Assembly (NCBI GenBank): GCA_016214855.1
Contig: JACRMT010000013.1
Coordinates: 62,001 to 126,000 of the forward strand
DNA from: Nitrospirota bacterium
Lineage (GTDB): Bacteria; Nitrospirota; Thermodesulfovibrionia; Thermodesulfovibrionales; UBA6898
DNA length: 64,000 bases
Direction: 5' to 3'
The notes beneath the pieces were generated by a model, which searched no databases, had not been told where the DNA came from, and saw only the letters and a list, made by a program, of their open reading frames with translations. Numbering within the stretch: the stretch's first letter is position 1; the number at the start of each line of letters is the position of its first letter. This document shows, piece by piece, positions 1-64,000 of the stretch. The position numbers and the translations under genes are program-made.

Positions 1-2802
1 TTTGTTCATACTCTTGTAAGCTCTTATGGCAAGGGCATTGTAATAAATATCAACACCGCCCCATGCCTTCTGCGTGCCTTGGGTATCCACGTTTACCTGG
101 TGATTGATAAGCCAGGATGCCCCTGATTTGACTGCTGCATCCACCTTCGAGTTTCTGCAGGCAGTGAATACGGCAAGGCAGTTGATATTGTTCGTTTCGT
201 CAAGTTCTGTTATCACCTTGCCGCTATCGACAAAGACATAAAGAGGGCTGTCGATGAAAAGCACAGTGCCTGATATGGGTATGGTCACAGTATTGGATGC
301 TCCTGCTGCAAGACCTGATTGATAGGTTGCCGTCCCAAAGATTATGTCAGTGCCGGGATCATAGACCTGGTTATTGTTACTGTCTTCAAAGGCGATGATG
401 CTGAACGGCCCGTTTGCAGGCTGGTTGCCGATATTTTTGATCGTTACAAGGGCATTGCCAGAAATAATGCGCGTCTGCTTATCAGATGTGACGCCCGTAA
501 GGTCAATGGATGACGTAACAAGGTCTGGACCCTGCGGAGCCGTAACGACAACAGGCTTGGATGCACTATTGTTCGTTTCATCAAGCTCGATGATTGTGTC
601 ATCTCTGTCAATTGTGACTCGAAGATCGTAAGTGCCGCCCATTCCGGTCGTATCCCAGGGGATCTGCACAGGCACGGTTCCACCTGCCGGAATAGATGCG
701 ATTGTTGCCGTGCCGATGATCATGGGAGGATTGAGCATCTGGTTGAAAATACTGAATTCCACAGGCACGGAAAGGGCTGCCTGGTTTCCGGTGTTTCTGA
801 TTGTTGCGGTTACGGTCAGCATGTCGCCCTGATTGGGGTTCTGGGGCGTATAGGTGATATCAGATGAATTCAGTGTCAGGTCAGGTCCCTGGGTGGAGGC
901 CACCTTGAGGGTCTTGCCTGCCGTATTGTTCCAGTTGTTGTACTCGGCGATCACGTCGTCAGGATCGGCAACAACATAGATATAGTTTTTACCAGTATGG
1001 CCGGTGGTATTCCACTGCATGGTTACGGTTTCGCTTCCCCGTGTCCCAATAAGAGGGATGGATATATCATTTCCTATTCTTGTGCCGCCTGAAGCAGGAT
1101 CTCCAAGGTAATGGCGCACAACCACGTTTCTGGCATTACCAAGGGTCGCGTTTCGTATGATCGAGGTTATGGTGACCGTGTCCCCATCCTTCGGATTTGC
1201 AGGGCTGAAGCTGATATCAGATGAGTTGATATAAACGTCAATCTCTGCGCCTATGACAAATGTTTTGATGGCAGTATTGTTGGCCTTATTCGACTCGGTG
1301 ATAGTATTCTGGGGGTCAACTACCACGCGGATGGTCTTTTGACCGCCAGTTGCCTGATAATCGGCGATAACTCCAACGGTCGCAACAGAACCGCCTGCTG
1401 GTACGAGAGGCACTATACCGCTTCCCTTAAGTTTGACAGGGCTTTGACCTGACGCTTCCATATAAAAGTCCACGGCCACGTTTGAAGCATCGGTCTCGCC
1501 AAGGTTCCTTACCGAGCAGAATGTGCCGATCATCATATAGGAATCAGGGGCTGCAGGAAAGATCAGGCAGTCTGCTGAAGTGATGCTCAGGTCAGGCAGG
1601 GTGGCTGAGGTGAGGTTTTTGGATGCAATGTTATCGGCTTCGCTCAGCTCGTCTATGGCGTTAAGAGGGTCGATGCTGACGAAGATGGTGCTGGCTGCTG
1701 CTGACGGAATGGTCCAGGTGATTGAGGCAGGAGAACTGCTGAAAGCGGGGATTGAGGCTATTATGGCCTCGCCGATCAGGATACCGCCTGCTAATGGATC
1801 GCCGTCGTAGAACTGAACGGTGATGCCAGCCTGTCCTGAGCCAGTCGAAGGGGCTTGGGCAGGGCCGGTGTTTTTGATATTGGCGGTTATGGTTATGGCA
1901 TCGCCTGTTTTGGGCGCAGGGCTTGAGAAGGTGATGTCAGTGGATGAGATGGAGAGGTTGGGCTTGACGCTTGCTAATGCCCGTAATGCCAATGCGGTTG
2001 AATAGGGGTCGTCATTCCATGAGCCATTGGCAAGCTGGGTAGCTGATAAATAGTTGATTGCGGCTTGACTGCTGATCGCTGACTGCTGATCGCTTACACC
2101 GCTGATGATCAGCGCGATTATAGCAAGAGAGGTTTCATAAACCGTAGATGACAGGGTGCCATATCCGCCATCTGCATATTGATGAGCAAGAATATAGGCA
2201 ACGCCATTCGAGATTGGAACCGTCAAGTTGTAAGTTGTCTTAAACTTTGAGAGGGCTTGAAGAACCAAGGCGGTCATATCGACCCGACTATCCATTTCAC
2301 CGTTGAAGCCCCATCCTCCATCTATTTTCTGAGTGCTCACCAGGGAATTGAGCACGCCACTGATTATCCCATGATCGGCGAAATTGATTCTATTGAGGGC
2401 AAGCAGGGCGAGCAACGTGTCCAGATTATCAACATCTGGTCCTCCCATTCCTGACCAGGCATAAGACTCGATATCAAGATACGAGATGAGAAGGTCTTTG
2501 TCCGTGCCCGCAATCGACAGTGCATAAATGCGCTCGGAGATGTAGTCTGTGGTTTCAAGTTCTTGGGCCTGGAGCCAGGCAATGGCAGCCGGGTTCTGCT
2601 GCTTCAGTGCCCGCAGGGTCTCTATGACTGCCACGGTTGAAGGCAGAACTTCATCATACGCCGCATCGCCCCATGAGCCGTCAGCGTTCTGAGTGGCGCT
2701 CAGATAGCCAAGGCCGCTCGTGACTTGCGGCGATTGCGCCCAAGCTGCCGTCATCAACAAAATGAAAATCCATATCGTTAAGCCAATAACCTTCCGCTTC
2801 AT
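1..2802 (-). CDS. Secreted surface protein with squalene-cyclase-like repeats and CARDB modules (C-terminus off the window)
   Basis: An open frame of 934 codons begins at ATG 2802-2800 after a GGAGGG ribosome site and has no stop before the left edge. Residues 1-22 form a signal peptide. Residues about 25-270 carry alpha-alpha-barrel repeats of the prenyltransferase/squalene-cyclase type (QNADGSWGD near 37, QKIDGGWGFN near 157, QLANGSWND near 256). About 280-880 holds five CARDB-like beta modules with recurring phrases such as SSDITYTPQNP and ELDETNNSASK. A further cyclase-like repeat starts near 890 (SGASWLINHQ). Known proteins of this build are extracellular or surface-attached; the repeats are binding folds here, not evidence of a terpene cyclase. 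Residues near 240-250 (SDQQSAISSQ) and 306-313 (PSTGSGQA) are translated dispersed repeats. Confidence 0.85.
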   Translation of the reverse strand, partial: MKRKVIGLTIWIFILLMTAAWAQSPQVTSGLGYLSATQNADGSWGDAAYDEVLPSTVAVIETLRALKQQNPAAIAWLQAQELETTDYISERIYALSIAGTDKDLLISYLDIESYAWSGMGGPDVDNLDTLLALLALNRINFADHGIISGVLNSLVSTQKIDGGWGFNGEMDSRVDMTALVLQALSKFKTTYNLTVPISNGVAYILAHQYADGGYGTLSSTVYETSLAIIALIISGVSDQQSAISSQAAINYLSATQLANGSWNDDPYSTALALRALASVKPNLSISSTDITFSSPAPKTGDAITITANIKNTGPAQAPSTGSGQAGITVQFYDGDPLAGGILIGEAIIASIPAFSSSPASITWTIPSAAASTIFVSIDPLNAIDELSEADNIASKNLTSATLPDLSITSADCLIFPAAPDSYMMIGTFCSVRNLGETDASNVAVDFYMEASGQSPVKLKGSGIVPLVPAGGSVATVGVIADYQATGGQKTIRVVVDPQNTITESNKANNTAIKTFVIGAEIDVYINSSDISFSPANPKDGDTVTITSIIRNATLGNARNVVVRHYLGDPASGGTRIGNDISIPLIGTRGSETVTMQWNTTGHTGKNYIYVVADPDDVIAEYNNWNNTAGKTLKVASTQGPDLTLNSSDITYTPQNPNQGDMLTVTATIRNTGNQAALSVPVEFSIFNQMLNPPMIIGTATIASIPAGGTVPVQIPWDTTGMGGTYDLRVTIDRDDTIIELDETNNSASKPVVVTAPQGPDLVTSSIDLTGVTSDKQTRIISGNALVTIKNIGNQPANGPFSIIAFEDSNNNQVYDPGTDIIFGTATYQSGLAAGASNTVTIPISGTVLFIDSPLYVFVDSGKVITELDETNNINCLAVFTACRNSKVDAAVKSGASWLINHQVNVDTQGTQKAWGGVDIYYNALAIRAYKSMNK
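1826..1852 (-). repeat. CCTTCGACTGGCTCAGGAC-type dispersed repeat inside a coding frame
   Basis: On the minus strand this reads CCTTCGACTGGCTCAGGACAGG. It closely matches a short repeat (CCTTCGACAGGCTCAGGAC) that I know from many unrelated bacterial genomes. Here it is read in frame as PSTGSGQA within the first CARDB-like module of the surface protein. Only one copy was seen in the window. Confidence 0.6.
2067..2096. repeat. GCTGA-type repeat run, copy 1
   Basis: The stretch reads GACTGCTGATCGCTGACTGC and continues in the same style. It is translated on the minus strand as part of SDQQSAISSQ between two cyclase-like repeats. Similar runs recur at 8055-8087, 8443-8478, 8540-8617, 32148-32228 and 38721-38812. 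Confidence 0.65.
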
Positions 2803-2875
2803 CCCCAACCCTCCATAGATATGATCGATAAATTTAACTATTCCAAGAATTGTGGCAAACCCCTGCACGCCACCC

Positions 2876-3319
2876 TCAGTTTTTTTGCACAAATTCTTTT
2901 TTTGAATATTCACGAATATCGTGCTCGACACCCTCGATATCTTCGAGAAACCCATAAACATAGATTCGATTATTATTAGCAGCAGTTATGGTAATATCCC
3001 TCGGTTTATCAAGCGATATCGTATAAATATGACCTCTTTCAATTGAAATTACATCTTCCCACAGAAGTGTTTTTCCGCCAGCTATACCCTTTCTCGCGAT
3101 CTCTCGCTCGTTTATATGTATCTCAGTCTTCAGCAAAATATAGATCATAATTATTGGGATTGAAAGGAATGTATAAGTCAGTAATATCGGCAATAAGTCA
3201 ACCCAAGACCAACCTGACAAACCGACTTTCCAAAAAGCATATCCTGCGAGAAAAGGCAGACAAAAAACTATCCAATAGCTGCTAACTACCTTAATAAATG
3301 AATAACGATAAATTCTCAT
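2876..3319 (-). CDS. Small membrane protein with a PH-like C-terminal domain
   Basis: 147 residues. Two hydrophobic segments (about 12-32 and 40-63) are followed by a soluble half, about 65-140, with the strand-rich pattern of bacterial PH-like (bPH/YcxB-type) domains: INEREIARKG, LLWEDVISIERG, then ITAANNNRIYV. The start ATG (3319-3317) lies one base after the stop of the preceding 113-residue gene, so the two are probably co-translated. It closes the transglutaminase/orphan-tip locus and could be a third accessory or immunity-type protein; that role is inference. No catalytic motif is visible. Confidence 0.7.
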   Translation of the reverse strand: MRIYRYSFIKVVSSYWIVFCLPFLAGYAFWKVGLSGWSWVDLLPILLTYTFLSIPIIMIYILLKTEIHINEREIARKGIAGGKTLLWEDVISIERGHIYTISLDKPRDITITAANNNRIYVYGFLEDIEGVEHDIREYSKKEFVQKN

Positions 3320-3320
3320 C

Positions 3321-3662
3321 TCATGCCCCTGTTTTGTTCACACCTTTTCGTAAATATGCGATTGCAAGGCAAAAGCCTATCCAAGATAATAGATATCCAA
3401 CTCCACAGAGATGTCGATAAAACCACTCCTCGCTTACCCGTCTCAGCATGAGAAAAGAAATGATATATTCACTTTCCCATTTTTTCTCAAAAATGCTATT
3501 GGCTGTTGTTGCCACAATAATCAGTGATAAGCCCGTCAATAAAAAGAGGAGCGTAGCAGAAATAGTTATTCTTTCTTTTTCTTTCATGACCTGAATATAA
3601 CTGCCGATAACACCAAAAACAATAATTCCAATCAAAATATAATCAGGAGATATATCTCGCAC
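3321..3662 (-). CDS. Small membrane protein, paralogue B of the paired partner proteins
   Basis: 113 residues with three hydrophobic segments (about 8-24, 36-55, 90-106). It starts at GTG 3662 after a strong GTAGGAGG site and follows the orphan C-terminal gene by 8 bases. It is clearly related to the 119-residue protein at 5055-5414. Both share the pattern A-T-x-N-S-F/I near residue 53, an ISFLxLRxV stretch near 69, and WFxRHxCxxGY near 82. Each copy follows one copy of the variable C-terminal cassette, the position immunity proteins hold in polymorphic toxin loci. The family itself is not one I recognise, and no enzymatic motif is visible. Confidence 0.75.
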   Translation of the reverse strand: MRDISPDYILIGIIVFGVIGSYIQVMKEKERITISATLLFLLTGLSLIIVATTANSIFEKKWESEYIISFLMLRRVSEEWFYRHLCGVGYLLSWIGFCLAIAYLRKGVNKTGA

Positions 3663-3670
3663 GTTGCCTC

Positions 3671-5062
3671 CTACTCGCTATTCCAGCATGCTTGAGCCAG
3701 CGTCATATTGCATCCATAGAACTCGGCAATGGCCACATAAATACCTGCCCATTTGATAACTTTGGCAGTATTGACCAAGTGTTTTAGTTCGGCTGCCATT
3801 TCAGCGCCATCAATTATTCCATGAATGCCGACCATCTTTAATAGGCACTTCAGGTATGCATGGGTCGCGTCCCTGCCACACAAATCTACGAGTAGCAGAT
3901 ACTGGACAATAAATGCACCATAAGTTACTAATAATGAGGCTATTAGTGCCAGCAGTAAAACCAATATTGAAACGATCAGATAAAGAATTATCTCTATAGT
4001 TGCAACAGCGATCAATAACAGCGCAGCTACTGCTGCAGCGCAGCTACCTATTAGCAGGGCACAAAGTAACATTGCCCCATTCATCCCCCCGCTGATCATA
4101 TACGCCCCCGCACCGTTATTTGGATTGATGACAATATACCCGCACCCCGTCCAGCCGTTGAAGTTGATATTCGTCATCGATACCGTCACTTCTTTTCCAG
4201 CATTCACCGCATTCTGTATATCGATCAGGGTTGCAGCATCAAGCTGTAGCTGCGGCAAGATTGTGCTGATATTCTCCTGATTGATAGTAAGGATCGGTAT
4301 ACCCTGATCGTTGGCGATCTTCAAAGCCTTCATTGCCGATATCCCCTGTGCAGGGCTTCCCGGCGTCGAAAACAACTGTTCCGGAACGGAATGTTCCAGT
4401 GCCGACGAGTTCATTCCAGATGTCATCATGAATTGCACCTGCTTATCTTTTATGCCATCGGGTGACTTGACCAATTTCCTGATAAGGCCTATGTCCATTG
4501 ACAGCCCGCTCGCTGATGTTCTTACCGGCACTCCCCAAATATAATCAACCGCCAGAGCGTTAAAGAATCTTCCAGCCGACGGAAGCCGGGTGGAGAATAC
4601 CCCCATAGTCTTTGCCGTCACAAAATCCATAGTGTCAAGCTCGGCAAAATAGCTAAGGACAGTTGTATAGAGCAGGTCTCCGAGAATGTCATCCTTCGTG
4701 AGTCCCGTGAAGTTCTGTGTTTCCAATTTCGCCTTTGTCGCTTCGAGCTTTGTCTTTAGCGCAGTCATCTGTTCAGGCGTTATCCTGGCGATGTCCAATG
4801 CAATGGCATTGAATTCTCCAGCTGTCACCTTGTTGTTTATGCTGTGGGTTGCGGTCGTGGGAGCCGATATGCTGATATTGAAGAACTCATCCTGTCCCAT
4901 GGTTATCGGACTGCCTGTTGCCATTACTACGCCGTCTATCCTCAGTTCAGGCTTCAGATTGATCAGATACGCAGGCAATGACGATGGTAGTTCACTTGGC
5001 TGTATCGGTGTTCCATCAGCATGAGGTTTTGGAAGATACGAGTTTATAACCGCCTCATCCAT
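3671..5062 (-). CDS. Orphan C-terminal cassette: headless duplicate of the transglutaminase-like protein
   Basis: 463 residues from ATG 5062; a TTG at 5095 would add 11. From its second codon it aligns, without visible gaps over long stretches, with residues about 373-836 of the protein at 5432-7942, but lacks signal peptide, coiled coil and transglutaminase core. It keeps the conserved GWTGCGY...GAGAYMISGGMNG motif (about 290-320) and then a strongly hydrophobic block of about 65 residues. The last 50 or so residues diverge from the parent. The ATG sits inside the stop region of the upstream membrane gene (ATGGATGA overlap), with AAAGGAGA 13 bases upstream, which favours 5062. Without a secretion signal it may be silent, translationally coupled, or a donor for recombination into the full-length gene. 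It could also be a simple duplication remnant, but the frame is fully open. Confidence 0.8.
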   Translation of the reverse strand: MDEAVINSYLPKPHADGTPIQPSELPSSLPAYLINLKPELRIDGVVMATGSPITMGQDEFFNISISAPTTATHSINNKVTAGEFNAIALDIARITPEQMTALKTKLEATKAKLETQNFTGLTKDDILGDLLYTTVLSYFAELDTMDFVTAKTMGVFSTRLPSAGRFFNALAVDYIWGVPVRTSASGLSMDIGLIRKLVKSPDGIKDKQVQFMMTSGMNSSALEHSVPEQLFSTPGSPAQGISAMKALKIANDQGIPILTINQENISTILPQLQLDAATLIDIQNAVNAGKEVTVSMTNINFNGWTGCGYIVINPNNGAGAYMISGGMNGAMLLCALLIGSCAAAVAALLLIAVATIEIILYLIVSILVLLLALIASLLVTYGAFIVQYLLLVDLCGRDATHAYLKCLLKMVGIHGIIDGAEMAAELKHLVNTAKVIKWAGIYVAIAEFYGCNMTLAQACWNSE

Positions 5063-5414
5063 GCTGAACCGAAAATCTCCTTTTGCACGTGGCAAGAATC
5101 AACGCTGTAACACCTAAAATTAAGAAGATATAACCGATAGCACAGATATGACGAAAAAACCATGCTTTTGTAACTTCCCTTAGTAGAAGGAAGGAAATCA
5201 AGTATCCCTTTTCCCAATTATTTTCAATGAAACTGTTCATTGTAGCCGAAAAACAGACAAACAATAACCCACATAAAATTAGAATCACGGCTACTTTGAA
5301 AGCATCTTTGTAACTTGTACCTCGATAATTCTGAATAATTTTCAATAGACCAATTACGCCAGCAATCAATACAAATCCAATTACTATAAAGTCATAATCA
5401 TACAAATCATTCAT
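5055..5414 (-). CDS. Small membrane protein, paralogue A of the paired partner proteins
   Basis: 119 residues with three hydrophobic segments (about 8-24, 38-56, 90-108). It starts at ATG 5414, 18 bases after the large gene's stop, behind a GGAAGG site. It shares the ATMNSFIE, ISFLLLREV and WFFRHICAIGY stretches with the 113-residue protein at 3321-3662; the two look moderately diverged, much more than the cassettes they follow. Its 3' end overlaps the start of the orphan cassette by 8 bases. A membrane partner or immunity protein for the hydrophobic C-terminal tip is the best reading from position; the sequence alone does not prove it. Confidence 0.75.
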   Translation of the reverse strand: MNDLYDYDFIVIGFVLIAGVIGLLKIIQNYRGTSYKDAFKVAVILILCGLLFVCFSATMNSFIENNWEKGYLISFLLLREVTKAWFFRHICAIGYIFLILGVTALILATCKRRFSVQHG

Positions 5415-5431
5415 TGTTTTTCCTTCCCGAT

Positions 5432-7942
5432 CTATCGATTGTCATTACATGATAGGAGCAAATCTTTTACGCACAGAATAATTTCACCGCCCGCCACATA
5501 AAAACCGATATGATGAAGATATTTAGCTGCGTTCGCAGCAAGAATACTCGGTAATTTCTTAATTAATGCCGCAACCCCGTCAATTCCAAGATGTATACCA
5601 ACCATCCAAAGCAAGCACTTTATGTATTCATGCGTGGCTGCTGGTCCGCAGAGACTATACAAAACTAAATACTGAAGTATAAATGGGCCGAATGCAATTA
5701 ATATAGATACGATAAGAGCCAATAACAATACCAAGAGCGAAATGAGCAGATAAATAACTAACTCAACTGTTGCAACAGCAATCATGAGAAGCGCGGCTGC
5801 TACGGCTGCGCAGCTACCTATCATCAGAGCACAAAGTAACATCGCCCCGTTCATCCCGCCACTAATCATATACGCACCGGCGCCAGTATTGGGATCAGTA
5901 ATGATATATCCGCACCCCGTCCAGCCGTTGAATGTAATATTAGTTTTGGAGACGGTTACCATCTTGCCTGCACCGACAGCATTTTGGATATCAGTGATGG
6001 TATCAGGGCTTAACTGCAACTGGGGCAGAATCGCTGCAATGTTTGACTGATCTATCTTGTAGATCGGTATACCCTGATCATTGGCAAGCTGCAAAGCTTT
6101 GACTGCTGATATTCCCTGAGCAGGATTAGCCAGTGTTGAGAATAACTGTTCAGGAACAGAGTGCTCAAGCGCTGACGAGTTCATGCCTGAATTGAGCATA
6201 AACTGAATCTGTTTTTCTTTCGCGCCATCCGGTGCCTTGACCAATTTCCTGATAAGGCCTATGTCCATCGACAGTCCGCTCGTCGATGTTTTTACCGGCA
6301 CACCCCAAATGTAATCGACCGCCAGAGAGTTAAAGAATCGTCCAACCGATGGAAGTCGTGTCGATATGACGCCCATAGTCTTTGCCGTCACAAAATCCGT
6401 AGCATCAAGCTCGGCAAAATAGCTAAGGACAGTTGTATAGAGCAGATCTCCGAGAATATCATCCTTTGTCAGCCCAGTGAAGTTCTGTGTTTCCAGTTTC
6501 GCCTTTGTCACTTCGAGCTTTGTCTTCAATGCCGTCATCTGTTCAGGGGTGATCCTGGCGATGTCCAATGCAATCGCGTTGAATTCACCGGCTGTTACCT
6601 TGTTGCTTATGCTGTGGGTCGCAGTTGTAGGTGCCGATATGCTGATATTGAAGAACTCATCCTGTCCCATGGTTACAGGGCTGCCAGTTGCCATTACTAC
6701 GCCGTCTATCCGGAGTTCGGGCTTGAGGGTGATCAAATAAGCCGGTAAGGAGCTGGGCAATTCGTTCGGCTGTATCGGTGTGCCGTCCGTATGTGGTTTC
6801 GGCAGGTATGAGTTGATTACATTTTCGTCAGCCTGTGTTGCCGGTGAATAGCTCAGGGTTATCTTCTTGCCAGCAAGTTCAGGCAGACTCCTGGTTATCT
6901 GCATCTCGTAATCGAGATTATTCACCAGCATGCTGAATGATGCTTTATGCCTTAAACTATCCGGCAGGGTGCTGTATTTTGTGCCGGTGACTAACTTCTT
7001 GTACGGCAGGGTGCCGAGCAGATAAGAAAACTCCTGTTTGACGATCTCTTTCTTGCCAAGGATATCTCCTACTGTAGCATTCGGGTGGTTCTGGCTGATG
7101 TAGCTCTGCACCCTTGACTGGTAGTCCTGCATAGCCTGCTGGATATAAAGAGAATTTACGTTTGTTACGTATCCGGCCTGTTCGTTGATTGTGGCAGTGG
7201 ACTGTATCTGGGTCACAAACGACTGAGCGTCAAATGGGACCGCTGACTTGATGTCCATGCCTGAGGTGTAGGTGTACTGCTTGAAACTTGCATCAAGAGG
7301 TATCCAGGTATCACCTTCTCCTGTTTTGTGCCTTACTCCCCGCATAGGAAAGTAATCGATAAAGGCCTCCACCCATATGTGCTCTTTTCTGACAGCAACG
7401 ATCTTCCCGTCTTCAGTAATACCGCCTACCGGTATCCCTCCTGTTGCCATGAGGGACAGCGTAGCATTTGAGTCCGTAAACCCACCAACCCAGTTCTTGA
7501 CCTTGTCTATTGGAAGCTCTATGGTCCCGTATACGTATCTGGCATGGATGCCGGAGACTCTGAGCAGTGAGATAAGCAAGCTTGCAGTATCGAAATCGTT
7601 ACAGAGCTTTGTCTGGAGGCACATGTCTGCGCCCTGGATTGAGCCGTAGGTAGGCACATATTCAATGTTGTTTCTTACCCATTCGTAGATCTTTACGGGC
7701 TTGTATCCAAGCTCTGCTACTTTTGCAGTTATGGCAGGGGTAAAAACAATTTCGATGCCATTTTCTGCAAGATCCGCTGATGTGGGTGGATTGGCAAGGG
7801 CGATCTGAAAGCTGCCGTCAGGCAGGGCTGAAAGACCACCCCTCCCATCCTCCCCTTGGCAAGGGGAGGATGGGAGGGGTGGTCGATGGCGACAGAAGCC
7901 CATCAAGCGAACCGTTTGCTGCGACGAGAATCGGTTTCGCAC
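5432..7942 (-). CDS. Transglutaminase-like protein with hydrophobic variable C-terminus (main part of a frameshifted gene)
   Basis: 836 codons from an unconvincing GTG at 7942; real homology begins near residue 38. Residues about 70-225 are a transglutaminase-like core with a plausible Cys114 (LCNDFD), His188 (KEHIWVEA) and Asp217 (WIPLDASF) triad. About 370-670 is the region duplicated downstream. GWTGCGYIITDPNTGAGAY (672-690) precedes MISGGMNG, and then a very hydrophobic block (about 698-765) and a tail with several Cys. Related large secreted proteins place this core after a signal peptide and coiled coil. Those parts sit in the next ORF upstream (7818-8723) in another frame, so the native product would be about 1,090 residues. 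It is followed by a small membrane protein and an orphan copy of its C-terminal half. Function is not known; an effector role for the tip is inference. Confidence 0.8.
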   Translation of the reverse strand: MRNRFSSQQTVRLMGFCRHRPPLPSSPCQGEDGRGGLSALPDGSFQIALANPPTSADLAENGIEIVFTPAITAKVAELGYKPVKIYEWVRNNIEYVPTYGSIQGADMCLQTKLCNDFDTASLLISLLRVSGIHARYVYGTIELPIDKVKNWVGGFTDSNATLSLMATGGIPVGGITEDGKIVAVRKEHIWVEAFIDYFPMRGVRHKTGEGDTWIPLDASFKQYTYTSGMDIKSAVPFDAQSFVTQIQSTATINEQAGYVTNVNSLYIQQAMQDYQSRVQSYISQNHPNATVGDILGKKEIVKQEFSYLLGTLPYKKLVTGTKYSTLPDSLRHKASFSMLVNNLDYEMQITRSLPELAGKKITLSYSPATQADENVINSYLPKPHTDGTPIQPNELPSSLPAYLITLKPELRIDGVVMATGSPVTMGQDEFFNISISAPTTATHSISNKVTAGEFNAIALDIARITPEQMTALKTKLEVTKAKLETQNFTGLTKDDILGDLLYTTVLSYFAELDATDFVTAKTMGVISTRLPSVGRFFNSLAVDYIWGVPVKTSTSGLSMDIGLIRKLVKAPDGAKEKQIQFMLNSGMNSSALEHSVPEQLFSTLANPAQGISAVKALQLANDQGIPIYKIDQSNIAAILPQLQLSPDTITDIQNAVGAGKMVTVSKTNITFNGWTGCGYIITDPNTGAGAYMISGGMNGAMLLCALMIGSCAAVAAALLMIAVATVELVIYLLISLLVLLLALIVSILIAFGPFILQYLVLYSLCGPAATHEYIKCLLWMVGIHLGIDGVAALIKKLPSILAANAAKYLHHIGFYVAGGEIILCVKDLLLSCNDNR

Positions 7943-8723
7943 TTTGTCCGAAAAATCCCCCCTCGCCCCCCTTTGTCAAAGTGGGGTAAAATTGTGCGGC
8001 AACACCTGTTCCCCTCTTTTGCAAAGAGGGGTTAGGGGAGATTTGACTATCAATCTGACTGCTGAGAGCTGATTGCTGACCGCTGTCTTTCTCAAACTCT
8101 TCTGGCTTTGTCCTGGGCTCCTTAAATACCGGCTCTTCCGTCCTGTGCGGCAATTTGTTGGGATCTAATGCCCGATGCTTTTTCGGCGGCTTGATCTTCT
8201 CAAGATGTCTCTTTGCTTTCTCAACCTTAACCTCTACCTCTGTCTTGTCCTTTGCCTTGTCTATTTCGTCAAGGTTGGTCTTCAGCTCTCTGAGATTGTC
8301 ATCGTAGTGTTTAACAAAATCCCGGTGGCGCTTCTTGATTACATCCGGCAGGTCTTTGATCTTGCCTTCTGTCTCGGTGAACTGCTTCCTGATCTCTATG
8401 TCATGTAATTCTATTTCCGCCTTCTTGGCTTTGAGTCGCTTTTGCTGATCGCTGAGAGCTGACGGCTGATCGCTCAGTATCTTTTCGATGTCATCAATAG
8501 CCTTGCTGAATTTCTCTTCTGCTCTGTCTTTCTTCGTCTGATGCTGACTGCTGATAGCTGATGACTGAGAGCTGTCATTTCTCCGCTGAGCGCTGATAGC
8601 TGACGGCTGACTGCTCTCCTTCACCGCATACGCAACATCGAACACTCCCCCGAACGACCAGAGAAAAAAAGACAAGACAATGGTTGATATAACTCTTAAT
8701 GCAGGATTATATTTGTGATCCAC
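7818..8723 (-). CDS. N-terminal part of the transglutaminase-like protein: signal peptide and coiled coil
   Basis: 301 residues from GTG 8723. Residues about 8-34 form a signal peptide (VLSFFLWSFGG, then VAYA). About 60-190 is charged and helical, a likely coiled coil. A PHRTEEP...KEPRTKPEEFE linker and ILVAANGSLDGLLS (about 261-275) follow. In the related proteins I recall, this linker and the ANGSLxGLLS motif lead directly into the ADLAE-x-x-x-x-FT segment, which here lies in the other frame (5432-7942). The frame ends in SFSPA just after the 51-nt palindrome. Four GCTGA-type runs and two GC-rich hairpins are translated within it (SQQSALSSQ, NPSLQKRGTG). A real or assembly frameshift is the simplest explanation. 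Confidence 0.75.
   Translation of the reverse strand: MDHKYNPALRVISTIVLSFFLWSFGGVFDVAYAVKESSQPSAISAQRRNDSSQSSAISSQHQTKKDRAEEKFSKAIDDIEKILSDQPSALSDQQKRLKAKKAEIELHDIEIRKQFTETEGKIKDLPDVIKKRHRDFVKHYDDNLRELKTNLDEIDKAKDKTEVEVKVEKAKRHLEKIKPPKKHRALDPNKLPHRTEEPVFKEPRTKPEEFEKDSGQQSALSSQIDSQISPNPSLQKRGTGVAAQFYPTLTKGGEGGFFGQSAKPILVAANGSLDGLLSPSTTPPILPLPRGGWEGWSFSPA
7834..7884. repeat. Perfect 51-nt palindrome at the frame break
   Basis: Two 25-nt arms beginning GACCACCCCTCCCATCC are perfectly inverted around a single central base. The palindrome sits inside the overlap of the two frames of the split transglutaminase-like gene. It belongs to the GC-rich hairpin family seen at 7957-8044, 18650-18756, 21142-21243, 42930-43018 and 60170-60260. 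Confidence 0.85.
7957..8044. repeat. GC-rich double-hairpin repeat inside coding sequence
   Basis: Two hairpins lie in tandem: one with CCCCTTTGTCAAAGTGGGG and one with CCCCTCTTTTGCAAAGAGGGG. The sequence then runs TTAGGGGAGATTT, the same end seen in the intergenic copies. It is translated on the minus strand as NPSLQKRGTG and TLTKGGEGGFFG. Confidence 0.7.
8055..8087. repeat. GCTGA-type repeat run, copy 2
   Basis: Reads TCTGACTGCTGAGAGCTGAT and continues through GCTGACCGCTGT. It is translated on the minus strand as part of SGQQSALSSQ. Confidence 0.6.
8443..8478. repeat. GCTGA-type repeat run, copy 3
   Basis: Reads TGCTGATCGCTGAGAGCTGA then CGGCTGATCGCTCAG. It is translated on the minus strand as LSDQPSALSDQQ inside the coiled-coil region. 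Confidence 0.6.
8540..8617. repeat. GCTGA-type repeat runs, copies 4 and 5
   Basis: Two adjacent runs (about 8540-8577 and 8583-8617) of GCTGATAGCTGA-like units are separated by a few bases. They are translated on the minus strand as SQPSAISAQ and SSQSSAISSQ just after the signal peptide. Confidence 0.6.
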
Positions 8724-8805
8724 CCGATCCCCCCCACGAAGATATATTTAGAAAACATTATACCTTACCTCCACCTGTTTGCTGTCAAGGATTTTCTCTC
8801 GACAT

Positions 8806-10107
8806 ATGATATTATTCGGGATCGTGAAGAGGCGCATTTACATCATTTCTCCCTGCCGCAAGGAAGACATCTGGAGAAAACGCAGGGCAACCTTTGTGCT
8901 GCCGCAGATGTCTCTTGCAATACTCGCAGCGCTGACACCGGACACGTACGAGGTCAAGGTCACGGATGAGCTTGTTGATGACATTGATTTCGACTATCCG
9001 GCAGACCTTTTAGCAATAACGACCAATTCGACCAATGCCCTGCGTGCTTACGCGGTTGCAGGACGATTCAGGGAAAAGGGCTCGAAGATCGTCATGGGCG
9101 GCATCCATCCGTCGGTCATGCCTGATGAAGTGTTGACACATGCTGACGCCATTCTGATCGGCGAGGCAGAGGAGATGTGGCAAAAGATCCTCGATGACTA
9201 CCTTTCGGGCCGTCTGGAGCAGCTCTACCGGTGTACAGCCTATCCGGCCCCTGAAAGCATCCCCTCCGGCAGATGGGAAGTGATCCATCAGAAACGCTAC
9301 TATGTGCCGCGCACATTCCAGACATCACGCGGCTGCCCGTACGGCTGTTCCTTCTGTTCATCAACCCAGTTTTTCGGCACAAAACAGCGCTGCCGCCCGA
9401 TCGGGAACATCATCTCGGAACTGAAGGATTACAACAGACGGCTTGCCGTATTCGTCGACGACAACATTGCGGGGAACAGTGCCTACGCCAAGGAACTCTT
9501 CAGGGCATTGAAACCCTTAAAGCAGAGATGGGTCGCTCAAACATCCATAGACATTGCACGGGACAATGAGCTGTTAAGGCTTGCAGCAGAAAGCGGCTGT
9601 GCCGGCCTGCTGATCGGCTTTGAGAGTGTCAATGCCAAAAACTCAACGGATGTAAAAAAACTGAGGAAGGCTGAACAGTACGCCGAGCATATCCGGGAGA
9701 TCAGGGCAGCCGGCATCGGCGTGCATGGCTCATTCATATTCGGGTTCGACCACGATACACCTGATATCTTCGACAGCACCGTCGATTTCGTGATGCAGAA
9801 CAGGCTCGAGGTTGCCAACTTCTGCAAGCTCACACCCTTCCCCGGGACAAGGCTTTTTGAAGAAATGTCGGCTGAGGGAAGGATCCTGCACCGGAACTGG
9901 GAAAAATACGACCGGTATAATATTGTTTTCAGTCCAAAGAACATCTCGGCAGAGGAACTGCACCAAAAGACCCTTGAGGCCTACATGAAGATCTATTCGC
10001 CCGGTTCGATACTGAAGAGAATGCCTTCAAGACTGCAGAACATCCTGCCCTATTTTGCGATGAACATCAGCTACCGGCTGGGATCAAAGCGTTTGAGAAG
10101 ATCCTGA
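8806..10107 (+). CDS. B12-binding-domain radical SAM protein
   Basis: 433 residues from ATG 8806; a GTG at 8824 (VKRRIYIISP) is an equally sensible start, and upstream TTG 8779 is unlikely. The N-terminal 150 or so residues have the cobalamin-binding Rossmann pattern (ITTNSTNALRAY, then KIVMGGIHPSVMPDEVL and GEAEEMW). The radical SAM core follows with the C-x3-C-x2-C motif in SRGCPYGCSFCSS. It resembles the 428-residue protein at 14843-16129 throughout, including GFDHD and the LTPFPGTRL stretch. Such enzymes often methylate or rearrange unactivated carbons; the substrate is not readable from sequence. It is divergent from the transglutaminase-like locus. Confidence 0.85.
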   Translation: MILFGIVKRRIYIISPCRKEDIWRKRRATFVLPQMSLAILAALTPDTYEVKVTDELVDDIDFDYPADLLAITTNSTNALRAYAVAGRFREKGSKIVMGGIHPSVMPDEVLTHADAILIGEAEEMWQKILDDYLSGRLEQLYRCTAYPAPESIPSGRWEVIHQKRYYVPRTFQTSRGCPYGCSFCSSTQFFGTKQRCRPIGNIISELKDYNRRLAVFVDDNIAGNSAYAKELFRALKPLKQRWVAQTSIDIARDNELLRLAAESGCAGLLIGFESVNAKNSTDVKKLRKAEQYAEHIREIRAAGIGVHGSFIFGFDHDTPDIFDSTVDFVMQNRLEVANFCKLTPFPGTRLFEEMSAEGRILHRNWEKYDRYNIVFSPKNISAEELHQKTLEAYMKIYSPGSILKRMPSRLQNILPYFAMNISYRLGSKRLRRS

Positions 10108-10868
10108 AAAGGCAGCACCTTCTTATCCGTATGTTCCATCTCTTTAAAATATCCGGATGGGATGTCCGAATCATATTCCGGCTCCTGAAGAGCGATCTCC
10201 ATCTCAGTGCCGTTGCTGAATGAAAGTTTTGTCTTTTCCGGCATCTTCCCGTTGAAGCCGTCAAAATCGATCGTTATGGCCGCCTCTCCTTCCTTATAGA
10301 CAATGATGCGCCTGTTCAGAAGATAGGTCCGGTCAAAGAGGTATTTTATCGAAGGCACTGAGGCCTTCTCAGCAGAGTCGTATGCAAGAAGGACATAGAA
10401 GTCCCCCTGCTCCTGCACGGTATAGTAAAACTTGCCGTTCATCAGAGAGGAGAACGATATCTCGGGCGATCGCATTTCGTAGAGGGTGTTCCTGGGCGGC
10501 ACATAGACCTGCAGCATTTCTTTTGCGATCAGAAATTCCATTACGGTGATGCCAAAAGGACCGAAAAAGCTGGTCTTCAGGGAGTCAGGCGCCTGATAGC
10601 CAAAGACGCCGCTGAAACTGCCTGCCGGCTCGTTGTTCCTGAATATCCTGACGTCGGTCAGCGCCTTGATGGTCCTGGTCTCCCTGAACCCGATCGAATG
10701 CTTTAGAACCTCTGCAGTGACCGGGCCGGAATAGGACTCAAGCGCAGGCTGCCGAACAAGCTCTTTCCTGGCACAGGAAGAACCAAGCACCATGATCAGA
10801 ATTACGCATGGCAATGCCAGCCGCGCTGGCCATGATCGATACAGGAAGAAGGGTCGCATCCAAATCAT
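10071..10868 (-). CDS. Outer-membrane lipoprotein, LolA/LolB-fold-like (DUF4292-like)
   Basis: 265 residues from ATG 10868 (TTG 10883 and ATG 10859 are alternatives). The lipobox VLGSSC sits at the end of a hydrophobic signal (about residues 15-30). The mature part alternates beta strands, with SFSGVFGYQAPDSLKTSFFG and ITIDFDGFNGKMPEKTKLSF resembling the half-barrel lipoproteins that bind lipid or lipoprotein acyl chains. It converges on the radical SAM gene with a 37-base 3' overlap. Family assignment is tentative; the lipoprotein call is firm. Confidence 0.7.
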   Translation of the reverse strand: MIWMRPFFLYRSWPARLALPCVILIMVLGSSCARKELVRQPALESYSGPVTAEVLKHSIGFRETRTIKALTDVRIFRNNEPAGSFSGVFGYQAPDSLKTSFFGPFGITVMEFLIAKEMLQVYVPPRNTLYEMRSPEISFSSLMNGKFYYTVQEQGDFYVLLAYDSAEKASVPSIKYLFDRTYLLNRRIIVYKEGEAAITIDFDGFNGKMPEKTKLSFSNGTEMEIALQEPEYDSDIPSGYFKEMEHTDKKVLPFQDLLKRFDPSR

Positions 10869-10995
10869 GGTTGATAGTATCAAAGTTGATCAGATTTTAG
10901 AAAGTTGGATGAACGGTCTCAACGGCTGCTGCGGCATTTCAGCGCGGCACGCCATTGATAAACCTCCGGCAATTAGGATATTTTAGTAACACGAC

Positions 10996-13302
10996 ATGAA
11001 GATAAGCCACCGACTGATCTCAGGTAATATCGTTATCATCGTTCTGGTCATTGCTATCGGCATTTTCGGTCTTCTTTCGAGGAAAGATATTGTACGGTCT
11101 TTCGAAAGCTCAGAGAAACATTTCAGGAGCATCATTACCGCTGCGACCGAAGCCTCAAGCTATGCGAAAAGAACGGAAGGCCATCTTATCCTTTTTCTGA
11201 CCCTCCAAAACCCGGAAGACAGAGATAAATTCTACGAACGCCACAATTCACTTCTCGAAGAGATCAAGGTAATGGACCTTGCGGTTAACGTGCCGGTTGC
11301 AAGAGAATACGTCGAGAAGATCAAGGTCGACACAGCCAGGCTCCTTTCCGCAGGAGAATCTCTGCTGAAGGCTTATGACCGCGATATGGCCGTCTCCGGG
11401 CGCTTCAGCCCTTCAGGGCACGAGGCAGAGATAAGGGCCTTTAATGATATTACTTCTTCAATACGGCAGAACAGTGTTGAACTTGCAATTGCCGAGGCCG
11501 TTTTGAGCGAGGATGCCCACAGGACAGCGCTGAAAAAAGCCGCCTCCTTCCAGATATACGGCTTTGTTATCATCTTCGGCGGGGTCATTGTGGCACTGGT
11601 CCTGGGCTATGTGCTTTCGCGGAAGATAGCACAGCCCATTTTAGAGCTGAAGGACAATGTTGCTGAAGTATCCAGAGGGAACCTCGATGTGACCATGAAC
11701 CATGCATCGAAAGACGAAATAGGCGAACTCACCGACTCTTTCAACATGATGACAAAGGCGCTGAGGGATTCGCAGCAGGGGATCATCTCGGAAAAAGAAC
11801 GTCTCCTGGTAACGCTCCGTTCGATCGGGGACGGCGTTATAACCACGGATACTGACGGCCGTGTTGTCCTCGTAAACACCGTGGCAGAAAACCTCACCGG
11901 CTGGAAGCAGCAGGACGCCGCAGGCAGACCCCTGCAGGAGATCTTTCATATCATGAATGAAAAGACCCGCGAACTCTGCGAAAACCCTGTCGAAAAGGTC
12001 ATGAGGACAGGGAAGATCGTTGGGCCTGTTGACCACACGGTCATCATCGGAAGAAACGGCGTTGAGAAGACCATCGCTGACAGCGGGGCACCGATTCTCG
12101 ATGAGAGCGGGAAGATGATCGGCGCAGTCCTGGTATTCCGTGATATTACCGAAAAGCAAAGGATGGAAAGAGAGCTGTTAAAGGCAAGAAATATAGAATC
12201 CCTCGGTATTCTTGCGGGCGGCATAGCCCACGACTTCAATAATATCCTGGTCGGCATCCTCGGCAACATCTCTCTGGCAAAAAGGAAACTTGAAAGAGAA
12301 GAAAAAGAAAAGATCATGGACAGACTGACCGGCGTTGAGCATGCCGCGATCCGTGCAAAGGAACTGGCCCATCAGCTGCTTACGTTCTCAAAGGGAGGAG
12401 AGCCTTTGCTGAAGACAACGTCAATCAACGGATTGATCATGGACTCCGCGAAATTCGTGCTGGCAGGCTCTAATGTAATATGCAGCTTCCTGTTCCCTGA
12501 CGATCTCTGGCTGGTCGATATCGACAGGGGCCAGTTAAGCCAGGTCATCCATAACCTGATCATTAATGCAAAATGGGCCATGCCCGAAGGCGGGAAGATA
12601 GAGATACAGGCAGAAAATATCGTTATCGATGAGAGATCAGCAGCACCGGTGCCCCTGCCTGCCGGCAGTTATATAAGGATCTCACTGCAAGATGAGGGGA
12701 TCGGCATACCAGTTGAAAATCTCCATAAAATATTCGATCCTTATTTTACCACCCGGGGGAAGGGGTCCGGCCTCGGCCTCGCAACCGCATACTCGATCAT
12801 GAAAAGGCATCAGGGCCTCATCACCGCTGAACCTGCAGCCGAACAGGGTACCACGTTCCATCTCTATCTGCCGGCATCCGACAAGCCGGTAAGTGCCGAG
12901 ATCGGGCAAGTCATATTCGAGGCCGGCAAAGGAAAGGTCCTGCTTATGGACGATGACGAGATCGTCAGGGATGTCACACAGGCAATGCTTGTCGATCTGG
13001 GCTATGAAACAGTTCTTTCAAAGAACGGCACAGAGGCGGTCGCACGGTATCAGGAGGCCAGGAGATCAGGTCAGCCCTTTGCAGCGATCATTCTTGACCT
13101 GACGATCCCGGGCGGGATGGGAGGGCAGGAGACCCTGCAGGAAATTCTTAAGATCGACCCGGACGTCAGGGCCATAGTCGCAAGCGGGTATTCAGAAGAT
13201 CCGGTAATGGCCGAATTCGGCAGATACGGCTTCAGGGATGTTCTCAAAAAACCCTTTGGCCTGCAGGAGATCGGCAGCGCCCTGCAGAAGGTCATGGGCT
13301 GA
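10996..13302 (+). CDS. Hybrid sensor histidine kinase (HAMP-PAS-HisKA-HATPase-REC)
   Basis: 768 residues. A transmembrane helix (about 10-27), a helical periplasmic sensor (about 30-183) and a second helix (185-206) lead to HAMP (207-258) and PAS (262-390). The phospho-acceptor is His412 in GGIAHDFNNIL. The ATPase domain follows (N box near 515, GxGSGLGLAT near 588), and a C-terminal receiver starts near 640 (LLMDDDE, ILDLTIPGG). The His box with DFNN is the type common in one-protein phosphorelays. The ligand is unknown. No partner response regulator with an output domain is adjacent. The start ATG lacks a clear ribosome site. Confidence 0.9.
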   Translation: MKISHRLISGNIVIIVLVIAIGIFGLLSRKDIVRSFESSEKHFRSIITAATEASSYAKRTEGHLILFLTLQNPEDRDKFYERHNSLLEEIKVMDLAVNVPVAREYVEKIKVDTARLLSAGESLLKAYDRDMAVSGRFSPSGHEAEIRAFNDITSSIRQNSVELAIAEAVLSEDAHRTALKKAASFQIYGFVIIFGGVIVALVLGYVLSRKIAQPILELKDNVAEVSRGNLDVTMNHASKDEIGELTDSFNMMTKALRDSQQGIISEKERLLVTLRSIGDGVITTDTDGRVVLVNTVAENLTGWKQQDAAGRPLQEIFHIMNEKTRELCENPVEKVMRTGKIVGPVDHTVIIGRNGVEKTIADSGAPILDESGKMIGAVLVFRDITEKQRMERELLKARNIESLGILAGGIAHDFNNILVGILGNISLAKRKLEREEKEKIMDRLTGVEHAAIRAKELAHQLLTFSKGGEPLLKTTSINGLIMDSAKFVLAGSNVICSFLFPDDLWLVDIDRGQLSQVIHNLIINAKWAMPEGGKIEIQAENIVIDERSAAPVPLPAGSYIRISLQDEGIGIPVENLHKIFDPYFTTRGKGSGLGLATAYSIMKRHQGLITAEPAAEQGTTFHLYLPASDKPVSAEIGQVIFEAGKGKVLLMDDDEIVRDVTQAMLVDLGYETVLSKNGTEAVARYQEARRSGQPFAAIILDLTIPGGMGGQETLQEILKIDPDVRAIVASGYSEDPVMAEFGRYGFRDVLKKPFGLQEIGSALQKVMG

Positions 13303-13401
13303 ACAGCAACAAAATAGGTTAAGGCTGAGGCGCAGGTTCAGGCAAAGAAAAGAGGCAGATTACAGCGGGTAACCACTCCCTATCCTGCAAAAACACCGTG
13401 A

Positions 13402-14757
13402 TTACTGATCCTTCTTCTGATAGTTCTCTTCCCAGGCCTTATCAGCAAGCTTGCCCCATTCGACCGAATAGTCATCAATCTTTTCAGCGAACCCTTCAAC
13501 AATGTTCTCCGCTCCCTGATGCGTGAAATAGACACCCGGCATCTTGCAGACATCGCGGTACACATTGGGATGGTCAATGATCATGCAGGGCCTGAGTTTA
13601 TTTTCATGCGTCTTCTGATATGACTGGATCTTCTTGAAGAGCGGTGAGGTGACCGCCTCCTGCAGACTCACGTTCTTGATATTGTGAAGCGCAAAATGAC
13701 AGAAGACGCAGGGCTCGACATCTCCCTTTGAATTGATATGAAAATACTTTCTGCCTCCGGCAATGCAGCCTCCCACCACAGGCCCGTCATTCCAGAAATC
13801 GCCGAACAGCATCTCCTTGCAGGACCGGAAATAGGCCACGCGCGCCCGCAGCATCTCGCGCTGCTCGGGCGTCGGCACCAGGTCCCAGTTCGGCTCCCTG
13901 CCGACCGGCGTGTACAGGAAATACCAGCCTACTGTTGTGCCCTGTGCCATCCAGTGGTCCACGAACTTGTCAGACACCATAATATCCGCATTCTGCCGTG
14001 TCATGGTCGCTGAATAGCCGAAGAGCACGCCTGCTTCCTTCAGGAGCTTCATCGCCTTCAGTACCCGCTCATAGTGGCCCTCGCCCCTGCGTTTGTCCGT
14101 CTCTTCCTTAAATCCCTCAACACTGATGGCAGGCAGCACATTGCCGAGTTCTGCAAGTCTCGCAACGAGCTTCTCGTCAAGCAGACCGCCGTGGGTAAAG
14201 ACATGGAATGCCATATCATTATGTTTCTCAAAGAGGTCGAGCAGGTCTTTTCTGAAGAACGGCTCTCCGCCGGAGACGACGATAAAGTAAACGCCCATCT
14301 CCTTTGCCTCGGTCAGCACGCGGTCGATCACCTCATAGGGAAGGTCTTCGTCCTTTTTGTACATGCCTGCATAGCAGCCAAAGCAGTTCAGATTGCATTT
14401 CATGGAAGGGCTGATCACCAGAAGTCCGGGCGGATAGAACCCTCCGGCGCCGTCCGAAAAGGCCTTGCGTTTGGTGCTGCCCACCAGAAGCTGGTTCATG
14501 ATAAAGCACCGGATGATCTGCTTCTTGTGGCGCGGACTGGTGTTGCGCAACACCTTCATCGCAACGTTCAGAGTAGGATGGCCGTTCCGCCACATTTCCC
14601 GTATGGACCTGATAGCGCGCTTGTAATGGTCGCGCGTCGTCGCCTTCTCTGCAATGTTCAGATATGAGATCAGCGCATTCTTGCTGCTGAGCGCCATCAC
14701 CTGTACAAGGCCGTACAGGAACCGCGAGATGAGGAATGGTTTCAGTGTCTTCAACAT
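13402..14757 (-). CDS. Radical SAM protein with extended N-terminus
   Basis: 451 residues. The radical SAM motif is C-x3-C-x2-C in MKCNLNCFGCYAG (about 138), preceded by about 130 helical residues and followed by the GGEPFFRKD glycine-rich strand. The C-terminal part has further Cys (GGCIAGGRKYFHINSKGD, then EPCVFCHF), consistent with an auxiliary [4Fe-4S] cluster of SPASM/twitch type. It is last in a run with a B12-type radical SAM and a lipid acyltransferase gene, 85 bases after the former, so a role in modifying a membrane lipid or attached group is plausible. The substrate is unknown. Confidence 0.8.
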   Translation of the reverse strand: MLKTLKPFLISRFLYGLVQVMALSSKNALISYLNIAEKATTRDHYKRAIRSIREMWRNGHPTLNVAMKVLRNTSPRHKKQIIRCFIMNQLLVGSTKRKAFSDGAGGFYPPGLLVISPSMKCNLNCFGCYAGMYKKDEDLPYEVIDRVLTEAKEMGVYFIVVSGGEPFFRKDLLDLFEKHNDMAFHVFTHGGLLDEKLVARLAELGNVLPAISVEGFKEETDKRRGEGHYERVLKAMKLLKEAGVLFGYSATMTRQNADIMVSDKFVDHWMAQGTTVGWYFLYTPVGREPNWDLVPTPEQREMLRARVAYFRSCKEMLFGDFWNDGPVVGGCIAGGRKYFHINSKGDVEPCVFCHFALHNIKNVSLQEAVTSPLFKKIQSYQKTHENKLRPCMIIDHPNVYRDVCKMPGVYFTHQGAENIVEGFAEKIDDYSVEWGKLADKAWEENYQKKDQ

Positions 14758-14842
14758 TTATGCACTTGCCTCCGTTGCATGCTTTTTTTGCAGCTATTCT
14801 TTGTCAGCAATTGCTGGACCTAAACACCTGCAGACTATCCGC

Positions 14843-16129
14843 CTAAGCAGTTGCTGCTTTTCTTACCGAATCGACCCATTGGGCTCCGCTGTAGTTGTCA
14901 AGGTCGCCCTTGTTCATGGGGAAACAGGCATAGGTCTTTATCACGAGCCCGTCTTCGGTCATCTCATGGGTATCTTCAGGATAGAACTCTTTCCAGGCCC
15001 GGTTATATCCTTCATAAAGCTCATCAGTCGTCATGTTTGCAGGCTTGAATACAACGGATGATGCTGAGTACTTCGAGAAATCCTTTGTCAGCAGCCGTCC
15101 CTCTGCCTCAAGCCGTTCAGCGAGTCTGGTCTTGGGATAAGGGGTCAGGATATGGAATTCCGCCTCTTCAATAGCGTTGGACTTTGCAAAATGCACCGTG
15201 CGCTCGAACACATCCTTCTGATCATGGTCAAAGCCAAAGACAAAGGAGGCAATGACCTTGATGTTCCGTTCTCTGATGCGCTCAAGGAACATGTTCGCCT
15301 TCGCGATCTGGCTCGCGCTGATCCTCTCGTTCAATCCCGCAGAGATCCAGGGGCTCAGGTCAATGTACATGGCCCAGCAGTTCGTGCTCCTGAGCAGATC
15401 AAGATATGCCGGATCATCTGCAATAGAAAGAGGGGCCAGCCCGACCCACGGTTTACCCGCCTGCGCCAGACCCTCAAAAAAACTTTTCACCCGTCTTTTT
15501 GCAAGGTGCAGGTTGTCGTTGATCAGAAATAGACACTGGTCGAGCTTCTCAATATCCCGCAGGATCTTTCTGGTATCAGCCATTCTAAATTCAGTCCCAT
15601 ACGTCTGGGGCACAGAGCAGATCTCGCAGTTCACCGGGCAGCCGCGTGAAACCTGAAGTGAGTTCATCGGAAGATAGACTGATCTGTCGAAGATGGACCA
15701 GCGCGGCAGCGGGATCTCCTCAGCCGGGTTCCTGCAGGAATAACTTTTTTTCAGGTCATTGTTTCTGAAATCCCTGATAACATCCGGCCAGGTGTTCTCA
15801 GCCTCGCCGATCACGATCGCATCAGCGTGCTGAGCTGCCTCCTCAGGCATAAGCGAGACATGAACGCCGCCAAGAACGACCGGTATCCCTTTTGCGCGGT
15901 ATCGGTCCGCGATCTCATAGGCCCTGTTCGCCTGACTTGTCATCATCGAAATGGCAACCAGATCGCACTGCATAGCAAAATCTATTTTATTGAGCCGCTC
16001 GTCAGTGAAGACAACGTCGATATCAGAAGGCGTAAGCGATGCAACGATCGCAGGCCCCATGACCTGAATGTATCGCCTGTACACAAGAGGGAAATGGCCC
16101 CAGTCAGGATAGATAAGATGAATCTTCAC
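14843..16129 (-). CDS. B12-binding-domain radical SAM protein, paralogue of the 8806 gene
   Basis: 428 residues from GTG 16129, which follows an AGGAGT site and lies 26 bases inside the 3' end of the acyltransferase gene. The N-terminal Rossmann half (VVLGGVHVSLMPEE, IGEAENTW) is followed by C-x3-C-x2-C in SRGCPVNCEICSV (about 190). Layout matches the protein at 8806-10107. Overlap with the acyltransferase points to one transcript and a shared pathway, probably a lipid or lipopolysaccharide modification; that is inference. Confidence 0.85.
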   Translation of the reverse strand: MKIHLIYPDWGHFPLVYRRYIQVMGPAIVASLTPSDIDVVFTDERLNKIDFAMQCDLVAISMMTSQANRAYEIADRYRAKGIPVVLGGVHVSLMPEEAAQHADAIVIGEAENTWPDVIRDFRNNDLKKSYSCRNPAEEIPLPRWSIFDRSVYLPMNSLQVSRGCPVNCEICSVPQTYGTEFRMADTRKILRDIEKLDQCLFLINDNLHLAKRRVKSFFEGLAQAGKPWVGLAPLSIADDPAYLDLLRSTNCWAMYIDLSPWISAGLNERISASQIAKANMFLERIRERNIKVIASFVFGFDHDQKDVFERTVHFAKSNAIEEAEFHILTPYPKTRLAERLEAEGRLLTKDFSKYSASSVVFKPANMTTDELYEGYNRAWKEFYPEDTHEMTEDGLVIKTYACFPMNKGDLDNYSGAQWVDSVRKAATA

Positions 16130-17099
16130 TTTTTTTTCTGAAACTCCTTTTGTCCTCTTCCCAGAATGGCATGAAGGTAAACCACTGCGTTGGATAAGCG
16201 CTTATATAGTTCTCCAATATTGTAATTATTTTTTTAAGATTTGTCCTGAGTTCATCTGATGAACTGCTGCTGCGGTCCATAATGACTGGTTCTTCAATGA
16301 TAATCGTGTACGCTTTATATCCTGTTATGGGGATAAAGATCGGCAGGACTATACTGTCAGATACCATCGCAAGCTTTACCGGGCCTTTCGGGAAAAGCGC
16401 CTCATGACCGAAAAAGGGTACTGCAACGCCGCTGTCAAAGGTCAGCCGGTCGCCCTGAAGCCCCACAATACCGCCCGCCTGCAGGATCCTGAGAAGTTTC
16501 AGAGAAGAAAAATTGCCTGCCTTCAGCGGCACTTCCTGGACGCCCTCCGCATTTCGGAGATAGCTCAGCTGCGACCCGAGAATGGATGAACTGTCCGGCG
16601 AATACACTACATGTATCTTCCGGTCTTTACAGGACAGTTTCAGGCTTCCCAGTTCCCAGTTGCCGAGATGCGTTGCAAGAAATATGACCCCCCTGCCGGT
16701 TCCCAAGGCCTTCTCCACATGTTCGATGCCCCTGACCGTAAAGGTATAGTTCTCAAGCCGCTCAGGCCCGTGGCTCAGGTGAAAGAGATCGATAAGATAA
16801 TAGGAATAATACTTGAATACTTCATAGGCCATGTATGCATATGAGAAAGAAATACGACCGGGTTTTATTTTCGAGAGGTTTCGTCTGATGGCCAGGTAAT
16901 TGTCGAAGTTGAAAACAATGAAGATGACCACGAACAGGCGGCCGATCACCCTCAGGAGCCAGACAGGCAGATATTTCGTTGCGATCAGAAATCCCCTCAC
17001 CAGAAGCCTGAACGGAAGCGTATGCTGGAACTTTCTGAAGACGCTCTGCGCCTCGGCACGGTTCCCTGTATCCTCATTAATATTGTCGGTCTTTGTCAT
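16104..17099 (-). CDS. Lipid A biosynthesis acyltransferase family protein (LpxL/HtrB-like)
   Basis: 331 residues from ATG 17099, close to the usual family length of about 300. A longer frame upstream to 17438 is unlikely because it runs antisense through the deaminase gene. A membrane helix lies near 45-62. The acyltransferase H-x4-E motif is in ATHLGNWELGSL, followed by the VYSPD segment and GGIVGLQGDRLTFDSG. These enzymes move an acyl chain from acyl-ACP to a lipid A precursor at the inner membrane. It heads a minus-strand run with two radical SAM genes. Confidence 0.85.
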   Translation of the reverse strand: MTKTDNINEDTGNRAEAQSVFRKFQHTLPFRLLVRGFLIATKYLPVWLLRVIGRLFVVIFIVFNFDNYLAIRRNLSKIKPGRISFSYAYMAYEVFKYYSYYLIDLFHLSHGPERLENYTFTVRGIEHVEKALGTGRGVIFLATHLGNWELGSLKLSCKDRKIHVVYSPDSSSILGSQLSYLRNAEGVQEVPLKAGNFSSLKLLRILQAGGIVGLQGDRLTFDSGVAVPFFGHEALFPKGPVKLAMVSDSIVLPIFIPITGYKAYTIIIEEPVIMDRSSSSSDELRTNLKKIITILENYISAYPTQWFTFMPFWEEDKRSFRKKSEDSSYLS

Positions 17100-17153
17100 A
17101 AGTGCATTCTGTTGATGCCACAAACTTCTCTGGCTAAAGCATACGATATTTTC

Positions 17154-17159
17154 TATAAT
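17154..17159 (+). promoter_or_regulatory. Consensus -10 box close to a start codon
   Basis: TATAAT ends only 9 bases before the deaminase ATG at 17169 and no purine-rich ribosome site is present. If this is the real -10 element, the transcript would be nearly leaderless. No good -35 box is seen at 17 bases. Confidence 0.35.
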
Positions 17160-17168
17160 ATCACCCTC

Positions 17169-17660
17169 ATGAAAAAGAAAGCTCCGGCGAAAAAGAAACC
17201 GCACCTCAGGCCCAACTGGGATGAGTATTTCATCAACATTGCAAAGGCTGTGGCCACGCGCGCTACCTGCATCAGAAGAAGATACGGAGCAGTCGTCACA
17301 AAAGAGAATATCATCGTAAGCACAGGGTACAACGGCGCAGCTGCCGGCGTGACCGACTGTCTCGAGGTCGGCAAATGCACCCGTATGGAATTGCAGATAC
17401 CGCATGGACAGCGCTACGAGCTCTGCCACAGCGTGCATGCAGAGGCAAATGCGATCATCAGGGCATCGGTTGACGAACTGAAGGGAGCAACGATCTATGT
17501 CTCGGGAGTTGACGGAGACGGAGACGAATGCGATTCAGCGCCCTGCATGATGTGCAAGAGGATGATCCTGAATGCCCGCATAGCGCGTGTCGTCTATTCA
17601 GACGGCAACGCCACGTACCACGTCATCGATCCGACCGACTGGCTGAAAGACCGGATTTAG
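17169..17660 (+). CDS. dCMP/cytidine deaminase family protein (ComEB-like)
   Basis: 163 residues from ATG 17169 (ATG 17115 in the same frame is less likely). Zinc ligands and the catalytic Glu are in HSVHAEANAII (about 79) and PCMMCKRM (about 125). An N-terminal GAVVTKENIIVSTGYNG segment is typical of deoxycytidylate deaminases, which make dUMP for thymidylate synthesis. The N-terminal 13 residues are lysine-rich. It is divergent from the acyltransferase gene. Confidence 0.88.
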   Translation: MKKKAPAKKKPHLRPNWDEYFINIAKAVATRATCIRRRYGAVVTKENIIVSTGYNGAAAGVTDCLEVGKCTRMELQIPHGQRYELCHSVHAEANAIIRASVDELKGATIYVSGVDGDGDECDSAPCMMCKRMILNARIARVVYSDGNATYHVIDPTDWLKDRI

Positions 17661-17720
17661 TGCCTGTGCAGAGTGTCAGTGCCAGATTTTTTCCGGCGAG
17701 TCCAAGATATTTCCTCTGCC

Positions 17721-17903
17721 TCACTTTTCAAAGTCTGACTTGTTTAGTCCGGACTGGCGCAATATGGAGACAAACGTGCCATAAGGAATTTCTTTTCTTG
17801 GCGTAGGGACGATTACAGTTCTCTCATCTCTGCGTAATTTTTTGTGGCTTCCGGTCTGATCAATCTCGAACCCTAACCCATAGAAATAACAACCCTGCCC
17901 TGC
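17721..17903 (-). pseudogene. Decayed HicA-type mRNA interferase toxin
   Basis: A 60-codon open stretch reads ...GFEIDQTGSHKKLRR, then VIVPTPRKEIPYGTFVSILRQSG and ends LNKSDFEK-stop. This is the C-terminal two-thirds of the HicA/YcfA double-stranded-RNA-binding-like toxin, including the catalytic GSH. There is no in-frame ATG, GTG or TTG, a stop lies just upstream, and about 20 N-terminal residues and any hicB partner are missing. It lies directly before the AbrB/VapC module. Confidence 0.7.
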
Positions 17904-17916
17904 CTAGTTCGAAGTC

Positions 17917-17945
17917 TTGACGATTGCAGTATATTTCCTTACAAT
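17917..17945 (+). promoter_or_regulatory. Sigma-70-type promoter of the AbrB/VapC module
   Basis: TTGACG (17917-17922) and TACAAT (17940-17945) are separated by 17 bases. The -10 box lies inside the left palindrome at 17935-17956, so binding there would block transcription. Confidence 0.65.
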
Positions 17946-17971
17946 ATAGTAAGGAATTTACTTATAAGTAA
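17935..17971. promoter_or_regulatory. Twin palindromic operator of the AbrB/VapC module
   Basis: Two palindromes lie back to back: TTCCTTAC-6-GTAAGGAA (17935-17956) and TTACTTATAAGTAA (17958-17971). The first covers the -10 box; the second abuts the ribosome site. The GTAAGGA half-site occurs in both. This fits autorepression by the AbrB-fold antitoxin. Confidence 0.65.
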
Positions 17972-17982
17972 GGAGACAGATT

Positions 17983-18225
17983 ATGACCGTTGCCACCATA
18001 ACAACCAAGGGCCAGACAACAATCCCCAAGAACATCAGGGAGCACCTGAAGCTCCATGCCGGAGACCGGCTCGATTTCATTATTGAAGAAAGCGGGAAGG
18101 TGAGCGTGCGGCCGGCCACGTCTGATGTAACTGAATTAGAGGGCATACTGCACAGGCCAGGCATGAAAGCTGTGTCAATAGAAGAGATGTCTCGGGCGAT
18201 TAAGTCCCGTCATAAGAGAGCTTGA
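17983..18225 (+). CDS. AbrB/MazE-fold antitoxin (VapB-type)
   Basis: 80 residues with the swapped-hairpin AbrB DNA-binding pattern TITTKGQTTIPKNIREHLKL (residues 5-24) and GDRLDFIIEESGKVSVRP after it. The C-terminal 30 residues are the likely toxin-binding tail. The start ATG follows an AAGGAG site overlapping the second operator palindrome. The toxin gene follows by 3 bases. Confidence 0.88.
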   Translation: MTVATITTKGQTTIPKNIREHLKLHAGDRLDFIIEESGKVSVRPATSDVTELEGILHRPGMKAVSIEEMSRAIKSRHKRA

Positions 18226-18228
18226 GCA

Positions 18229-18627
18229 ATGAAAGGCCTCGACACCAATGTGCTCGTCAGATATCTTGTCAGAGATGATCAGAAACAGGCTGAGATGGCC
18301 TCTTCGTTTATCAATAACGTGTCATCATCGGGCGAGTTTTGCTACATCAACGCTGTTGTGCTTTGCGAGCTGGTATGGGTTCTTGAATCTGCATATAGAT
18401 ATTCGAAAAAAGAGATTGCCGATGTGATCGACAAAATTCTTGTGACGCGGCAGTTTGAAGTAGACCGCAAAGACCTCGTTATCCACGCGCTCAGGGAATA
18501 CCGGGAGGGCAAGGGCGATCTCGCCGACTACGTTATCGGCAGAAGCAACCGCGCCTCAGGGTGCGATTCTACCGCCACTTTTGACAGAGCGCTCAGGGGA
18601 AGCACGTCTTTCGAAGTGCTTGATTGA
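18229..18627 (+). CDS. vapC: PIN-domain ribonuclease toxin, VapC family
   Basis: 132 residues. PIN acidic residues are present: Asp5 in GLDTNVLVRYL, Glu in VLCELVWVL (about 44), Asp in KGDLADYVIG (about 100) and Asp in TFDRAL (about 120). The active site therefore looks intact, unlike the nearby HicA remnant. Known VapC toxins cleave tRNA or rRNA; the target here is unknown. It is co-transcribed with the AbrB-type antitoxin. Confidence 0.88.
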   Translation: MKGLDTNVLVRYLVRDDQKQAEMASSFINNVSSSGEFCYINAVVLCELVWVLESAYRYSKKEIADVIDKILVTRQFEVDRKDLVIHALREYREGKGDLADYVIGRSNRASGCDSTATFDRALRGSTSFEVLD

Positions 18628-18649
18628 ATTGCTAAGGAATTCAAGAGTA

Positions 18650-18756
18650 TTCAATTATTAAATCCCTCCTATCCTCCCTTTGCCAAAGGGAGGTATCAAG
18701 CCCCTCTTTGGCAACCAACAGCAGGTGCCTTAAGCAAGAGGGTGAGGGGAGATTTT
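18650..18756. repeat. GC-rich double-hairpin element with internal CCAACAG-type insert
   Basis: Starts TCAATTATTAAATCCCTCCT and ends GGTGAGGGGAGATTTT, so the ends are loosely inverted. Inside are a hairpin CCTCCCTTTGCCAAAGGGAGG and a second one interrupted by CCAACAGCAGGTGCCTTAAGC. A related element with the same insert in opposite orientation lies at 21142-21243, on the other side of the helicase gene. The copy at 42930-43018 shares start and end but lacks the insert. Confidence 0.75.
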
Positions 18757-18805
18757 GATCTGTGTCAGCTTACCTCTAAACTTAATATTAGGAACTCAGA
18801 CAGCA

Positions 18806-21037
18806 TTACTGCTCCAGCCATCGTTTCAATAAAAACTTTGCACCTTGCTTGTCTAACGGCTCATTCCTGTTGCCGCACTGGGCATCCTGCACGCATGAGG
18901 GGCAGCCGCTCTCGCATTCGCAGTCTTCGATGATCCGCAGCGTGGCTCCAAGCCATTCAGGAATAATGTCCAATACCCTGCGCGTAAGTCCCACGCCCCC
19001 TTCATGGCCGTCGTACATGAAGATGGCCGGAAGGCCGAAATCAGGAAAACTGGTATGGCTCAGGCCGCCGATGTCGCCCCTGTCGCATAACACGAAGAGC
19101 GGCATGCAGGCGATGGCCGTATGCTCCACCGCATGTATCGTACCGCCCAGATCAAACCCTCTCGCTTCAATCTCCCGCTCGGTCGACCGGTCCAGAACGA
19201 TCCAGAGGCCTTCGGTCTCGAATAAGTGATCCGGCAGTTGCAGCGGCGTGGTCGATATCCACTTGTTGTCTGAGACGCGCTTTGTGTCGTAGCCCATCAC
19301 CTTCTGGACGATTCTCAGACGCCCCCAGTCAAAGGTCAGCCGGTTGAACCGCTTCGTCTCCTGCTTCGCAATGATCTGAGTCGTGTCACCGCTTACCGGC
19401 TGCGTGTAGAATGCAAGATTCGCCAATCTGCAGACAGCCCTTTTCTTCGGGATATCAAGCTCCACAACTTTATACTGCTTGCCGCGGTGCAGATACACAG
19501 CACCCGGAAAGGCCTCCCTGAATACCCGCGCTCCGCCCAATTCGCCGATGGTCCGGCCTGATTCATTGACCAGCATAAAGCGCTCGCCAGCTGCCCTGAT
19601 GCTCAGATCCCTCTGCGGCATCTTGAGAGGCGAAAACCAGATACCGCTCTTTTTGCCGGGTACCAGCGTCTGTTCTGCAACAAGCTCTTCAATAAGCGGC
19701 AGGGCCTTCTGCATATCAAATGCAGGATCGCCCAGCGTCAGGTTCAGCTCAGTTGCAGCGCAGAGAAGGTGCCTTTTCATGATATACGCATTGAAAGGAT
19801 CGATGACCGCAGCCTCATGGCTTTTTTCAAAGAACTCTGCAGGATGGCGCATGAAATAGTGGTCAAGGGCATCCTGGATCGCCACCAATATCACAAGGGA
19901 TTCCTGCCCCTGCCTGCCTACCCTTCCGGCCCTCTGCCATGTGCTCGATACTGAGCCGGGGTACCCGCAGAGGATGCAGCAGTCAAGCCCGCCGATGTCA
20001 ACACCGAGTTCGAGAGCGCTTGTCGAGACCACGCCAAGCAGCTCGCCGCTGAAAAGCCGTGCTTCAATCTCGCGGCGCTCCTCAGGCAGGAAACCTGCCC
20101 TATACGGACTGATCTTCTCTCGCAGGTCAGGGGCGTAGTTCACTGCCCAGTTGTGGATCAGCTCGGTGATCTTGCGCGCCTTGGTAAAGACGATCGTCCT
20201 CATCCCCTGCTTCATGCACTGCACGAAAAGCTTTGTTGCAAGCGTGTACGGGCTCTCGATAGGGCTCATGAAATAGAAATGTTTTCCGGCTGCCGGCGCG
20301 CCGCTTTCATCGACCACGCTGAACTGCAGTCCGGTCAGGTCTTCTGCAAGTCTGCCGGGATTTGCTATCGTTGCAGAGGCTGAGATGAACTGGGGGCTTG
20401 ACCCGTAATGTTCACAGACACGCCTCAGCCTTCTGATCACCTGGGCAACGTGGGAGCCGAACACACCGCGGTATGTATGGATCTCGTCAATGACTATGTA
20501 CCTCAGATTCCTGAAAAACCCTTCCCATTTTTTGTGGAACGGCAGGAATGCGAGATGGATCATGTCAGGGTTTGTAAAGATCACATTCGGCAGGTTCTCA
20601 CGTATCTCCCGGCGTTTCGCGGCAGGGGTATCCCCGTCGTACACCTCTCCGACGATGCCAAGCCCGATCTCTTCAGACAGTTCGTTCAGGTTCTTCACCT
20701 GGTCCTGCTCAAGTCCTTTGAGCGGGAAGATGCAGAGGGCCTGCGTGTTGCGGTCAACAAGTATGGCTTCAAGGATAGGGATATTGTATGCAAGGCTTTT
20801 GCCGCTGGCAGTAGGGGTCATCAGGACAATGTTCCTGCCGAGCCTGATCTGGTCTATGGCCTCTGCCTGATGGCTGTAAAATTGTGAAATACCCCTCTTC
20901 AGAAAGATCGTTCTGAGCCGCTCATCAAGCTCTATAGTGCGGTAGTGTTCAGCAACCGGACGTATATGCCTGTGGCCTGCGCACTGGAGCTGCATCTCCC
21001 TGTCGTTATCGAGAAAATCGATGATTTCATTAATCAT
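18806..21037 (-). CDS. DEAD/DEAH-box helicase of the MrfA/YprA type (C-terminal Cys4, DUF1998-like)
   Basis: 743 residues. Walker A is TPTASGKSLAY (about 75), the DEAH-equivalent is VIDEIHTYRG (about 184), and motif III is SASATIANP. Motif VI is in QRAGRVGRQGQ (about 390). The C-terminal domain ends with four Cys in CECESGCPSCVQDAQCG, the metal site typical of MrfA-type helicases that act in mitomycin-lesion repair in Bacillus. Length fits that family. It stands alone, flanked by two inverted copies of a GC-rich repeat. Confidence 0.85.
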   Translation of the reverse strand: MINEIIDFLDNDREMQLQCAGHRHIRPVAEHYRTIELDERLRTIFLKRGISQFYSHQAEAIDQIRLGRNIVLMTPTASGKSLAYNIPILEAILVDRNTQALCIFPLKGLEQDQVKNLNELSEEIGLGIVGEVYDGDTPAAKRREIRENLPNVIFTNPDMIHLAFLPFHKKWEGFFRNLRYIVIDEIHTYRGVFGSHVAQVIRRLRRVCEHYGSSPQFISASATIANPGRLAEDLTGLQFSVVDESGAPAAGKHFYFMSPIESPYTLATKLFVQCMKQGMRTIVFTKARKITELIHNWAVNYAPDLREKISPYRAGFLPEERREIEARLFSGELLGVVSTSALELGVDIGGLDCCILCGYPGSVSSTWQRAGRVGRQGQESLVILVAIQDALDHYFMRHPAEFFEKSHEAAVIDPFNAYIMKRHLLCAATELNLTLGDPAFDMQKALPLIEELVAEQTLVPGKKSGIWFSPLKMPQRDLSIRAAGERFMLVNESGRTIGELGGARVFREAFPGAVYLHRGKQYKVVELDIPKKRAVCRLANLAFYTQPVSGDTTQIIAKQETKRFNRLTFDWGRLRIVQKVMGYDTKRVSDNKWISTTPLQLPDHLFETEGLWIVLDRSTEREIEARGFDLGGTIHAVEHTAIACMPLFVLCDRGDIGGLSHTSFPDFGLPAIFMYDGHEGGVGLTRRVLDIIPEWLGATLRIIEDCECESGCPSCVQDAQCGNRNEPLDKQGAKFLLKRWLEQ

Positions 21038-21141
21038 GATCTCTGATTGTAAAACACCCGGCTCTATTCATGCTAACATGCAACGCAGTCTCATAATGCT
21101 CCACGATCATAAAGGCAACCACACACGAAGCGGGAAGAGTC

Positions 21142-21243
21142 ATAACCCCTCCTCGCCTCTGCTTAGGGCACCTACTGTTGGCCCTTATCTTCAGGGGAGG
21201 AATTAACCCCCTCTTGAGGTAAGAGGGGGAAAGGGGGCGTTAT
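21142..21243. repeat. GC-rich double-hairpin element, inverted relative to 18650-18756
   Basis: Begins ATAACCCCTCC and ends GGGGGCGTTAT. It contains GCTTAGGGCACCTACTGTTGG, the reverse complement of the insert in the 18650-18756 element with two changes, and a hairpin CCCCCTCTTGAGGTAAGAGGGGG. The rest of the 21038-21356 gap holds no gene that I can see. Confidence 0.7.
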
Positions 21244-21356
21244 GTTCCCCTGTCCTCTTCACAAAGTTTCATGATCATGAGCACAATTTCATATCGCCAT
21301 CCCATGTGCCTGTGATAAAATATATTCAGCAGACAGGAAACTGCGGGGAGGTCACC

Positions 21357-21812
21357 ATGAAAAAGATATTATTGCCGGCAATACTGTTTATATTCGTGAT
21401 GGGCAGTTCGGCATTTGCCGTTGGAGGAGACGTCAGGTGGTCTTCGCTCAAGGACGGTATGGTAAAGGCAAAGGCTGAAAAGAAACCGATCATCGTTGAT
21501 TTCTTCTTCGGAAAAGGCTGCCCGCGTTGTGAAAAGCTCGAAAAATTCATCTATAGTGAGCCGAAGATCGCCAAGAAGATCAACGACGATTTTGTCCCGA
21601 TCTTTATTGATCTGACCAAGCCCCTCACCAAAGAAGAAGAAGCCCTGGGCAACAAATATGATTATAAGAACGACTGCCTTATGCTCTTTCTGGACTACGA
21701 TATGAATCTGCTTAAAGACCCCACGGGCAACAAGATGTGCTTTGTTGACCATGTCGAGCCCGATATTTTCAATGGCTATCTTGACATGATGAAAGGACAG
21801 ATGAAAAAATAG
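21357..21812 (+). CDS. Periplasmic thioredoxin-like protein
   Basis: 151 residues from ATG 21357, behind a GGGGAGG site. A signal peptide spans about 1-20 (LLPAILFIFVMGSSAFA). The thioredoxin-fold segment VDFFFGKGCPRCEKLEKF (about 46-63) has a C-P-R-C active site; further Cys lie near 102 and 123. The order fits the thioredoxin_7 or DsbD C-terminal type. The redox partner is not evident from neighbours. Confidence 0.8.
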   Translation: MKKILLPAILFIFVMGSSAFAVGGDVRWSSLKDGMVKAKAEKKPIIVDFFFGKGCPRCEKLEKFIYSEPKIAKKINDDFVPIFIDLTKPLTKEEEALGNKYDYKNDCLMLFLDYDMNLLKDPTGNKMCFVDHVEPDIFNGYLDMMKGQMKK

Positions 21813-21889
21813 ACTCTGCGTCGTTACCCGCAATTAATACAACTCTCTCGCTTTGATTTCTGTTTTACGTTCGCCTTATACTATTCGCC

Positions 21890-22699
21890 ATGAGCGGCAT
21901 TATTGATTTCCATACCCATGCATTTCCTGATGGCCTGGCTGAGAGGGCTGTGCAGGCCCTGCTTGAAGAGGGCAGAAAGAAGTATGATGTGCAGGCGTAT
22001 CTTGACGGCAGGATCTCATCGCTCCTGGCTTCCATGGACCGAAGCGGCATTGAAAAGAGCGTAATCTGCTCGATAGCGACCAAACCGTCCCAGTTCGATC
22101 CGATCATAAAATGGTCTAAACAGATCATGTCGGACAGGATCATCCCCTTCCCTTCCCTGCATCCTGAGTCTCCTGATGCTGTTCAGCAGGTGAAACAGAT
22201 AAAGACCGAGGGATTCAGGGGGGTAAAATTTCATCCCTACTATCAGGACTTCGGGATTGACGAAAAAAGACTTTTTCCGATCTACGAGGAACTGCAGCAG
22301 CAGGGCTTGATCGTTGTAATGCATACCGGTTTCGACCTTGCCTTTGAACGCGACAGGAGATGCGATCCGGAGAAGATCCTGCATCTGCTCGAAGCATTCC
22401 CTGAACTGAAATTGGTCGCAACACATCTCGGCGCGTGGGAAGATTGGGATGAGGTCGAAAGACATCTTTCCGGAAAGAAGATCTATATGGAAATTTCATT
22501 TTCCCTTGACTGCATGCCGAAAGAGACGGCCCGCCGCATCATCCTGAACCATCCGAAAGACCATATTCTGTTTGGTTCGGATTCGCCCTGGGCTGATCAG
22601 GGCAAGGCAATTGAGCTTTTGAAGAGTCTCGAACTCGGGCAGGAGATGGAGGATCGAATCCTCCGGGGAAACGCATTAAGACTGCTTGAAACTGCCTGA
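21890..22699 (+). CDS. Amidohydrolase-2 family metal-dependent hydrolase
   Basis: 269 residues. TIM-barrel amidohydrolase motifs are present: DFHTHAFPD at the N-terminus, GVKFHPYYQDFG (about 111), VMHTGFD (about 143), ATHLGAWEDWD (about 176) and FGSDSPW (about 227). These supply the metal-binding His and the catalytic Asp. Family members hydrolyse or decarboxylate varied substrates; none can be named here. It is preceded by the thioredoxin-like gene at 77 bases and is probably read alone. Confidence 0.82.
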   Translation: MSGIIDFHTHAFPDGLAERAVQALLEEGRKKYDVQAYLDGRISSLLASMDRSGIEKSVICSIATKPSQFDPIIKWSKQIMSDRIIPFPSLHPESPDAVQQVKQIKTEGFRGVKFHPYYQDFGIDEKRLFPIYEELQQQGLIVVMHTGFDLAFERDRRCDPEKILHLLEAFPELKLVATHLGAWEDWDEVERHLSGKKIYMEISFSLDCMPKETARRIILNHPKDHILFGSDSPWADQGKAIELLKSLELGQEMEDRILRGNALRLLETA

Positions 22700-22754
22700 C
22701 ACAATATTCACGGGGAGATGGCGCAGCTTGCAACCGGTCCCGTGAAGCAAAGCG

Positions 22755-23051
22755 CTATGCCATGATTTCATCTGTTGGCAAGATTTGCTTCACGTGCCGT
22801 ATCGTAAGAATAGATATCAGCTTTTCTTCTGTCCGGCAAATAATTCTGTAATTGCCGTACAGCAATTCTTTTATTTTCGGGTTATTGATTTCCGGAACTG
22901 TTCGACCGCTTTCGGGAAACGACTGCAGTTGTTCGACTTTGGCAAAAACCGTCTCAATCCAGCTTTCCGCCGCACTTCTATTATCCTGTGCTATATATTC
23001 TGCAATCTCGCCTGCTCTGTCTATTGCAAGAGGAGACCAGACAACTTTCAT
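22755..23051 (-). CDS. RelE/ParE-family toxin
   Basis: 98 residues with the ParE/RelE pattern: VVWSPLAIDRAGEIAEYIAQ at the N-terminus, FPESGRTVPEI in the middle, and YGNYRIICRTEEKLISILTI then RH at the C-terminus. It overlaps the antitoxin gene by 4 bases (ATGA-type). ParE-type members poison DNA gyrase and RelE-type members cut mRNA; this sequence fits the ParE branch slightly better. Confidence 0.88.
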   Translation of the reverse strand: MKVVWSPLAIDRAGEIAEYIAQDNRSAAESWIETVFAKVEQLQSFPESGRTVPEINNPKIKELLYGNYRIICRTEEKLISILTIRHVKQILPTDEIMA

Positions 23052-23329
23052 TTTTTGATTCGGCCAAGCACGGCTGCCTTAGCATCGCCATGTTTAATCC
23101 CCTGGCCATTTTCGATCTGGCTGATCGACGTTTGAATATCCTGAAGCAGTTCAATCTTATCCTGCATTGACTCGAATTCATCCGCATCCAGCAGAACAGC
23201 GACACCTTTCCCATGCTGGGTAATAATAAGAGGGCGTTTTGTCACATGAATTTTTTTTATAAAAGATGCAATTCCGGTCCTAAACTCAGACATCGGCCTG
23301 ATATCTTCATTAATTTTTGATCTTCTCAT
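23048..23329 (-). CDS. Phd/YefM-family antitoxin
   Basis: 93 residues. The N-terminal fold is typical: DIRPMSEFRTGIASFIKKI, then KRPLIITQHGKGVAVLLDAD. The C-terminal helical tail (LLQDIQTSISQIE onward) is the likely toxin-binding part. It is first in a two-gene operon behind a perfect 25-bp palindrome, so autorepression is expected. Confidence 0.88.
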   Translation of the reverse strand: MRRSKINEDIRPMSEFRTGIASFIKKIHVTKRPLIITQHGKGVAVLLDADEFESMQDKIELLQDIQTSISQIENGQGIKHGDAKAAVLGRIKK

Positions 23330-23339
23330 GTATCACCTC

Positions 23340-23364
23340 GTTACAATGTAATGTACATTGTAAC
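23340..23364. promoter_or_regulatory. Operator palindrome of the Phd/ParE module
   Basis: GTTACAATGTA and TACATTGTAAC are perfect inverted arms around three central bases, 11 bases upstream of the antitoxin start. A TACAAT -10 box of the divergent-reading promoter lies inside it. Confidence 0.7.
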
Positions 23365-23386
23365 GTAATATATATTGTACGATCAA
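23357..23386 (-). promoter_or_regulatory. Promoter of the Phd/ParE module
   Basis: On the minus strand, TTGATC (23386-23381) and TACAAT (23362-23357) are spaced by 18 bases. The -10 box is within the operator arms. Confidence 0.5.
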
Positions 23387-23411
23387 TTTTATTTTGAGCA
23401 GGCCTGTTCTT

Positions 23412-26150
23412 CTACACTGCAAGAAAAAGAATCAGATAGAACAGCGCAAAAAGCAGGACAGGTCTGTATGCAGCTCTGTTGTCACTAAAGCTTATAGAAA
23501 ACCTATGCGCAACCTTCATGCTTATAGCAGAACCTGCCAGAAGGATCACGATCTGCAGCATCTTGATCGTAACAGATGATGCAGCAAAGGATGGAAGTGA
23601 GGCCTCCACCCCAATCTGCTTGCCAAGGACCTGAAGAAGCGTCCCTCCCATGGTGAGTACCCTCGTCAGATGAAAATTCACCTCAAAGGCTACACTGAGC
23701 GGTATCAGGCAATAGATGCCATATGCTGTTGCCCTTTGCGAGTTCTCCGAAACAGGGAAATACCGCCTGCCTGTCGCTGCAGCAAAAAGAACCGCTCCGC
23801 CAGTCATGCCGACGATGAGGAGAGCTGCATAAAGCCACCAGAGTGGCGCTGACCGAAGGGCATGAAACAGACCGACTTGTTCAAGCCCTCTGAAGATCTG
23901 CGTTCCGATAAGTGCTGAACCGATGATCACACCGCTCATCTCAAGGTTCGCCGAGGCCCAAAGCTCCTGCCCCGGGACGCGCAGATTAAATACCGGCGAG
24001 TTGTTCGGACAGATCTTTACACAGTTGCCGCAGAGCACACAGTTCTGATTTGAATGGAGTGAAAAAGGGCCCTCAAAGAGAGGACAGCCCTCGCCTTTTT
24101 CGTTGCCGACATAGCAGTCATGGTTCAGGCAGTTTGTGTTACAGATGTTATAGTTTGACCTGAGCTCAACAGCAGAGCAGCGTGATAGAAAGCCCACCAG
24201 TCCGCCCAGCGGGCAGAGATACCGGCACCAGGTCCGGCGCTCGAAAATATATCCGACAATGAGCGCCGATAGTGCAACCGTAAGCACGAGTATTGCTGTT
24301 GCCTTCGGTGAATGAGGCATATCAAAAACAGACTCGGCCCAGAATATGGAGGCGATCCCAACAGCCGTCAGGTAAATCCCATACGTGCGGATAATCTGCG
24401 GAACTTTGATCTTAAGTCCGAACGATCTGCCGATGAGATATCCGGTTGGACCCATAGGACAGGTACTGCACCACGACCGGGCGAGAAAGAAACTCCCAAG
24501 AACCACAGCCGGCTCCCAAAATGCCCAGGTAAGCACAAGGGCTAGATTGCGATTCGGGTCCTGACTGCCGAAAAAGCCGAGCAGTATGATCAGAGCTATG
24601 CCAGGCAGGGCAGCCACCTGTAGTGCGACCGGGAACTTTTTGTTAAGAAAAAGATTTTTGATCTTGTCATAGCTGAAAAGATCAAAGGCAATCTGGCCGC
24701 TGACAGGCGGCGGGCTGAGAAAGATATGCCCGGAAGAGAGCATGCAGTCTTGACAGATAGACATAGCCCTGCGAACGGCGCTCGCGAGCTCATCGTGGTT
24801 GCCGGGCCAGTCATATGCCATGATCGCCTTGTACGCGTCTTCGTCGAGGCCATCGATCGTCAGGCCGAGCTGCCGGTTGTAACGGTGAATATAGTGTTCA
24901 ACGGTCTCCCGGATATCCTTTTTCCTTAATCTCAGCGGCGGGAGCATGATCCGGGTCGTACCGATCAGATCAAGAAGCTGCTGGCTGAACATTCCCTGTG
25001 CTGCGAGCATTTCGATATCGGCATGCGTGGTTGCAAGCACACGGACCCTTGCTCTCAGCGGAGTTGCGTCCCCGAAGGCGCAAAACGCGCCCGACAGGAG
25101 ATAATCGGCGAGCATCGACTGTGCCGCTGCGGACAGGAGATCGATATTCTCGACGATGACAGCGCCGTTGTCTGCGAGTTGAAACAGGCCGATCCGTCTG
25201 CCCGTGCGGGAAGGCAGGGATTCTTTTGACCTTCCGAAAAGTGCGCTTATCTGAATCATTTCGAGGCTTAACCCTTTTTCGTAAGAGCCTTGATCGGAAA
25301 AGCCGACAGAGGCACCTGCGTCATAGGTAAAGAGATTGCCGTCGGTACGATGGATGAGAGCAGCAGCATCCCAGAGCTCGGTACCCGCCTCCCCCTGGAC
25401 CAGCACATGCCCGTCTTCACCGGCGGCCTTGTCAATCTCGTCGAGGGCCTTGCGGATAACCGCCGTGCTGCCGAGGATTATTGGGGTATGCCTGCTGTTT
25501 TGTTCGGAGATGAATGCGCGGTATGCATCCTCAACAGCCTTTGCATCGGCGATCCGATCGGACCCTTTCATCAGACGTTCGGCAAGCACCCGGACAAATC
25601 CCCGCATAACAGACGGATTGGCTGCAAGCATTGAGTCGAAAACAGGCTTCGGCACAGAGATCAGCACGGTCCGTTCTTTGGTCGTGGCCGTAGAGGCGCG
25701 GTCAGCTCCGGTCAGGAGGGCAAGCTCGCCAAAACCCTCTCCTGGCCCAAGCACGGTAGTAGGGATCTCCCGTCCACTCTCACACGTCCGCGAAAGCGCA
25801 ACACTGCCTGATACGATGATAAAGTAGCTGTCGCCCCTGTCATGCTGTCTGAAAATAACCGCATCCTCCGGCAGCGCCAGATGGAGAGACTGGCTTGCGA
25901 TCGCCAGCAGCGAACTGACCGGTACAGGCTCAAACAAGGCAATATCCCGCAGACAGTCCTCTCGCTGTCGCAGCAGGCAACGCTGAAGGATCCTTTCGCT
26001 GATCCAGCCGTTTTCGGCCATGATAACGCCGATATACCGATGCTCGCCCTTTTTTATGAGTGCAGACTGGATATCAAGCGCCTTCTGAAGGTAATGCCTC
26101 GCTTCAGGCAGTTCACGGAGCAGATATTGTCCAAATGGCGTAATGTTCAT
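23412..26150 (-). CDS. Fusion protein: cNMP-binding, degenerate NtrC-type AAA+, and NapH-like polyferredoxin membrane module
   Basis: 912 residues in one frame. About 1-70 is a small helical domain. About 72-200 is a cyclic-nucleotide-binding fold (PGEGFGELALLTGADRAST). About 222-465 follows sigma-54 activator AAA+ layout (LPPLRLRKKDI, YDWPGNHDELASAVRRA). However, the Walker A is GEAGTELW with no Lys, Walker B is VIVENIDLL, and GAFTGA and the HTH are absent. About 505-912 has several membrane helices with NapH/CcoG-like Cys motifs: SWCSTCPMGPTGY (559), WCRYLCPLGG (641), a Cys-rich stretch (670-690) and CVLCGNCVKICPNNSP (704-719). The soluble half probably senses a nucleotide and tunes electron transfer by the membrane half; that is inference. 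It is monocistronic as far as can be seen. Confidence 0.82.
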   Translation of the reverse strand: MNITPFGQYLLRELPEARHYLQKALDIQSALIKKGEHRYIGVIMAENGWISERILQRCLLRQREDCLRDIALFEPVPVSSLLAIASQSLHLALPEDAVIFRQHDRGDSYFIIVSGSVALSRTCESGREIPTTVLGPGEGFGELALLTGADRASTATTKERTVLISVPKPVFDSMLAANPSVMRGFVRVLAERLMKGSDRIADAKAVEDAYRAFISEQNSRHTPIILGSTAVIRKALDEIDKAAGEDGHVLVQGEAGTELWDAAALIHRTDGNLFTYDAGASVGFSDQGSYEKGLSLEMIQISALFGRSKESLPSRTGRRIGLFQLADNGAVIVENIDLLSAAAQSMLADYLLSGAFCAFGDATPLRARVRVLATTHADIEMLAAQGMFSQQLLDLIGTTRIMLPPLRLRKKDIRETVEHYIHRYNRQLGLTIDGLDEDAYKAIMAYDWPGNHDELASAVRRAMSICQDCMLSSGHIFLSPPPVSGQIAFDLFSYDKIKNLFLNKKFPVALQVAALPGIALIILLGFFGSQDPNRNLALVLTWAFWEPAVVLGSFFLARSWCSTCPMGPTGYLIGRSFGLKIKVPQIIRTYGIYLTAVGIASIFWAESVFDMPHSPKATAILVLTVALSALIVGYIFERRTWCRYLCPLGGLVGFLSRCSAVELRSNYNICNTNCLNHDCYVGNEKGEGCPLFEGPFSLHSNQNCVLCGNCVKICPNNSPVFNLRVPGQELWASANLEMSGVIIGSALIGTQIFRGLEQVGLFHALRSAPLWWLYAALLIVGMTGGAVLFAAATGRRYFPVSENSQRATAYGIYCLIPLSVAFEVNFHLTRVLTMGGTLLQVLGKQIGVEASLPSFAASSVTIKMLQIVILLAGSAISMKVAHRFSISFSDNRAAYRPVLLFALFYLILFLAV

Positions 26151-26216
26151 GGCACAACAGCCTTCGGATCAGCGACCATGATCCTGGCTTCTCCAGATTG
26201 ATGCATCAGTCTGTTT

Positions 26217-26813
26217 TTACGGCCTCACAAAAACAAAGGCTTCCTTTTCCATAAATACGTTTTGGTCCTTTCCGTATTTTTTTAGAAAGTCAGCCCACTC
26301 TGCAGCTGTTGCGGTAAACAGATAGGTCTTCTGCTCCTGATGCCAAACTGAAGGCAGCGAAACCGTCTTGTTCTTCACGGCTGCTTCCATCCAGGAGGCA
26401 TCCAGAGGGATGATCTTCATGGTCTTTTCCTCTAATATTACCCGGGAAACGGTATGCACCGGCGTAACATGCAGCACCCACCAAAAGCTCAATACCTCGG
26501 GAGGAGAGTCCGCAATCGCATCGAGAAAGAGCATATCATCAACCCTGAAAAACCTTGAAGAAAGCGTTGCCGATGATCCCTTGAAGTCAGGTATCGTTAT
26601 TTTATCTGCAGAAAAGAGCCATTCCCTGTTCAGTCCCTCCTCTGTCTTGCCCTCTTTCAGAATCCACTTGCCGTTTAATGCAGGCATATCGGCTATGGAC
26701 TCTTTGCTATAAAAAGGGTTGACAGAGTGAACAATACAGCCGTTCAGAACGACTAAAGAAATTATTAAGATAAAAAGGATAAAAACAGATTTCGATACTG
26801 ATCCAGGTCTCAT
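26217..26813 (-). CDS. Lipoprotein of unknown function
   Basis: 198 residues. Signal peptide with lipobox VLNGC (Cys26) after a long hydrophobic run. The mature protein is beta-rich with the phrases ALNGKWILKEGKTEEG and LPSVWHQEQKTYLFTATAAEWADFL. I do not recognise a named family. It follows the JAMM/cysteine synthase pair by 34 bases on the same strand and may share its transcript. Confidence 0.7.
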   Translation of the reverse strand: MRPGSVSKSVFILFILIISLVVLNGCIVHSVNPFYSKESIADMPALNGKWILKEGKTEEGLNREWLFSADKITIPDFKGSSATLSSRFFRVDDMLFLDAIADSPPEVLSFWWVLHVTPVHTVSRVILEEKTMKIIPLDASWMEAAVKNKTVSLPSVWHQEQKTYLFTATAAEWADFLKKYGKDQNVFMEKEAFVFVRP

Positions 26814-26846
26814 ACGTGCCCTCCCATTACATACTATGCAGCTGTT

Positions 26847-27290
26847 TCATTGTATCACACTGATAAAGTCCTGCTTTTCAGCATTCCAGAGGAACCCCCT
26901 GATCTCTCGCACCTGTCCCTCATACACGGCAACAACCAGATGCGTGGCATCAGGGAACTCCGGATCTCCAAAGACGGTCTGGACCTCTTTGTCCATGGCC
27001 GAGAAATAAGCCCCGCAGTCTATATGCGAATGATAGAATGCGATCACCTTTTCGCCCCGTGCAGCAGCCTCGTTGACAATGCGCTCCATTTCCTGACGGT
27101 CTATGGCATAGGCCTGGCGGCTGGTACGCGGATGCGTTTCAGGGTCCTGCGCATGAAGTTCATCCTGCAGGTTCCTGCATCTATGCACCTTCTGAACGCT
27201 GCCGTTGCCGACCACCAGTCCGCAACACTCGGCAGGATACTCCTCTTTGGCATGGTCCGAGACAGCCATGATAACGTCGGATGTCAGCAT
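26847..27290 (-). CDS. JAMM/MPN-family metalloprotease (Mec/M67-like)
   Basis: 147 residues. The JAMM zinc motif is complete: Glu in EYPAECCGLVVG (about 21) and H-x-H-x7-S-x2-D in YHSHIDCGAYFSAMD (about 90-104). In Mycobacterium the homologue Mec releases newly made cysteine from the carrier CysO next to cysM. Here the gene is 8 bases after a cysteine synthase, which suggests the same chemistry, but no CysO-like ubiquitin-fold carrier is encoded nearby. Confidence 0.82.
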   Translation of the reverse strand: MLTSDVIMAVSDHAKEEYPAECCGLVVGNGSVQKVHRCRNLQDELHAQDPETHPRTSRQAYAIDRQEMERIVNEAAARGEKVIAFYHSHIDCGAYFSAMDKEVQTVFGDPEFPDATHLVVAVYEGQVREIRGFLWNAEKQDFISVIQ

Positions 27291-27298
27291 AGTCCTTC

Positions 27299-28228
27299 CT
27301 ATAGCTCCCTGCTCAGGTAGCGGTCCCCACCGTCAGGGAACATTACAACAATAACCGCCTGCTCAAGCTTTTCAGCCGCCTTAAGCGCTGCGGACAAGGC
27401 CGCGCCAGAGGAATGACCCACAAACAGGCCTTCTTCCCGCGCCAGCCTCCTGGTCATAGCAAAGGCTGCTTCAGTATTGACAGTCAGACGTTCATCCGGA
27501 AAGCCCTTGTCGAAAACAGCAGGTACGATAGCGCCTTCTTCAAGATATTTCATGCCCTCAATGCCGTGCATGGCATCATCAGGGTGAACAGAGATGATCT
27601 TAACCGCCGGGTTATGCTCCCTGAGCGCTCTTCCTGCTCCCATGATCGTACCGCCAGTGCCGACACAGGCCACGAAATGAGTAACGGTCCCTTTGGTCCG
27701 GCTTATTATTTCAGGGCCAGTGGTCAGAGAATGCGCTTCAGGATTTGAAGGATTGTTATACTGGTCAGGCTGAAAATATCGGTCAGGGTCCCTGCCCACG
27801 ATCTCCTTGGCAAGCCTGATGGCACCGTCAGCCCCTTCAAACGGACTGGAAAATATCAACTCTGCGCCGAAACCGGCAATGATCTTTTTGCGCTCAATGC
27901 CTGCGTTTTCCGGAATCACTATTTTCACACAATAGCCCTTAACAGCGCCGATCATTGCATAGGCAATACCGGTATTCCCTGATGAGGAGTCGATGATCGT
28001 CCTGTCCCGGGTGAGAAGTCCGGCAGCCTCAGCATCACTGATCATGTTTAACGCTGCCCGGTCTTTAACTGAGCCTCCGGGATTGCCTCTCTCGACCTTG
28101 GCGTAGATCCTGACCTTCGTGTTCAGGTGCGCTGAGATCTTTGCAATCCTTACAAGAGGTGTTTTCCCCACCAGGTCAATTACTGATCCCACCTGGCCCT
28201 GCTCTCTTTCATCATATGGTCTTGTCAT
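27299..28228 (-). CDS. cysM: Cysteine synthase, CysM/CysK type
   Basis: 309 residues from ATG 28228 (the frame extends to 28279, but family homology starts at IDLVGKTPLVRI). The PLP lysine is in GNPGGSVKDRAA (about 52), the PLP-phosphate loop is SSSGNTGIAYA (about 83) and a second glycine loop is VGTGGTIMGAG (about 188). It makes cysteine from an activated serine and sulfide or a sulfur carrier. Pairing with a JAMM protease favours the carrier-dependent CysM branch over plain CysK; that is inference. Confidence 0.88.
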   Translation of the reverse strand: MTRPYDEREQGQVGSVIDLVGKTPLVRIAKISAHLNTKVRIYAKVERGNPGGSVKDRAALNMISDAEAAGLLTRDRTIIDSSSGNTGIAYAMIGAVKGYCVKIVIPENAGIERKKIIAGFGAELIFSSPFEGADGAIRLAKEIVGRDPDRYFQPDQYNNPSNPEAHSLTTGPEIISRTKGTVTHFVACVGTGGTIMGAGRALREHNPAVKIISVHPDDAMHGIEGMKYLEEGAIVPAVFDKGFPDERLTVNTEAAFAMTRRLAREEGLFVGHSSGAALSAALKAAEKLEQAVIVVMFPDGGDRYLSREL

Positions 28229-28315
28229 GAGTGGATCATTATAACAGACAACAGCAGGGGCAGGCACTGCCATCAACATGGCAGGGAAAGCTCAAGATCA
28301 GGCCTGCTATATTAA

Positions 28316-28344
28316 TTGAAAATAACATAGGGGTATGATAATCT
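28316..28344 (+). promoter_or_regulatory. Sigma-70-type promoter of the iorA operon
   Basis: TTGAAA (28316-28321) and TAATCT (28339-28344) are spaced by 17 bases. The predicted start of transcription lies about 20 bases before the iorA ATG. Confidence 0.55.
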
Positions 28345-28371
28345 AAACCTCATTTACAATAAGATAACCTC

Positions 28372-30210
28372 ATGAAAAATAAGAAGAACATCGGAGAAAA
28401 AGTTCTGTTTTCCGGCAATGAAGCGATTGCCCGGGGCGCATATGAAGCAGGGGTGAAGGTCGCCTCCGGCTATCCGGGCACGCCTTCCACCGAAATACTC
28501 GAAAACCTCTGCCCCTATGAAGGAGTTTACACAGAGTGGGCTCCGAACGAAAAAGTTGCTCTTGAAGTTGCACTGGGGGCCTCTTTTGCCGGGGCCCGTG
28601 CTTTGGCAACCATGAAGCATGTCGGACTGAACGTTGCCGCTGATCCGCTCTTTACCGCAGCATATACCGGCGTCAAGGGCGGCCTGGTGATCGTCACGGC
28701 AGACGATCCCGAGATGCACAGTTCCCAGAACGAACAGGACAACCGGAACTATGCATACGCAGCAAAAGTGCCGATGCTGGAACCCTCAGATGCAGCAGAG
28801 GCAAAAGATTTTCTTAAAATCGCATACAGGATAAGCGAGGAATTTGATACGCCGGTCCTTTTCAGAACGACCACAAGGGTCGCCCATGTAAAAGGCATCA
28901 TCACCATAGGCGAAACAGAGAGTTCGAAAGCCACGCTCGGCATTGAAAAGATGCCGGAGAAGTTCGTCATGCTTCCTGCACATGCGCGCAGACGCAGGGT
29001 TGAGCTCGAAAACCGGATGACCCGCCTCAGGGAATTTGCAGAGACATTTCCGGAAAACCGCATTGAATGGGCAGACAAGGATCGGGGGTTCATAACGTCG
29101 GGCGTCTCCTATCTTTATGTAAAAGAGGCCTTTCCCGCTGCTTCGGTCCTGAAGCTCGGCATGGCATATCCCTTTCCTGACCGAATGATCAGGGACTTTG
29201 CGTCTCAGATAAAGGAACTCTTTGTTGTGGAAGAGCTCGATCCGTTCATAGAAAATCATGTAAGGGCAATGGGCATCTCCTGCAAAGGCAAGGAGCTGAT
29301 ACCCGCCATGGGAGAACTGAATTCCCAGATCATAAGAAAGTCGATCACCGGCGAATCTGCAGGTGCCTCCTTCGAGCCTGTACAGATCCCGATGAGACCG
29401 CCGAACCTCTGCGCAGGATGTCCGCACAGGGGCATATTTCATGCGATCTCAAAACTGAAGGTATTTGTGGCGGGCGACATCGGCTGCTATACGCTTGCGG
29501 CACTCAAGCCGCTTTCGTCCATGGACTCCTGCATCTGTATGGGTGCAAGCATCGGCACTGCGTTCGGCATGGAAAAGGCGTTAGGCAAGGACTCTCTCGG
29601 CAAGATCGTTGCCGTGATCGGCGATTCGACATTTATGCATTCAGGCATTACCGGGCTTATTGATGTTGTCTATAACCGGGGGTTTTCTACGGTCATTATC
29701 CTTGACAACAGAACGACCGGCATGACCGGACACCAGCCGAACCCTTCAACCGGCACGACACTCGGCGGTGACAGCGGCGCCGGCATTGACATCGAGGCGC
29801 TCTGCAGGGCTGTCGGCGTAAAGCATATTGTAACGCTCAATCCCCATGAGCACGAGCAGGCCGAAAAGATCCTGAAACAGGAGATCGAGCGGCCCGAGCC
29901 TTCTGTCATCATCACCAAGGCGCCCTGCGCCCTGCTTCCCGAGATGAAGAAGCGCAAGGACAAAAGAATTCATACAGTCATCGAAGCCAACTGCACAGGA
30001 TGCAGATCATGCCTCAGGATCGGCTGTCCTGCCATCGAGTGGGTGCCGCTCACGCCGGCAGAGGCAAAACAGCTCGGCTACAAAGAGACCCAGAAGGGCC
30101 ATTCACATATCAACATGGTCATGTGCGATGGCTGCGGCCAGTGTGCGCCGCTCTGCAAGTTCAAGGCGATAGTCGTGGCAGGCCCGGGCAATGGTAATAA
30201 GAATGGATAA
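28372..30210 (+). CDS. iorA: Indolepyruvate ferredoxin oxidoreductase, alpha subunit
   Basis: 612 residues. The N-terminal pyrimidine-binding part begins with LFSGNEAIARGAYEAGV and SGYPGTPSTEI. The TPP-binding segment is GDSTFMHSGITGLIDVVYNRG with NRTTGMTGHQPNP after it. The C-terminal ferredoxin domain has two [4Fe-4S] motifs, CTGCRSCLRIGCPAI (about 544) and CDGCGQCAPLCKF (about 584). With IorB it oxidatively decarboxylates aryl-pyruvates to aryl-acetyl-CoA while reducing ferredoxin, or runs in reverse. It is first in an operon with iorB and paaK. No strong ribosome site precedes the ATG. Confidence 0.93.
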   Translation: MKNKKNIGEKVLFSGNEAIARGAYEAGVKVASGYPGTPSTEILENLCPYEGVYTEWAPNEKVALEVALGASFAGARALATMKHVGLNVAADPLFTAAYTGVKGGLVIVTADDPEMHSSQNEQDNRNYAYAAKVPMLEPSDAAEAKDFLKIAYRISEEFDTPVLFRTTTRVAHVKGIITIGETESSKATLGIEKMPEKFVMLPAHARRRRVELENRMTRLREFAETFPENRIEWADKDRGFITSGVSYLYVKEAFPAASVLKLGMAYPFPDRMIRDFASQIKELFVVEELDPFIENHVRAMGISCKGKELIPAMGELNSQIIRKSITGESAGASFEPVQIPMRPPNLCAGCPHRGIFHAISKLKVFVAGDIGCYTLAALKPLSSMDSCICMGASIGTAFGMEKALGKDSLGKIVAVIGDSTFMHSGITGLIDVVYNRGFSTVIILDNRTTGMTGHQPNPSTGTTLGGDSGAGIDIEALCRAVGVKHIVTLNPHEHEQAEKILKQEIERPEPSVIITKAPCALLPEMKKRKDKRIHTVIEANCTGCRSCLRIGCPAIEWVPLTPAEAKQLGYKETQKGHSHINMVMCDGCGQCAPLCKFKAIVVAGPGNGNKNG

Positions 30211-30799
30211 GGTCATGAACCTTTTTCTCTGCGGGGTCGGCGGACAGGGTATCCTCCTTGCCAGCGAGGTGATCTCATCTGCCTGCATGAATGCAGGCTT
30301 TGACGTAAAACAGAGCGAGGTGCATGGCATGGCCCAGCGCGGCGGATCGGTCATCTCTCATATCCGCTTCGGTAATAAGGTCCACTCACCACTCATCGAG
30401 TCAGGTGGTGCGGACTTTGTGGTCTCCTTTGAGATGCTTGAAGCGCTTCGTTATCTCCCCTATATGAACAAGGATACAAAGGTGATCGTGAATACGCAGA
30501 AGATCCTTCCTGCGCCGGTTGCGACCGGCATGGATACGTATCCTGCTGATGTCCTTGACCAGCTTGGCGGTCGGGGGCTTTCGCTCTTCCCTGTCGACGC
30601 CTTTGATATCGCACAATCGATAGGCGAAACCAGGGCGGTCAATATGGTGCTGGTCGGCGCACTTTCCGCCTTCCTGCCTCTTGACGAAAAGGCATTCATG
30701 CAGGTGATCGAACAACGGATACCGGAGAAGATCAGAAAAGTGAATATTGAGGCATTTCTTAAAGGTAAAGAGGCAGTCAGAATTCAGCTTGCACGCTGA
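30203..30799 (+). CDS. iorB: Indolepyruvate ferredoxin oxidoreductase, beta subunit
   Basis: 198 residues from ATG 30203, which overlaps the iorA stop (ATGGATAA); ATG 30191 and 30215 are alternatives. Gamma-type 2-oxoacid oxidoreductase features are present: [17 protein letters not shown] at the start, [16 protein letters not shown] (about 40), and [18 protein letters not shown] (about 72). It completes the two-subunit enzyme with IorA. Confidence 0.92.
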
Positions 30800-30839
30800 C
30801 AAGCTGGCAGGCCGGCAAGCAGGAGGCACTGAGAATATT

Positions 30840-32141
30840 ATGATATGGAATGAAGAGTTCGAAACCCTGCCGCGTGAGGCATTAGAGGCCCTTCAGCTCA
30901 AGCGGCTGAAGAATCTTGTTGAGCGGGTCTATACCGCTGTTCCCTATTATCGTGAAAAGATGGACAAGGCCGGCGTAAAGCCGACGGACATCAAGAGCCT
31001 TTCCGACCTCCGGAAACTGCCGTTCACCACCAAAGAAGATCTGCGCCTGAACTATCCCTTCGGTCTTTTCGCCGTTCCTTTTGAGAAGGTCGTAAGGATC
31101 CATGCCTCATCAGGCACCACAGGCAAGCCTACCGTTGTGGGCTATACAAAAAATGATATTGATGCCTGGGCAGAGCTCATGGCACGGACACTTTCGGCAG
31201 GAGGCGCACATCCCGGCGATGTGGTGCATAATGCCTATGGGTATGGATTGTTCACCGGAGGCCTCGGGGCCCATTACGGGGCAGAACGGCTCGGCGCCGC
31301 AGTCATCCCCATCTCCGGCGGGAACTCCAAGCGCCAGATCATGCTGATGCAGGACTTCGGCTCAACCGTGCTTATGTGCACACCTTCGTATGCCCTGAAC
31401 CTCGCTGATGTCATGAAAGAGATGAACGTTGATCCCAAAAGCCTGAAACTCCGTGTAGGCCTCTTCGGCGCAGAACCCTGGTCAGAGAATATGCGGCAGG
31501 AGATAGAGGCACGCCTGAATATCAAGGCCATAGACATCTTCGGCCTGAGCGAGGTCATGGGACCGGGTGTCGCTTCCGAATGCATTGAAGAGAAGCACGG
31601 CCTCCATGTCTTCGAGGATTATTTCATCCCCGAGATCGTGAATCCGGAGACCTTTGAGCCTGTGCCGCATGGAGAATTGGGCGAACTGGTCTTTACGACA
31701 CTCACCAAAGAGGCCTTCCCGGTGATCCGCTATCGCACGAAAGACCTGTCGAGGATCATTGATGCACCCTGCTCCTGCGGCAGGACCTTCCACCGGATGC
31801 AGCGCATCACCGGCAGAACCGACGACATGCTGATCATCAGGGGTGTGAATGTCTTCCCTTCGCAGATCGAGCATGTGCTGATGTCCATCGAAGGCGTTGA
31901 GCCCCATTACCAGATCATTGTTGACCGGCAGGCATCCCTCGATATCATGGAGGTGCAGGTCGAGGTGAGTGAGAACATCTTCTCTGACGAGATCAAGGTG
32001 CTCGAAAAACTGGGCAAGAGGATCGAGCGGGAGATCAAGGACCTTCTTGGCGTCTCCTGCAAGGTGAAGCTCGTTGAGCCGAAGACCATTCAGAGGTCTG
32101 AGGGCAAGGCAAAACGGGTGATCGATAACAGGAAACTGTAG
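30840..32141 (+). CDS. paaK: Phenylacetate-CoA ligase family protein, copy 1
   Basis: 433 residues from ATG 30840. The AMP-binding motif is [19 protein letters not shown] (about 88-106), with [15 protein letters not shown] (about 236), [20 protein letters not shown] (about 325) and a C-terminal [15 protein letters not shown] typical of PaaK. It activates aryl-acetates to CoA thioesters using ATP, making or using the product of the IorAB reaction. It is closely related to the copy at 37418-38716. Confidence 0.92.
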
Positions 32142-32147
32142 AATAAG

Positions 32148-32228
32148 CACTCAGCGATCAGCCTTCAGCTCTCAGCAAAAGATATTATTGCAGTATGTTT
32201 TAGCTGACTGCTGAAAGCTGACAGCTTT
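32148..32228. repeat. GCTGA-type long inverted repeat after paaK copy 1
   Basis: The left half CAGCGATCAGCCTTCAGCTC and the right half TAGCTGACTGCTGAAAGCTGA are inverted around an AT-rich spacer, so the RNA can form a long hairpin. A related element with a matching spacer (ATT.TTGC.G) follows paaK copy 2 at 38721-38812. Confidence 0.65.
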
Positions 32229-32245
32229 GTTAACAGGAGGTTATT

Positions 32246-32677
32246 ATGAAAGTCGAGCAGATATCCGTATTTCTGGAAAATAAGTCAGGAAGGCTTGCAG
32301 AGGTTGCAACCGTGCTTGCAGCGGCTGGGATCAACATCCGCGCCCTCTCCCTTGCAGACACCACAGACTTCGGCATCCTGCGTCTTATCGTGAATGACAC
32401 GGAAAAGGCAAAACAGGTGCTGAAGGACCATGGCTTCACCGTCGGCAAGACCGAGGTGATCGGCGTTGAGGTGGCGGACAAGCCGGGCGGTCTGGCAGAG
32501 ATTCTGAATGTGATGAAGGCCAACAGCATAAATGTTGAGTATATGTATGCCTTTGTGCAGAAGTCTGCAGGGAATGCGGTCATTATCTTCCGCTTCGACG
32601 AACTGGAAAAGGCGATCGAAGCGCTGCAGAAGGCAGGTATCAGGATCATGAAAGGCGAAGAGATCTATTCGGTCTGA
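32246..32677 (+). CDS. Tandem ACT-domain protein
   Basis: 143 residues made of two ACT domains: [20 protein letters not shown] (residues 5-24) and [20 protein letters not shown] (about 76-95). This matches a small regulatory family found beside paaK and iorAB in many anaerobes. ACT domains bind amino acids, so it probably senses aromatic or branched-chain amino acids and adjusts a neighbouring enzyme. It lacks any catalytic domain. Confidence 0.85.
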
Positions 32678-32709
32678 ATCTATTAATCCAGTAAAGGGAG
32701 GTACAACGT

Positions 32710-33888
32710 ATGAAGGCAGTTAAGATTTTGGCAGTTCTGTTGTTTTCCTGTTTGATCCTCGCAGCGCCCGCGCTCGCCAAGGACACCATCAAGATCGGTG
32801 CGATCCTGGCAGTAACAGGCCCGGCATCGTTCCTCGGCGCGCCTGAGGCAAAGACGCTCGAAATGCTTGTTGAGGATATCAACAAAAAGGGCGGCATCAA
32901 GGGCATGAAGGTTGAACTGATCATCAAGGACTCGGGAGCAAGCCCGGAGAAGGCCCTTTCGTTTGCAAAGCAGCTGATCGAAGAAGACAAGGTGCTGGCC
33001 ATCATCGGACCGTCCACAAGCGGCGAGACGATGAAGATCAAGAGCGTTGCTGAAGAGGCAAAGGCAATCCTTATCTCCTGCGCTGCCGCTGAAGTGATCG
33101 TAAACCCGGTCGCTAAATATGTATTCAAGACACCCCAGATGGACAAGCATGCGGTCATCAGGATCTTCGAGCAGATGAAGGTCATGAAACTGGCCAAGGC
33201 AGGCGTCCTGTCGTCCAACACCGGATTCGGCAAGGCAGGCAAGGAGCAGATCGAAAAGCTGGCTGCCGAGCATGGCGTCCAGGTAGTTGCAAGTGAGGCA
33301 TATGACAGCAAGGCCACAGACCTCACCGCAGAGGTTACCAAGGTGAAGGCAGCTGGAGCCGAGGCTATCATCAACTGGTCCATCGAGCCTGCACAGGCTA
33401 TTGTTATCAAAAACGCCCGCCAGCTCGGATTCAAAGGCCCGATATTCCAGAGCCACGGCTTTGGTAATATCAAATACGTTGAAGCTGCCGGAGAAGCTGC
33501 TGAAGGCGTTATCTTTCCTGCCGGCAGACTCCTGATTGCTGATGTGCTGCCGAAAAACCATCCCCAAAAGGCACTTTTGACAAAATACAAAAAAGACTAT
33601 GAGTCAAAGTTCAAGGAAGAGGCCAGCACCTTCGGCGGTCATGCGTACGATGCTATGCTCATCCTGACCAAGGCGATCGAAAAGGCCGGCAAGGCTGACA
33701 AGGAAGCGGTGAGGAATGCGATCGAGGGTCTGACGGGCCTCGTCGGCACTGCAGGCACTTTCAACTTCTCGGCTCAGGACCACAACGGTCTTGATATCAA
33801 TGCCTTTGAGATGCTTACCGTCAAGAAGGGCAAGTTCGAGCTGCTTGCAACCCCGGCGAAAAAGGAAGGCGCATCCAAGAAGAAATAG
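32710..33888 (+). CDS. livK: Branched-chain amino-acid ABC transporter, substrate-binding protein
   Basis: 392 residues with a signal peptide (about 1-23, ending APALA). The Leu/Ile/Val-binding fold shows IKIGAILAVTGPASFLG, AIIGPSTSGETMKI (about 98) and FGGHAYDAMLIL (about 310). A strong AAAGGGAGG site precedes ATG 32710. It is first of the livKHMGF set, between two aryl-CoA ligase genes, so an aromatic or aryl-acid ligand is possible. The C-terminus is lysine-rich. Confidence 0.9.
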   Translation: MKAVKILAVLLFSCLILAAPALAKDTIKIGAILAVTGPASFLGAPEAKTLEMLVEDINKKGGIKGMKVELIIKDSGASPEKALSFAKQLIEEDKVLAIIGPSTSGETMKIKSVAEEAKAILISCAAAEVIVNPVAKYVFKTPQMDKHAVIRIFEQMKVMKLAKAGVLSSNTGFGKAGKEQIEKLAAEHGVQVVASEAYDSKATDLTAEVTKVKAAGAEAIINWSIEPAQAIVIKNARQLGFKGPIFQSHGFGNIKYVEAAGEAAEGVIFPAGRLLIADVLPKNHPQKALLTKYKKDYESKFKEEASTFGGHAYDAMLILTKAIEKAGKADKEAVRNAIEGLTGLVGTAGTFNFSAQDHNGLDINAFEMLTVKKGKFELLATPAKKEGASKKK

Positions 33889-33897
33889 GTTTCTGAC

Positions 33898-33921
33898 GCA
33901 GGGGCGGGAAACCGCCCCTGC
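33898..33921 (+). other. Intercistronic hairpin between livK and livH
   Basis: GCAGGGGCGG and CCGCCCCTGC form a perfect 10-bp stem with a GAAA tetraloop, 10 bases after the livK stop. No U-run follows, so it is a better candidate for protecting the livK mRNA end than for termination. Confidence 0.7.
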
Positions 33922-33938
33922 AGATCTTATCTTACTGC

Positions 33939-34829
33939 ATGAATATCGAACTCCTCTCCCAATATCTCGTTGCCGGTATAACCTACGGGACGATCTACGC
34001 GATCGTCGCGATCGGGTTCAATATCATTTACAATGCGACCGGTATCATCAATTTTGCTCAGGGCGAGTTCGTTATGTTAGGCGGCATGATCGCTGTTTCG
34101 CTTCATACCTTCATGCCACTTCCTGCTGCCATTGTCGCGGCAGTTCTCGCGGCAATGATCATTGGTGCACTGATAGAGATTATCTTTATCCGCTGGCTCG
34201 TCAGTCCATCAGTGCTCCGTATGATCATTATCACGATCGGCATATCGATCTTCGTTCGTGAGGCAGCGCTTCATGTGTGGGGCGAGGCTGTCCGGGCGCT
34301 TCCCTATTTTACCGGTTCAGAGGTTACGGTCATCTCGTTCGGTAATGTGCATATCTCGCCGCAGGTGCTCTGGGTGACCGGCATAGCTGCCATCATCGTG
34401 GCACTGCTCACGTTTTTTTTCAACTACACCCTGCTCGGCAGACAGATGCGGGCATGTTCGTCGAACCGGGACGCAGCAAGGCTCTGCGGCATCAATGCAA
34501 AAAATATGGTGACCCTCTCCTTTGTACTGAGCGCCGGCATCGGCGCACTTGCAGGCTGTGTTGTCTCTCCCATCACCTATGTGCAGTATGACAGCGGCAC
34601 GGGACTGGCCATCAAGGGTTTCACGGTCGCCATACTCGGCGGTCTCGGCAACAGCACAGCTGCCATCGGGGCTGGTCTGATCCTCGGCATTCTCGAATCC
34701 CTCTGCGTCATGGTCCTGCCTACCGCGTTCAAGGACGTCGTCTCCATATCCGTGCTTCTGCTGATCCTCTTTGTCAGGCCAAGCGGCATCTTCGGCAGCG
34801 TCGAAGCTTCCCGGCTCAAGGAGTTCTGA
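33939..34829 (+). CDS. livH: Branched-chain amino-acid ABC transporter permease LivH
   Basis: 296 residues, about eight membrane helices. Typical LivH stretches: YLVAGITYGTIYAIVAIGFN near the start, GIINFAQGEFVMLGG (about 36), and AILGGLGNSTAAIGAG (about 230). Its stop overlaps the livM start (TGATG), so the two permease subunits are probably made in equal amounts. Confidence 0.92.
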   Translation: MNIELLSQYLVAGITYGTIYAIVAIGFNIIYNATGIINFAQGEFVMLGGMIAVSLHTFMPLPAAIVAAVLAAMIIGALIEIIFIRWLVSPSVLRMIIITIGISIFVREAALHVWGEAVRALPYFTGSEVTVISFGNVHISPQVLWVTGIAAIIVALLTFFFNYTLLGRQMRACSSNRDAARLCGINAKNMVTLSFVLSAGIGALAGCVVSPITYVQYDSGTGLAIKGFTVAILGGLGNSTAAIGAGLILGILESLCVMVLPTAFKDVVSISVLLLILFVRPSGIFGSVEASRLKEF

Positions 34830-35911
34830 TGCTGCGGTCAAAGTTCCTGCCCATTATTATCTTCGTCATAGCCATCGTCTCGGTGCAGGTCCTGACAGGA
34901 CTGACAGACAAGGCCCAGTACCTGACCCAGCTGACCATGACCGGATATTATTCACTGGTCATCATCGGGCTCTGCATGCTGATCGGATACGCCGGGCAGA
35001 TATCGCTGGGCCATGCCGGTTTCTTTGCCATAGGCGGCTATGTATCCGCCTTTCTTACAACTTACAATCTCGCTCCTCACAAGGAAAAACCTCTTGTCAG
35101 CGTCCTTTCAAAAACAGGCCTGCTTGGCAGCATGCAGGACCTCTATGGAGGCGACACGATGGTCGTTAATCCATGGCTGGCCTGTATTGCTGCGGTAGCG
35201 GTCACCGTGCTGATCGCTTACATCATCGGCGGGCCGATCCTCAAACTGAAGGGCCATTACCTTGCCATGGCAACGCTCGGATTCGGCACTATTGTTTACA
35301 AGGTCGTTCTGGCCACCTCGTTCTTCGGCGCTGCCGACGGACTCTCGGACATTCCCGGCTTCAAGGTCCTGCCCGGTCTTGAGGTGAGCGGCAAACCCGG
35401 GCTGCGTGTACAGAACTATTACATTGCCTGGGGCCTGGTCGCGCTTGGCATGCTGCTGCTGACGAACCTGATCCATTCACGCGTCGGCAGGGCGCTCCGC
35501 TCCATCCATAGTGCAGAGGACGCGGCCAATGCCATGGGCATTAATACCGGCAGATACAAGCTGAACATCTTTGTCCTGAGCGCGGTCTTCGCTGCCCTGG
35601 CTGGCGTGTTTCTCACCCACTACAATGGCGGCATCGGACCATCCGAGGCGTCCATCATGAAGTCGGTCAGGTATGTCGCGATCGTGGCCATAGGCGGCAT
35701 GGCAAATCTCTGGGGCGCGCTTGCCATGGGATTCGTTCTGAACTTCCTTTCGCTTCGGGGTTACTTCGGTTCATACGACGATGCGATCTTCGGCGTCATC
35801 CTGATTCTTATTATGCTGTTTGCGCCTGAAGGACTGCTGCGCAGAGAGGTTTTTCAGGGACTGAAGAAACGGCTCTCAGGCAAAAAGTCTGCGGGAGGCC
35901 AACAGGCATGA
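34829..35911 (+). CDS. livM: Branched-chain amino-acid ABC transporter permease LivM
   Basis: 360 residues, about nine membrane helices. Typical LivM stretches: IGYAGQISLGHAGFFAIGGY (about 52), GHYLAMATLGFGTI (about 142), and GVFLTHYNGGIGPSEASI (about 252). The ATGA overlap with livG at 35908 indicates coupling. Confidence 0.92.
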   Translation: MLRSKFLPIIIFVIAIVSVQVLTGLTDKAQYLTQLTMTGYYSLVIIGLCMLIGYAGQISLGHAGFFAIGGYVSAFLTTYNLAPHKEKPLVSVLSKTGLLGSMQDLYGGDTMVVNPWLACIAAVAVTVLIAYIIGGPILKLKGHYLAMATLGFGTIVYKVVLATSFFGAADGLSDIPGFKVLPGLEVSGKPGLRVQNYYIAWGLVALGMLLLTNLIHSRVGRALRSIHSAEDAANAMGINTGRYKLNIFVLSAVFAALAGVFLTHYNGGIGPSEASIMKSVRYVAIVAIGGMANLWGALAMGFVLNFLSLRGYFGSYDDAIFGVILILIMLFAPEGLLRREVFQGLKKRLSGKKSAGGQQA

Positions 35912-36672
35912 GCCTCCTTGAGGTGCAGGATCTCAGCAAGCGTTTCGGCGGGCTGAAGGCTGTGGACCATGTCAGTTTCTCCGTGCAGGAAGGCTCTATC
36001 AAGGCGCTGATCGGGCCGAACGGCGCAGGAAAGACAACCCTCTTCAACCTTCTTTCAGGGGTATTGCCATCCGACTCGGGTGCGATCCGATTCAATGATG
36101 CAGCTATTCATAAACTTCAGCCCTATCAGGTCGCGGCAAAGGGCATGTCGCGGACCTTTCAGCATATCCGTCTCTTCACCCATATGTCCGCACTTGAGAA
36201 CATCATGATCGGCAGACATATACACACCAGGGCAGGCTTCCTTTCCGGCATGATGGCCCTCCCCTGGACCAGAAAAGAAGAGCATGCCGCCCGTGCGCGC
36301 TCTCTCGAGATCATGGCCTTTCTGGGCATAGCTGATCTCGCAGAGACTGAAGCGACAAGCCTTGCATACGGCCAGCAGAGGACCCTTGAGATCGCCAGGG
36401 CCCTTGCCTGTGAGCCGAAACTGCTGCTCCTTGACGAACCTGCAGCAGGCCTGAATATGCGTGAAACTGCAGAAATGGCAAAACTGATCTCCCGCATCCG
36501 CGATACCGGCGTAACGGTCCTGCTTGTCGAACATGACATGTCTCTGGTGATGAACATCTCTGACGAGATCGTTGTCCTGAGCTATGGCCAGAAGATCGCT
36601 GACGACAAGCCCCTCGCTATTCAGAAGAACCCTGAGGTGATCAGGGTCTATCTCGGGGAAGATGATGCTTAG
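35908..36672 (+). CDS. livG: Branched-chain amino-acid ABC transporter ATPase LivG
   Basis: 254 residues. Walker A is IGPNGAGKTTLFNLLSG (about 34), Q-loop region RTFQHIRLF, the signature is weakly kept as LAYGQQRTLEIARALA (about 152), Walker B LLLDEPAAGLN (about 172), and the H-loop VEHDM (about 208). It overlaps livF by 11 bases. Confidence 0.92.
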   Translation: MSLLEVQDLSKRFGGLKAVDHVSFSVQEGSIKALIGPNGAGKTTLFNLLSGVLPSDSGAIRFNDAAIHKLQPYQVAAKGMSRTFQHIRLFTHMSALENIMIGRHIHTRAGFLSGMMALPWTRKEEHAARARSLEIMAFLGIADLAETEATSLAYGQQRTLEIARALACEPKLLLLDEPAAGLNMRETAEMAKLISRIRDTGVTVLLVEHDMSLVMNISDEIVVLSYGQKIADDKPLAIQKNPEVIRVYLGEDDA

Positions 36673-37402
36673 GATCAGGAACCTCGAATCAGGATACGAC
36701 AGCCTCAAGGTCCTGCGGCATATATCGATCCATGTCAGTGCCGGAGAGATCGTCACTATTATCGGGGCGAACGGCGCAGGCAAAACAACCCTGCTCAAGA
36801 CCATTGCGGGCCTTATCAGGTCAACGGCAGGCGAGATGCTTTTTGAAAAGCAGGAGATCGCGCGGCTGTCTCCGGAAAAGATCGTATTCCTCGGCTGTTC
36901 GCTTGTGCCGGAGGGCAGACAGGTATTTGCGCCGATGACGGTCAGAGAAAATCTGCTTTTGGGCGGGTATGTTCAGTATCAGCGCAACAAGAAAGATGAG
37001 GTTGATGCGGATCTTGAGCGTATCTTCGGGCTCTTCCCCAGACTGAAAGAGCGGGAAGCGCAGCTTGCCGGAACCCTCTCCGGCGGAGAACAGCAGATGC
37101 TCGCGATCGGCAGGGCATTGATGGCGCGGCCAAGGCTGATCATGATGGATGAGCCGTCCATGGGCCTTGCACCTCTGATCGTGAAGGATATTTTCTCGAT
37201 CATCAGAAAGCTCCGGGACGAAGGCAACACCGTATTGCTCGTTGAGCAGAACGCAAAGGCAGCACTCGGCATTGCTGACAGGGGCTATGTGCTTGAGACA
37301 GGAAGGATCATTCTTGAGGAAAATGCTGAGGACCTGCTGTCGAACCGCGATGTGCAGAGGGCCTATCTCGGCAGGGATCTTGATACGGAAGTGAAGATAT
37401 AG
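36662..37402 (+). CDS. livF: Branched-chain amino-acid ABC transporter ATPase LivF
   Basis: 246 residues from ATG 36662 (or 36665). Walker A is IGANGAGKTTLLKTIAG (about 34), the signature is LSGGEQQMLAIGRALM (about 138), Walker B LIMMDEPSMGLAP (about 157). It ends the transporter set; paaK copy 2 follows after 15 bases with its own GGAGG site. Confidence 0.92.
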   Translation: MMLRIRNLESGYDSLKVLRHISIHVSAGEIVTIIGANGAGKTTLLKTIAGLIRSTAGEMLFEKQEIARLSPEKIVFLGCSLVPEGRQVFAPMTVRENLLLGGYVQYQRNKKDEVDADLERIFGLFPRLKEREAQLAGTLSGGEQQMLAIGRALMARPRLIMMDEPSMGLAPLIVKDIFSIIRKLRDEGNTVLLVEQNAKAALGIADRGYVLETGRIILEENAEDLLSNRDVQRAYLGRDLDTEVKI

Positions 37403-37417
37403 CAACGGAGGTTAATT

Positions 37418-38716
37418 ATGTTCTGGGAACCCGAAAAAGAATGCATGGACCGTGAGGAACTGAGACAACTGCAGCTTGAGCAGCTTCAGGCCACCCTGTC
37501 GCGGGTATATATGAATGTACCCTTCTATCGGAAGAAGTTCGATGAGATGGCTGTTGACCCTGATGAATTCAGGTCACTTGACGATCTGAGAAAACTCCCG
37601 TTCACGACCAAAAATGACCTCCGTGACAATTATCCCTATGGCCTCTTCGCCGTACCTCTGCGGGAAGTGGTCAGGATCCATGCATCTTCAGGTACGACCG
37701 GCATGTCCACGGTTGTAGGCTATACAAAAAACGACATCAAGAACTGGTCGAACCTTGTTGCGCGGGTGCTCACTGCAGGCGGCGTCACAAAAGATGACGT
37801 TGTCCAGATAGCCTTCGGATACAGTCTCTTCACCGGCGGGTTCGGTCTGCACTACGGCGCAGAGCGGATCGGCGCGTCGGTCATCCCGATCTCAAGCGGC
37901 AACACAGCCCGGCAGATCAAGATCATGCAGGACTTCAAGACAACGGCGCTGGTCTGCACCCCCAGCTATGCCCTGCTGATCGCTGACACGATCCAGGAGA
38001 TGGGGATCGATATCAACGCCCTTTCTCTCAAATACGGCCTCTTCGGCGCGGAGCCCTGGTCGGAAAAGATGCGGCAGGAGATCCAGGACAAGCTCAGGAT
38101 CGTTGCAACGGACAACTACGGTCTGAGCGAAGTGATGGGTCCGGGCGTTGCCGGTGAATGCCTTGAACGCAACGGTCTGCACATTAACGAAGATCATTTC
38201 CTCGTGGAGATCATCAACCCCGAGACCCTTGAACCCGTTGCTCCCGGCGAGATCGGTGAACTGGTGATAACGACCCTCACCAAAGAGGCATTTCCGGTGA
38301 TCAGGTTCAGGACGCGTGACCTCACCCGTCTCATGCCTGAGCCCTGCCCCTGCGGCAGAAAGACCGTGAAGATGCAGCGCGTCATGGGCAGGACCGATGA
38401 TATGCTGATCATCCGGGGAGTGAATGTCTTCCCGTCACAGATCGAGAATGTATTGATGAGCGTTGAGGGGACAGAGCCCCATTACCAGATCGTGGTCGAC
38501 CGCAAAGGCGCGCTTGATGAGGTGACGGTCATGGTCGAAGTATCAGAGTCGATCTTCTTTGACGAAATGAAGAAACAGCACGAACTCATCGAGACGATCA
38601 AAAGGCGTCTTGCCTCAGAGCTGAGCATATCGGTTCAGGTGAAACTCGTGGAGAAGAAGACCATAGAACGCACTGAAGGCAAGGCGAAACGGGTAATCGA
38701 TAACAGAAAGCTATAG
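37418..38716 (+). CDS. paaK: Phenylacetate-CoA ligase family protein, copy 2
   Basis: 432 residues. Motifs as in copy 1: [19 protein letters not shown] (about 90-108), [15 protein letters not shown] (about 234), [20 protein letters not shown] (about 325) and the [13 protein letters not shown] end. It differs from copy 1 in the N-terminal 20 residues and many surface positions, so the two may prefer different aryl or acyl acids. It is last in the transporter operon. Confidence 0.92.
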
Positions 38717-38720
38717 AACA

Positions 38721-38812
38721 GGCATTCAGCAATCAGCTTTCAGCTCTTAGAAAAAGAATTCTTGCTGCATGTATGTTTAAGCTGACTGCCGATGGCTGAT
38801 AGCTGAACTGCC
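38721..38812. repeat. GCTGA-type long inverted repeat after paaK copy 2
   Basis: Left half CAGCAATCAGCTTTCAGCTC, AT-rich spacer, right half AAGCTGACTGCCGATGGCTG. It matches the element after paaK copy 1 (32148-32228) in both halves and in the spacer. It may act as a transcript-end hairpin. Confidence 0.65.
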
Positions 38813-38923
38813 TGTTAGCACAAACGTCGAAAGTTCATCGTATCTCAATCAGCTTTTAGCAGAAACGCAGCGGGATAAGTTAAAATATGCAGATACTAAC
38901 ACTAACTAAGTGAGGATAAACCG

Positions 38924-39952
38924 ATGAGTTTTCAATACGTTCATGAAATGCCAAGTGTAAAAGAGATCATGCAGACCATGCCCCTTTCTGCCGGGCTCAA
39001 GAAGCTCAAGAAGCAGCGGGACGAAGAGATCAGAGGCGTGTTTGAAGGCACTATCGATAAGCTGATCGTGATCATCGGGCCCTGCTCGGCTGACAATGCC
39101 GATTCAGTCTGCGAGTATGTCAACCGGCTTGCAAAAATGCAGGATGAGACCAAGGAGCGGCTGATCATAATCCCCCGCATCTATACCAATAAGCCGCGCA
39201 CAACCGGAGAAGGATACAAGGGAATGGCGCACCAGCCCAAACCCTCGGAAGAACCGAATATGGTAAAAGGTCTTAAGGCGATCCGCAAGATGCATATCCG
39301 CGCGCTTGAGGAATCACATCTGCCGGCAGCTGACGAGATGCTCTATCCCGGCAACTACCCGTATCTCGAAGATATCCTGAGCTATGTTGCGGTGGGCGCC
39401 CGGTCAGTCGAAAACCAGCTCCACAGACTCACGATCAGCGGTCTTGATGTTCCTTCCGGAATGAAAAATCCGACGGGCGGCGATCTTGAAGTGATGCTTA
39501 ACTCTGTGCAGGCAGCCCAGCTGCCGCACGTCTTCGTGTATAACGGATGGGAGGTACGGACTCCCGGCAATCCTCTTGCTCACTGCATTCTTCGCGGCGC
39601 CGTCGATGCGTACGGCACGAACATTCAGAACTATCATTACGAAGACCTCAGGAGGCTTGCAGAGACGTACAAGAAGCGCAACCTCGCAAATCCCGCGATC
39701 ATTGTTGACACCAATCATGCGAACTCCAACAAGAAATTCCATGAACAGCCCCGGATCGCCAAAGAGGTCATGATGAGCCGTGAAAACTCAAAGACACTCA
39801 GACGCAAGATAAAGGGTTTTATGATCGAAAGCTATCTGGTGGAAGGGACGCAGAAGATAAGCGAAAACATCTACGGCAAATCGATCACCGACCCCTGTCT
39901 CGGATGGGAAGAGTCAGAGCGTCTGCTCAGGGACCTGGCAGATTACGCGTAG
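38924..39952 (+). CDS. aroF: 3-deoxy-7-phosphoheptulonate (DAHP) synthase, class I
   Basis: 342 residues, close to the AroF/G/H type. Family stretches: VIIGPCSADNADSV (about 47), RIYTNKPRTTGEGYKGM (about 85), ADEMLYPGNYPYLEDILSY (about 130), GMKNPTGG (about 178) and IVDTNHANSNKK (about 255). It condenses PEP and erythrose-4-phosphate to start aromatic amino-acid synthesis. It follows the ior/paaK/liv block after 207 bases and has a GAGGA site; feedback control is likely for this class but not readable here. Confidence 0.9.
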   Translation: MSFQYVHEMPSVKEIMQTMPLSAGLKKLKKQRDEEIRGVFEGTIDKLIVIIGPCSADNADSVCEYVNRLAKMQDETKERLIIIPRIYTNKPRTTGEGYKGMAHQPKPSEEPNMVKGLKAIRKMHIRALEESHLPAADEMLYPGNYPYLEDILSYVAVGARSVENQLHRLTISGLDVPSGMKNPTGGDLEVMLNSVQAAQLPHVFVYNGWEVRTPGNPLAHCILRGAVDAYGTNIQNYHYEDLRRLAETYKKRNLANPAIIVDTNHANSNKKFHEQPRIAKEVMMSRENSKTLRRKIKGFMIESYLVEGTQKISENIYGKSITDPCLGWEESERLLRDLADYA

Positions 39953-40040
39953 ACTGGCCTCAAACCCCCGGCAGAAGCCTTTCTTCAACTTCTGCGAGGC
40001 TGAAACAGAACAGGATCAGAGCACTGCTGGCAGCAGGAAT

Positions 40041-40069
40041 TTTACAAATGTTGCTTTTTTGTATATAGT
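40041..40069 (+). promoter_or_regulatory. Promoter of the RRM-rpsU operon
   Basis: TTTACA (40041-40046) and TATAGT (40064-40069) are spaced by exactly 17 bases. The predicted start near 40076 gives a leader of about 86 bases. Confidence 0.65.
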
Positions 40070-40089
40070 AGTGACGTAACTTTAGGAGT

Positions 40090-40131
40090 TGAGGAAACCT
40101 CAGAGACTCTCAAAGCCTTTGAGGTTTTTTT
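40090..40131 (+). promoter_or_regulatory. Attenuator-like leader with competing hairpins
   Basis: TGAGG-AAA-CCTCA (40090-40102) can fold as a small hairpin. The same CCTCA can instead pair with TGAGG at 40120-40124 (AACCTCA with TGAGGTT), and CTCAAA-GCC-TTTGAG (40109-40123) makes a terminator stem followed by TTTTTTTA. The structures exclude each other, as in transcription attenuators. It lies between the promoter and the RRM gene. Confidence 0.55.
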
Positions 40132-40161
40132 ATTGTATGAACACTAACAGGAGGATGTACT

Positions 40162-40518
40162 GTGGAAAAGAAGCTTTATGTCGGCAATATCTCATTTCAG
40201 GCAACAGAGGATGATCTGAGAGAACTCTTTGCAAAAAGCGGTGATGTAGAATCCGTTAAGATGATAACTGACCAGTTTACGGGCAAGCCCAAGGGATTTG
40301 GCTTTGTAGAAATGGCAACGGAAGAAGATGCAAAAAATGCAATAACAGCGCTGAATGGCACAACATTTATGGACAGGGCCATGACCGTGGCAGAAGCAAA
40401 ACCTCAGCAGCCCAGAGAAAAGCGCAGCTTTGGCGGCGGTGGCGGCGGCAGAGGCGGTTTCGGTGGCGGCAAGGGCGGATTTGGCGGCAATAAAGGTTTC
40501 GGAAGAGATCGGGGATAG
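40162..40518 (+). CDS. Glycine-rich RRM RNA-binding protein
   Basis: 118 residues from GTG 40162, which has AGGAGG 7 bases upstream. RNP2 is KLYVGNISF (3-11) and RNP1 is KGFGFVEM (about 44-51); the last 30 residues are mostly Gly, Arg, Phe and Lys. This is the architecture of cyanobacterial-type cold-induced Rbp proteins, and rpsU follows by 6 bases as in the known rbpA1-rpsU arrangement of Anabaena. A role as RNA chaperone under cold or growth change is likely by analogy. Confidence 0.9.
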   Translation: MEKKLYVGNISFQATEDDLRELFAKSGDVESVKMITDQFTGKPKGFGFVEMATEEDAKNAITALNGTTFMDRAMTVAEAKPQQPREKRSFGGGGGGRGGFGGGKGGFGGNKGFGRDRG

Positions 40519-40524
40519 TCGGCC

Positions 40525-40731
40525 TTGGATATTAAAGTCACAGGAAATGATGTTGAAAAAGCGCTAAAATTACTGAAACGCCAGTTGCAGAAAGACGGGC
40601 TTTTCCGTGAGATCAAGCAGAGGAGCTTTTACGAAAAACCCTCTGAAAAAGACAAGCGGAAGCGCAGAGAAGCCCAGAAGAAACGGCTGAAGGCCCTGAA
40701 GGGCAGAAGGCCTGTCAAAAGGGCCGAATAG
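40525..40731 (+). CDS. rpsU: Small ribosomal subunit protein bS21
   Basis: 68 residues from TTG 40525. Typical bS21 features: DIKVTGNDVEKALKLLKRQL at the N-terminus, then FREIKQRSFYEKPSEKDKRK and a lysine/arginine-rich tail. The rare start and short gap suggest coupling to the RRM gene. bS21 binds near the anti-Shine-Dalgarno end of 16S rRNA. Confidence 0.92.
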   Translation: MDIKVTGNDVEKALKLLKRQLQKDGLFREIKQRSFYEKPSEKDKRKRREAQKKRLKALKGRRPVKRAE

Positions 40732-40859
40732 GTCTGTTTTGCTTCTGGCCCCAATGATCCTGGCTTTCGGACAAGGTCAGGTCAGGGGCTGAACTGTCAC
40801 ATCGGAAACTAAGGGATTTGTCAGGGCTGTGATACCTGCAGGCGTTGCAATGCGGGCGG

Positions 40860-42122
40860 TTACGTTCTGATGGTCTCTTCACGTATCTTCTCCTGCGGTT
40901 TTCTCAGAAACAGCGTAAGCACAATTGCACTGCCTGCCAATAATGCTGCCATGATGAAACTTGAAGAAAAGCTGCCGGTTCTTTCAGCCAATATTCCCGC
41001 AACAGAAGGTCCTGCGATCTGTCCGAAGCCGAAGATGAAGGTCACCAGGCCGAATGCAGCAGGAGCATTCCGCGCGCCCACATAATCACCGACAGCAGCT
41101 GCCATGATAGAAGGTATGGACCACGCAACAATGCCGAAGAAGAAGATCGAGAGATAAAGGAATGGTCCGGGCAGGCCTGATGCGACCAGCAGATAGGCCA
41201 TGGTCTGGAGCGAAAAGACCATGATCAGCCCTGCCTTCCTGCCGAGCCTGTCCGAAAGCGTCCCGAATACCGGCCCGGAAAAAAGACTGAGAAATCCAAC
41301 CCATGCCCAGAAATTGCCGGCGAGTGCCTCTGAAAATCCCCGTTCTTTCACCAGGGTCGTCACAATAAACGTTGCATAGATCACATACGTATAACCGAAA
41401 AGAAAATAGATGATACCGAGGTAATAGATCATCCATTCCCTGTAAACATTCACGGGCGGCCTCGGTGCAGTCTGCACAGAGGCCGAGTCATCGCTGCCGA
41501 CCGGCAGAAGTCCCATTTCTTCAGGCCTGTTCCTGAGAAAGAGAACACCCAGGATCGCAATAACAGTGACCATGCAGCTCAGAATAAGCCAGCTCGTTCT
41601 CCATCCTTCACTGACTGTCACACTGTTAATGTATGGGATAAGCTTGCCTGAAAGCATGATCGCAAAGCCGCTGCCTATCACCACAAAGCCTGCCGCCTTT
41701 CCACGCTTTTTTGCCTTGAACCAGGCAGATACCAGTCCCATGACCGGCACATTTGTAGCGCCGCTGCCGATGCCGGTCAGCATATAGAGCAGCAGCACCT
41801 GGCCAAAGGTCCGGGCCTGGCTGACTAATGCCATGGATAGGCCGACCAGAAGCAGAGAAAAAAATATAAATCTGCGGGGTCCGATCCTGACCGCGAAATG
41901 ACCGCTTACCAGCACGGAAATGAGATAGCCGAGAAAGTTGCCGGTGCTTATATACCCCATCTGGGAATAAGAGAGGTTCAGTGTAGCAGCCATGGAAGGC
42001 AGGAGCATGCCAAGAGCAAACCGTCCGAAACCAAGGCAGGCCATAATGCAGAGCATGCTCGTAAAGACAATGACCCAGCCGTAGTGGAAGGGAGGATTCT
42101 CTATTGAACGTTGCGTTTCCAC
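40860..42122 (-). CDS. Major facilitator superfamily transporter
   Basis: 420 residues from GTG 42122, with twelve hydrophobic helices. Typical MFS loop motifs: GHFAVRIGPRRFIFF (about 74) and GTLSDRLGRKAGLIM (about 285). CLGFGRFALGMLLPSM in helix 1 is typical of YbfB-like or oxalate/formate antiporter-like members. The substrate is not readable. It is divergent from wrbA. Confidence 0.85.
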   Translation of the reverse strand: METQRSIENPPFHYGWVIVFTSMLCIMACLGFGRFALGMLLPSMAATLNLSYSQMGYISTGNFLGYLISVLVSGHFAVRIGPRRFIFFSLLLVGLSMALVSQARTFGQVLLLYMLTGIGSGATNVPVMGLVSAWFKAKKRGKAAGFVVIGSGFAIMLSGKLIPYINSVTVSEGWRTSWLILSCMVTVIAILGVLFLRNRPEEMGLLPVGSDDSASVQTAPRPPVNVYREWMIYYLGIIYFLFGYTYVIYATFIVTTLVKERGFSEALAGNFWAWVGFLSLFSGPVFGTLSDRLGRKAGLIMVFSLQTMAYLLVASGLPGPFLYLSIFFFGIVAWSIPSIMAAAVGDYVGARNAPAAFGLVTFIFGFGQIAGPSVAGILAERTGSFSSSFIMAALLAGSAIVLTLFLRKPQEKIREETIRT

Positions 42123-42303
42123 AGGTCAGTAACTATAGCATAAGCGGGCAAACGTCATCCTTCTTATGCTGAAAGCTTTCCGGTAAATCTTATGCCGGCA
42201 GGCTGACGGTCGACTTCGAATAAAGCGTTTTGATGATATACTGTTAACACAGGTATCGCCCAGAAAACTCAAGGGACAAAAATACTGAAGGAGGAGGCAG
42301 AAG

Positions 42304-42915
42304 ATGAAAGTATTGATCGTTTTCTATTCAATGTACGGGCACATTTATAGGATGGCTGAAGCTGTTGCTGCCGGAGCAAGGGAGGTTGAAGGGGCAGAGA
42401 TCATTGTCCGCCGCGTTCCCGAGACCCTGAGCGAAGAGATCCTTGCCAAGATGGGGGCTATTGAGCCTCAGAAGGCATTTACGCATATCCCTGTCTGCAC
42501 GGTTGACGAACTGCCTGAGGCTGATGCCATTATATTCGGCACACCTACCCGGTTTGGCAATATGTGCGGCCAGATGAAGCAGTTCCTTGATGCGACAGGC
42601 AAGCTCTGGATAAGCGGAAAGCTTGTCGGCAAGGTCGGCAGTGTCTTTGCCAGTTCAGCTACGCAGCACGGCGGTCAGGAGTCCACCATTCTTACCTTTC
42701 ATGTACCTCTTCTGGCACATGGCTTTATCATCGTCGGCCTGCCCTACGCATTCCAGGGCCAGATGAGGAATGATGAGATAACCGGCTGCTCACCATACGG
42801 TTCATCTACGGTTGCCGGGACATCGGGTGAGCGGACACCGACTGAAAACGAACTTGCAGGCGCCCGCTATCAGGGTAAACACGTTGCATCGATAACAGCC
42901 AGACTCTGCCGCTGA
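42304..42915 (+). CDS. wrbA: NAD(P)H:quinone oxidoreductase, WrbA family
   Basis: 203 residues. The flavodoxin-like FMN site begins [37 protein letters not shown] (about 79) and [13 protein letters not shown] (about 116) are WrbA signatures. It reduces quinones by two electrons, avoiding semiquinone radicals. A GGAGGAGG site lies upstream. Confidence 0.92.
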
Positions 42916-42929
42916 ATCTGGGAGAAGCA

Positions 42930-43018
42930 TTCAATTATAAAATCCCTCCTACCCTCCCTTTGCTAAAGGGAGGTCAAACTGCCCCTCTTTGGCAAAGAGG
43001 GGTAAGGGGAGATTTTTT
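42930..43018. repeat. GC-rich double-hairpin element between wrbA and the RNase gene
   Basis: Starts TCAATTATAAAATCCCTCCT and ends AAGGGGAGATTTTTT, near-identical at both ends to the copy at 18650-18756. It holds CCTCCCTTTGCTAAAGGGAGG and CCCCTCTTTGGCAAAGAGGGG. It lies 3' to both convergent genes and could also end transcription. Confidence 0.75.
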
Positions 43019-43078
43019 ATGAATAACATATAATCAATGCACTTATTAGCAAGAAGATAACAGTCGTATATTATCTCG

Positions 43079-44572
43079 CTATCTGTTTCGCCCCCGGCCG
43101 GAGCTGACCTTTCTAAAGTCTATGAACCCCCGGTCAACATCCGTGCGTACAAGCTGAACCCGTATCTTGTCCCCCACGTCAACGCCCTTGAACCCTTCCA
43201 TAAGCTTACCCTCTACCGGCGGATGGAAAATGCGCACCCACGTCCCCTTGTCAGCAGCGCCCGTAACAATGGCGTCGAACTTTTCACCGATCCTTGATTC
43301 CAGCAGAAGGGCCGCAGCAGACTTGCCGACCTGCCGCTCCACCTTATTGGCAGCATCCTCCTGCGCAGTGCAGTGCCGAGCAAGCGCCTCCAGCTCCTCC
43401 CTCAGATAGGGGATCTCTCCCCCTGACAAGGCCGCCTTCAGAAGCCTGTGGGTTATCAGATCAGGATAGCGCCGATTTGGGGCAGTTGAATGGGAATAAT
43501 CCTTTACTGCCAGCCCAAAGTGACCCGGAGCTGTCTGTCCGGGAAATTCAGCAACGTATTCACCATTACCCATCAGCTTGATGATGGTGAGTGAAAGGTC
43601 CGGGAACCTCAGAGGATCAGCAGCCTTTGCCTTTACCAGAAATTGCTCAAGCGCCTTTGAGTCAGGTCTCTGAGGGAGCGTATAATCGTGCTCCGCAGCC
43701 ACCTCAATGATCCGCTCCCACCTTTTCGGGATACGGACAACACGTCTCAGGGACGGAAACTTTTTAGAGCCAAGATACCGCGCTGTCACACCGTTTGCCG
43801 CCACCATGAAGTCTTCGATTATGTCCATGGCACGGTTTCGTCTGCGCTCCTCAAGATCACGTATCTCATCATTGTCAAACAGCGCCCTGGTCTGAATGGT
43901 CTCGAAATCCAATGCGCCATGTTCATGCCTGTACGCCTTCATCTTCTGCGCTGCCCTATCCTGCAACAGAAGATTCTCTGCAAGACCATCAACCACATCA
44001 GTGGCCTCGGGCAGAGGCCCCTCTCCCTCCAGCCATGCAGCAACACTGTTGTACGCCAGTTTTGCCTTGTTCATGACCGTTGCACGGTAGATGTCGGATG
44101 ACACGAGTGTCCCGTCACGTGAAAGTATGATCTCTATCACGATCGCAAGACGGTCCTCATGAAAATTCAGGGAAGAAAGATCCGTAGAAAGCTTTTCAGG
44201 GAGCATCGGAAATATCTCGGCATCAGTGTACACAGAGGTGGTGTTATGCTTTGCATGCGCATCAATGGCAGAGCCGAGCCTGACGATGGCATCAACATCA
44301 GCAACCGCGATCAGAAGTTTGGTGCCGTCATCCGGCAACCTTACCGCAACCGTAAGCTGGTCAAGGTCACGCGAGTCGTCATTGTCAATCGAGCACCAGA
44401 GAAGGTCTCTGAGGTCGCGGACCTGCTCATTGTCAGCAGTGGCAGGTGCGGTGATCGCAGCAAGTTGTTCCTCCGCTTCTTTCGAGAACTCAGGAAGAAG
44501 CCCCCGCTCAAGCATCACCCTGTGGGCGATCCTCTTCAGAATAACGCGGTGTTGTCTGTCTGTATGTTCCAT
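43079..44572 (-). CDS. RNase II/R-family (RNB) exoribonuclease
   Basis: 497 residues from ATG 44572, which has AAAGGA 9 bases upstream; ATG 44602 overlaps the upstream stop and is an alternative. The RNB catalytic loop is SIDNDDSRDLDQLTVAV (about 60), with YPDLITHRLL and APNRRYPDL further on (about 370) and a C-terminal S1-like RNA-binding strand set (GTWVRIFHPPVEGKLMEG). It is shorter than E. coli RNase II or R and lacks N-terminal cold-shock domains, like other compact bacterial RNB proteins. Confidence 0.88.
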   Translation of the reverse strand: MEHTDRQHRVILKRIAHRVMLERGLLPEFSKEAEEQLAAITAPATADNEQVRDLRDLLWCSIDNDDSRDLDQLTVAVRLPDDGTKLLIAVADVDAIVRLGSAIDAHAKHNTTSVYTDAEIFPMLPEKLSTDLSSLNFHEDRLAIVIEIILSRDGTLVSSDIYRATVMNKAKLAYNSVAAWLEGEGPLPEATDVVDGLAENLLLQDRAAQKMKAYRHEHGALDFETIQTRALFDNDEIRDLEERRRNRAMDIIEDFMVAANGVTARYLGSKKFPSLRRVVRIPKRWERIIEVAAEHDYTLPQRPDSKALEQFLVKAKAADPLRFPDLSLTIIKLMGNGEYVAEFPGQTAPGHFGLAVKDYSHSTAPNRRYPDLITHRLLKAALSGGEIPYLREELEALARHCTAQEDAANKVERQVGKSAAALLLESRIGEKFDAIVTGAADKGTWVRIFHPPVEGKLMEGFKGVDVGDKIRVQLVRTDVDRGFIDFRKVSSGRGRNR

Positions 44573-44601
44573 CTGTTTTCCTTTTTCATGATGTCTGCTC
44601 A

Positions 44602-46056
44602 TTATTTTTCACCGCAGGCCCTTCCCCTGAGGTGAAAGAAAAACCTGAGGGTCTTCTTCACTTTTTCTGAAAATATCTTGCCCGAAAAGTAATTGCCAAC
44701 AACTCGCTTGTTGATCTCAGCCAGGGTCGGATACGGATGCACTGCGCCTGCAAGCGTCGACAGCTTCACCCCTCCGTTCAGGGCAGCAACCCATTCGCTG
44801 ATCAGCTCTCCTGCGTGGAGTCCTAGGATCTGCACACCGAGCGGCTTCTCCTTTGCATCAAGGACCAGCTTGATCCTGCCGAGCCCTTCGCCTTCAGCAA
44901 GACCCCTGTCATTCATTTTGAACTCCTCTATCCATACAGCGGGCTGAAGGCCCGCGCCTTCTGCTGCTGTTTCGTTCATACCGATATTCGCAAGCTCGGG
45001 ATCGGTGTATGTGCACCAGGGGAAGAAGGTGTAATCTGCCTTGCGCGGCAGATGAAGGACCGCGTTTGTCAGCACCACGCCGCCTTCATACCCTGCAGCA
45101 TGCGTAAACTGATATGCGCCGGTCACATCGCCTGCTCCGAAGATATGCTTCTGCGTTGTCCTGAGCCTGCTGTCGAGCTTGAGTCCCTTACCGTCAAACT
45201 CAACTCCGGCATTCTCAAGTCCAAGGCCTTTCAGATTCGGCTCTCTTCCCATAGCGACAAGGATTTCATCAGCCACAATAGTTTCCTGCCTGCTGTCTTT
45301 GCCGCGCATGAGCACTTCGCGTCCGGTCTCTGAATTTCGCACTGAGATAACCGACCTGTCGAGATAGAACTTCACTCCTTCCACAGCAAGGTTCTGCATC
45401 ACGGCATCAGCCATGTCCCGGTCTTCTCTGCTCAGTATCTGACCGCTTCTCTGTATCACCGAGACCGTGGTGCCAAGCCTGCAGAAGGCCTGTGCCATCT
45501 CGATAGCAATAGGACCGCCTCCAAGGATGATCAGCGACGTCGGCAGAGAGTCGAGATAAAAGATATCCCTGTTCGTCAAATATGGCGTCCTGTCCAGCCC
45601 TTCTATCTTCGGTAAATCAGGAGACGATCCTGTTGCGATCACCCAGTTCTTTGCCGAATAGCTTCTTTCCCCTATCCTGACCATATGTTCATCCAGAAAT
45701 TCAGTGTCGCCGAACTCAACCTTTGCGCCAAGGCTGCAGAACCGCTCAACTGAATCGTGCGCCTGGATCTGACTGATCACAGATCTTATCCTGGACGACA
45801 CGTCGCGGAAATCAACGGGGGTTACCTCAGACCGGGGAAGGCCAAATTTCTGCGCATTTTTCATCAGGTGATAAACATGCGCTGTCTTGATCAATGTCTT
45901 TGACGGCACGCATCCGTAATGCAGACAGTCCCCGCCCAGCACCTTTTCCTTTTCAACAAGCAGCGCCTTAGCGCCGAACTGCGCTGCGCCGGCAGCCACG
46001 GTCAAGCCGGCAGACCCGCCGCCAAGAATGCCGATGTCATAGTCGTATGTTGTCAT
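44602..46056 (-). CDS. FAD-dependent pyridine nucleotide-disulfide oxidoreductase (MerA/Lpd-like)
   Basis: 484 residues from ATG 46056, chosen because GGGAGG lies 4 bases upstream (46061-46066). The FAD site is DIGILGGGSAGLTVAAGAA, the redox-active disulfide is GGDCLHYGCVPSKT (about 42), the NAD(P) site is IILGGGPIAIEMAQAF (about 177), and the C-terminal His-Glu pair is in AVHPYPTLAEINKRV (about 448). It lacks a metal-binding N-terminal domain and the C-terminal Cys pair of true mercuric reductase. It is coupled to the RNase gene. Confidence 0.85.
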   Translation of the reverse strand: MTTYDYDIGILGGGSAGLTVAAGAAQFGAKALLVEKEKVLGGDCLHYGCVPSKTLIKTAHVYHLMKNAQKFGLPRSEVTPVDFRDVSSRIRSVISQIQAHDSVERFCSLGAKVEFGDTEFLDEHMVRIGERSYSAKNWVIATGSSPDLPKIEGLDRTPYLTNRDIFYLDSLPTSLIILGGGPIAIEMAQAFCRLGTTVSVIQRSGQILSREDRDMADAVMQNLAVEGVKFYLDRSVISVRNSETGREVLMRGKDSRQETIVADEILVAMGREPNLKGLGLENAGVEFDGKGLKLDSRLRTTQKHIFGAGDVTGAYQFTHAAGYEGGVVLTNAVLHLPRKADYTFFPWCTYTDPELANIGMNETAAEGAGLQPAVWIEEFKMNDRGLAEGEGLGRIKLVLDAKEKPLGVQILGLHAGELISEWVAALNGGVKLSTLAGAVHPYPTLAEINKRVVGNYFSGKIFSEKVKKTLRFFFHLRGRACGEK

Positions 46057-46181
46057 GCAGCCTCCCTTCCTCATTCAACTTAGAGTGAAGTATATCAAAT
46101 ACGACTACTATTCTCGATTTTACTTATTAATTAACTTTATCGGAGCATTCACTATTCTTATCACTGCCGTCAAAATGATTC

Positions 46182-46210
46182 TTTACAATCAATTCATAAC
46201 GTGATATGTA
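46182..46210 (+). promoter_or_regulatory. Promoter upstream of cheR and the signalling block
   Basis: TTTACA (46182-46187) and TATGTA (46205-46210) are spaced by 17 bases, about 34 bases before the cheR start. Confidence 0.5.
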
Positions 46211-46243
46211 TTAATAAGTTGGATAACGCGGAGGGGACTAGTC

Positions 46244-47101
46244 ATGGGTACCGGTATGTTTACTGGAAATGTCAGTGAAAATCAGCCCGAAGATGCGCTT
46301 GCGGAAATACTGAATTACGTAAAGAAATTTCGCGGGATCGATTTTTCTGCGTACCGAAGCAACACCATAGGCCGCAGGCTTATGGGCCGACTGCAGTCGA
46401 CCGGCATGCCTGATTACGGATCATACGCAGGTCTTCTCAGGGACGATCCAAAAGAGATAGAAAAACTCGTCGAGGCATTTACGATCAAGGTCAGCCACTT
46501 CTTCAGAAATCCCTTCACCTTTGAGGTGCTCCGTGACCCTATTTTGCCGGAGCTGCTCGAATCAACAAAAGGAGAATTGAGAATATGGTCTGCAGGCTGC
46601 GCAAACGGTGAAGAAGCCTATTCTCTTGCAATCCTTCTCAGAGAGATCCTCGAAAAGGACTTCCCATCAGCGAATATTCTGATCCTGGCAACCGATATCG
46701 ACCGTAATGCTCTTGCAGAGGCGGAAAAGGCACTCTACAGGAATGAATCACTCTTTGAGGTAAGAAAAGGATATCTCGACAAATATTTCACCCGGTTCAA
46801 TGACAATCTCTACCGGGTGAATGATGAGGTGAAATCAATGGTGACTTTTGCTGTTCACGACGTAACAACAGGCAGCCCGCCCAAAGAAGGGATATTTTCG
46901 GATTATAACGTCATTTTCTGCAGAAATGTCCTCATTTACTTTAACCTCGGGCTACAGGAGAAGGTTATCACTTCATTTTCCGGGATGCAGCATAGAGGAT
47001 ATCTGGTGCTCGGCGAGGCAGAGTCTCTTCCTGCGCGGCTTGCTGGATCCTATAACGAAATCCTGCCACGCACGAAGATATTCAGAAAGGCAGGAGGCTG
47101 A
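46244..47101 (+). CDS. cheR: CheR-type protein methyltransferase
   Basis: 285 residues. N-terminal helical CheR domain (GIDFSAYRSNTIGRRLMGRL), then the SAM-binding region RIWSAGCANGEEAYSLAIL (about 105) and FCRNVLIYFNL (about 225). CheR normally methylates glutamates of chemoreceptors, but no chemoreceptor, CheA or CheW is in this window. It is directly followed by a Cache-type kinase whose start lies 2 bases after its stop, so it may modify a kinase or a distant receptor. Confidence 0.9.
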   Translation: MGTGMFTGNVSENQPEDALAEILNYVKKFRGIDFSAYRSNTIGRRLMGRLQSTGMPDYGSYAGLLRDDPKEIEKLVEAFTIKVSHFFRNPFTFEVLRDPILPELLESTKGELRIWSAGCANGEEAYSLAILLREILEKDFPSANILILATDIDRNALAEAEKALYRNESLFEVRKGYLDKYFTRFNDNLYRVNDEVKSMVTFAVHDVTTGSPPKEGIFSDYNVIFCRNVLIYFNLGLQEKVITSFSGMQHRGYLVLGEAESLPARLAGSYNEILPRTKIFRKAGG

Positions 47102-47102
47102 G

Positions 47103-49856
47103 TTGAAGGACTGGCTTCTGCAGAAAAGATGGCGGATCATCCTTGCAGGGATCATGATCGTGGCAATTCCGCTCCTCGGTCTTTCGGCCCTGATCAGGAT
47201 CCAGACGACAGTTGCGCTTGAAGAGAGACTTGATAAAGAGACCCAGTGGCTCTCAACTACGGCGGGGCGTCATCTTGAAACGTCATTAAAAGGCAAAATC
47301 GCCATCGGCAGGCTCTTTATCACACGGCCGCTTCTTCTGGATGCCATTAAGAGCAACGACAGGGCAGAGATGACAAAACACCTCAAGATACTTATAAACA
47401 CAGCCCCGGAACTGGACCGCGTATTCATTACAACGGAAAAGGGGCTGCAGACAGCCAACTTTCCGGAAACACCTGCGACCCTCGGCGTAGATTTTTCAGA
47501 TCGCGACTGGTACAAGGGGGTTTCAAGGGACTGGTCTCCCTACATCTCCGAGTTTTACGTCAGGGCTGCCGAGCCGAAAAGATATCTCTTTGCCATAGCC
47601 GTGCCTGTCCGCATCGACGGAATAGTCAGGGCAATACTCGTCATGCAGCCGAAACCTGATTACATCAAAAATATCCTCACGAGCGTTGAGATCGGCAGGG
47701 GCAGGATATATGCGGTCGACAGACAGGGCCAACTCATTTATCACCCTGACTACATCCTGGACAGGATCATAGACTTTTCGACGCTCCCCGCGGTCCGCAG
47801 AGTAATGGAGGGCCAGAGCGGCGTTTTAGATCCTGTTGCGCAGGCAGGCGGAGAAAGATTCATTTCCGCATACAGCCCGGTGAAGGAATGGGGTTGGGGC
47901 ATTATCGTCGAAAAGCCCGAGGAAGTGATCCTCGAACCTATACGAAGGATAACATTCTGGATTGCTGCTTTCACCGCTCTTATGCTCATGTTAGGCGGCT
48001 ATTTTGCCTATCGCGGTGCAATGCTTCTGATCGAAACCCAGGGCCTCACGGCAAAACTCCGGGAGGATGAACTGGTCGAAAAGACATATAACGAGATCCT
48101 GACCCTCCTGAACAATCCATGGCCAAGCCTCATAGAGATGTGCAATGCATCGCTGACTCGATTAATCGAACAGTCCTGTGCAGAGACAGGTCTTCTCTAT
48201 TCCTTCGATGATTCAGGCATCTTTCCCTGCTCTGCCGTTGGAGTCCAACTGCCTGATGCGGCAGATAGTCTCGCTCTTGAGTGTCTGCGGCAGAAGAGAT
48301 CGCTAAGAATACGGGAAATACCGCCGGATACGCATATGATGATGGACACCGGCATCGGAAATCTCAGACCCAGGGATATCATAGCTATCCCGCTCTTTCA
48401 CAAGGACGCTGCGGTCGGGGCGCTTGAACTCGCCTGCATTCACGGGTTCCCTGATCGGGACATCCGGATGCTCGAACATATCGCGCCGCAGATAGCAATC
48501 GGCATCAATACGATCAGGAGCCAGATAGCGCTGAAAAATCTTTCTGATGAGCTCTCCTGCTCCAATGAAGAATTTCAGGCCATGAACGAAGAGCTTCAGG
48601 CCATGAACAAAGAGCTCCAGAACCAGCAGAAAGAGATCGCAGAGACAAATGCACGACTGGTGGACGTCTCAAAGGCCAAATCCGACTTTCTCGCAAACAT
48701 GTCGCACGAACTGAGAACACCCCTGAACGCAATCCTCGGCTTTTCCGAGGTGCTGCAGGACGGTCTTTTCGGAAATCTGAGCGAAAAACAGAACGAATAC
48801 GTCGGGGACATTTACAGCAGCGGCAAGCATCTCCTTGAACTGATAAATGACATCCTTGACCTTGCAAAGATCGAATCAGGAAAGATGGAGCTTGAGCCGC
48901 TGAAATTTAGCCTGAAGGATACCCTTGCCTCATCTCTCAACATGTTCAGGGAAAAAGCCCTGAAACACGGCATCAAACTGAATTTCGAAATAACACCTGA
49001 TGCAGACAGAGAGATCGAGGCTGACCAGCGCAAGGTAAAGCAGATCATGTTCAACCTCCTGTCCAACGCAGTCAAGTTCACGCCGGATGGGGGCTCCGTG
49101 CGCGTAAGCGCACGAAAATGGGTTAGGGATCTGGGATTAGGCGTAAGTGAAGAAGGACCGATCCCCGACCCCCAACAATCAGCCCCTGACAGGGATTTCA
49201 TCGAAATCTCTGTCACAGACACCGGCATCGGCATAAAGCCTGAGGACATGCCCAAGCTCTTCAAGGAGTTCTCGCAGCTTGAATCTCCGTATGACAAGAA
49301 ATATGAGGGAGCAGGTCTCGGCCTTGCACTTACCAGGAGGCTTGTGGAACTTCACAGAGGGACGATAAGAGTCGAGAGCGAATTCGGAAAAGGCAGCACC
49401 TTCTCCTTCAGCCTTCCGGTCAGCGCACGTGCTGTTTCAGCGGAAAGCTGCGACCATACACCAGAAAAACGGAGGGTCAGTCAGGGAGAAAAGCGTGCCC
49501 TTGTCATCGATGATGATGACCGTGCAGTCAGTCTGATAGAAGAACCTCTCGCTGCAGGCGGCTATAGCGTGATCAGGGCTTCTGACGGCAGAGCAGGACT
49601 TGAGGCTGCGCAAAAGGAAAGGCCTGCGTTCATTGTGCTTGATCTCATTATGCCGGTGATGGACGGCTTTGAGGTGGCTGAAGCACTTGCTTCGGATGAT
49701 CGGACATCTGGAATTCCGGTCATTGTGCTGACCGCAAGGGAACTGACTGCTGCTGAGCGGAAGAGGCTTGAGGGAAAGGTGGATGCCATAGTGATAAAAG
49801 GCGAACTGAACAGAGAAGGCTTTATGAGCCTTGTCAGAAAAACGATCACAGGATAG
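47103..49856 (+). CDS. Hybrid sensor histidine kinase (Cache-GAF-HisKA-HATPase-REC)
   Basis: 917 residues from TTG 47103, chosen because AGGAGG (47092-47097) lies 5 bases upstream and the frame has no ATG before the first membrane helix. Helix 1 (about 10-30), a double-Cache periplasmic sensor (about 40-280), helix 2 (about 290-310), GAF (about 345-490) and a coiled coil rich in EEFQAMNEELQAMNKELQ follow. Phospho-acceptor His is in NMSHELRTPLNAILGFSEVL (about 535). The C-terminal receiver begins RALVIDDDD (about 798). An odd loop between N and G boxes (DNA 49123-49198) carries repeat-like sequence. Confidence 0.9.
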   Translation: MKDWLLQKRWRIILAGIMIVAIPLLGLSALIRIQTTVALEERLDKETQWLSTTAGRHLETSLKGKIAIGRLFITRPLLLDAIKSNDRAEMTKHLKILINTAPELDRVFITTEKGLQTANFPETPATLGVDFSDRDWYKGVSRDWSPYISEFYVRAAEPKRYLFAIAVPVRIDGIVRAILVMQPKPDYIKNILTSVEIGRGRIYAVDRQGQLIYHPDYILDRIIDFSTLPAVRRVMEGQSGVLDPVAQAGGERFISAYSPVKEWGWGIIVEKPEEVILEPIRRITFWIAAFTALMLMLGGYFAYRGAMLLIETQGLTAKLREDELVEKTYNEILTLLNNPWPSLIEMCNASLTRLIEQSCAETGLLYSFDDSGIFPCSAVGVQLPDAADSLALECLRQKRSLRIREIPPDTHMMMDTGIGNLRPRDIIAIPLFHKDAAVGALELACIHGFPDRDIRMLEHIAPQIAIGINTIRSQIALKNLSDELSCSNEEFQAMNEELQAMNKELQNQQKEIAETNARLVDVSKAKSDFLANMSHELRTPLNAILGFSEVLQDGLFGNLSEKQNEYVGDIYSSGKHLLELINDILDLAKIESGKMELEPLKFSLKDTLASSLNMFREKALKHGIKLNFEITPDADREIEADQRKVKQIMFNLLSNAVKFTPDGGSVRVSARKWVRDLGLGVSEEGPIPDPQQSAPDRDFIEISVTDTGIGIKPEDMPKLFKEFSQLESPYDKKYEGAGLGLALTRRLVELHRGTIRVESEFGKGSTFSFSLPVSARAVSAESCDHTPEKRRVSQGEKRALVIDDDDRAVSLIEEPLAAGGYSVIRASDGRAGLEAAQKERPAFIVLDLIMPVMDGFEVAEALASDDRTSGIPVIVLTARELTAAERKRLEGKVDAIVIKGELNREGFMSLVRKTITG

Positions 49857-49861
49857 AGGCA

Positions 49862-50272
49862 ATGCCGCAGAAGATACTTATCGTTGATGACAATGACGCA
49901 AACCGCATCCTGTTCAGGGATGTTCTGAGATATAACGGGTTCGAGACCACTGAGGCGGAAAACGGGGAAGTGGGAATACAGCAGGCCCTGCAGCAGAAGC
50001 CTGATCTCATTCTTCTTGATATTCAGATGCCGGTGATGGACGGGTATGAGACCCTGAAGGTGCTGAGGGAGATGGCTGAGACAAGATCCGTAACGATAGT
50101 CGCACTGACGTCCTTTGCCATGTCCGGGGACAAAAAAGGCATCGTGGCGGCCGGATTCGACGGATACATAACAAAACCGATAAGCACCAGGGAACTGCCT
50201 GTAGTTATAAGGAAATACCTGTCAGAAGAAGACCGTGCAGGAGGAAATGACAATGCGATTGAGGAGGATTGA
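49862..50272 (+). CDS. Single-domain response regulator
   Basis: 136 residues, one receiver domain only. Acidic pocket IVDDNDANR, phospho-Asp in LILLDIQMPVMDGYE (about 57), Thr/Ser in ALTSFAM, Lys in YITKPIS. A short acidic tail follows. It is closely similar to the next gene, so the pair is a tandem duplication of DivK-like regulators. It has no output domain and probably passes phosphate or sequesters a kinase. Confidence 0.9.
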   Translation: MPQKILIVDDNDANRILFRDVLRYNGFETTEAENGEVGIQQALQQKPDLILLDIQMPVMDGYETLKVLREMAETRSVTIVALTSFAMSGDKKGIVAAGFDGYITKPISTRELPVVIRKYLSEEDRAGGNDNAIEED

Positions 50273-50275
50273 GCC

Positions 50276-50665
50276 ATGCCTGCCAGGGTCCTTGTAGTTG
50301 AGGATAATGAAAAAAATCGGAGACTTCTGAGGGACGTCCTTCAGTTCCATGGATTTGAAGTGATCGAGGCCGTAAACGGAGAAGAGGGGATCACTATGGC
50401 ACGCACGGAAAAGCCCGACATCATCCTCATGGATATGCAGATGCCGGTCATGGACGGTTTCACCGCGATCAGGACGCTGAAGAACGATCCTGATCTCAGG
50501 CAGATCAAGATCGTCTCAGTCACCTCGTTTGCCATGGCCGGAGACAGGGAGAAGATCCTGGCCGCAGGCGCTGACGGGTATGTTGCAAAGCCGATAGATA
50601 CGAGAGAACTGCCGGCAATGCTGAAAGAGCTCTCTGCGGGCTTGCAGAAACCAATGGAAGGTTAA
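50276..50665 (+). CDS. Single-domain response regulator, tandem paralogue
   Basis: 129 residues. VVEDNEKNRRLLRDVLQFHG matches its neighbour in layout, with phospho-Asp in IILMDMQMPVMDGFT (about 53), SVTSFAMAGDREK and YVAKPIDTREL. A GAGGAGG site precedes it, 3 bases after the previous stop. The stop overlaps an ATG of the next kinase frame. Confidence 0.9.
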   Translation: MPARVLVVEDNEKNRRLLRDVLQFHGFEVIEAVNGEEGITMARTEKPDIILMDMQMPVMDGFTAIRTLKNDPDLRQIKIVSVTSFAMAGDREKILAAGADGYVAKPIDTRELPAMLKELSAGLQKPMEG

Positions 50666-50703
50666 TGCAATGCCCCTTATTCAGCCTTAAACAGAGGAAA
50701 GCG

Positions 50704-52521
50704 ATGAGACGCCAGACTAAGGCTTTTTTTTCTGCTTTATCCGAAGAGCTTACTGTCCCTAAGGCAGTCTCCTTTTTTTTCATGGTACTGCTGGTCGCCA
50801 ATCTGAGCGCTCTTGTTGACACGGTACTGCATCCGGATATCCCCTATTTTGATGAGGAACATCTGATCATCGGCGGAGCATATGCCCTGTTCCTCTCGGT
50901 CATGTTCCTGGTTTTAGTCGTCTATGTTACAAAGCTCAAAATGGCAGCAAAAACTCTCAGGGAGAGTGAGGAGAAATTCAAGGTTCTTGCTGAGAAATCG
51001 CCGAACATGATCTTTATCAACAAAAGAGGGCAGGTCGTATACACCAATGAGAAATGTTCGGAGCTCATGGGATATACAAAAGACGAATTTCTCTCTCCTG
51101 GTTTCGACTTTCTTACACTTATTGCTCCCGAATCCCTGGAATTGATAAAAAATGCATTCAGTCAACAGATGAAAGGCGAGGATGTACAGCCTTTCGAGTA
51201 TGGTCTGCTGACAAGAGAAGGCAAGAGAATTAACGCGATTGTTACTTCAAAAGTGTTCGAATATGAGGGCGAGACATCTGTTATCGGGATCGTGACCGAC
51301 ATTACCGAGCGAATAAAATTCGAAAATGCGCTAAAAGAAAGTGAAGAAAAGTTCCGTAACATCTTTGACCAGGCCAGAGACATTATTTTCACTGTTGGCC
51401 AGGATACGCTCTACACCTCCCTGAACGCAGCGTTCGAAAAGATCACGGGTTGGTCAAGAGATGAGTGGCTCGGCAAGTCCTTTGCGCCTATCCTTCACCC
51501 CGAAGACCTGTCAAAGGCGGTCAGCATTATGCAAAGACTGCTGCAGGGAGAGACAGTTGAAATGTTCGAGCTGCGTGTCCGCAAAAAATCGGGCGACTTT
51601 TTCATCGGCGAATTTACCGTTGCCCCGGTCAAACAGGGCGAGACCGTAATAGCACTCGGCCATGTCCGTGACATTTCTGAACGCAAATTGGATGAAGAAA
51701 AGATCCGCATACTGACCGGGAACCTCGAGTTGAAGGTCCAGGAAAGGACAAGGCAGTTGATCGAGGCCCAGGATGAACTGGTACGCAGGGAGAAGCTGGC
51801 CATCCTCGGGCAACTCTCAGGGAGCGTCGGACATGAACTGCGTAATCCGCTCGGCGTGATAAGCAATGCCGTCTATTTTCTGCAGACCGTGATGCCGGAT
51901 GCCGAGGAGAGGGTCAAGGAATACCTCGGCATTATCAAGAGCGAGGTCAGCGCCGCAGAGCGGATAATCACTGACCTCCTCGATTTCACGAGGACAAAGA
52001 CGCCCCAGTTCGAGTCTGTCCAGGTCAGCGAATTGATAAACCGGGGTCTGGCAAAATGCATATTCCCGGAAAATATTGCCCTTCAGCTTGACCTGTCGGA
52101 GACGCTCCCCATGGTAAAGGTCGATCCGCTGCATATGGAGCAGATTATGCAAAACCTGGTCACCAATGCAATTCAGGCAATGTCTGATGGGGGCGAGCTG
52201 AGGATAAGCGCAAAGAAGTGGATTGGAGGTTTGGGATCAGGAGTTAGAGAAAAAGAGCCGATCCCCAGTCCCCAATCTTCACTCCCTGACGGAAATTTCA
52301 TCGAAATTTCCGTAGCCGACACCGGCGGGGGAATAGCTCCCGAAATCATGTCAAGACTCTTCCAGCCTCTGTTTTCCACAAAGGCGCGCGGGATCGGGCT
52401 CGGACTGATCGTCTCGAAAAATCTTGCAGAGGCAAACGGCGGAAGGATCGAAGTAGAAAGCCGCTTGGGCAAGGGAACAACATTTACCCTGATACTGCCG
52501 GCTGCCGGAAACAGGCAATAG
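50704..52521 (+). CDS. Sensor histidine kinase with two PAS domains
   Basis: 605 residues from ATG 50704, which has AGAGGAAA upstream; ATG 50665 overlaps the previous stop. Two membrane helices (about 25-45 and 62-82) are followed by two PAS domains (about 90-210, 215-335) and a coiled coil. Phospho-acceptor His is in GSVGHELRNPLGVISNAVYF (about 378). The ATPase domain ends in GIGLGLIVSKNLAEANGG. It carries a repeat-like loop before [13 protein letters not shown] (DNA 52216-52295). Its HisKA type matches the kinase at 53438. Confidence 0.88.
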   Translation: MRRQTKAFFSALSEELTVPKAVSFFFMVLLVANLSALVDTVLHPDIPYFDEEHLIIGGAYALFLSVMFLVLVVYVTKLKMAAKTLRESEEKFKVLAEKSPNMIFINKRGQVVYTNEKCSELMGYTKDEFLSPGFDFLTLIAPESLELIKNAFSQQMKGEDVQPFEYGLLTREGKRINAIVTSKVFEYEGETSVIGIVTDITERIKFENALKESEEKFRNIFDQARDIIFTVGQDTLYTSLNAAFEKITGWSRDEWLGKSFAPILHPEDLSKAVSIMQRLLQGETVEMFELRVRKKSGDFFIGEFTVAPVKQGETVIALGHVRDISERKLDEEKIRILTGNLELKVQERTRQLIEAQDELVRREKLAILGQLSGSVGHELRNPLGVISNAVYFLQTVMPDAEERVKEYLGIIKSEVSAAERIITDLLDFTRTKTPQFESVQVSELINRGLAKCIFPENIALQLDLSETLPMVKVDPLHMEQIMQNLVTNAIQAMSDGGELRISAKKWIGGLGSGVREKEPIPSPQSSLPDGNFIEISVADTGGGIAPEIMSRLFQPLFSTKARGIGLGLIVSKNLAEANGGRIEVESRLGKGTTFTLILPAAGNRQ

Positions 52522-52577
52522 AGGGAAACAGGGTGGGCGACAAAACAAAGGTCATTGGCGTGGTTTAAGGAGAAATT

Positions 52578-53438
52578 ATGAAATGCCGGACCGTTGCAGA
52601 CAAGCTCTTGTTGATCGTTCTTTCGATTTTGGCTGTTGCAGTATTCCCTGTGCTACCCGGAAGAGGGCGTCTCTCTGCCGCGCATCCCGAGACGATCAAG
52701 ATAGGAGGAACCGGTGGGGCGATCGGCAGCATGAAGGAACTCGCCCTGGCCTACCAGAAGAGACATCCGGGCACTGTCATCAGGATTATCCCTCATATGG
52801 GAACCAGAGGCGGGATAAAGGCGGTGCTTGATGGGGCACTCGATATAGGACTTGCCGGCAGAAAACTCTCGTCGCAGGAACTGCAACAGGATCTTCTGGA
52901 ATACGAATATGCGTGGAGTCCATTTGTATTCGTGACTGCAGGGTCGGGGAAGAGAATAGACCTCACAACTGATACGGTCGCAAAGATCTACCGGGGCGAG
53001 ATCGGGAAGTGGCCTGACGGGACCCCCGTCAGACTTTTATTGCGGCCGCAGGGCGATATTGATACGATCATGCTGAAGGCCATGTCACAGGAGGTCAGGG
53101 ATGCGGTGATCGTGGCAGAGTCCCGTAAGGGGCTAATGATTGCTATGGACGACATGCAGAACTGCGACATGCTCGAAAAGATCAAAGGCGCTTTCGGCAC
53201 ATCTACGCTGACCCAGATTATTGCTGAAAAAAGGTCGATCACCGCACTTCCCTTCAACGGGGTCACACCCGATATCGCGGCCATGGTCGCAGGCAGGTAT
53301 CCCTACTACAAGCCGTTTCACCTGTTCATTGGTCCCAAATCCTCGCCGCTTTCACAGGCATTCATCGAATTTGTGAAGTCGCCCGAGGGGAAGCGGATTC
53401 TGACCCAAACCGGAAACCATGTTCCTGGGGCAAAATAA
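52578..53438 (+). CDS. PstS-like periplasmic substrate-binding protein
   Basis: 286 residues. Signal peptide (about 1-35). The phosphate-binding-protein-like fold shows IKIGGTGGAIGSMKELALAY, DIGLAGRKLSSQE and FGTSTLTQIIAEKRSITALP, then FIEFVKSPEGKRILTQTG at the end. It has no transporter genes. Its stop overlaps the start of a membrane kinase (TAATG), which suggests it feeds ligand to that kinase. The ligand may be phosphate, another oxyanion or something else. Confidence 0.82.
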   Translation: MKCRTVADKLLLIVLSILAVAVFPVLPGRGRLSAAHPETIKIGGTGGAIGSMKELALAYQKRHPGTVIRIIPHMGTRGGIKAVLDGALDIGLAGRKLSSQELQQDLLEYEYAWSPFVFVTAGSGKRIDLTTDTVAKIYRGEIGKWPDGTPVRLLLRPQGDIDTIMLKAMSQEVRDAVIVAESRKGLMIAMDDMQNCDMLEKIKGAFGTSTLTQIIAEKRSITALPFNGVTPDIAAMVAGRYPYYKPFHLFIGPKSSPLSQAFIEFVKSPEGKRILTQTGNHVPGAK

Positions 53439-55522
53439 TGGCCGCGATCCAAAAGCTGACAAAACTCTCGACCCTTCTTGCCTTCCTGCTGGCCGTGCTG
53501 ATTTCGATCGGACTTCCAACTGGCTATTACCTTCTCGGGTATCAGAACCAGAGAGCGGTCATTCAGACAGAGGCGTATATGAACTCGATCTTCCTGTCCG
53601 AGGCGATCAGCGAGAGCCCTGAATATTGGCGATATGAGGAACACAGGATCTCTGAAGTCCTCTCATATCACACCACGAGGCTCTTTGACCAAATGCGCAG
53701 CGTTGTTGACACCGACAACGCGGTCATCGCACGGAGTGGAGAGACTATTGCTCCGCCTCTTCTCACGGTTTCGCACGACCTGTACGACTCCGGGCGAGTA
53801 GTCGGCCGGATAGAGATAACCACTTCACTTCGTCCACTTCTGACAAAGACACTTTTTGCGGCTGTTCCCGGTCTTTTCTTCGGCATGCTTGTTTTTGCCA
53901 CACTGAAGTATTTTCCGCTCCGCGCCCTGTCAACAGCGCTGCGGGCTATCTATGAGGAGAAGGAAAAGGCACAGGCGATCCTGAACAACGTTCCGGATAT
54001 GGCCTGGCTGAAGGACAGAGAGGGCCGGTATATCTCGGCCAACGGTCCGTTCTGCAGAATCTGCGGTGTGGATCCGAACAAGCTGCCGGGCAAGACTGAC
54101 CTCGATCTCTGGCCGCGCGCCCTTGCCGACAAATACCGCCTCGACGACAGGGAGGTGATGGAGACCGGAAGATCTAAACAGATAGAGGAACAGATCATCG
54201 ACACTGGAGGCAGAACGACCTGGATATCAACGATAAAAACACCTATCTTCAGTGAAGGTGGCGAAGTTATCGGCACGACCGGCATAGCACGGGACTTTAC
54301 TGAGCGCAGGCAGATCGAAAAGGAGTTGAGAGCGAGCGAAGAGAAGTACAGAAGCGTTGTCGATAACGTCGGGATCGGGATAGCGCTCATCAGTCCGAAT
54401 ATGGAGATCCTCTCCTTGAACAAGCAGATGCAGGACTGGTTCCCAGCTCTCGATGCATCCCACAGACCGATCTGCTTCCAATCATTCAACAGCCCCCCGA
54501 GGTCGGGGATATGCTCGTACTGTCCGACAGCCATTACCCTGAAGGATGGACTGGTACACGAGTCCATTACCGAAACACCAACGCAAGGTGGAGTGATAAA
54601 TTTCAGGGTGGTCTCCTCACCCCTCAAAGACAGTGAGGGGAATGTGACCGCCGCGATCGAGCTGGTGGAAGATATCACGGCGCGTAAACGTGCTGAAGCA
54701 GAGATCAAGAGGCTGAATGATGAACTTGAACTCAAGGTTCAGGAAAAAACACGGCAGCTTCTGGATGCCCAGGAAGAACTGGTGCGAAATGAGAAGCTTT
54801 CTATTCTCGGCCAACTCGCCGGAAGCGTGGGCCACGAACTGCGCAACCCTCTTGGCGTTATGAATAATGCCATATATTTTCTGAAGACCGTATTGCCGCA
54901 GGCTGATGAAACGGTGCGTGAATATCTGAACATGATAAAAAACGAAATAGACAACGCCGAGCGCATCATCACGGACCTGCTGGATTTTTCACGCACTAAG
55001 ACACCCCAGATCAGATCCATAACTGTCTATGAACTGCTCAGCACCAGCATGGGAAGATGTACTGTTCCTGAAAATGTGAAGATCGAGACGGACATCCCTG
55101 ACAGACTGCCGCTGCTCAAGGTTGATCCTTTTCAGATAACGCAGGTATTTCAGAATCTGATAACGAATGCCTGCCAGGCCATGCCAAAAGGGGGCATACT
55201 GCGGATCAGTGCGAAGAATGTCGTTAGGGATCTCGGAACAGGGATTAGTGAAAAAGGACAGACCCCGAACGCCCTGACCACGGCCCCTGAGAGAACTTTC
55301 ATTGAAATTACCGCAGCTGACACAGGAGAGGGAATATCTCCTGAAAACATGAACAGGATCTTTCAGCCGCTCTTTACGACAAAGGCAAAGGGTATAGGTC
55401 TTGGTCTCATAGTTTCCAAGAGACTCACAGAGGTCAATGGCGGAACTATAGGGGTAGATAGCAGGCCGGGCAAGGGGACAACATTTACCGTGATGCTGCC
55501 TGCTGAAGGCAAAGAAAAATAG
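53438..55522 (+). CDS. Sensor histidine kinase coupled to the PstS-like protein
   Basis: 694 residues. Helix 1 (about 10-30), a periplasmic domain of roughly 110 residues, helix 2 (about 138-157), two PAS domains (about 175-290, 300-430), and a coiled coil. Phospho-acceptor His is in GSVGHELRNPLGVMNNAIYF (about 467). ATPase end: GIGLGLIVSKRLTEVNGG. It is translationally coupled to the binding protein and followed by a double receiver gene, which may be its phosphate acceptor. A repeat-like loop lies at DNA 55216-55292. Confidence 0.88.
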   Translation: MAAIQKLTKLSTLLAFLLAVLISIGLPTGYYLLGYQNQRAVIQTEAYMNSIFLSEAISESPEYWRYEEHRISEVLSYHTTRLFDQMRSVVDTDNAVIARSGETIAPPLLTVSHDLYDSGRVVGRIEITTSLRPLLTKTLFAAVPGLFFGMLVFATLKYFPLRALSTALRAIYEEKEKAQAILNNVPDMAWLKDREGRYISANGPFCRICGVDPNKLPGKTDLDLWPRALADKYRLDDREVMETGRSKQIEEQIIDTGGRTTWISTIKTPIFSEGGEVIGTTGIARDFTERRQIEKELRASEEKYRSVVDNVGIGIALISPNMEILSLNKQMQDWFPALDASHRPICFQSFNSPPRSGICSYCPTAITLKDGLVHESITETPTQGGVINFRVVSSPLKDSEGNVTAAIELVEDITARKRAEAEIKRLNDELELKVQEKTRQLLDAQEELVRNEKLSILGQLAGSVGHELRNPLGVMNNAIYFLKTVLPQADETVREYLNMIKNEIDNAERIITDLLDFSRTKTPQIRSITVYELLSTSMGRCTVPENVKIETDIPDRLPLLKVDPFQITQVFQNLITNACQAMPKGGILRISAKNVVRDLGTGISEKGQTPNALTTAPERTFIEITAADTGEGISPENMNRIFQPLFTTKAKGIGLGLIVSKRLTEVNGGTIGVDSRPGKGTTFTVMLPAEGKEK

Positions 55523-55546
55523 TAAGAGGCCAAAAGGGGACAAAAA

Positions 55547-56305
55547 ATGGGGAACAGAACAAAAGTGCTGGTGGTGGATGACGACCAGAGGATGGTCAGG
55601 ACGATCTGTGATATCCTGAAGGTGAAAGGCCACGAAGCGTTAGCGGCATATTCAGGAGAGGAGGCGGTTGAAAAAGTGAGGTCCGATAATCCTGACTGTG
55701 TGCTGATGGACATGAAGATGCCCGGCCTGAACGGGACCGAGACGCTCAGCGCGATCAAGGCCCTTTCCCCCGGCCTGCCGGTTGTCTTGATGAGCGCCTA
55801 TGCCTCAGAGGAGCAGATCGCCTGTGCCAGACAGCAGGGGGCATATGCGGTGCTCGCAAAACCGATAGACATGGGCGCCATCATCTCTTTTCTCTCCCTG
55901 CTCAGAAAAGAAGACAGCGTTCTGATCGTCGATGATGATCCGGGCTTCTGCAAAACTCTTGGAGACGTACTTACGTCGCGGGGATATCGTGTTGAGACAG
56001 AAGGCGACCCCAACAAGGTTCTGGGGCATATGGAGCAGGACTACAAGCTGGTTGTTCTTCTCGATCTCAAACTCGGAAACAGTGACGGGCTTGATGTCCT
56101 CAAATCCATACGGACCAAATATCCCACAAAACCGGTCGTGCTGGTGACCGGATATAAAGAAGATGTCGGGAGCTCTATAGAAAAAGGAATGAAGATAGGT
56201 GCATACACCTGTCTGTACAAACCGTTTGCAGCGGATGTGCTGATCGAATCCATTGAAGAAATAAGCATAATGAAACGCTCTGCTGTCCTTGAGCAGATAT
56301 ATTAG
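55547..56305 (+). CDS. Double-receiver response regulator
   Basis: 252 residues, two receivers joined end to end. First: LVVDDDQRMVRTICDIL, phospho-Asp in CVLMDMKMPGLNGTE (about 58), LAKPIDM. Second: VLIVDDDPGFCKTLGDVL, phospho-Asp in VVLLDLKLGNSDGLD (about 174), LYKPFAA. No output domain, so it is likely a relay protein in this block. Confidence 0.88.
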   Translation: MGNRTKVLVVDDDQRMVRTICDILKVKGHEALAAYSGEEAVEKVRSDNPDCVLMDMKMPGLNGTETLSAIKALSPGLPVVLMSAYASEEQIACARQQGAYAVLAKPIDMGAIISFLSLLRKEDSVLIVDDDPGFCKTLGDVLTSRGYRVETEGDPNKVLGHMEQDYKLVVLLDLKLGNSDGLDVLKSIRTKYPTKPVVLVTGYKEDVGSSIEKGMKIGAYTCLYKPFAADVLIESIEEISIMKRSAVLEQIY

Positions 56306-56323
56306 CAGAGGAGGACCGGGGTC

Positions 56324-57601
56324 ATGACAACGGACAAGTTCAGTATACTGATCATTGACGATGACACTAATCTGAGAAGAACTCTCGCAGACATCCTCTC
56401 GGTAAAAGGATATCAGACCCTTGCGGCCAAGGACGGGTCTGAGGGACTTGCGCTGCTCGGCCTGCATACAGTTCATCTGGCCCTTGTTGACCTTCGTCTG
56501 CCTGACATGTCCGGGCTTGAAATACTGAAGATCATCAGGGCTGATCATCCACATACCGAGGTGATCATCCTGACCGGAAATGCAACCCTTGATTCAGCTA
56601 TCGAGGCAACGAATAAGGGGGCCTTTTCCTATCTGCAGAAGCCGTATGACATTGACCAGTTGATGCTGCATATAAAACGCTCGATCGAAAAACAGCAGGC
56701 CGAAGAAAAGATCAGACAGTATCAGGGTCATCTGGAAGAGCTTGTGCGTGAAAGGACCTGTGAACTCGAGACTGCCATGGAGGCTGCCGAGGCAGGGAAC
56801 CGCGCAAAGACAGAATTCATAGCAAATATGAGCCACGAGATAAGGACGCCGCTCAATGCCATCATAGGTTTTTCCGAGGTCCTCAGGGACGGTATCCTGG
56901 GATTGCTCAATAAAGAACAGACCGAATATATGAACGACATTGTCAGGAACGGCAGACACCTCCTCGAACTTATCCTGAACGTCCTCGCGGTTGCCGAAGC
57001 AGAATCAGACAGAATGAAGCTCAGATCGGACAAAATAAGACTGAAGGATATCTTCGTCTCAGCCCTGTCTCTGGTAAGAGATGAGGCCATGCGAAAGGAT
57101 ATTCTGACGGATTACAAAATATCGGCCGAGGCAGATATAGACATAGAGGCAGACGGTTCCCGGCTTCAGCAGGTCATGGTCAGTCTGCTCGATAACGCCG
57201 TAAAATTCACGCCAGCGGGCGGCTCGGTGAAGGTAACTGCACGGAGAATGCCTGGGGATTGGAGATCGGAGACCGGCAGAGATGATACGGATATTAAGAC
57301 CAGAATCGCAAACCCTGACACTGATCTCATCGAGATCAGTGTCGCTGACACCGGCATCGGTATTAAACCGGAGGATATACTAAAGCTTTTCAGGCCGTTC
57401 CAGCAGCTCGAAGCGCCCTACACCAAGAGATACAGGGGAACCGGTCTCGGACTGCTCCTGGCAAAGAAATTAATCGAACTGCATGGCGGCAAGATACGGG
57501 TCGAGAGCGAGTTCGGCAAAGGCAGCACCTTCACCTTTGTGATACCGGTGAAACAGACATGCGATAACAGAGCAAGAACCGTCATTGAGGACAAAAAATA
57601 A
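56324..57601 (+). CDS. Receiver-histidine kinase (REC-HisKA-HATPase)
   Basis: 425 residues, no membrane helix. N-terminal receiver ([16 protein letters not shown]; phospho-Asp in [15 protein letters not shown], about 58), coiled coil, phospho-acceptor His in [20 protein letters not shown] (about 172), and ATPase with [18 protein letters not shown]. The HisKA closely resembles that of the 47103 kinase. It is the last gene of the block and is preceded by GAGGAGG. Confidence 0.9.
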
Positions 57602-57641
57602 GGAGTCTGTCTCAACCAGACATCAGGTCATTTCCCGTGCA

Positions 57642-58361
57642 TCAAGCCCTGTATCTCTTCGCCCTGTAATAGCCAAGAATCTTTTTCATCGCCAATGGGA
57701 ACACCCCAAGCAGCACAAATGAGATGATCAGCCCGGGCGAGAGAATGCCTTTGAGCGAATCGATCCTGCCGAGTTCCTTTCCGGCATTCACGTAGACCAG
57801 TGTGCCCGGCAGCATACCCAGCTGCGATACCCAGTAGAAGGTCTTGAGAGGCATCTTCGTCAGCCCCATCAGAAGGTTGATCATAAAGAACGGGAAGACC
57901 GGTATCAGGCGGAGGGTAAAAAGATAAAAAGAGCCGTCCTCTGCTATCCCCCTGTCTACAACAGAGAGCCTGTCGCCGAACTTCTTCTGGACCCAGTCCC
58001 TGAGGATATAACGCGATACAAAGCAGGCGAGCGTTGCGCCGATGCTGCTTGCAAAGGATATGATGACCGTACCTGTCCAGAGGCCGAAGAGCGCTCCGCC
58101 TGCAAGGGTCATAACGGTTGCGCCGGGAAGAGAAAGGGCAGTAACGACAATATACACCGCCATATAGACCGCAATGACCACAGGACCGTGATCTGCATAG
58201 AGTGCAATTAAGCGCTGTTGGGATGCCTTGACTGAGGCCAGGCTCAGGAGATCACCGAGAACATAGATCCTGAGTACCATTGCGACGGCAATGATCATTG
58301 CAGCGAGAGTTACTTTTCTTATCGCTTCGCGGCTCATATCACATGCCCTATACCATGACAT
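57642..58361 (-). CDS. TVP38/TMEM64 (DedA-like) membrane protein
   Basis: 239 residues from ATG 58361, which has GGGAG just upstream; ATG 58337 is an alternative. About six hydrophobic segments. Typical VTT-domain stretches: LSLPGATVMTLAGGALFG (about 78), FASSIGATLACFVSRYILRDW (about 103), RLIPVFPFFMINLLMG (about 153). Such proteins are linked to lipid scrambling or membrane homeostasis. It follows the DUF3047-like gene by 10 bases. Confidence 0.85.
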   Translation of the reverse strand: MSWYRACDMSREAIRKVTLAAMIIAVAMVLRIYVLGDLLSLASVKASQQRLIALYADHGPVVIAVYMAVYIVVTALSLPGATVMTLAGGALFGLWTGTVIISFASSIGATLACFVSRYILRDWVQKKFGDRLSVVDRGIAEDGSFYLFTLRLIPVFPFFMINLLMGLTKMPLKTFYWVSQLGMLPGTLVYVNAGKELGRIDSLKGILSPGLIISFVLLGVFPLAMKKILGYYRAKRYRA

Positions 58362-58371
58362 GCTCTCCCTG

Positions 58372-59091
58372 TCATCTGAACACCTCAATATAGTCGACGA
58401 ACGATTCAGAGCTTTCACCCGTGTTGTCCGAGTCGTTCATGATCGCGATACTTGCAAGAGCTGGCGGCTTTGTGCCGAACGCCTTTTGATAGTCGTCAAG
58501 GATATCGATCTCCTCTTCGAGCCACCGGCCGGCCTTTTCCGGCCCTGCCTCAAGAAGAATCATCTTCGCCTCATCAGCATACGCGTTGGTGATAATGCGT
58601 TCCGCATGCTTCCTGTTCGCCCAGATATAGTTCAGGCTGCTGTGAGGCGGATATTCGCCATAGATCCGTTTGGCAAGGCCGTATTTTATCATCTGGCCAA
58701 AAGCAGCTGCATCCGGATCATACTTGAAGATGATATAGATACGAATGGGATAGTCGTCTCCGGACTTCGACCGTTCATCCCCTTTTGCATAAATATTGCT
58801 GACCTTCCAGCGCCACCGTACCTTTGGGTAATCATATACGCTGAACTCCTTCTTGTAGATGATCCCTGATGCCGAGGCATTGCTCTCAGCCTTGAGAAGG
58901 CTGTCAGGGCCATCCTTGACAATGGTATATCTGGAGTGCTGCTTTATCTTAGGGAAAAAAAGCGGCCTCCAGTTTTCGAGATCGTTGAAATCTTCCCGCA
59001 GAAAAACCGATCGTGTTTCGGCTGATGCGGCAGCAATGCAAAGAACAGACAGAAGAAAAAGAACAACGGCACATGAGAGCAGTCTTTTCAT
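58372..59091 (-). CDS. Secreted DUF3047-like protein
   Basis: 239 residues with a signal peptide (about 1-24, ending ASA). Beta-rich mature part with LREDFNDLENWRPLFFPKI near the start, VRWRWKVSNIY, then DDYPIRIYIIFKYD and AIMNDSDNTGESSESFVDYI at the end, which is the DUF3047 pattern as I remember it. The fold resembles jelly-roll carbohydrate-binding modules, but no function is established. It is probably in an operon with the TVP38-like gene. Confidence 0.75.
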   Translation of the reverse strand: MKRLLSCAVVLFLLSVLCIAAASAETRSVFLREDFNDLENWRPLFFPKIKQHSRYTIVKDGPDSLLKAESNASASGIIYKKEFSVYDYPKVRWRWKVSNIYAKGDERSKSGDDYPIRIYIIFKYDPDAAAFGQMIKYGLAKRIYGEYPPHSSLNYIWANRKHAERIITNAYADEAKMILLEAGPEKAGRWLEEEIDILDDYQKAFGTKPPALASIAIMNDSDNTGESSESFVDYIEVFR

Positions 59092-59145
59092 ATCGTTATC
59101 CTGATGATTCCGCAGGCCAACTGCCTGCTACCGGATCGAGCCGGT

Positions 59146-60081
59146 TCACGTGAACCCCTGACCCGCAGTGCAGGCGAAACAGTGATCGCCGACCGCAATG
59201 GTTCGCCCGGACAGCGCATCAAGGTCAAAAGTGCGTATATGCTGCGGGCAGCCTTCATCAGGCGGAATATCAAGGACCTGGTTAAAATCGCAGTCATAGA
59301 TTCTGCCGTCCCACCCCACGCTGACCATGGACCGGCACATGAGGCCAGGCAGCGCATCAGCATTAAAGGAGCATTTAAGGAGTTCATGATACTGCTCCTC
59401 TTTTCCTGCCTGTTCAAGGACCTTCGAGAACCTGCCGATAGCCATATTTGCAAAGGTAAAGAGACGGTCAAAGGAGATGCCGTGGACCTCCAGGAGAACC
59501 TTTTTATAATCTCTTTCGAGCAGTGCCTGCGAAGAGGGAAGAAAAGCCCCTCCCGGGTTGTACACCAGATTGAGCAGTCGGTGTGCATTGCCTGTTCCAT
59601 ACCCGATCGCATTCAGCCGCTTCAGGGCATGGATGCTCTTTGCAAACGCACCCTTCCCCCTCATGCTGTCCACATTACCTTCCGTGTAGCAGGGCAGGGA
59701 GCCTGTTATCTCAAGATCATGACTGCTGAACAGTTCATAGAGATATTCGTATCGGGGATCAGCGAGCACGGTAAAATTGCTGCGGACAATAACATGGCTG
59801 CCTAATCTCCTGCCCTCCTCGACCAAAAAAACAAAGTTCGGGTTCAGCTCCGGCGCACCACCCGTAATGTCGAGTGCACTGATCTTATTGTCCCTCAATA
59901 CAGAGAGCACCATTTCAGCGGTTTCTCTCTTCATCGACTCTGTACGCAGAGATCCGGCCTCGACATGGCAGTGGAAGCAGGACATGTTGCAGACATAACC
60001 GAGATTGACCTGAAGCGTTGATACGGAAACCGCCTTGAGCGGTCCAGACTGGAGGGCACTGACCTTGTCCTGAAATCTCAT
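59146..60081 (-). CDS. arsS: ArsS-like radical SAM protein (arsenosugar biosynthesis type)
   Basis: 311 residues. The radical SAM motif is C-x3-C-x2-C in GYVCNMSCFHCHVEAG (about 31), followed by ALDITGGAPELNPNF (about 69), and the DUF3641-type C-terminal part has NLVYNPGGAFLPSSQ, ALPGLMCRSMVSVGWDGRIYDCDFNQ (as two stretches) and DHCFACTAGQG. Known ArsS works with ArsM to make arsenosugars. No arsM or ars gene is nearby. The frame stops at GQGFT, just short of the Ser-Ser-Cys-Gly-Gly end I recall for family members. Confidence 0.8.
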   Translation of the reverse strand: MRFQDKVSALQSGPLKAVSVSTLQVNLGYVCNMSCFHCHVEAGSLRTESMKRETAEMVLSVLRDNKISALDITGGAPELNPNFVFLVEEGRRLGSHVIVRSNFTVLADPRYEYLYELFSSHDLEITGSLPCYTEGNVDSMRGKGAFAKSIHALKRLNAIGYGTGNAHRLLNLVYNPGGAFLPSSQALLERDYKKVLLEVHGISFDRLFTFANMAIGRFSKVLEQAGKEEQYHELLKCSFNADALPGLMCRSMVSVGWDGRIYDCDFNQVLDIPPDEGCPQHIRTFDLDALSGRTIAVGDHCFACTAGQGFT

Positions 60082-60169
60082 GCCTTCATTTTACCAGCTT
60101 CCGGGTCATGTTGGATATGATTATCACGTTGTATTCGTAAGCATTCAGGTATGAGGGGACAGATTCAAT

Positions 60170-60260
60170 ATCCCCTCCTTACCAAGGAGGGGCATGGGGA
60201 GGTTTTGGTTCATTTTCCAATACCCCACCCGACCTCCCCTTGGAAAGGGGAGGAGATTTA
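60170..60260. repeat. GC-rich double-hairpin element between arsS and gnd
   Basis: Two hairpins: CCCCTCCTTACCAAGGAGGGG and CCTCCCCTTGGAAAGGGGAGG. The family resemblance to the other copies is in layout and in the GGAGATTTA end. No other feature is seen in 60082-60368 apart from the promoter-like site near the gene. Confidence 0.65.
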
Positions 60261-60330
60261 CCCCTTACAACTGAGTGGTTACTTTTATTCAGGCACGACA
60301 CAAAAATAGTTAAGGCAGGCTCCTGCATTT

Positions 60331-60348
60331 CTGATACAATTTTATCAG
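60331..60348 (+). promoter_or_regulatory. Extended -10 promoter within a small palindrome, upstream of gnd
   Basis: TGATACAAT fits an extended -10 element, and CTGATA-CAATTT-TATCAG is a perfect palindrome over it. It lies 21 bases before the gnd start. Regulation of the pentose-phosphate operon from here is possible. Confidence 0.4.
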
Positions 60349-60368
60349 CATCAGCAAACGGAGGAACT

Positions 60369-61298
60369 ATGCAGATCGGCATGATCGGTTTGGGACGTAT
60401 GGGAATGAATATGGCGGTCCGCCTGCTTCGCGGCAGGCACGCAGTAACAGCCTTCAACAGAACGCCGGATAGGACCAGGGAAATCGCAAAAAAAGGAGCA
60501 AAGGCGGCCTTCACTCCTGAGGAACTCGTCTCCCTGCTTCGACCTCCCCGTTTTCTCTGGATCATGCTGCCTGCAGGAAGACCGACGGATGACATGATCG
60601 CCAGCCTCCTGCCGCTCCTGAAAAAAGGCGATACGATCATTGACGGCGGCAACGGTTTTTATAAAGATGATGTCCGGCGGGCGGAGAAGTTGAAAAAGGC
60701 CGGCATAGCGTATGTTGATGCAGGCGTGAGCGGCGGCATCTGGGGCCTGAAGGCAGGGTACTGTCTTATGACAGGCGGCGAAAAAGCGGTCTGCAAAAAA
60801 CTTGAACCGATATTCAGGACCCTGGCGCCAAAAGACGGGTACCTCTATTGCGGCCCTGCCGGCGCTGGCCATTTTGTAAAGATGGTGCATAATGGCATCG
60901 AATACGGCATGATGTCTGCGTATGGAGAGGGCTTCGGTATCCTCGATGCATCACCTTATGGAAAACATCTGGACTTCGGCGCAGTAGCGCACCTCTGGAA
61001 CCAGGGCAGCGTTGTCCGTTCATGGCTTCTTGAACTGGCAGAAGAGGCCTTCAAGAAAGATAAGAGGCTCGCAAAGCTCGAAGCATATGTGGAAGACTCG
61101 GGAGAAGGAAGATGGACCGTGCAGCAGGCAATAGAGACAGCGGTCCCTGCGCCGGTCATTACTGCCGCCCTCTTCCAGAGGTTCCGTTCACGGGATGCCA
61201 ATGCCTTCTCTGACAGAATGTTGGCTGCACTGCGCAACGAGTTCGGCGGCCATGTGGTCAGGAAAAAGAAGGGCAACGGCAGGAAAGGCCAAGGTTAA
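60369..61298 (+). CDS. gnd: 6-phosphogluconate dehydrogenase, decarboxylating (short YqeC/GndA-like type)
   Basis: 309 residues from ATG 60369 behind a GGAGG site. NAD(P) site QIGMIGLGRMGMNMAVRLL, IIDGGNGFYKDD (about 92), substrate stretch DAGVSGGIWGLKAGYCLM (about 113) and catalytic KMVHNGIEYGMM (about 168). It is shorter than the E. coli enzyme of about 470 residues, as usual for the group that often prefers NAD. It is first of gnd-zwf-pgl. Confidence 0.9.
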   Translation: MQIGMIGLGRMGMNMAVRLLRGRHAVTAFNRTPDRTREIAKKGAKAAFTPEELVSLLRPPRFLWIMLPAGRPTDDMIASLLPLLKKGDTIIDGGNGFYKDDVRRAEKLKKAGIAYVDAGVSGGIWGLKAGYCLMTGGEKAVCKKLEPIFRTLAPKDGYLYCGPAGAGHFVKMVHNGIEYGMMSAYGEGFGILDASPYGKHLDFGAVAHLWNQGSVVRSWLLELAEEAFKKDKRLAKLEAYVEDSGEGRWTVQQAIETAVPAPVITAALFQRFRSRDANAFSDRMLAALRNEFGGHVVRKKKGNGRKGQG

Positions 61299-61313
61299 GA
61301 GGAAACGGAAGAT

Positions 61314-62837
61314 ATGAATAACGGGCCTGCATACGCCACCTATGACAGCTGCAGCATAGAGATCCCGAGGCCTTTCCTGCTGGTGATATTCGGCGCATCA
61401 GGAGACCTCAGCCGGAAAAAGCTCTTCCCTGCGCTCTACCGTCTGGACAGAGACGGTCTTCTTCCCCGCAACTCCTGCATCCTCGGAACTGCAAGGACAG
61501 CAATGGACCAGAACTCGTTCCGTGAACAGATCCGCCAGGCAGTAGAACAGGCAATGGGCAAAGACTTTGACAGAAAGGCATGGGACGTCTTCAGCGCAAG
61601 GCTCTATTACCATGCAGGAGCTTATGACGATCCTGCCTCTTACTCTATCATGAGGGCGGTCATAACAGGACTCGAGCAGGCCCACGACACCCTGGCCAAC
61701 CGGATCTTCTATCTTGCGGTGCCGCCGACCGTCTATGAACTGATCATTACGAACCTCGGCATATCCGGCCTTTCGAAAGAAGATGGCGGATTCACCCATG
61801 TAGCCGTAGAAAAGCCGATCGGTTCCGACCTCGACTCTGCAAGAAAGCTCAATGCCGTGCTCAGGACCTCGTTTCTTGAACGTCAGATCTACCGTATGGA
61901 CCATTACCTTGCAAAAGAGACGGTGCAGAACATCCTCATGTTCCGGTTTGCCAATGCGATCTTCGAGCCGCTCTGGAACAGACGCTATATCGACCACGTT
62001 CAGATCACGGTTGCAGAGAGCATCGGCATCGAAAACAGGGCCGGCTATTATGAAAAGGCCGGCATACTCAGGGACATGTTCCAGAACCATATCTTCCAGC
62101 TCCTTGCGCTCACTGCCATGGAGCCTCCCGCGCTGTTTGAGGCTGAAAGGGTGAGGGATGAAAGGGTCAAGGTATTCCGTTCCATCAGACCCCTGAGTGT
62201 TTCCGGCCTTCGGGACAGTCTTGTGCTCGGCCAATACGGCTCAGGGTCGATCAACGGAACCGCAGTCAATGCATACAGACAGGAAAAGGGCGTATCGCCT
62301 GACTCGCAGACGCCGACCTATGCTGCTCTAAAGGTCTATATTGATAACTGGCGATGGAACGGTGTGCCTTTTTACCTCCGCTCAGGCAAGAGGCTTTCCG
62401 GGAAAAAAGCAGAGATCTCGATCCATTACAGGGCAGTGCCGCATCTTATGTTCGCCCAGGCACTGAAGGAGAAGATCGAACCGAATACGCTCGTGATCCG
62501 CATTCAGCCGGACGAGGGCATCGACATCACCTTCCAGGCAAAAAATCCCGGCACAAAGATATGTCTCAGCCCGGTGAACATGGATTTCTCATACCCGCGC
62601 TTTGTGGCGCTGAGCGATTATGAACGCATCCTGCTCGACTGCATGCAGGGGGATCAGATGCTTTTCGTCAGGGACGACAGCGTTGAAGAGACCTGGGCGC
62701 TTCTCAATCCGGTTTTTGAAGAGTTCGAGTCCGGAAGGTCAGCCCTGCTGCTTCAGCCGTACACTTCAGGAACTGAAGGTCCTGCTGAAGCAACAGAGCT
62801 TCTGCGAAAGGATGGAAGGGCATGGAGACCGCTCTGA
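61314..62837 (+). CDS. zwf: Glucose-6-phosphate 1-dehydrogenase
   Basis: 507 residues, full length. Coenzyme site VIFGASGDLSRKKLFPALY (about 24), active-site YRMDHYLAKETVQN (about 193) with the conserved Asp-His, and FYLRSGKRLSGKKAEI (about 350). It oxidises glucose-6-phosphate to the lactone, making NADPH. It overlaps pgl by 16 bases. Confidence 0.93.
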   Translation: MNNGPAYATYDSCSIEIPRPFLLVIFGASGDLSRKKLFPALYRLDRDGLLPRNSCILGTARTAMDQNSFREQIRQAVEQAMGKDFDRKAWDVFSARLYYHAGAYDDPASYSIMRAVITGLEQAHDTLANRIFYLAVPPTVYELIITNLGISGLSKEDGGFTHVAVEKPIGSDLDSARKLNAVLRTSFLERQIYRMDHYLAKETVQNILMFRFANAIFEPLWNRRYIDHVQITVAESIGIENRAGYYEKAGILRDMFQNHIFQLLALTAMEPPALFEAERVRDERVKVFRSIRPLSVSGLRDSLVLGQYGSGSINGTAVNAYRQEKGVSPDSQTPTYAALKVYIDNWRWNGVPFYLRSGKRLSGKKAEISIHYRAVPHLMFAQALKEKIEPNTLVIRIQPDEGIDITFQAKNPGTKICLSPVNMDFSYPRFVALSDYERILLDCMQGDQMLFVRDDSVEETWALLNPVFEEFESGRSALLLQPYTSGTEGPAEATELLRKDGRAWRPL

Positions 62838-63568
62838 GCGAGATTCTCAGAATCGTCGAAAACCCGGCGGAGCTTGCCGCTGAAGGCGCAAAGCTCTTCA
62901 GGGATGCCTCTGAACAGGCTATCGCGGAACAGGGCAGATTTTCCGTTGCACTCTCAGGAGGCTCGACACCCCGTCAGCTCTTCCGGCATCTTGGCACCTC
63001 ATATCGGAAGAAGATCGCCTGGGACAGGGTACATCTCTTCTGGTCAGACGAGCGGTGTCTGCCGCGCGACCACGAGCAGAGCAACTTCAGACTGGCCTAT
63101 GATGAACTGATATCGCGCATATGGATACCCGGTGCGAATGTTCACAGGATAAAAGGTGAACTGAGGCCTCTGGAAGCGTCCCAATACTACGAAGTTGATA
63201 TGAAAAAACATTTTGTCGAAGATCTGCCGGCCTTTGACCTCATTCTGCTCGGTCTCGGCGCAGACGGCCATACTGCCTCTCTCTTCCCCGGTTCAGAGAT
63301 CCTCAGGGAAAAGCAGCGGCTTGCCCTGCCGGTCTTCTCCGACACCGCTCTTCACTGGCGCGTCACGCTGACCCTTCCGGTGCTGAACTCTGCGAAGCGG
63401 GTGATCTTCCTTGTCAGCGGCAGATCAAAGGCAGGGATCGTCGGTTCTCTGCTCAGCCGCAAGGAAAACAGGGAATATCCGGCTGCGATGGTCAGACCAT
63501 CTGACGGAAATATCACGTGGCTTCTGGACAGAGACGCAGCTGCAGATCTGCCGAAAGCCTCATTATGA
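62822..63568 (+). CDS. pgl: 6-phosphogluconolactonase
   Basis: 248 residues. SVALSGGSTPRQLFRHL (about 40), VHLFWSDERCLPRDHEQSN (about 70) and LGLGADGHTASLFPGS (about 143) are the family signatures. It hydrolyses the lactone from Zwf. Start overlaps zwf; the stop overlaps the next gene (ATGA). Confidence 0.92.
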   Translation: METALSEILRIVENPAELAAEGAKLFRDASEQAIAEQGRFSVALSGGSTPRQLFRHLGTSYRKKIAWDRVHLFWSDERCLPRDHEQSNFRLAYDELISRIWIPGANVHRIKGELRPLEASQYYEVDMKKHFVEDLPAFDLILLGLGADGHTASLFPGSEILREKQRLALPVFSDTALHWRVTLTLPVLNSAKRVIFLVSGRSKAGIVGSLLSRKENREYPAAMVRPSDGNITWLLDRDAAADLPKASL

Positions 63569-64000
63569 CGAACTTCAGCATCGCGATGCTTCGGGGTCTG
63601 GTCTCCTGGGGCGGTTTTTTTATCTTTCTCCTCTTCGAGTATGTGCGGCCCTACCGGCCATCCTCTGTGCCGAAAAGAGAACGGCTCTTGACCAACATCT
63701 CTCTCACGATATTCAACAGTGCAGTCCTCAGTCTCCTGTTTGCCACGGCAACGATCAACAGCGCCCTGCATGTTTCCGCAGGCCATCTCGGCATACTGAA
63801 CAGCTTCAGTCTGTCTTTCTGGCAGAAGGTTTTTCTGTCGGTCATATGCATGGACCTCGTCTTTTATATATGGCATCTCCTGAATCATCGCGTCCCCCTT
63901 CTCTGGCGCTTTCACCGCGTACATCACAGTGACCTCAATATGGATGTGTCAACAGCAAGCCGTTTCCATATCGGTGAGCTTGCGCTCTCCTCCGGGATCA
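63565..64000 (+). CDS. Sterol desaturase/fatty acid hydroxylase family protein (C-terminus off the window)
   Basis: 145 codons are visible from ATG 63565, in frame to the edge. Three hydrophobic segments, with the di-iron His motifs WHLLNH (about 109-114) and RFHRVHHSD (about 121-129); further His boxes expected in the family would lie off the window. These membrane enzymes hydroxylate or desaturate lipids with oxygen. It is coupled to pgl by an ATGA overlap, possibly to use NADPH made by the operon; that link is inference. Confidence 0.85.
   Translation, partial: MTNFSIAMLRGLVSWGGFFIFLLFEYVRPYRPSSVPKRERLLTNISLTIFNSAVLSLLFATATINSALHVSAGHLGILNSFSLSFWQKVFLSVICMDLVFYIWHLLNHRVPLLWRFHRVHHSDLNMDVSTASRFHIGELALSSGI

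Follow-up and report, generated by a model that had tools for sequence, protein, structure and literature searches.

A catalytically degenerate sigma-54-activator scaffold fused to a membrane polyferredoxin: a putative signal-gated redox protein found in at least four bacterial phyla

What might a protein do that joins the ATPase scaffold of a transcriptional activator to an iron-sulfur module in the membrane? This question is raised by a single gene in the window, that is, the whole stretch of 64,000 nucleotides of Nitrospirota DNA analysed here. The initial annotation had described it as a fusion of cNMP-binding and ATP-dead NtrC-like domains with a NapH-type electron-transfer module, and had proposed a nucleotide-sensing regulator of electron flow. 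The following sections examine whether the fusion is genuine, what each half has kept or lost, and which function the combined architecture suggests.

Architecture and distribution of the fusion

The open reading frame list gives the gene as a single uninterrupted frame encoding 912 aa. The protein is laid out as a helical N-terminus, a CRP/PKA-type cNMP fold, an NtrC-type AAA+ domain with its lid, nine predicted TM helices and twelve conserved Cys. The features are located as follows.

23412..26150, minus strand: fusion gene, 912 aa; full-length relatives in genomes G002 (86%) and G017 (41%); dN/dS 0.19
25947..26150, minus strand: N-terminal helical region, residues 1-68; AlphaFold2 helices 6-13, 15-33, 40-46 and 52-68
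25620..25874, minus strand: cNMP-binding (CRP/PKA-type) domain, residues 93-177; PF00027, E 5.5e-20, and a fold match
25698..25727, minus strand: phosphate-binding cassette, Glu142-Arg151, with PKA/HCN-like spacing in the alignment
24711..25478, minus strand: pseudo-AAA+ domain and lid of the NtrC family, residues 225-480; PF00158 and PF25601; 1ny6 at Z 28.2; dN/dS 0.21
25371..25394, minus strand: former Walker A, GEAGTELW, residues 253-260, aligned to GESGTGKE of intact bEBPs
25206..25223, minus strand: position of the GAFTGA loop, here ESLPSR, residues 310-315, from the alignment
25146..25163, minus strand: former Walker B, AVIVEN, residues 330-335, from the alignment
23421..24638, minus strand: membrane module, residues 505-910, nine predicted TM helices from AlphaFold2 helices and hydropathy
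24009..24470, minus strand: twelve conserved Cys (561, 564, 642, 646, 670, 674, 679, 689, 704, 707, 710, 714), invariant in the fusions

Pfam searches of the window protein assigned Sigma54_activat (PF00158) to residues 226-396 (E 3.8e-16), AAA_lid_14 (PF25601) to 407-476 (E 9.4e-14) and Fer4_5 to 620-657 (E 1.3e-5), with a Fer4 match near 703 slightly below the cut-off, so that the Fer4_5/Fer4 signatures span 620-717. Sequence comparison with the PDB matched residues 53-203 to CRP/PKA proteins and residues 222-479 to NtrC1, NifA, ZraR and PspF. By alignment, a helical N-terminal region is also found in the Nitrospirota and Desulfobacterales relatives, while those from Bacillota are without one.

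An 86% identical full-length copy is present in the sister genome G002, of the same genus, and a 41% identical full-length relative in G017, of the same family. Between the window gene and the 86% copy, dN/dS was 0.19 overall, with 0.16 for the cNMP part, 0.21 for the pseudo-AAA part and 0.11 for the cluster core; neighbouring genes gave 0.06-0.21 in the same comparison. These values indicate that the degenerate AAA part is under about the same constraint as the rest of the protein, and the window gene is a genuine gene under purifying selection.

Furthermore, the fusion was detected in 6 of 296 Nitrospirota genomes, in 20 of 395 from Thermodesulfobacteriota (the phylum of Desulfobacterales bin239) and in 34 of 83 from the Bacillota class that contains Peptococcaceae bacterium CEB3. 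Full-length or near-full-length members include two Nitrospirota MAGs (L031 and L032), Desulfobacterales bin239 (L033), Thermodesulfovibrio sp. SW.3.86 (L034), Peptococcaceae CEB3 (L035) and a Desulfobacula sp. (L036). In addition, tblastn against plasmids recovered copies on pPg_03 of Pseudanabaena galeata CCNP1313 and on plasmid2 of Aulosira laxa NIES-50, at 89-94% coverage and about 25% identity. The family set used below comprises 54 non-redundant fusions from Nitrospirota, Thermodesulfobacteriota and Bacillota together with these two cyanobacterial plasmid copies. The family thus spans at least four phyla, cyanobacterial plasmids included; genomes were evenly sampled and cyanobacteria covered through plasmids, and this distribution is a lower bound.

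The recurrence of the design in 54 proteins of three phyla and on cyanobacterial plasmids excludes chance or misassembly as its source. Degenerate catalytic motifs in the AAA part might have pointed to a decaying gene, or to an artefact of annotation, assembly or a lost stop codon, an explanation that deserves virtually no credence against the copy in an independent genome, its low dN/dS and full-length relatives across many assemblies. The pattern that the initial annotation had set against its own reading was the occurrence of the two halves as separate genes, together with a lost stop or a misassembly here; what was found instead is that the stand-alone modules of about 460 aa are ordinary complete genes, and the claim of a true fusion stands.

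Catalytic loss and origin of the AAA+ half

Alignment with intact activators showed that in the window protein GESGTGKE has become GEAGTELW, hhhhDE has become VIVEN and GAFTGA has become ESLPSR, and that substitutions affect the sensor II Arg and each of the two arginine-finger positions. The protein carries no HTH: no HTH model matched, and only about 25 residues separate the lid from the first TM helix. Each of the motif losses reported initially (Walker A Lys lost, Walker B changed, GAFTGA and HTH absent) was borne out by the alignment. The fold itself has been kept in the structural model. The AlphaFold2 model has a mean pLDDT of 71, mostly 80-90 in the AAA part, and its residues 224-479 superpose on active NtrC1 (1ny6) with Z 28.2 and an rmsd of 1.8 Å over 242 residues, in agreement with the earlier statement that the AAA+ family scaffold is retained. 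The cNMP part of the model matches CRP-family/GlxR proteins at Z of about 18.

Across the 54 non-redundant fusions, the Walker B Asp-Glu pair, the GAFTGA motif and the two arginine fingers together were found in none, the closest approach to GAFTGA being GAFADA in G066. The sensor II Arg persists in two members, and the Walker A Lys in 20, with Arg in its place in a further 28. Both cyanobacterial copies keep GTGKT, have NN or EN at Walker B and have deleted the GAFTGA loop. The alignment therefore indicates that loss of the Walker A Lys is late and clade-specific and that the family-wide losses are those of Walker B, GAFTGA and the arginine fingers. Since Walker B is gone throughout and the Walker A Lys survives in some members and in both cyanobacterial copies, ATP hydrolysis was probably lost first. 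ATP binding may persist in some members, and the window's clade would be without that too. That the protein cannot act as a sigma-54 activator, as had been claimed, is upheld by the absence of every catalytic and sigma-54-contact feature from the window copy and by these zero counts in the family. The same architecture is also carried by cyanobacteria, which are not known to have sigma-54. The AAA+ ring of a sigma-54 activator would here be a clear case of a machine kept for its structure, its catalysis gone in every lineage examined. A search for sigma-54-type promoters (TGGCAC-N5-TTGC, one mismatch allowed) found none near the window gene.

NtrC-family bEBPs such as NtrC1, ZraR, PspF and NifA share the AAA+ fold and lid with the fusions at about 25% identity; in contrast to them, the fusions lack Walker B, GAFTGA and the arginine fingers and bear a membrane Fe-S module in place of the C-terminal HTH. 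CRP-like bEBPs with an N-terminal cNMP domain are known in the same phyla as the fusion. For instance, Thermodesulfobacteriota hold three activators that combine cNMP and AAA domains (L167-L169), with intact GAFTGA and GTGK and a C-terminal end beyond the lid, and CRP-like bEBPs of this type are plausible as the kind of progenitor or donor from which the soluble half came. No polyferredoxin gene adjoins L167-L169, and the genes beside the stand-alone 460-aa modules are unrelated. An arrangement of the two halves as separate, adjacent genes was accordingly rejected, L167-L169 being normal sigma-54 activators.

In a maximum-likelihood tree of the AAA part, all fusions, the cyanobacterial ones included, fall on one side of a branch that separates them from 19 bEBPs (UFBoot/SH-aLRT 100/100). 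This topology is compatible with a single origin of the AAA part, with the qualification that long degenerate branches may attract one another and that the sample of 19 activators is small. The tree of the membrane module requires two changes, and places stand-alone modules of 455-475 aa as sister to the window's clade, which suggests that some modules later shed the soluble half or that fusion took place a second time.

The membrane iron-sulfur module

The nine TM helices, predicted from the AlphaFold2 model and hydropathy, lie at residues 505-527, 536-555, 585-608, 615-635, 736-758, 771-797, 804-835, 859-884 and 891-910. Cys561 and Cys564 are situated in the loop between TM2 and TM3, and the ten conserved Cys at 642-714 in the loop between TM4 and TM5. 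All twelve are present in 54 of 54 fusions and in both cyanobacterial copies (56 of 56), an invariance among the fusions which argues that the redox half has been kept in full working order. Twelve Cys suffice for three [4Fe-4S] clusters, the probable content of the module; as a membrane protein with Cys motifs for such clusters, the window protein can be classed from its sequence as putatively polyferredoxin-type. The two Cys-bearing loops also hold most of the positive charge, and, given a cytoplasmic soluble half, they would face the cytoplasmic side as well.

The designation NapH-type proved loose and describes a resemblance. NCBIfam NapH models were the top named matches to the membrane module, and like NapH/MauN it has paired CXXCP/CXXXCP motifs after TM2 and TM4 followed downstream by a CxxCxxCxxxC cluster. 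Membership in NapH/MauN was rejected, as the score of 46.8 bits is far under the cut-off of 213.05, and the module differs further in having nine predicted TM helices, about five more than NapH/MauN, and twelve conserved Cys, of which four (670-689) are additional. Unlike NapH, the fusions never stand beside nap genes in the loci read. NosR and PceC (RdhC) likewise join a further domain to a membrane module that carries two CXXXCP-type motifs, but theirs is an FMN-binding domain outside the cytoplasm and that of the fusion is the putatively cytoplasmic cNMP/pseudo-AAA half; membership in NosR/RdhC was rejected, since Pfam scans of the window protein and its relatives gave no FMN-binding match. 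The membrane segments of NapH have been proposed to oxidise quinol, CX3CP motifs recur in NapH, NosR and RdhC, and NosR and PceC (RdhC) have been placed between the quinol pool and a reductase (PMC5928378).

Homologous modules without a cNMP or AAA half occur as stand-alone 4Fe-4S membrane proteins of 455-530 aa and 690-940 aa. One example is the host's own paralogue, at L021:8214-10322, which is about 30% identical to the membrane module of the fusion. Most of the 690-940 aa forms have a different N-terminal part and no Cys at 670 and 674. In comparisons with known structures, the PDB sequence search returned no significant match to the full membrane module, Foldseek gave none either (best E 0.3), and the VIA fold comparison stayed at Z < 8, with the cluster loop modelled at a pLDDT of about 30 in both fold searches. 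The architecture is that of sensor-fused membrane polyferredoxins, distinct by the defining features of each group from sigma-54 activators, NapH/MauN and NosR/RdhC.

Inputs, gene neighbourhood and proposed function

The window copy keeps both the Glu and the Arg of the cNMP pocket (E142, R151), and its genome encodes three class III cyclases; on this sequence evidence it could sense a cyclic nucleotide. Only nine of the 54 fusions, the window copy included, retain both residues, so cNMP is not the general ligand of the family. Class III cyclases were rejected as a general ligand source, with no association in Bacillota (9 of 34 fusion-bearing genomes as opposed to 8 of 49 without the fusion, p 0.28). 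Together, the pocket and cyclase counts make most members unlikely cAMP sensors. Pfam searches revealed other N-terminal inputs, namely cNMP with GAF in G066 and G333, cNMP with two GAF matches in G371, and FHA with cNMP in G394. A Ser/Thr kinase gene begins 40 bp downstream of the fusion in G394, and in G635 a kinase gene lies upstream. The constant core consists of the pseudo-AAA connector and the 12-Cys membrane module, and the inputs vary. That the sensory inputs differ and this core stays the same argues most strongly for the soluble half as a regulatory input. This input swapping, which includes GAF and an FHA domain with an adjacent kinase, supports a regulatory reading better than the cNMP domain alone, and the putative nucleotide-sensing regulator of electron flow proposed initially remains plausible.

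The favoured reading, to which a probability of about 0.45 is assigned, is a putative signal-gated membrane polyferredoxin resembling NapH/NosR, with the soluble half as a non-hydrolysing switch. In this mechanism the C-terminal half would be an electron conduit, built of nine TM helices with what are probably three [4Fe-4S] clusters facing the cytoplasm; like NapH/NosR, it would most likely pass electrons between the quinone pool, the presumed partner, and a second partner in the cytoplasm. The N-terminal half would descend from a one-component sigma-54 activator that ceased to hydrolyse ATP, contact sigma-54 or bind DNA and kept its fold; it may now act as a conformational switch, probably oligomeric. 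Ligands or phospho-signals received by the exchangeable cNMP, GAF and FHA inputs would then be relayed to the redox module, gating electron flow, in what is the presumed direction of signalling. Counting against this reading are the pocket and cyclase counts given above, the low confidence of the cluster loop (pLDDT of about 30), the want of a significant PDB match to the membrane module by sequence or fold, and the finding that no redox partner gene is conserved beside the fusion across the family.

The soluble half might also be a mere scaffold, oligomerisation platform or vestige on a constitutive membrane electron carrier. In its favour, modules of about 460 aa occur on their own, one group of which branches as sister to the window's clade in the tree of the C-terminal part, and many members have a degraded cNMP pocket and Walker A; purifying selection on the cNMP and pseudo-AAA parts, the swapping of GAF and FHA inputs and the occurrence of the combined architecture in four phyla nevertheless render this improbable.

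The genes upstream of the fusion in the window form a putative operon with it.

27299..28279, minus strand: cysteine synthase (cysM-like), first gene of the putative operon; NCBIfam cysKM/cysM; same order in G002
26847..27290, minus strand: JAB/MPN metallopeptidase gene; PF14464, E 1.7e-18; 8 bp gap to cysM
26217..26813, minus strand: putative lipoprotein directly upstream of the fusion gene; 75% identical copy in the same place in G002

The window and G002 share the gene order cysM, JAB peptidase, lipoprotein, fusion, all on one strand and separated by small gaps; the putative lipoprotein matched no Pfam or NCBIfam family. In both cyanobacteria a cysteine synthase gene follows the fusion, after 5 and 17 bp, within islands that carry rhodanese-type proteins, an extra psbA, an extra Rieske protein and oxidoreductases, with DsrE also in Pseudanabaena. 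Two lineages, the window's genus and the cyanobacterial sulfide-type islands, thus independently pair the fusion with cysteine synthase in a putative operon. Paired JAB and cysteine synthase genes have been described as an arrangement for sulfur transfer (PMC1779556). A link to sulfide or cysteine metabolism in the window's genus and the cyanobacteria is suggestive, as a lead found after the fact.

The initial annotation had advised looking for redox genes that co-occur with the same fusion elsewhere, and this search revealed no conserved redox partner beside the fusions. Clustering of all ORFs surrounding 40 fusion loci yielded no common partner gene of any kind, and a fixed operon partner was rejected. 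Dissimilatory sulfite reductase was likewise rejected as a general partner: dsrA accompanied the fusion in 29 of 34 genomes of the Bacillota class compared with 14 of 49 without it (Fisher p 4e-7, a statistic that ignores phylogeny), showed no effect in Thermodesulfobacteriota (9 of 20 compared with 181 of 375, p 0.8) and was weakly enriched in Nitrospirota (5 of 6 compared with 128 of 290, p 0.09).

The fusions of G413 and G641 are each immediately preceded, on the same strand, by a gene for an intact bEBP, which in G413 is a response regulator with GAFTGA and HTH. Such loci bear on signalling in the reverse direction, in which the membrane Fe-S module would sense the quinone or cytoplasmic redox state and the soluble half, as output, would join, titrate or tether intact sigma-54 activators, poisoning their hexamers as an anti-activator, or bind another regulator. 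An AAA scaffold kept without catalysis would suit a dominant-negative subunit, and RdhC was itself first proposed as a transcriptional regulator (PMC5928378). This direction is nonetheless judged rather unlikely: the bEBP adjacency is limited to one small clade, an FHA input with an adjacent kinase suits a receiving half and not a sending one, and the fusion also occurs in cyanobacteria, which are not known to have sigma-54.

Respiration in bacteria is mostly controlled at the level of transcription. If the signal-gated polyferredoxin reading is correct, the physical coupling of signalling domains to a membrane electron carrier would provide direct, post-translational control of electron flow. 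The broader proposal, put forward tentatively, is that these would be membrane redox proteins with a signal-transducing role, a class hitherto undescribed, in three phyla and in cyanobacterial sulfide-type islands, in which a dead sigma-54-activator scaffold would serve as the conserved connector and cyclic-nucleotide, GAF-ligand or phospho-signals would directly gate a [4Fe-4S] conduit. Full-text search of the open literature, with partial coverage, found no description of the architecture. A survey of sigma-54 in Clostridiales, which checked GAFTGA, concerns a different design, with Fer4 among the N-terminal regulatory domains (PMC6615313). Two members carry the public labels 'cyclic nucleotide-binding domain-containing protein' and 'nitrogen assimilation regulatory protein'; such labels hide the redox half, and surveys of sigma-54 regulons should therefore leave these members out.

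Genes near the fusion gene

Two gene pairs lie close to the fusion gene (23412-26150, minus strand) in the window:
26847-28279 (-), cysM-like cysteine synthase and JAB/MPN metallopeptidase, the latter 8 bp downstream of the former
22755-23329 (-), ParE-type toxin and Phd/YefM antitoxin, immediately downstream of the fusion gene

The pairing of JAB and cysteine synthase genes has been described for sulfur-carrier cysteine synthesis (PMC1779556); no ThiS/CysO-like gene was seen near the pair in the window. The sister genome G002, from the host's genus, retains the cysM-like/JAB pair and, at the site matching the toxin-antitoxin genes, carries a thioredoxin gene instead.

Variants and neighbours of the membrane module

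Beyond the window, the polyferredoxin-type module occurs in several architectures:
L021:8214-10322 (host genome, C4), 702-aa paralogue
L025:7549-10377, and loci L008 and L015, 925-943 aa version
L182:6766-11743, FHA-cNMP-pseudo-AAA-polyferredoxin fusion, then a Ser/Thr kinase gene

The 702-aa paralogue, a type common across the host's taxonomic family, differs from the fusion in its N-terminal part, ends in RHTH at its C-terminus and adjoins a metal P-type ATPase gene. In the 925-943 aa version, the large N-terminal part has no Pfam match. At L182, 40 bp separate the FHA-bearing fusion from the downstream kinase gene, whose product carries TPR repeats.

In a Bacillota class, stand-alone module genes adjoin ABC-type transporter and permease-like genes (loci L203 and L204) or sit behind small Gly/Met-rich proteins (L205), and these modules possibly act in metal or redox stress. 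The cyanobacterial plasmid islands (L210-L213) combine the fusion-cysteine synthase pair with rhodanese, extra psbA and extra Rieske genes, FAD-dependent oxidoreductases and ArsR or MerR regulators, with DsrE additionally present in the Pseudanabaena island; they resemble sulfide or low-oxygen response islands.

Other clusters in the window

28372-38716 (+), gene cluster from iorAB to a second AMP-dependent ligase
46926-55522 (+), multi-sensor histidine kinases, three inside 9 kb (one dCache/GAF, two PAS)

The former has the appearance of a catabolic cluster for aromatic/branched-chain amino acids. It contains indolepyruvate ferredoxin oxidoreductase alpha/beta (iorAB), phenylacetate-CoA ligase, and a periplasmic binding protein of the amino-acid type with transporter-like ORFs after it.
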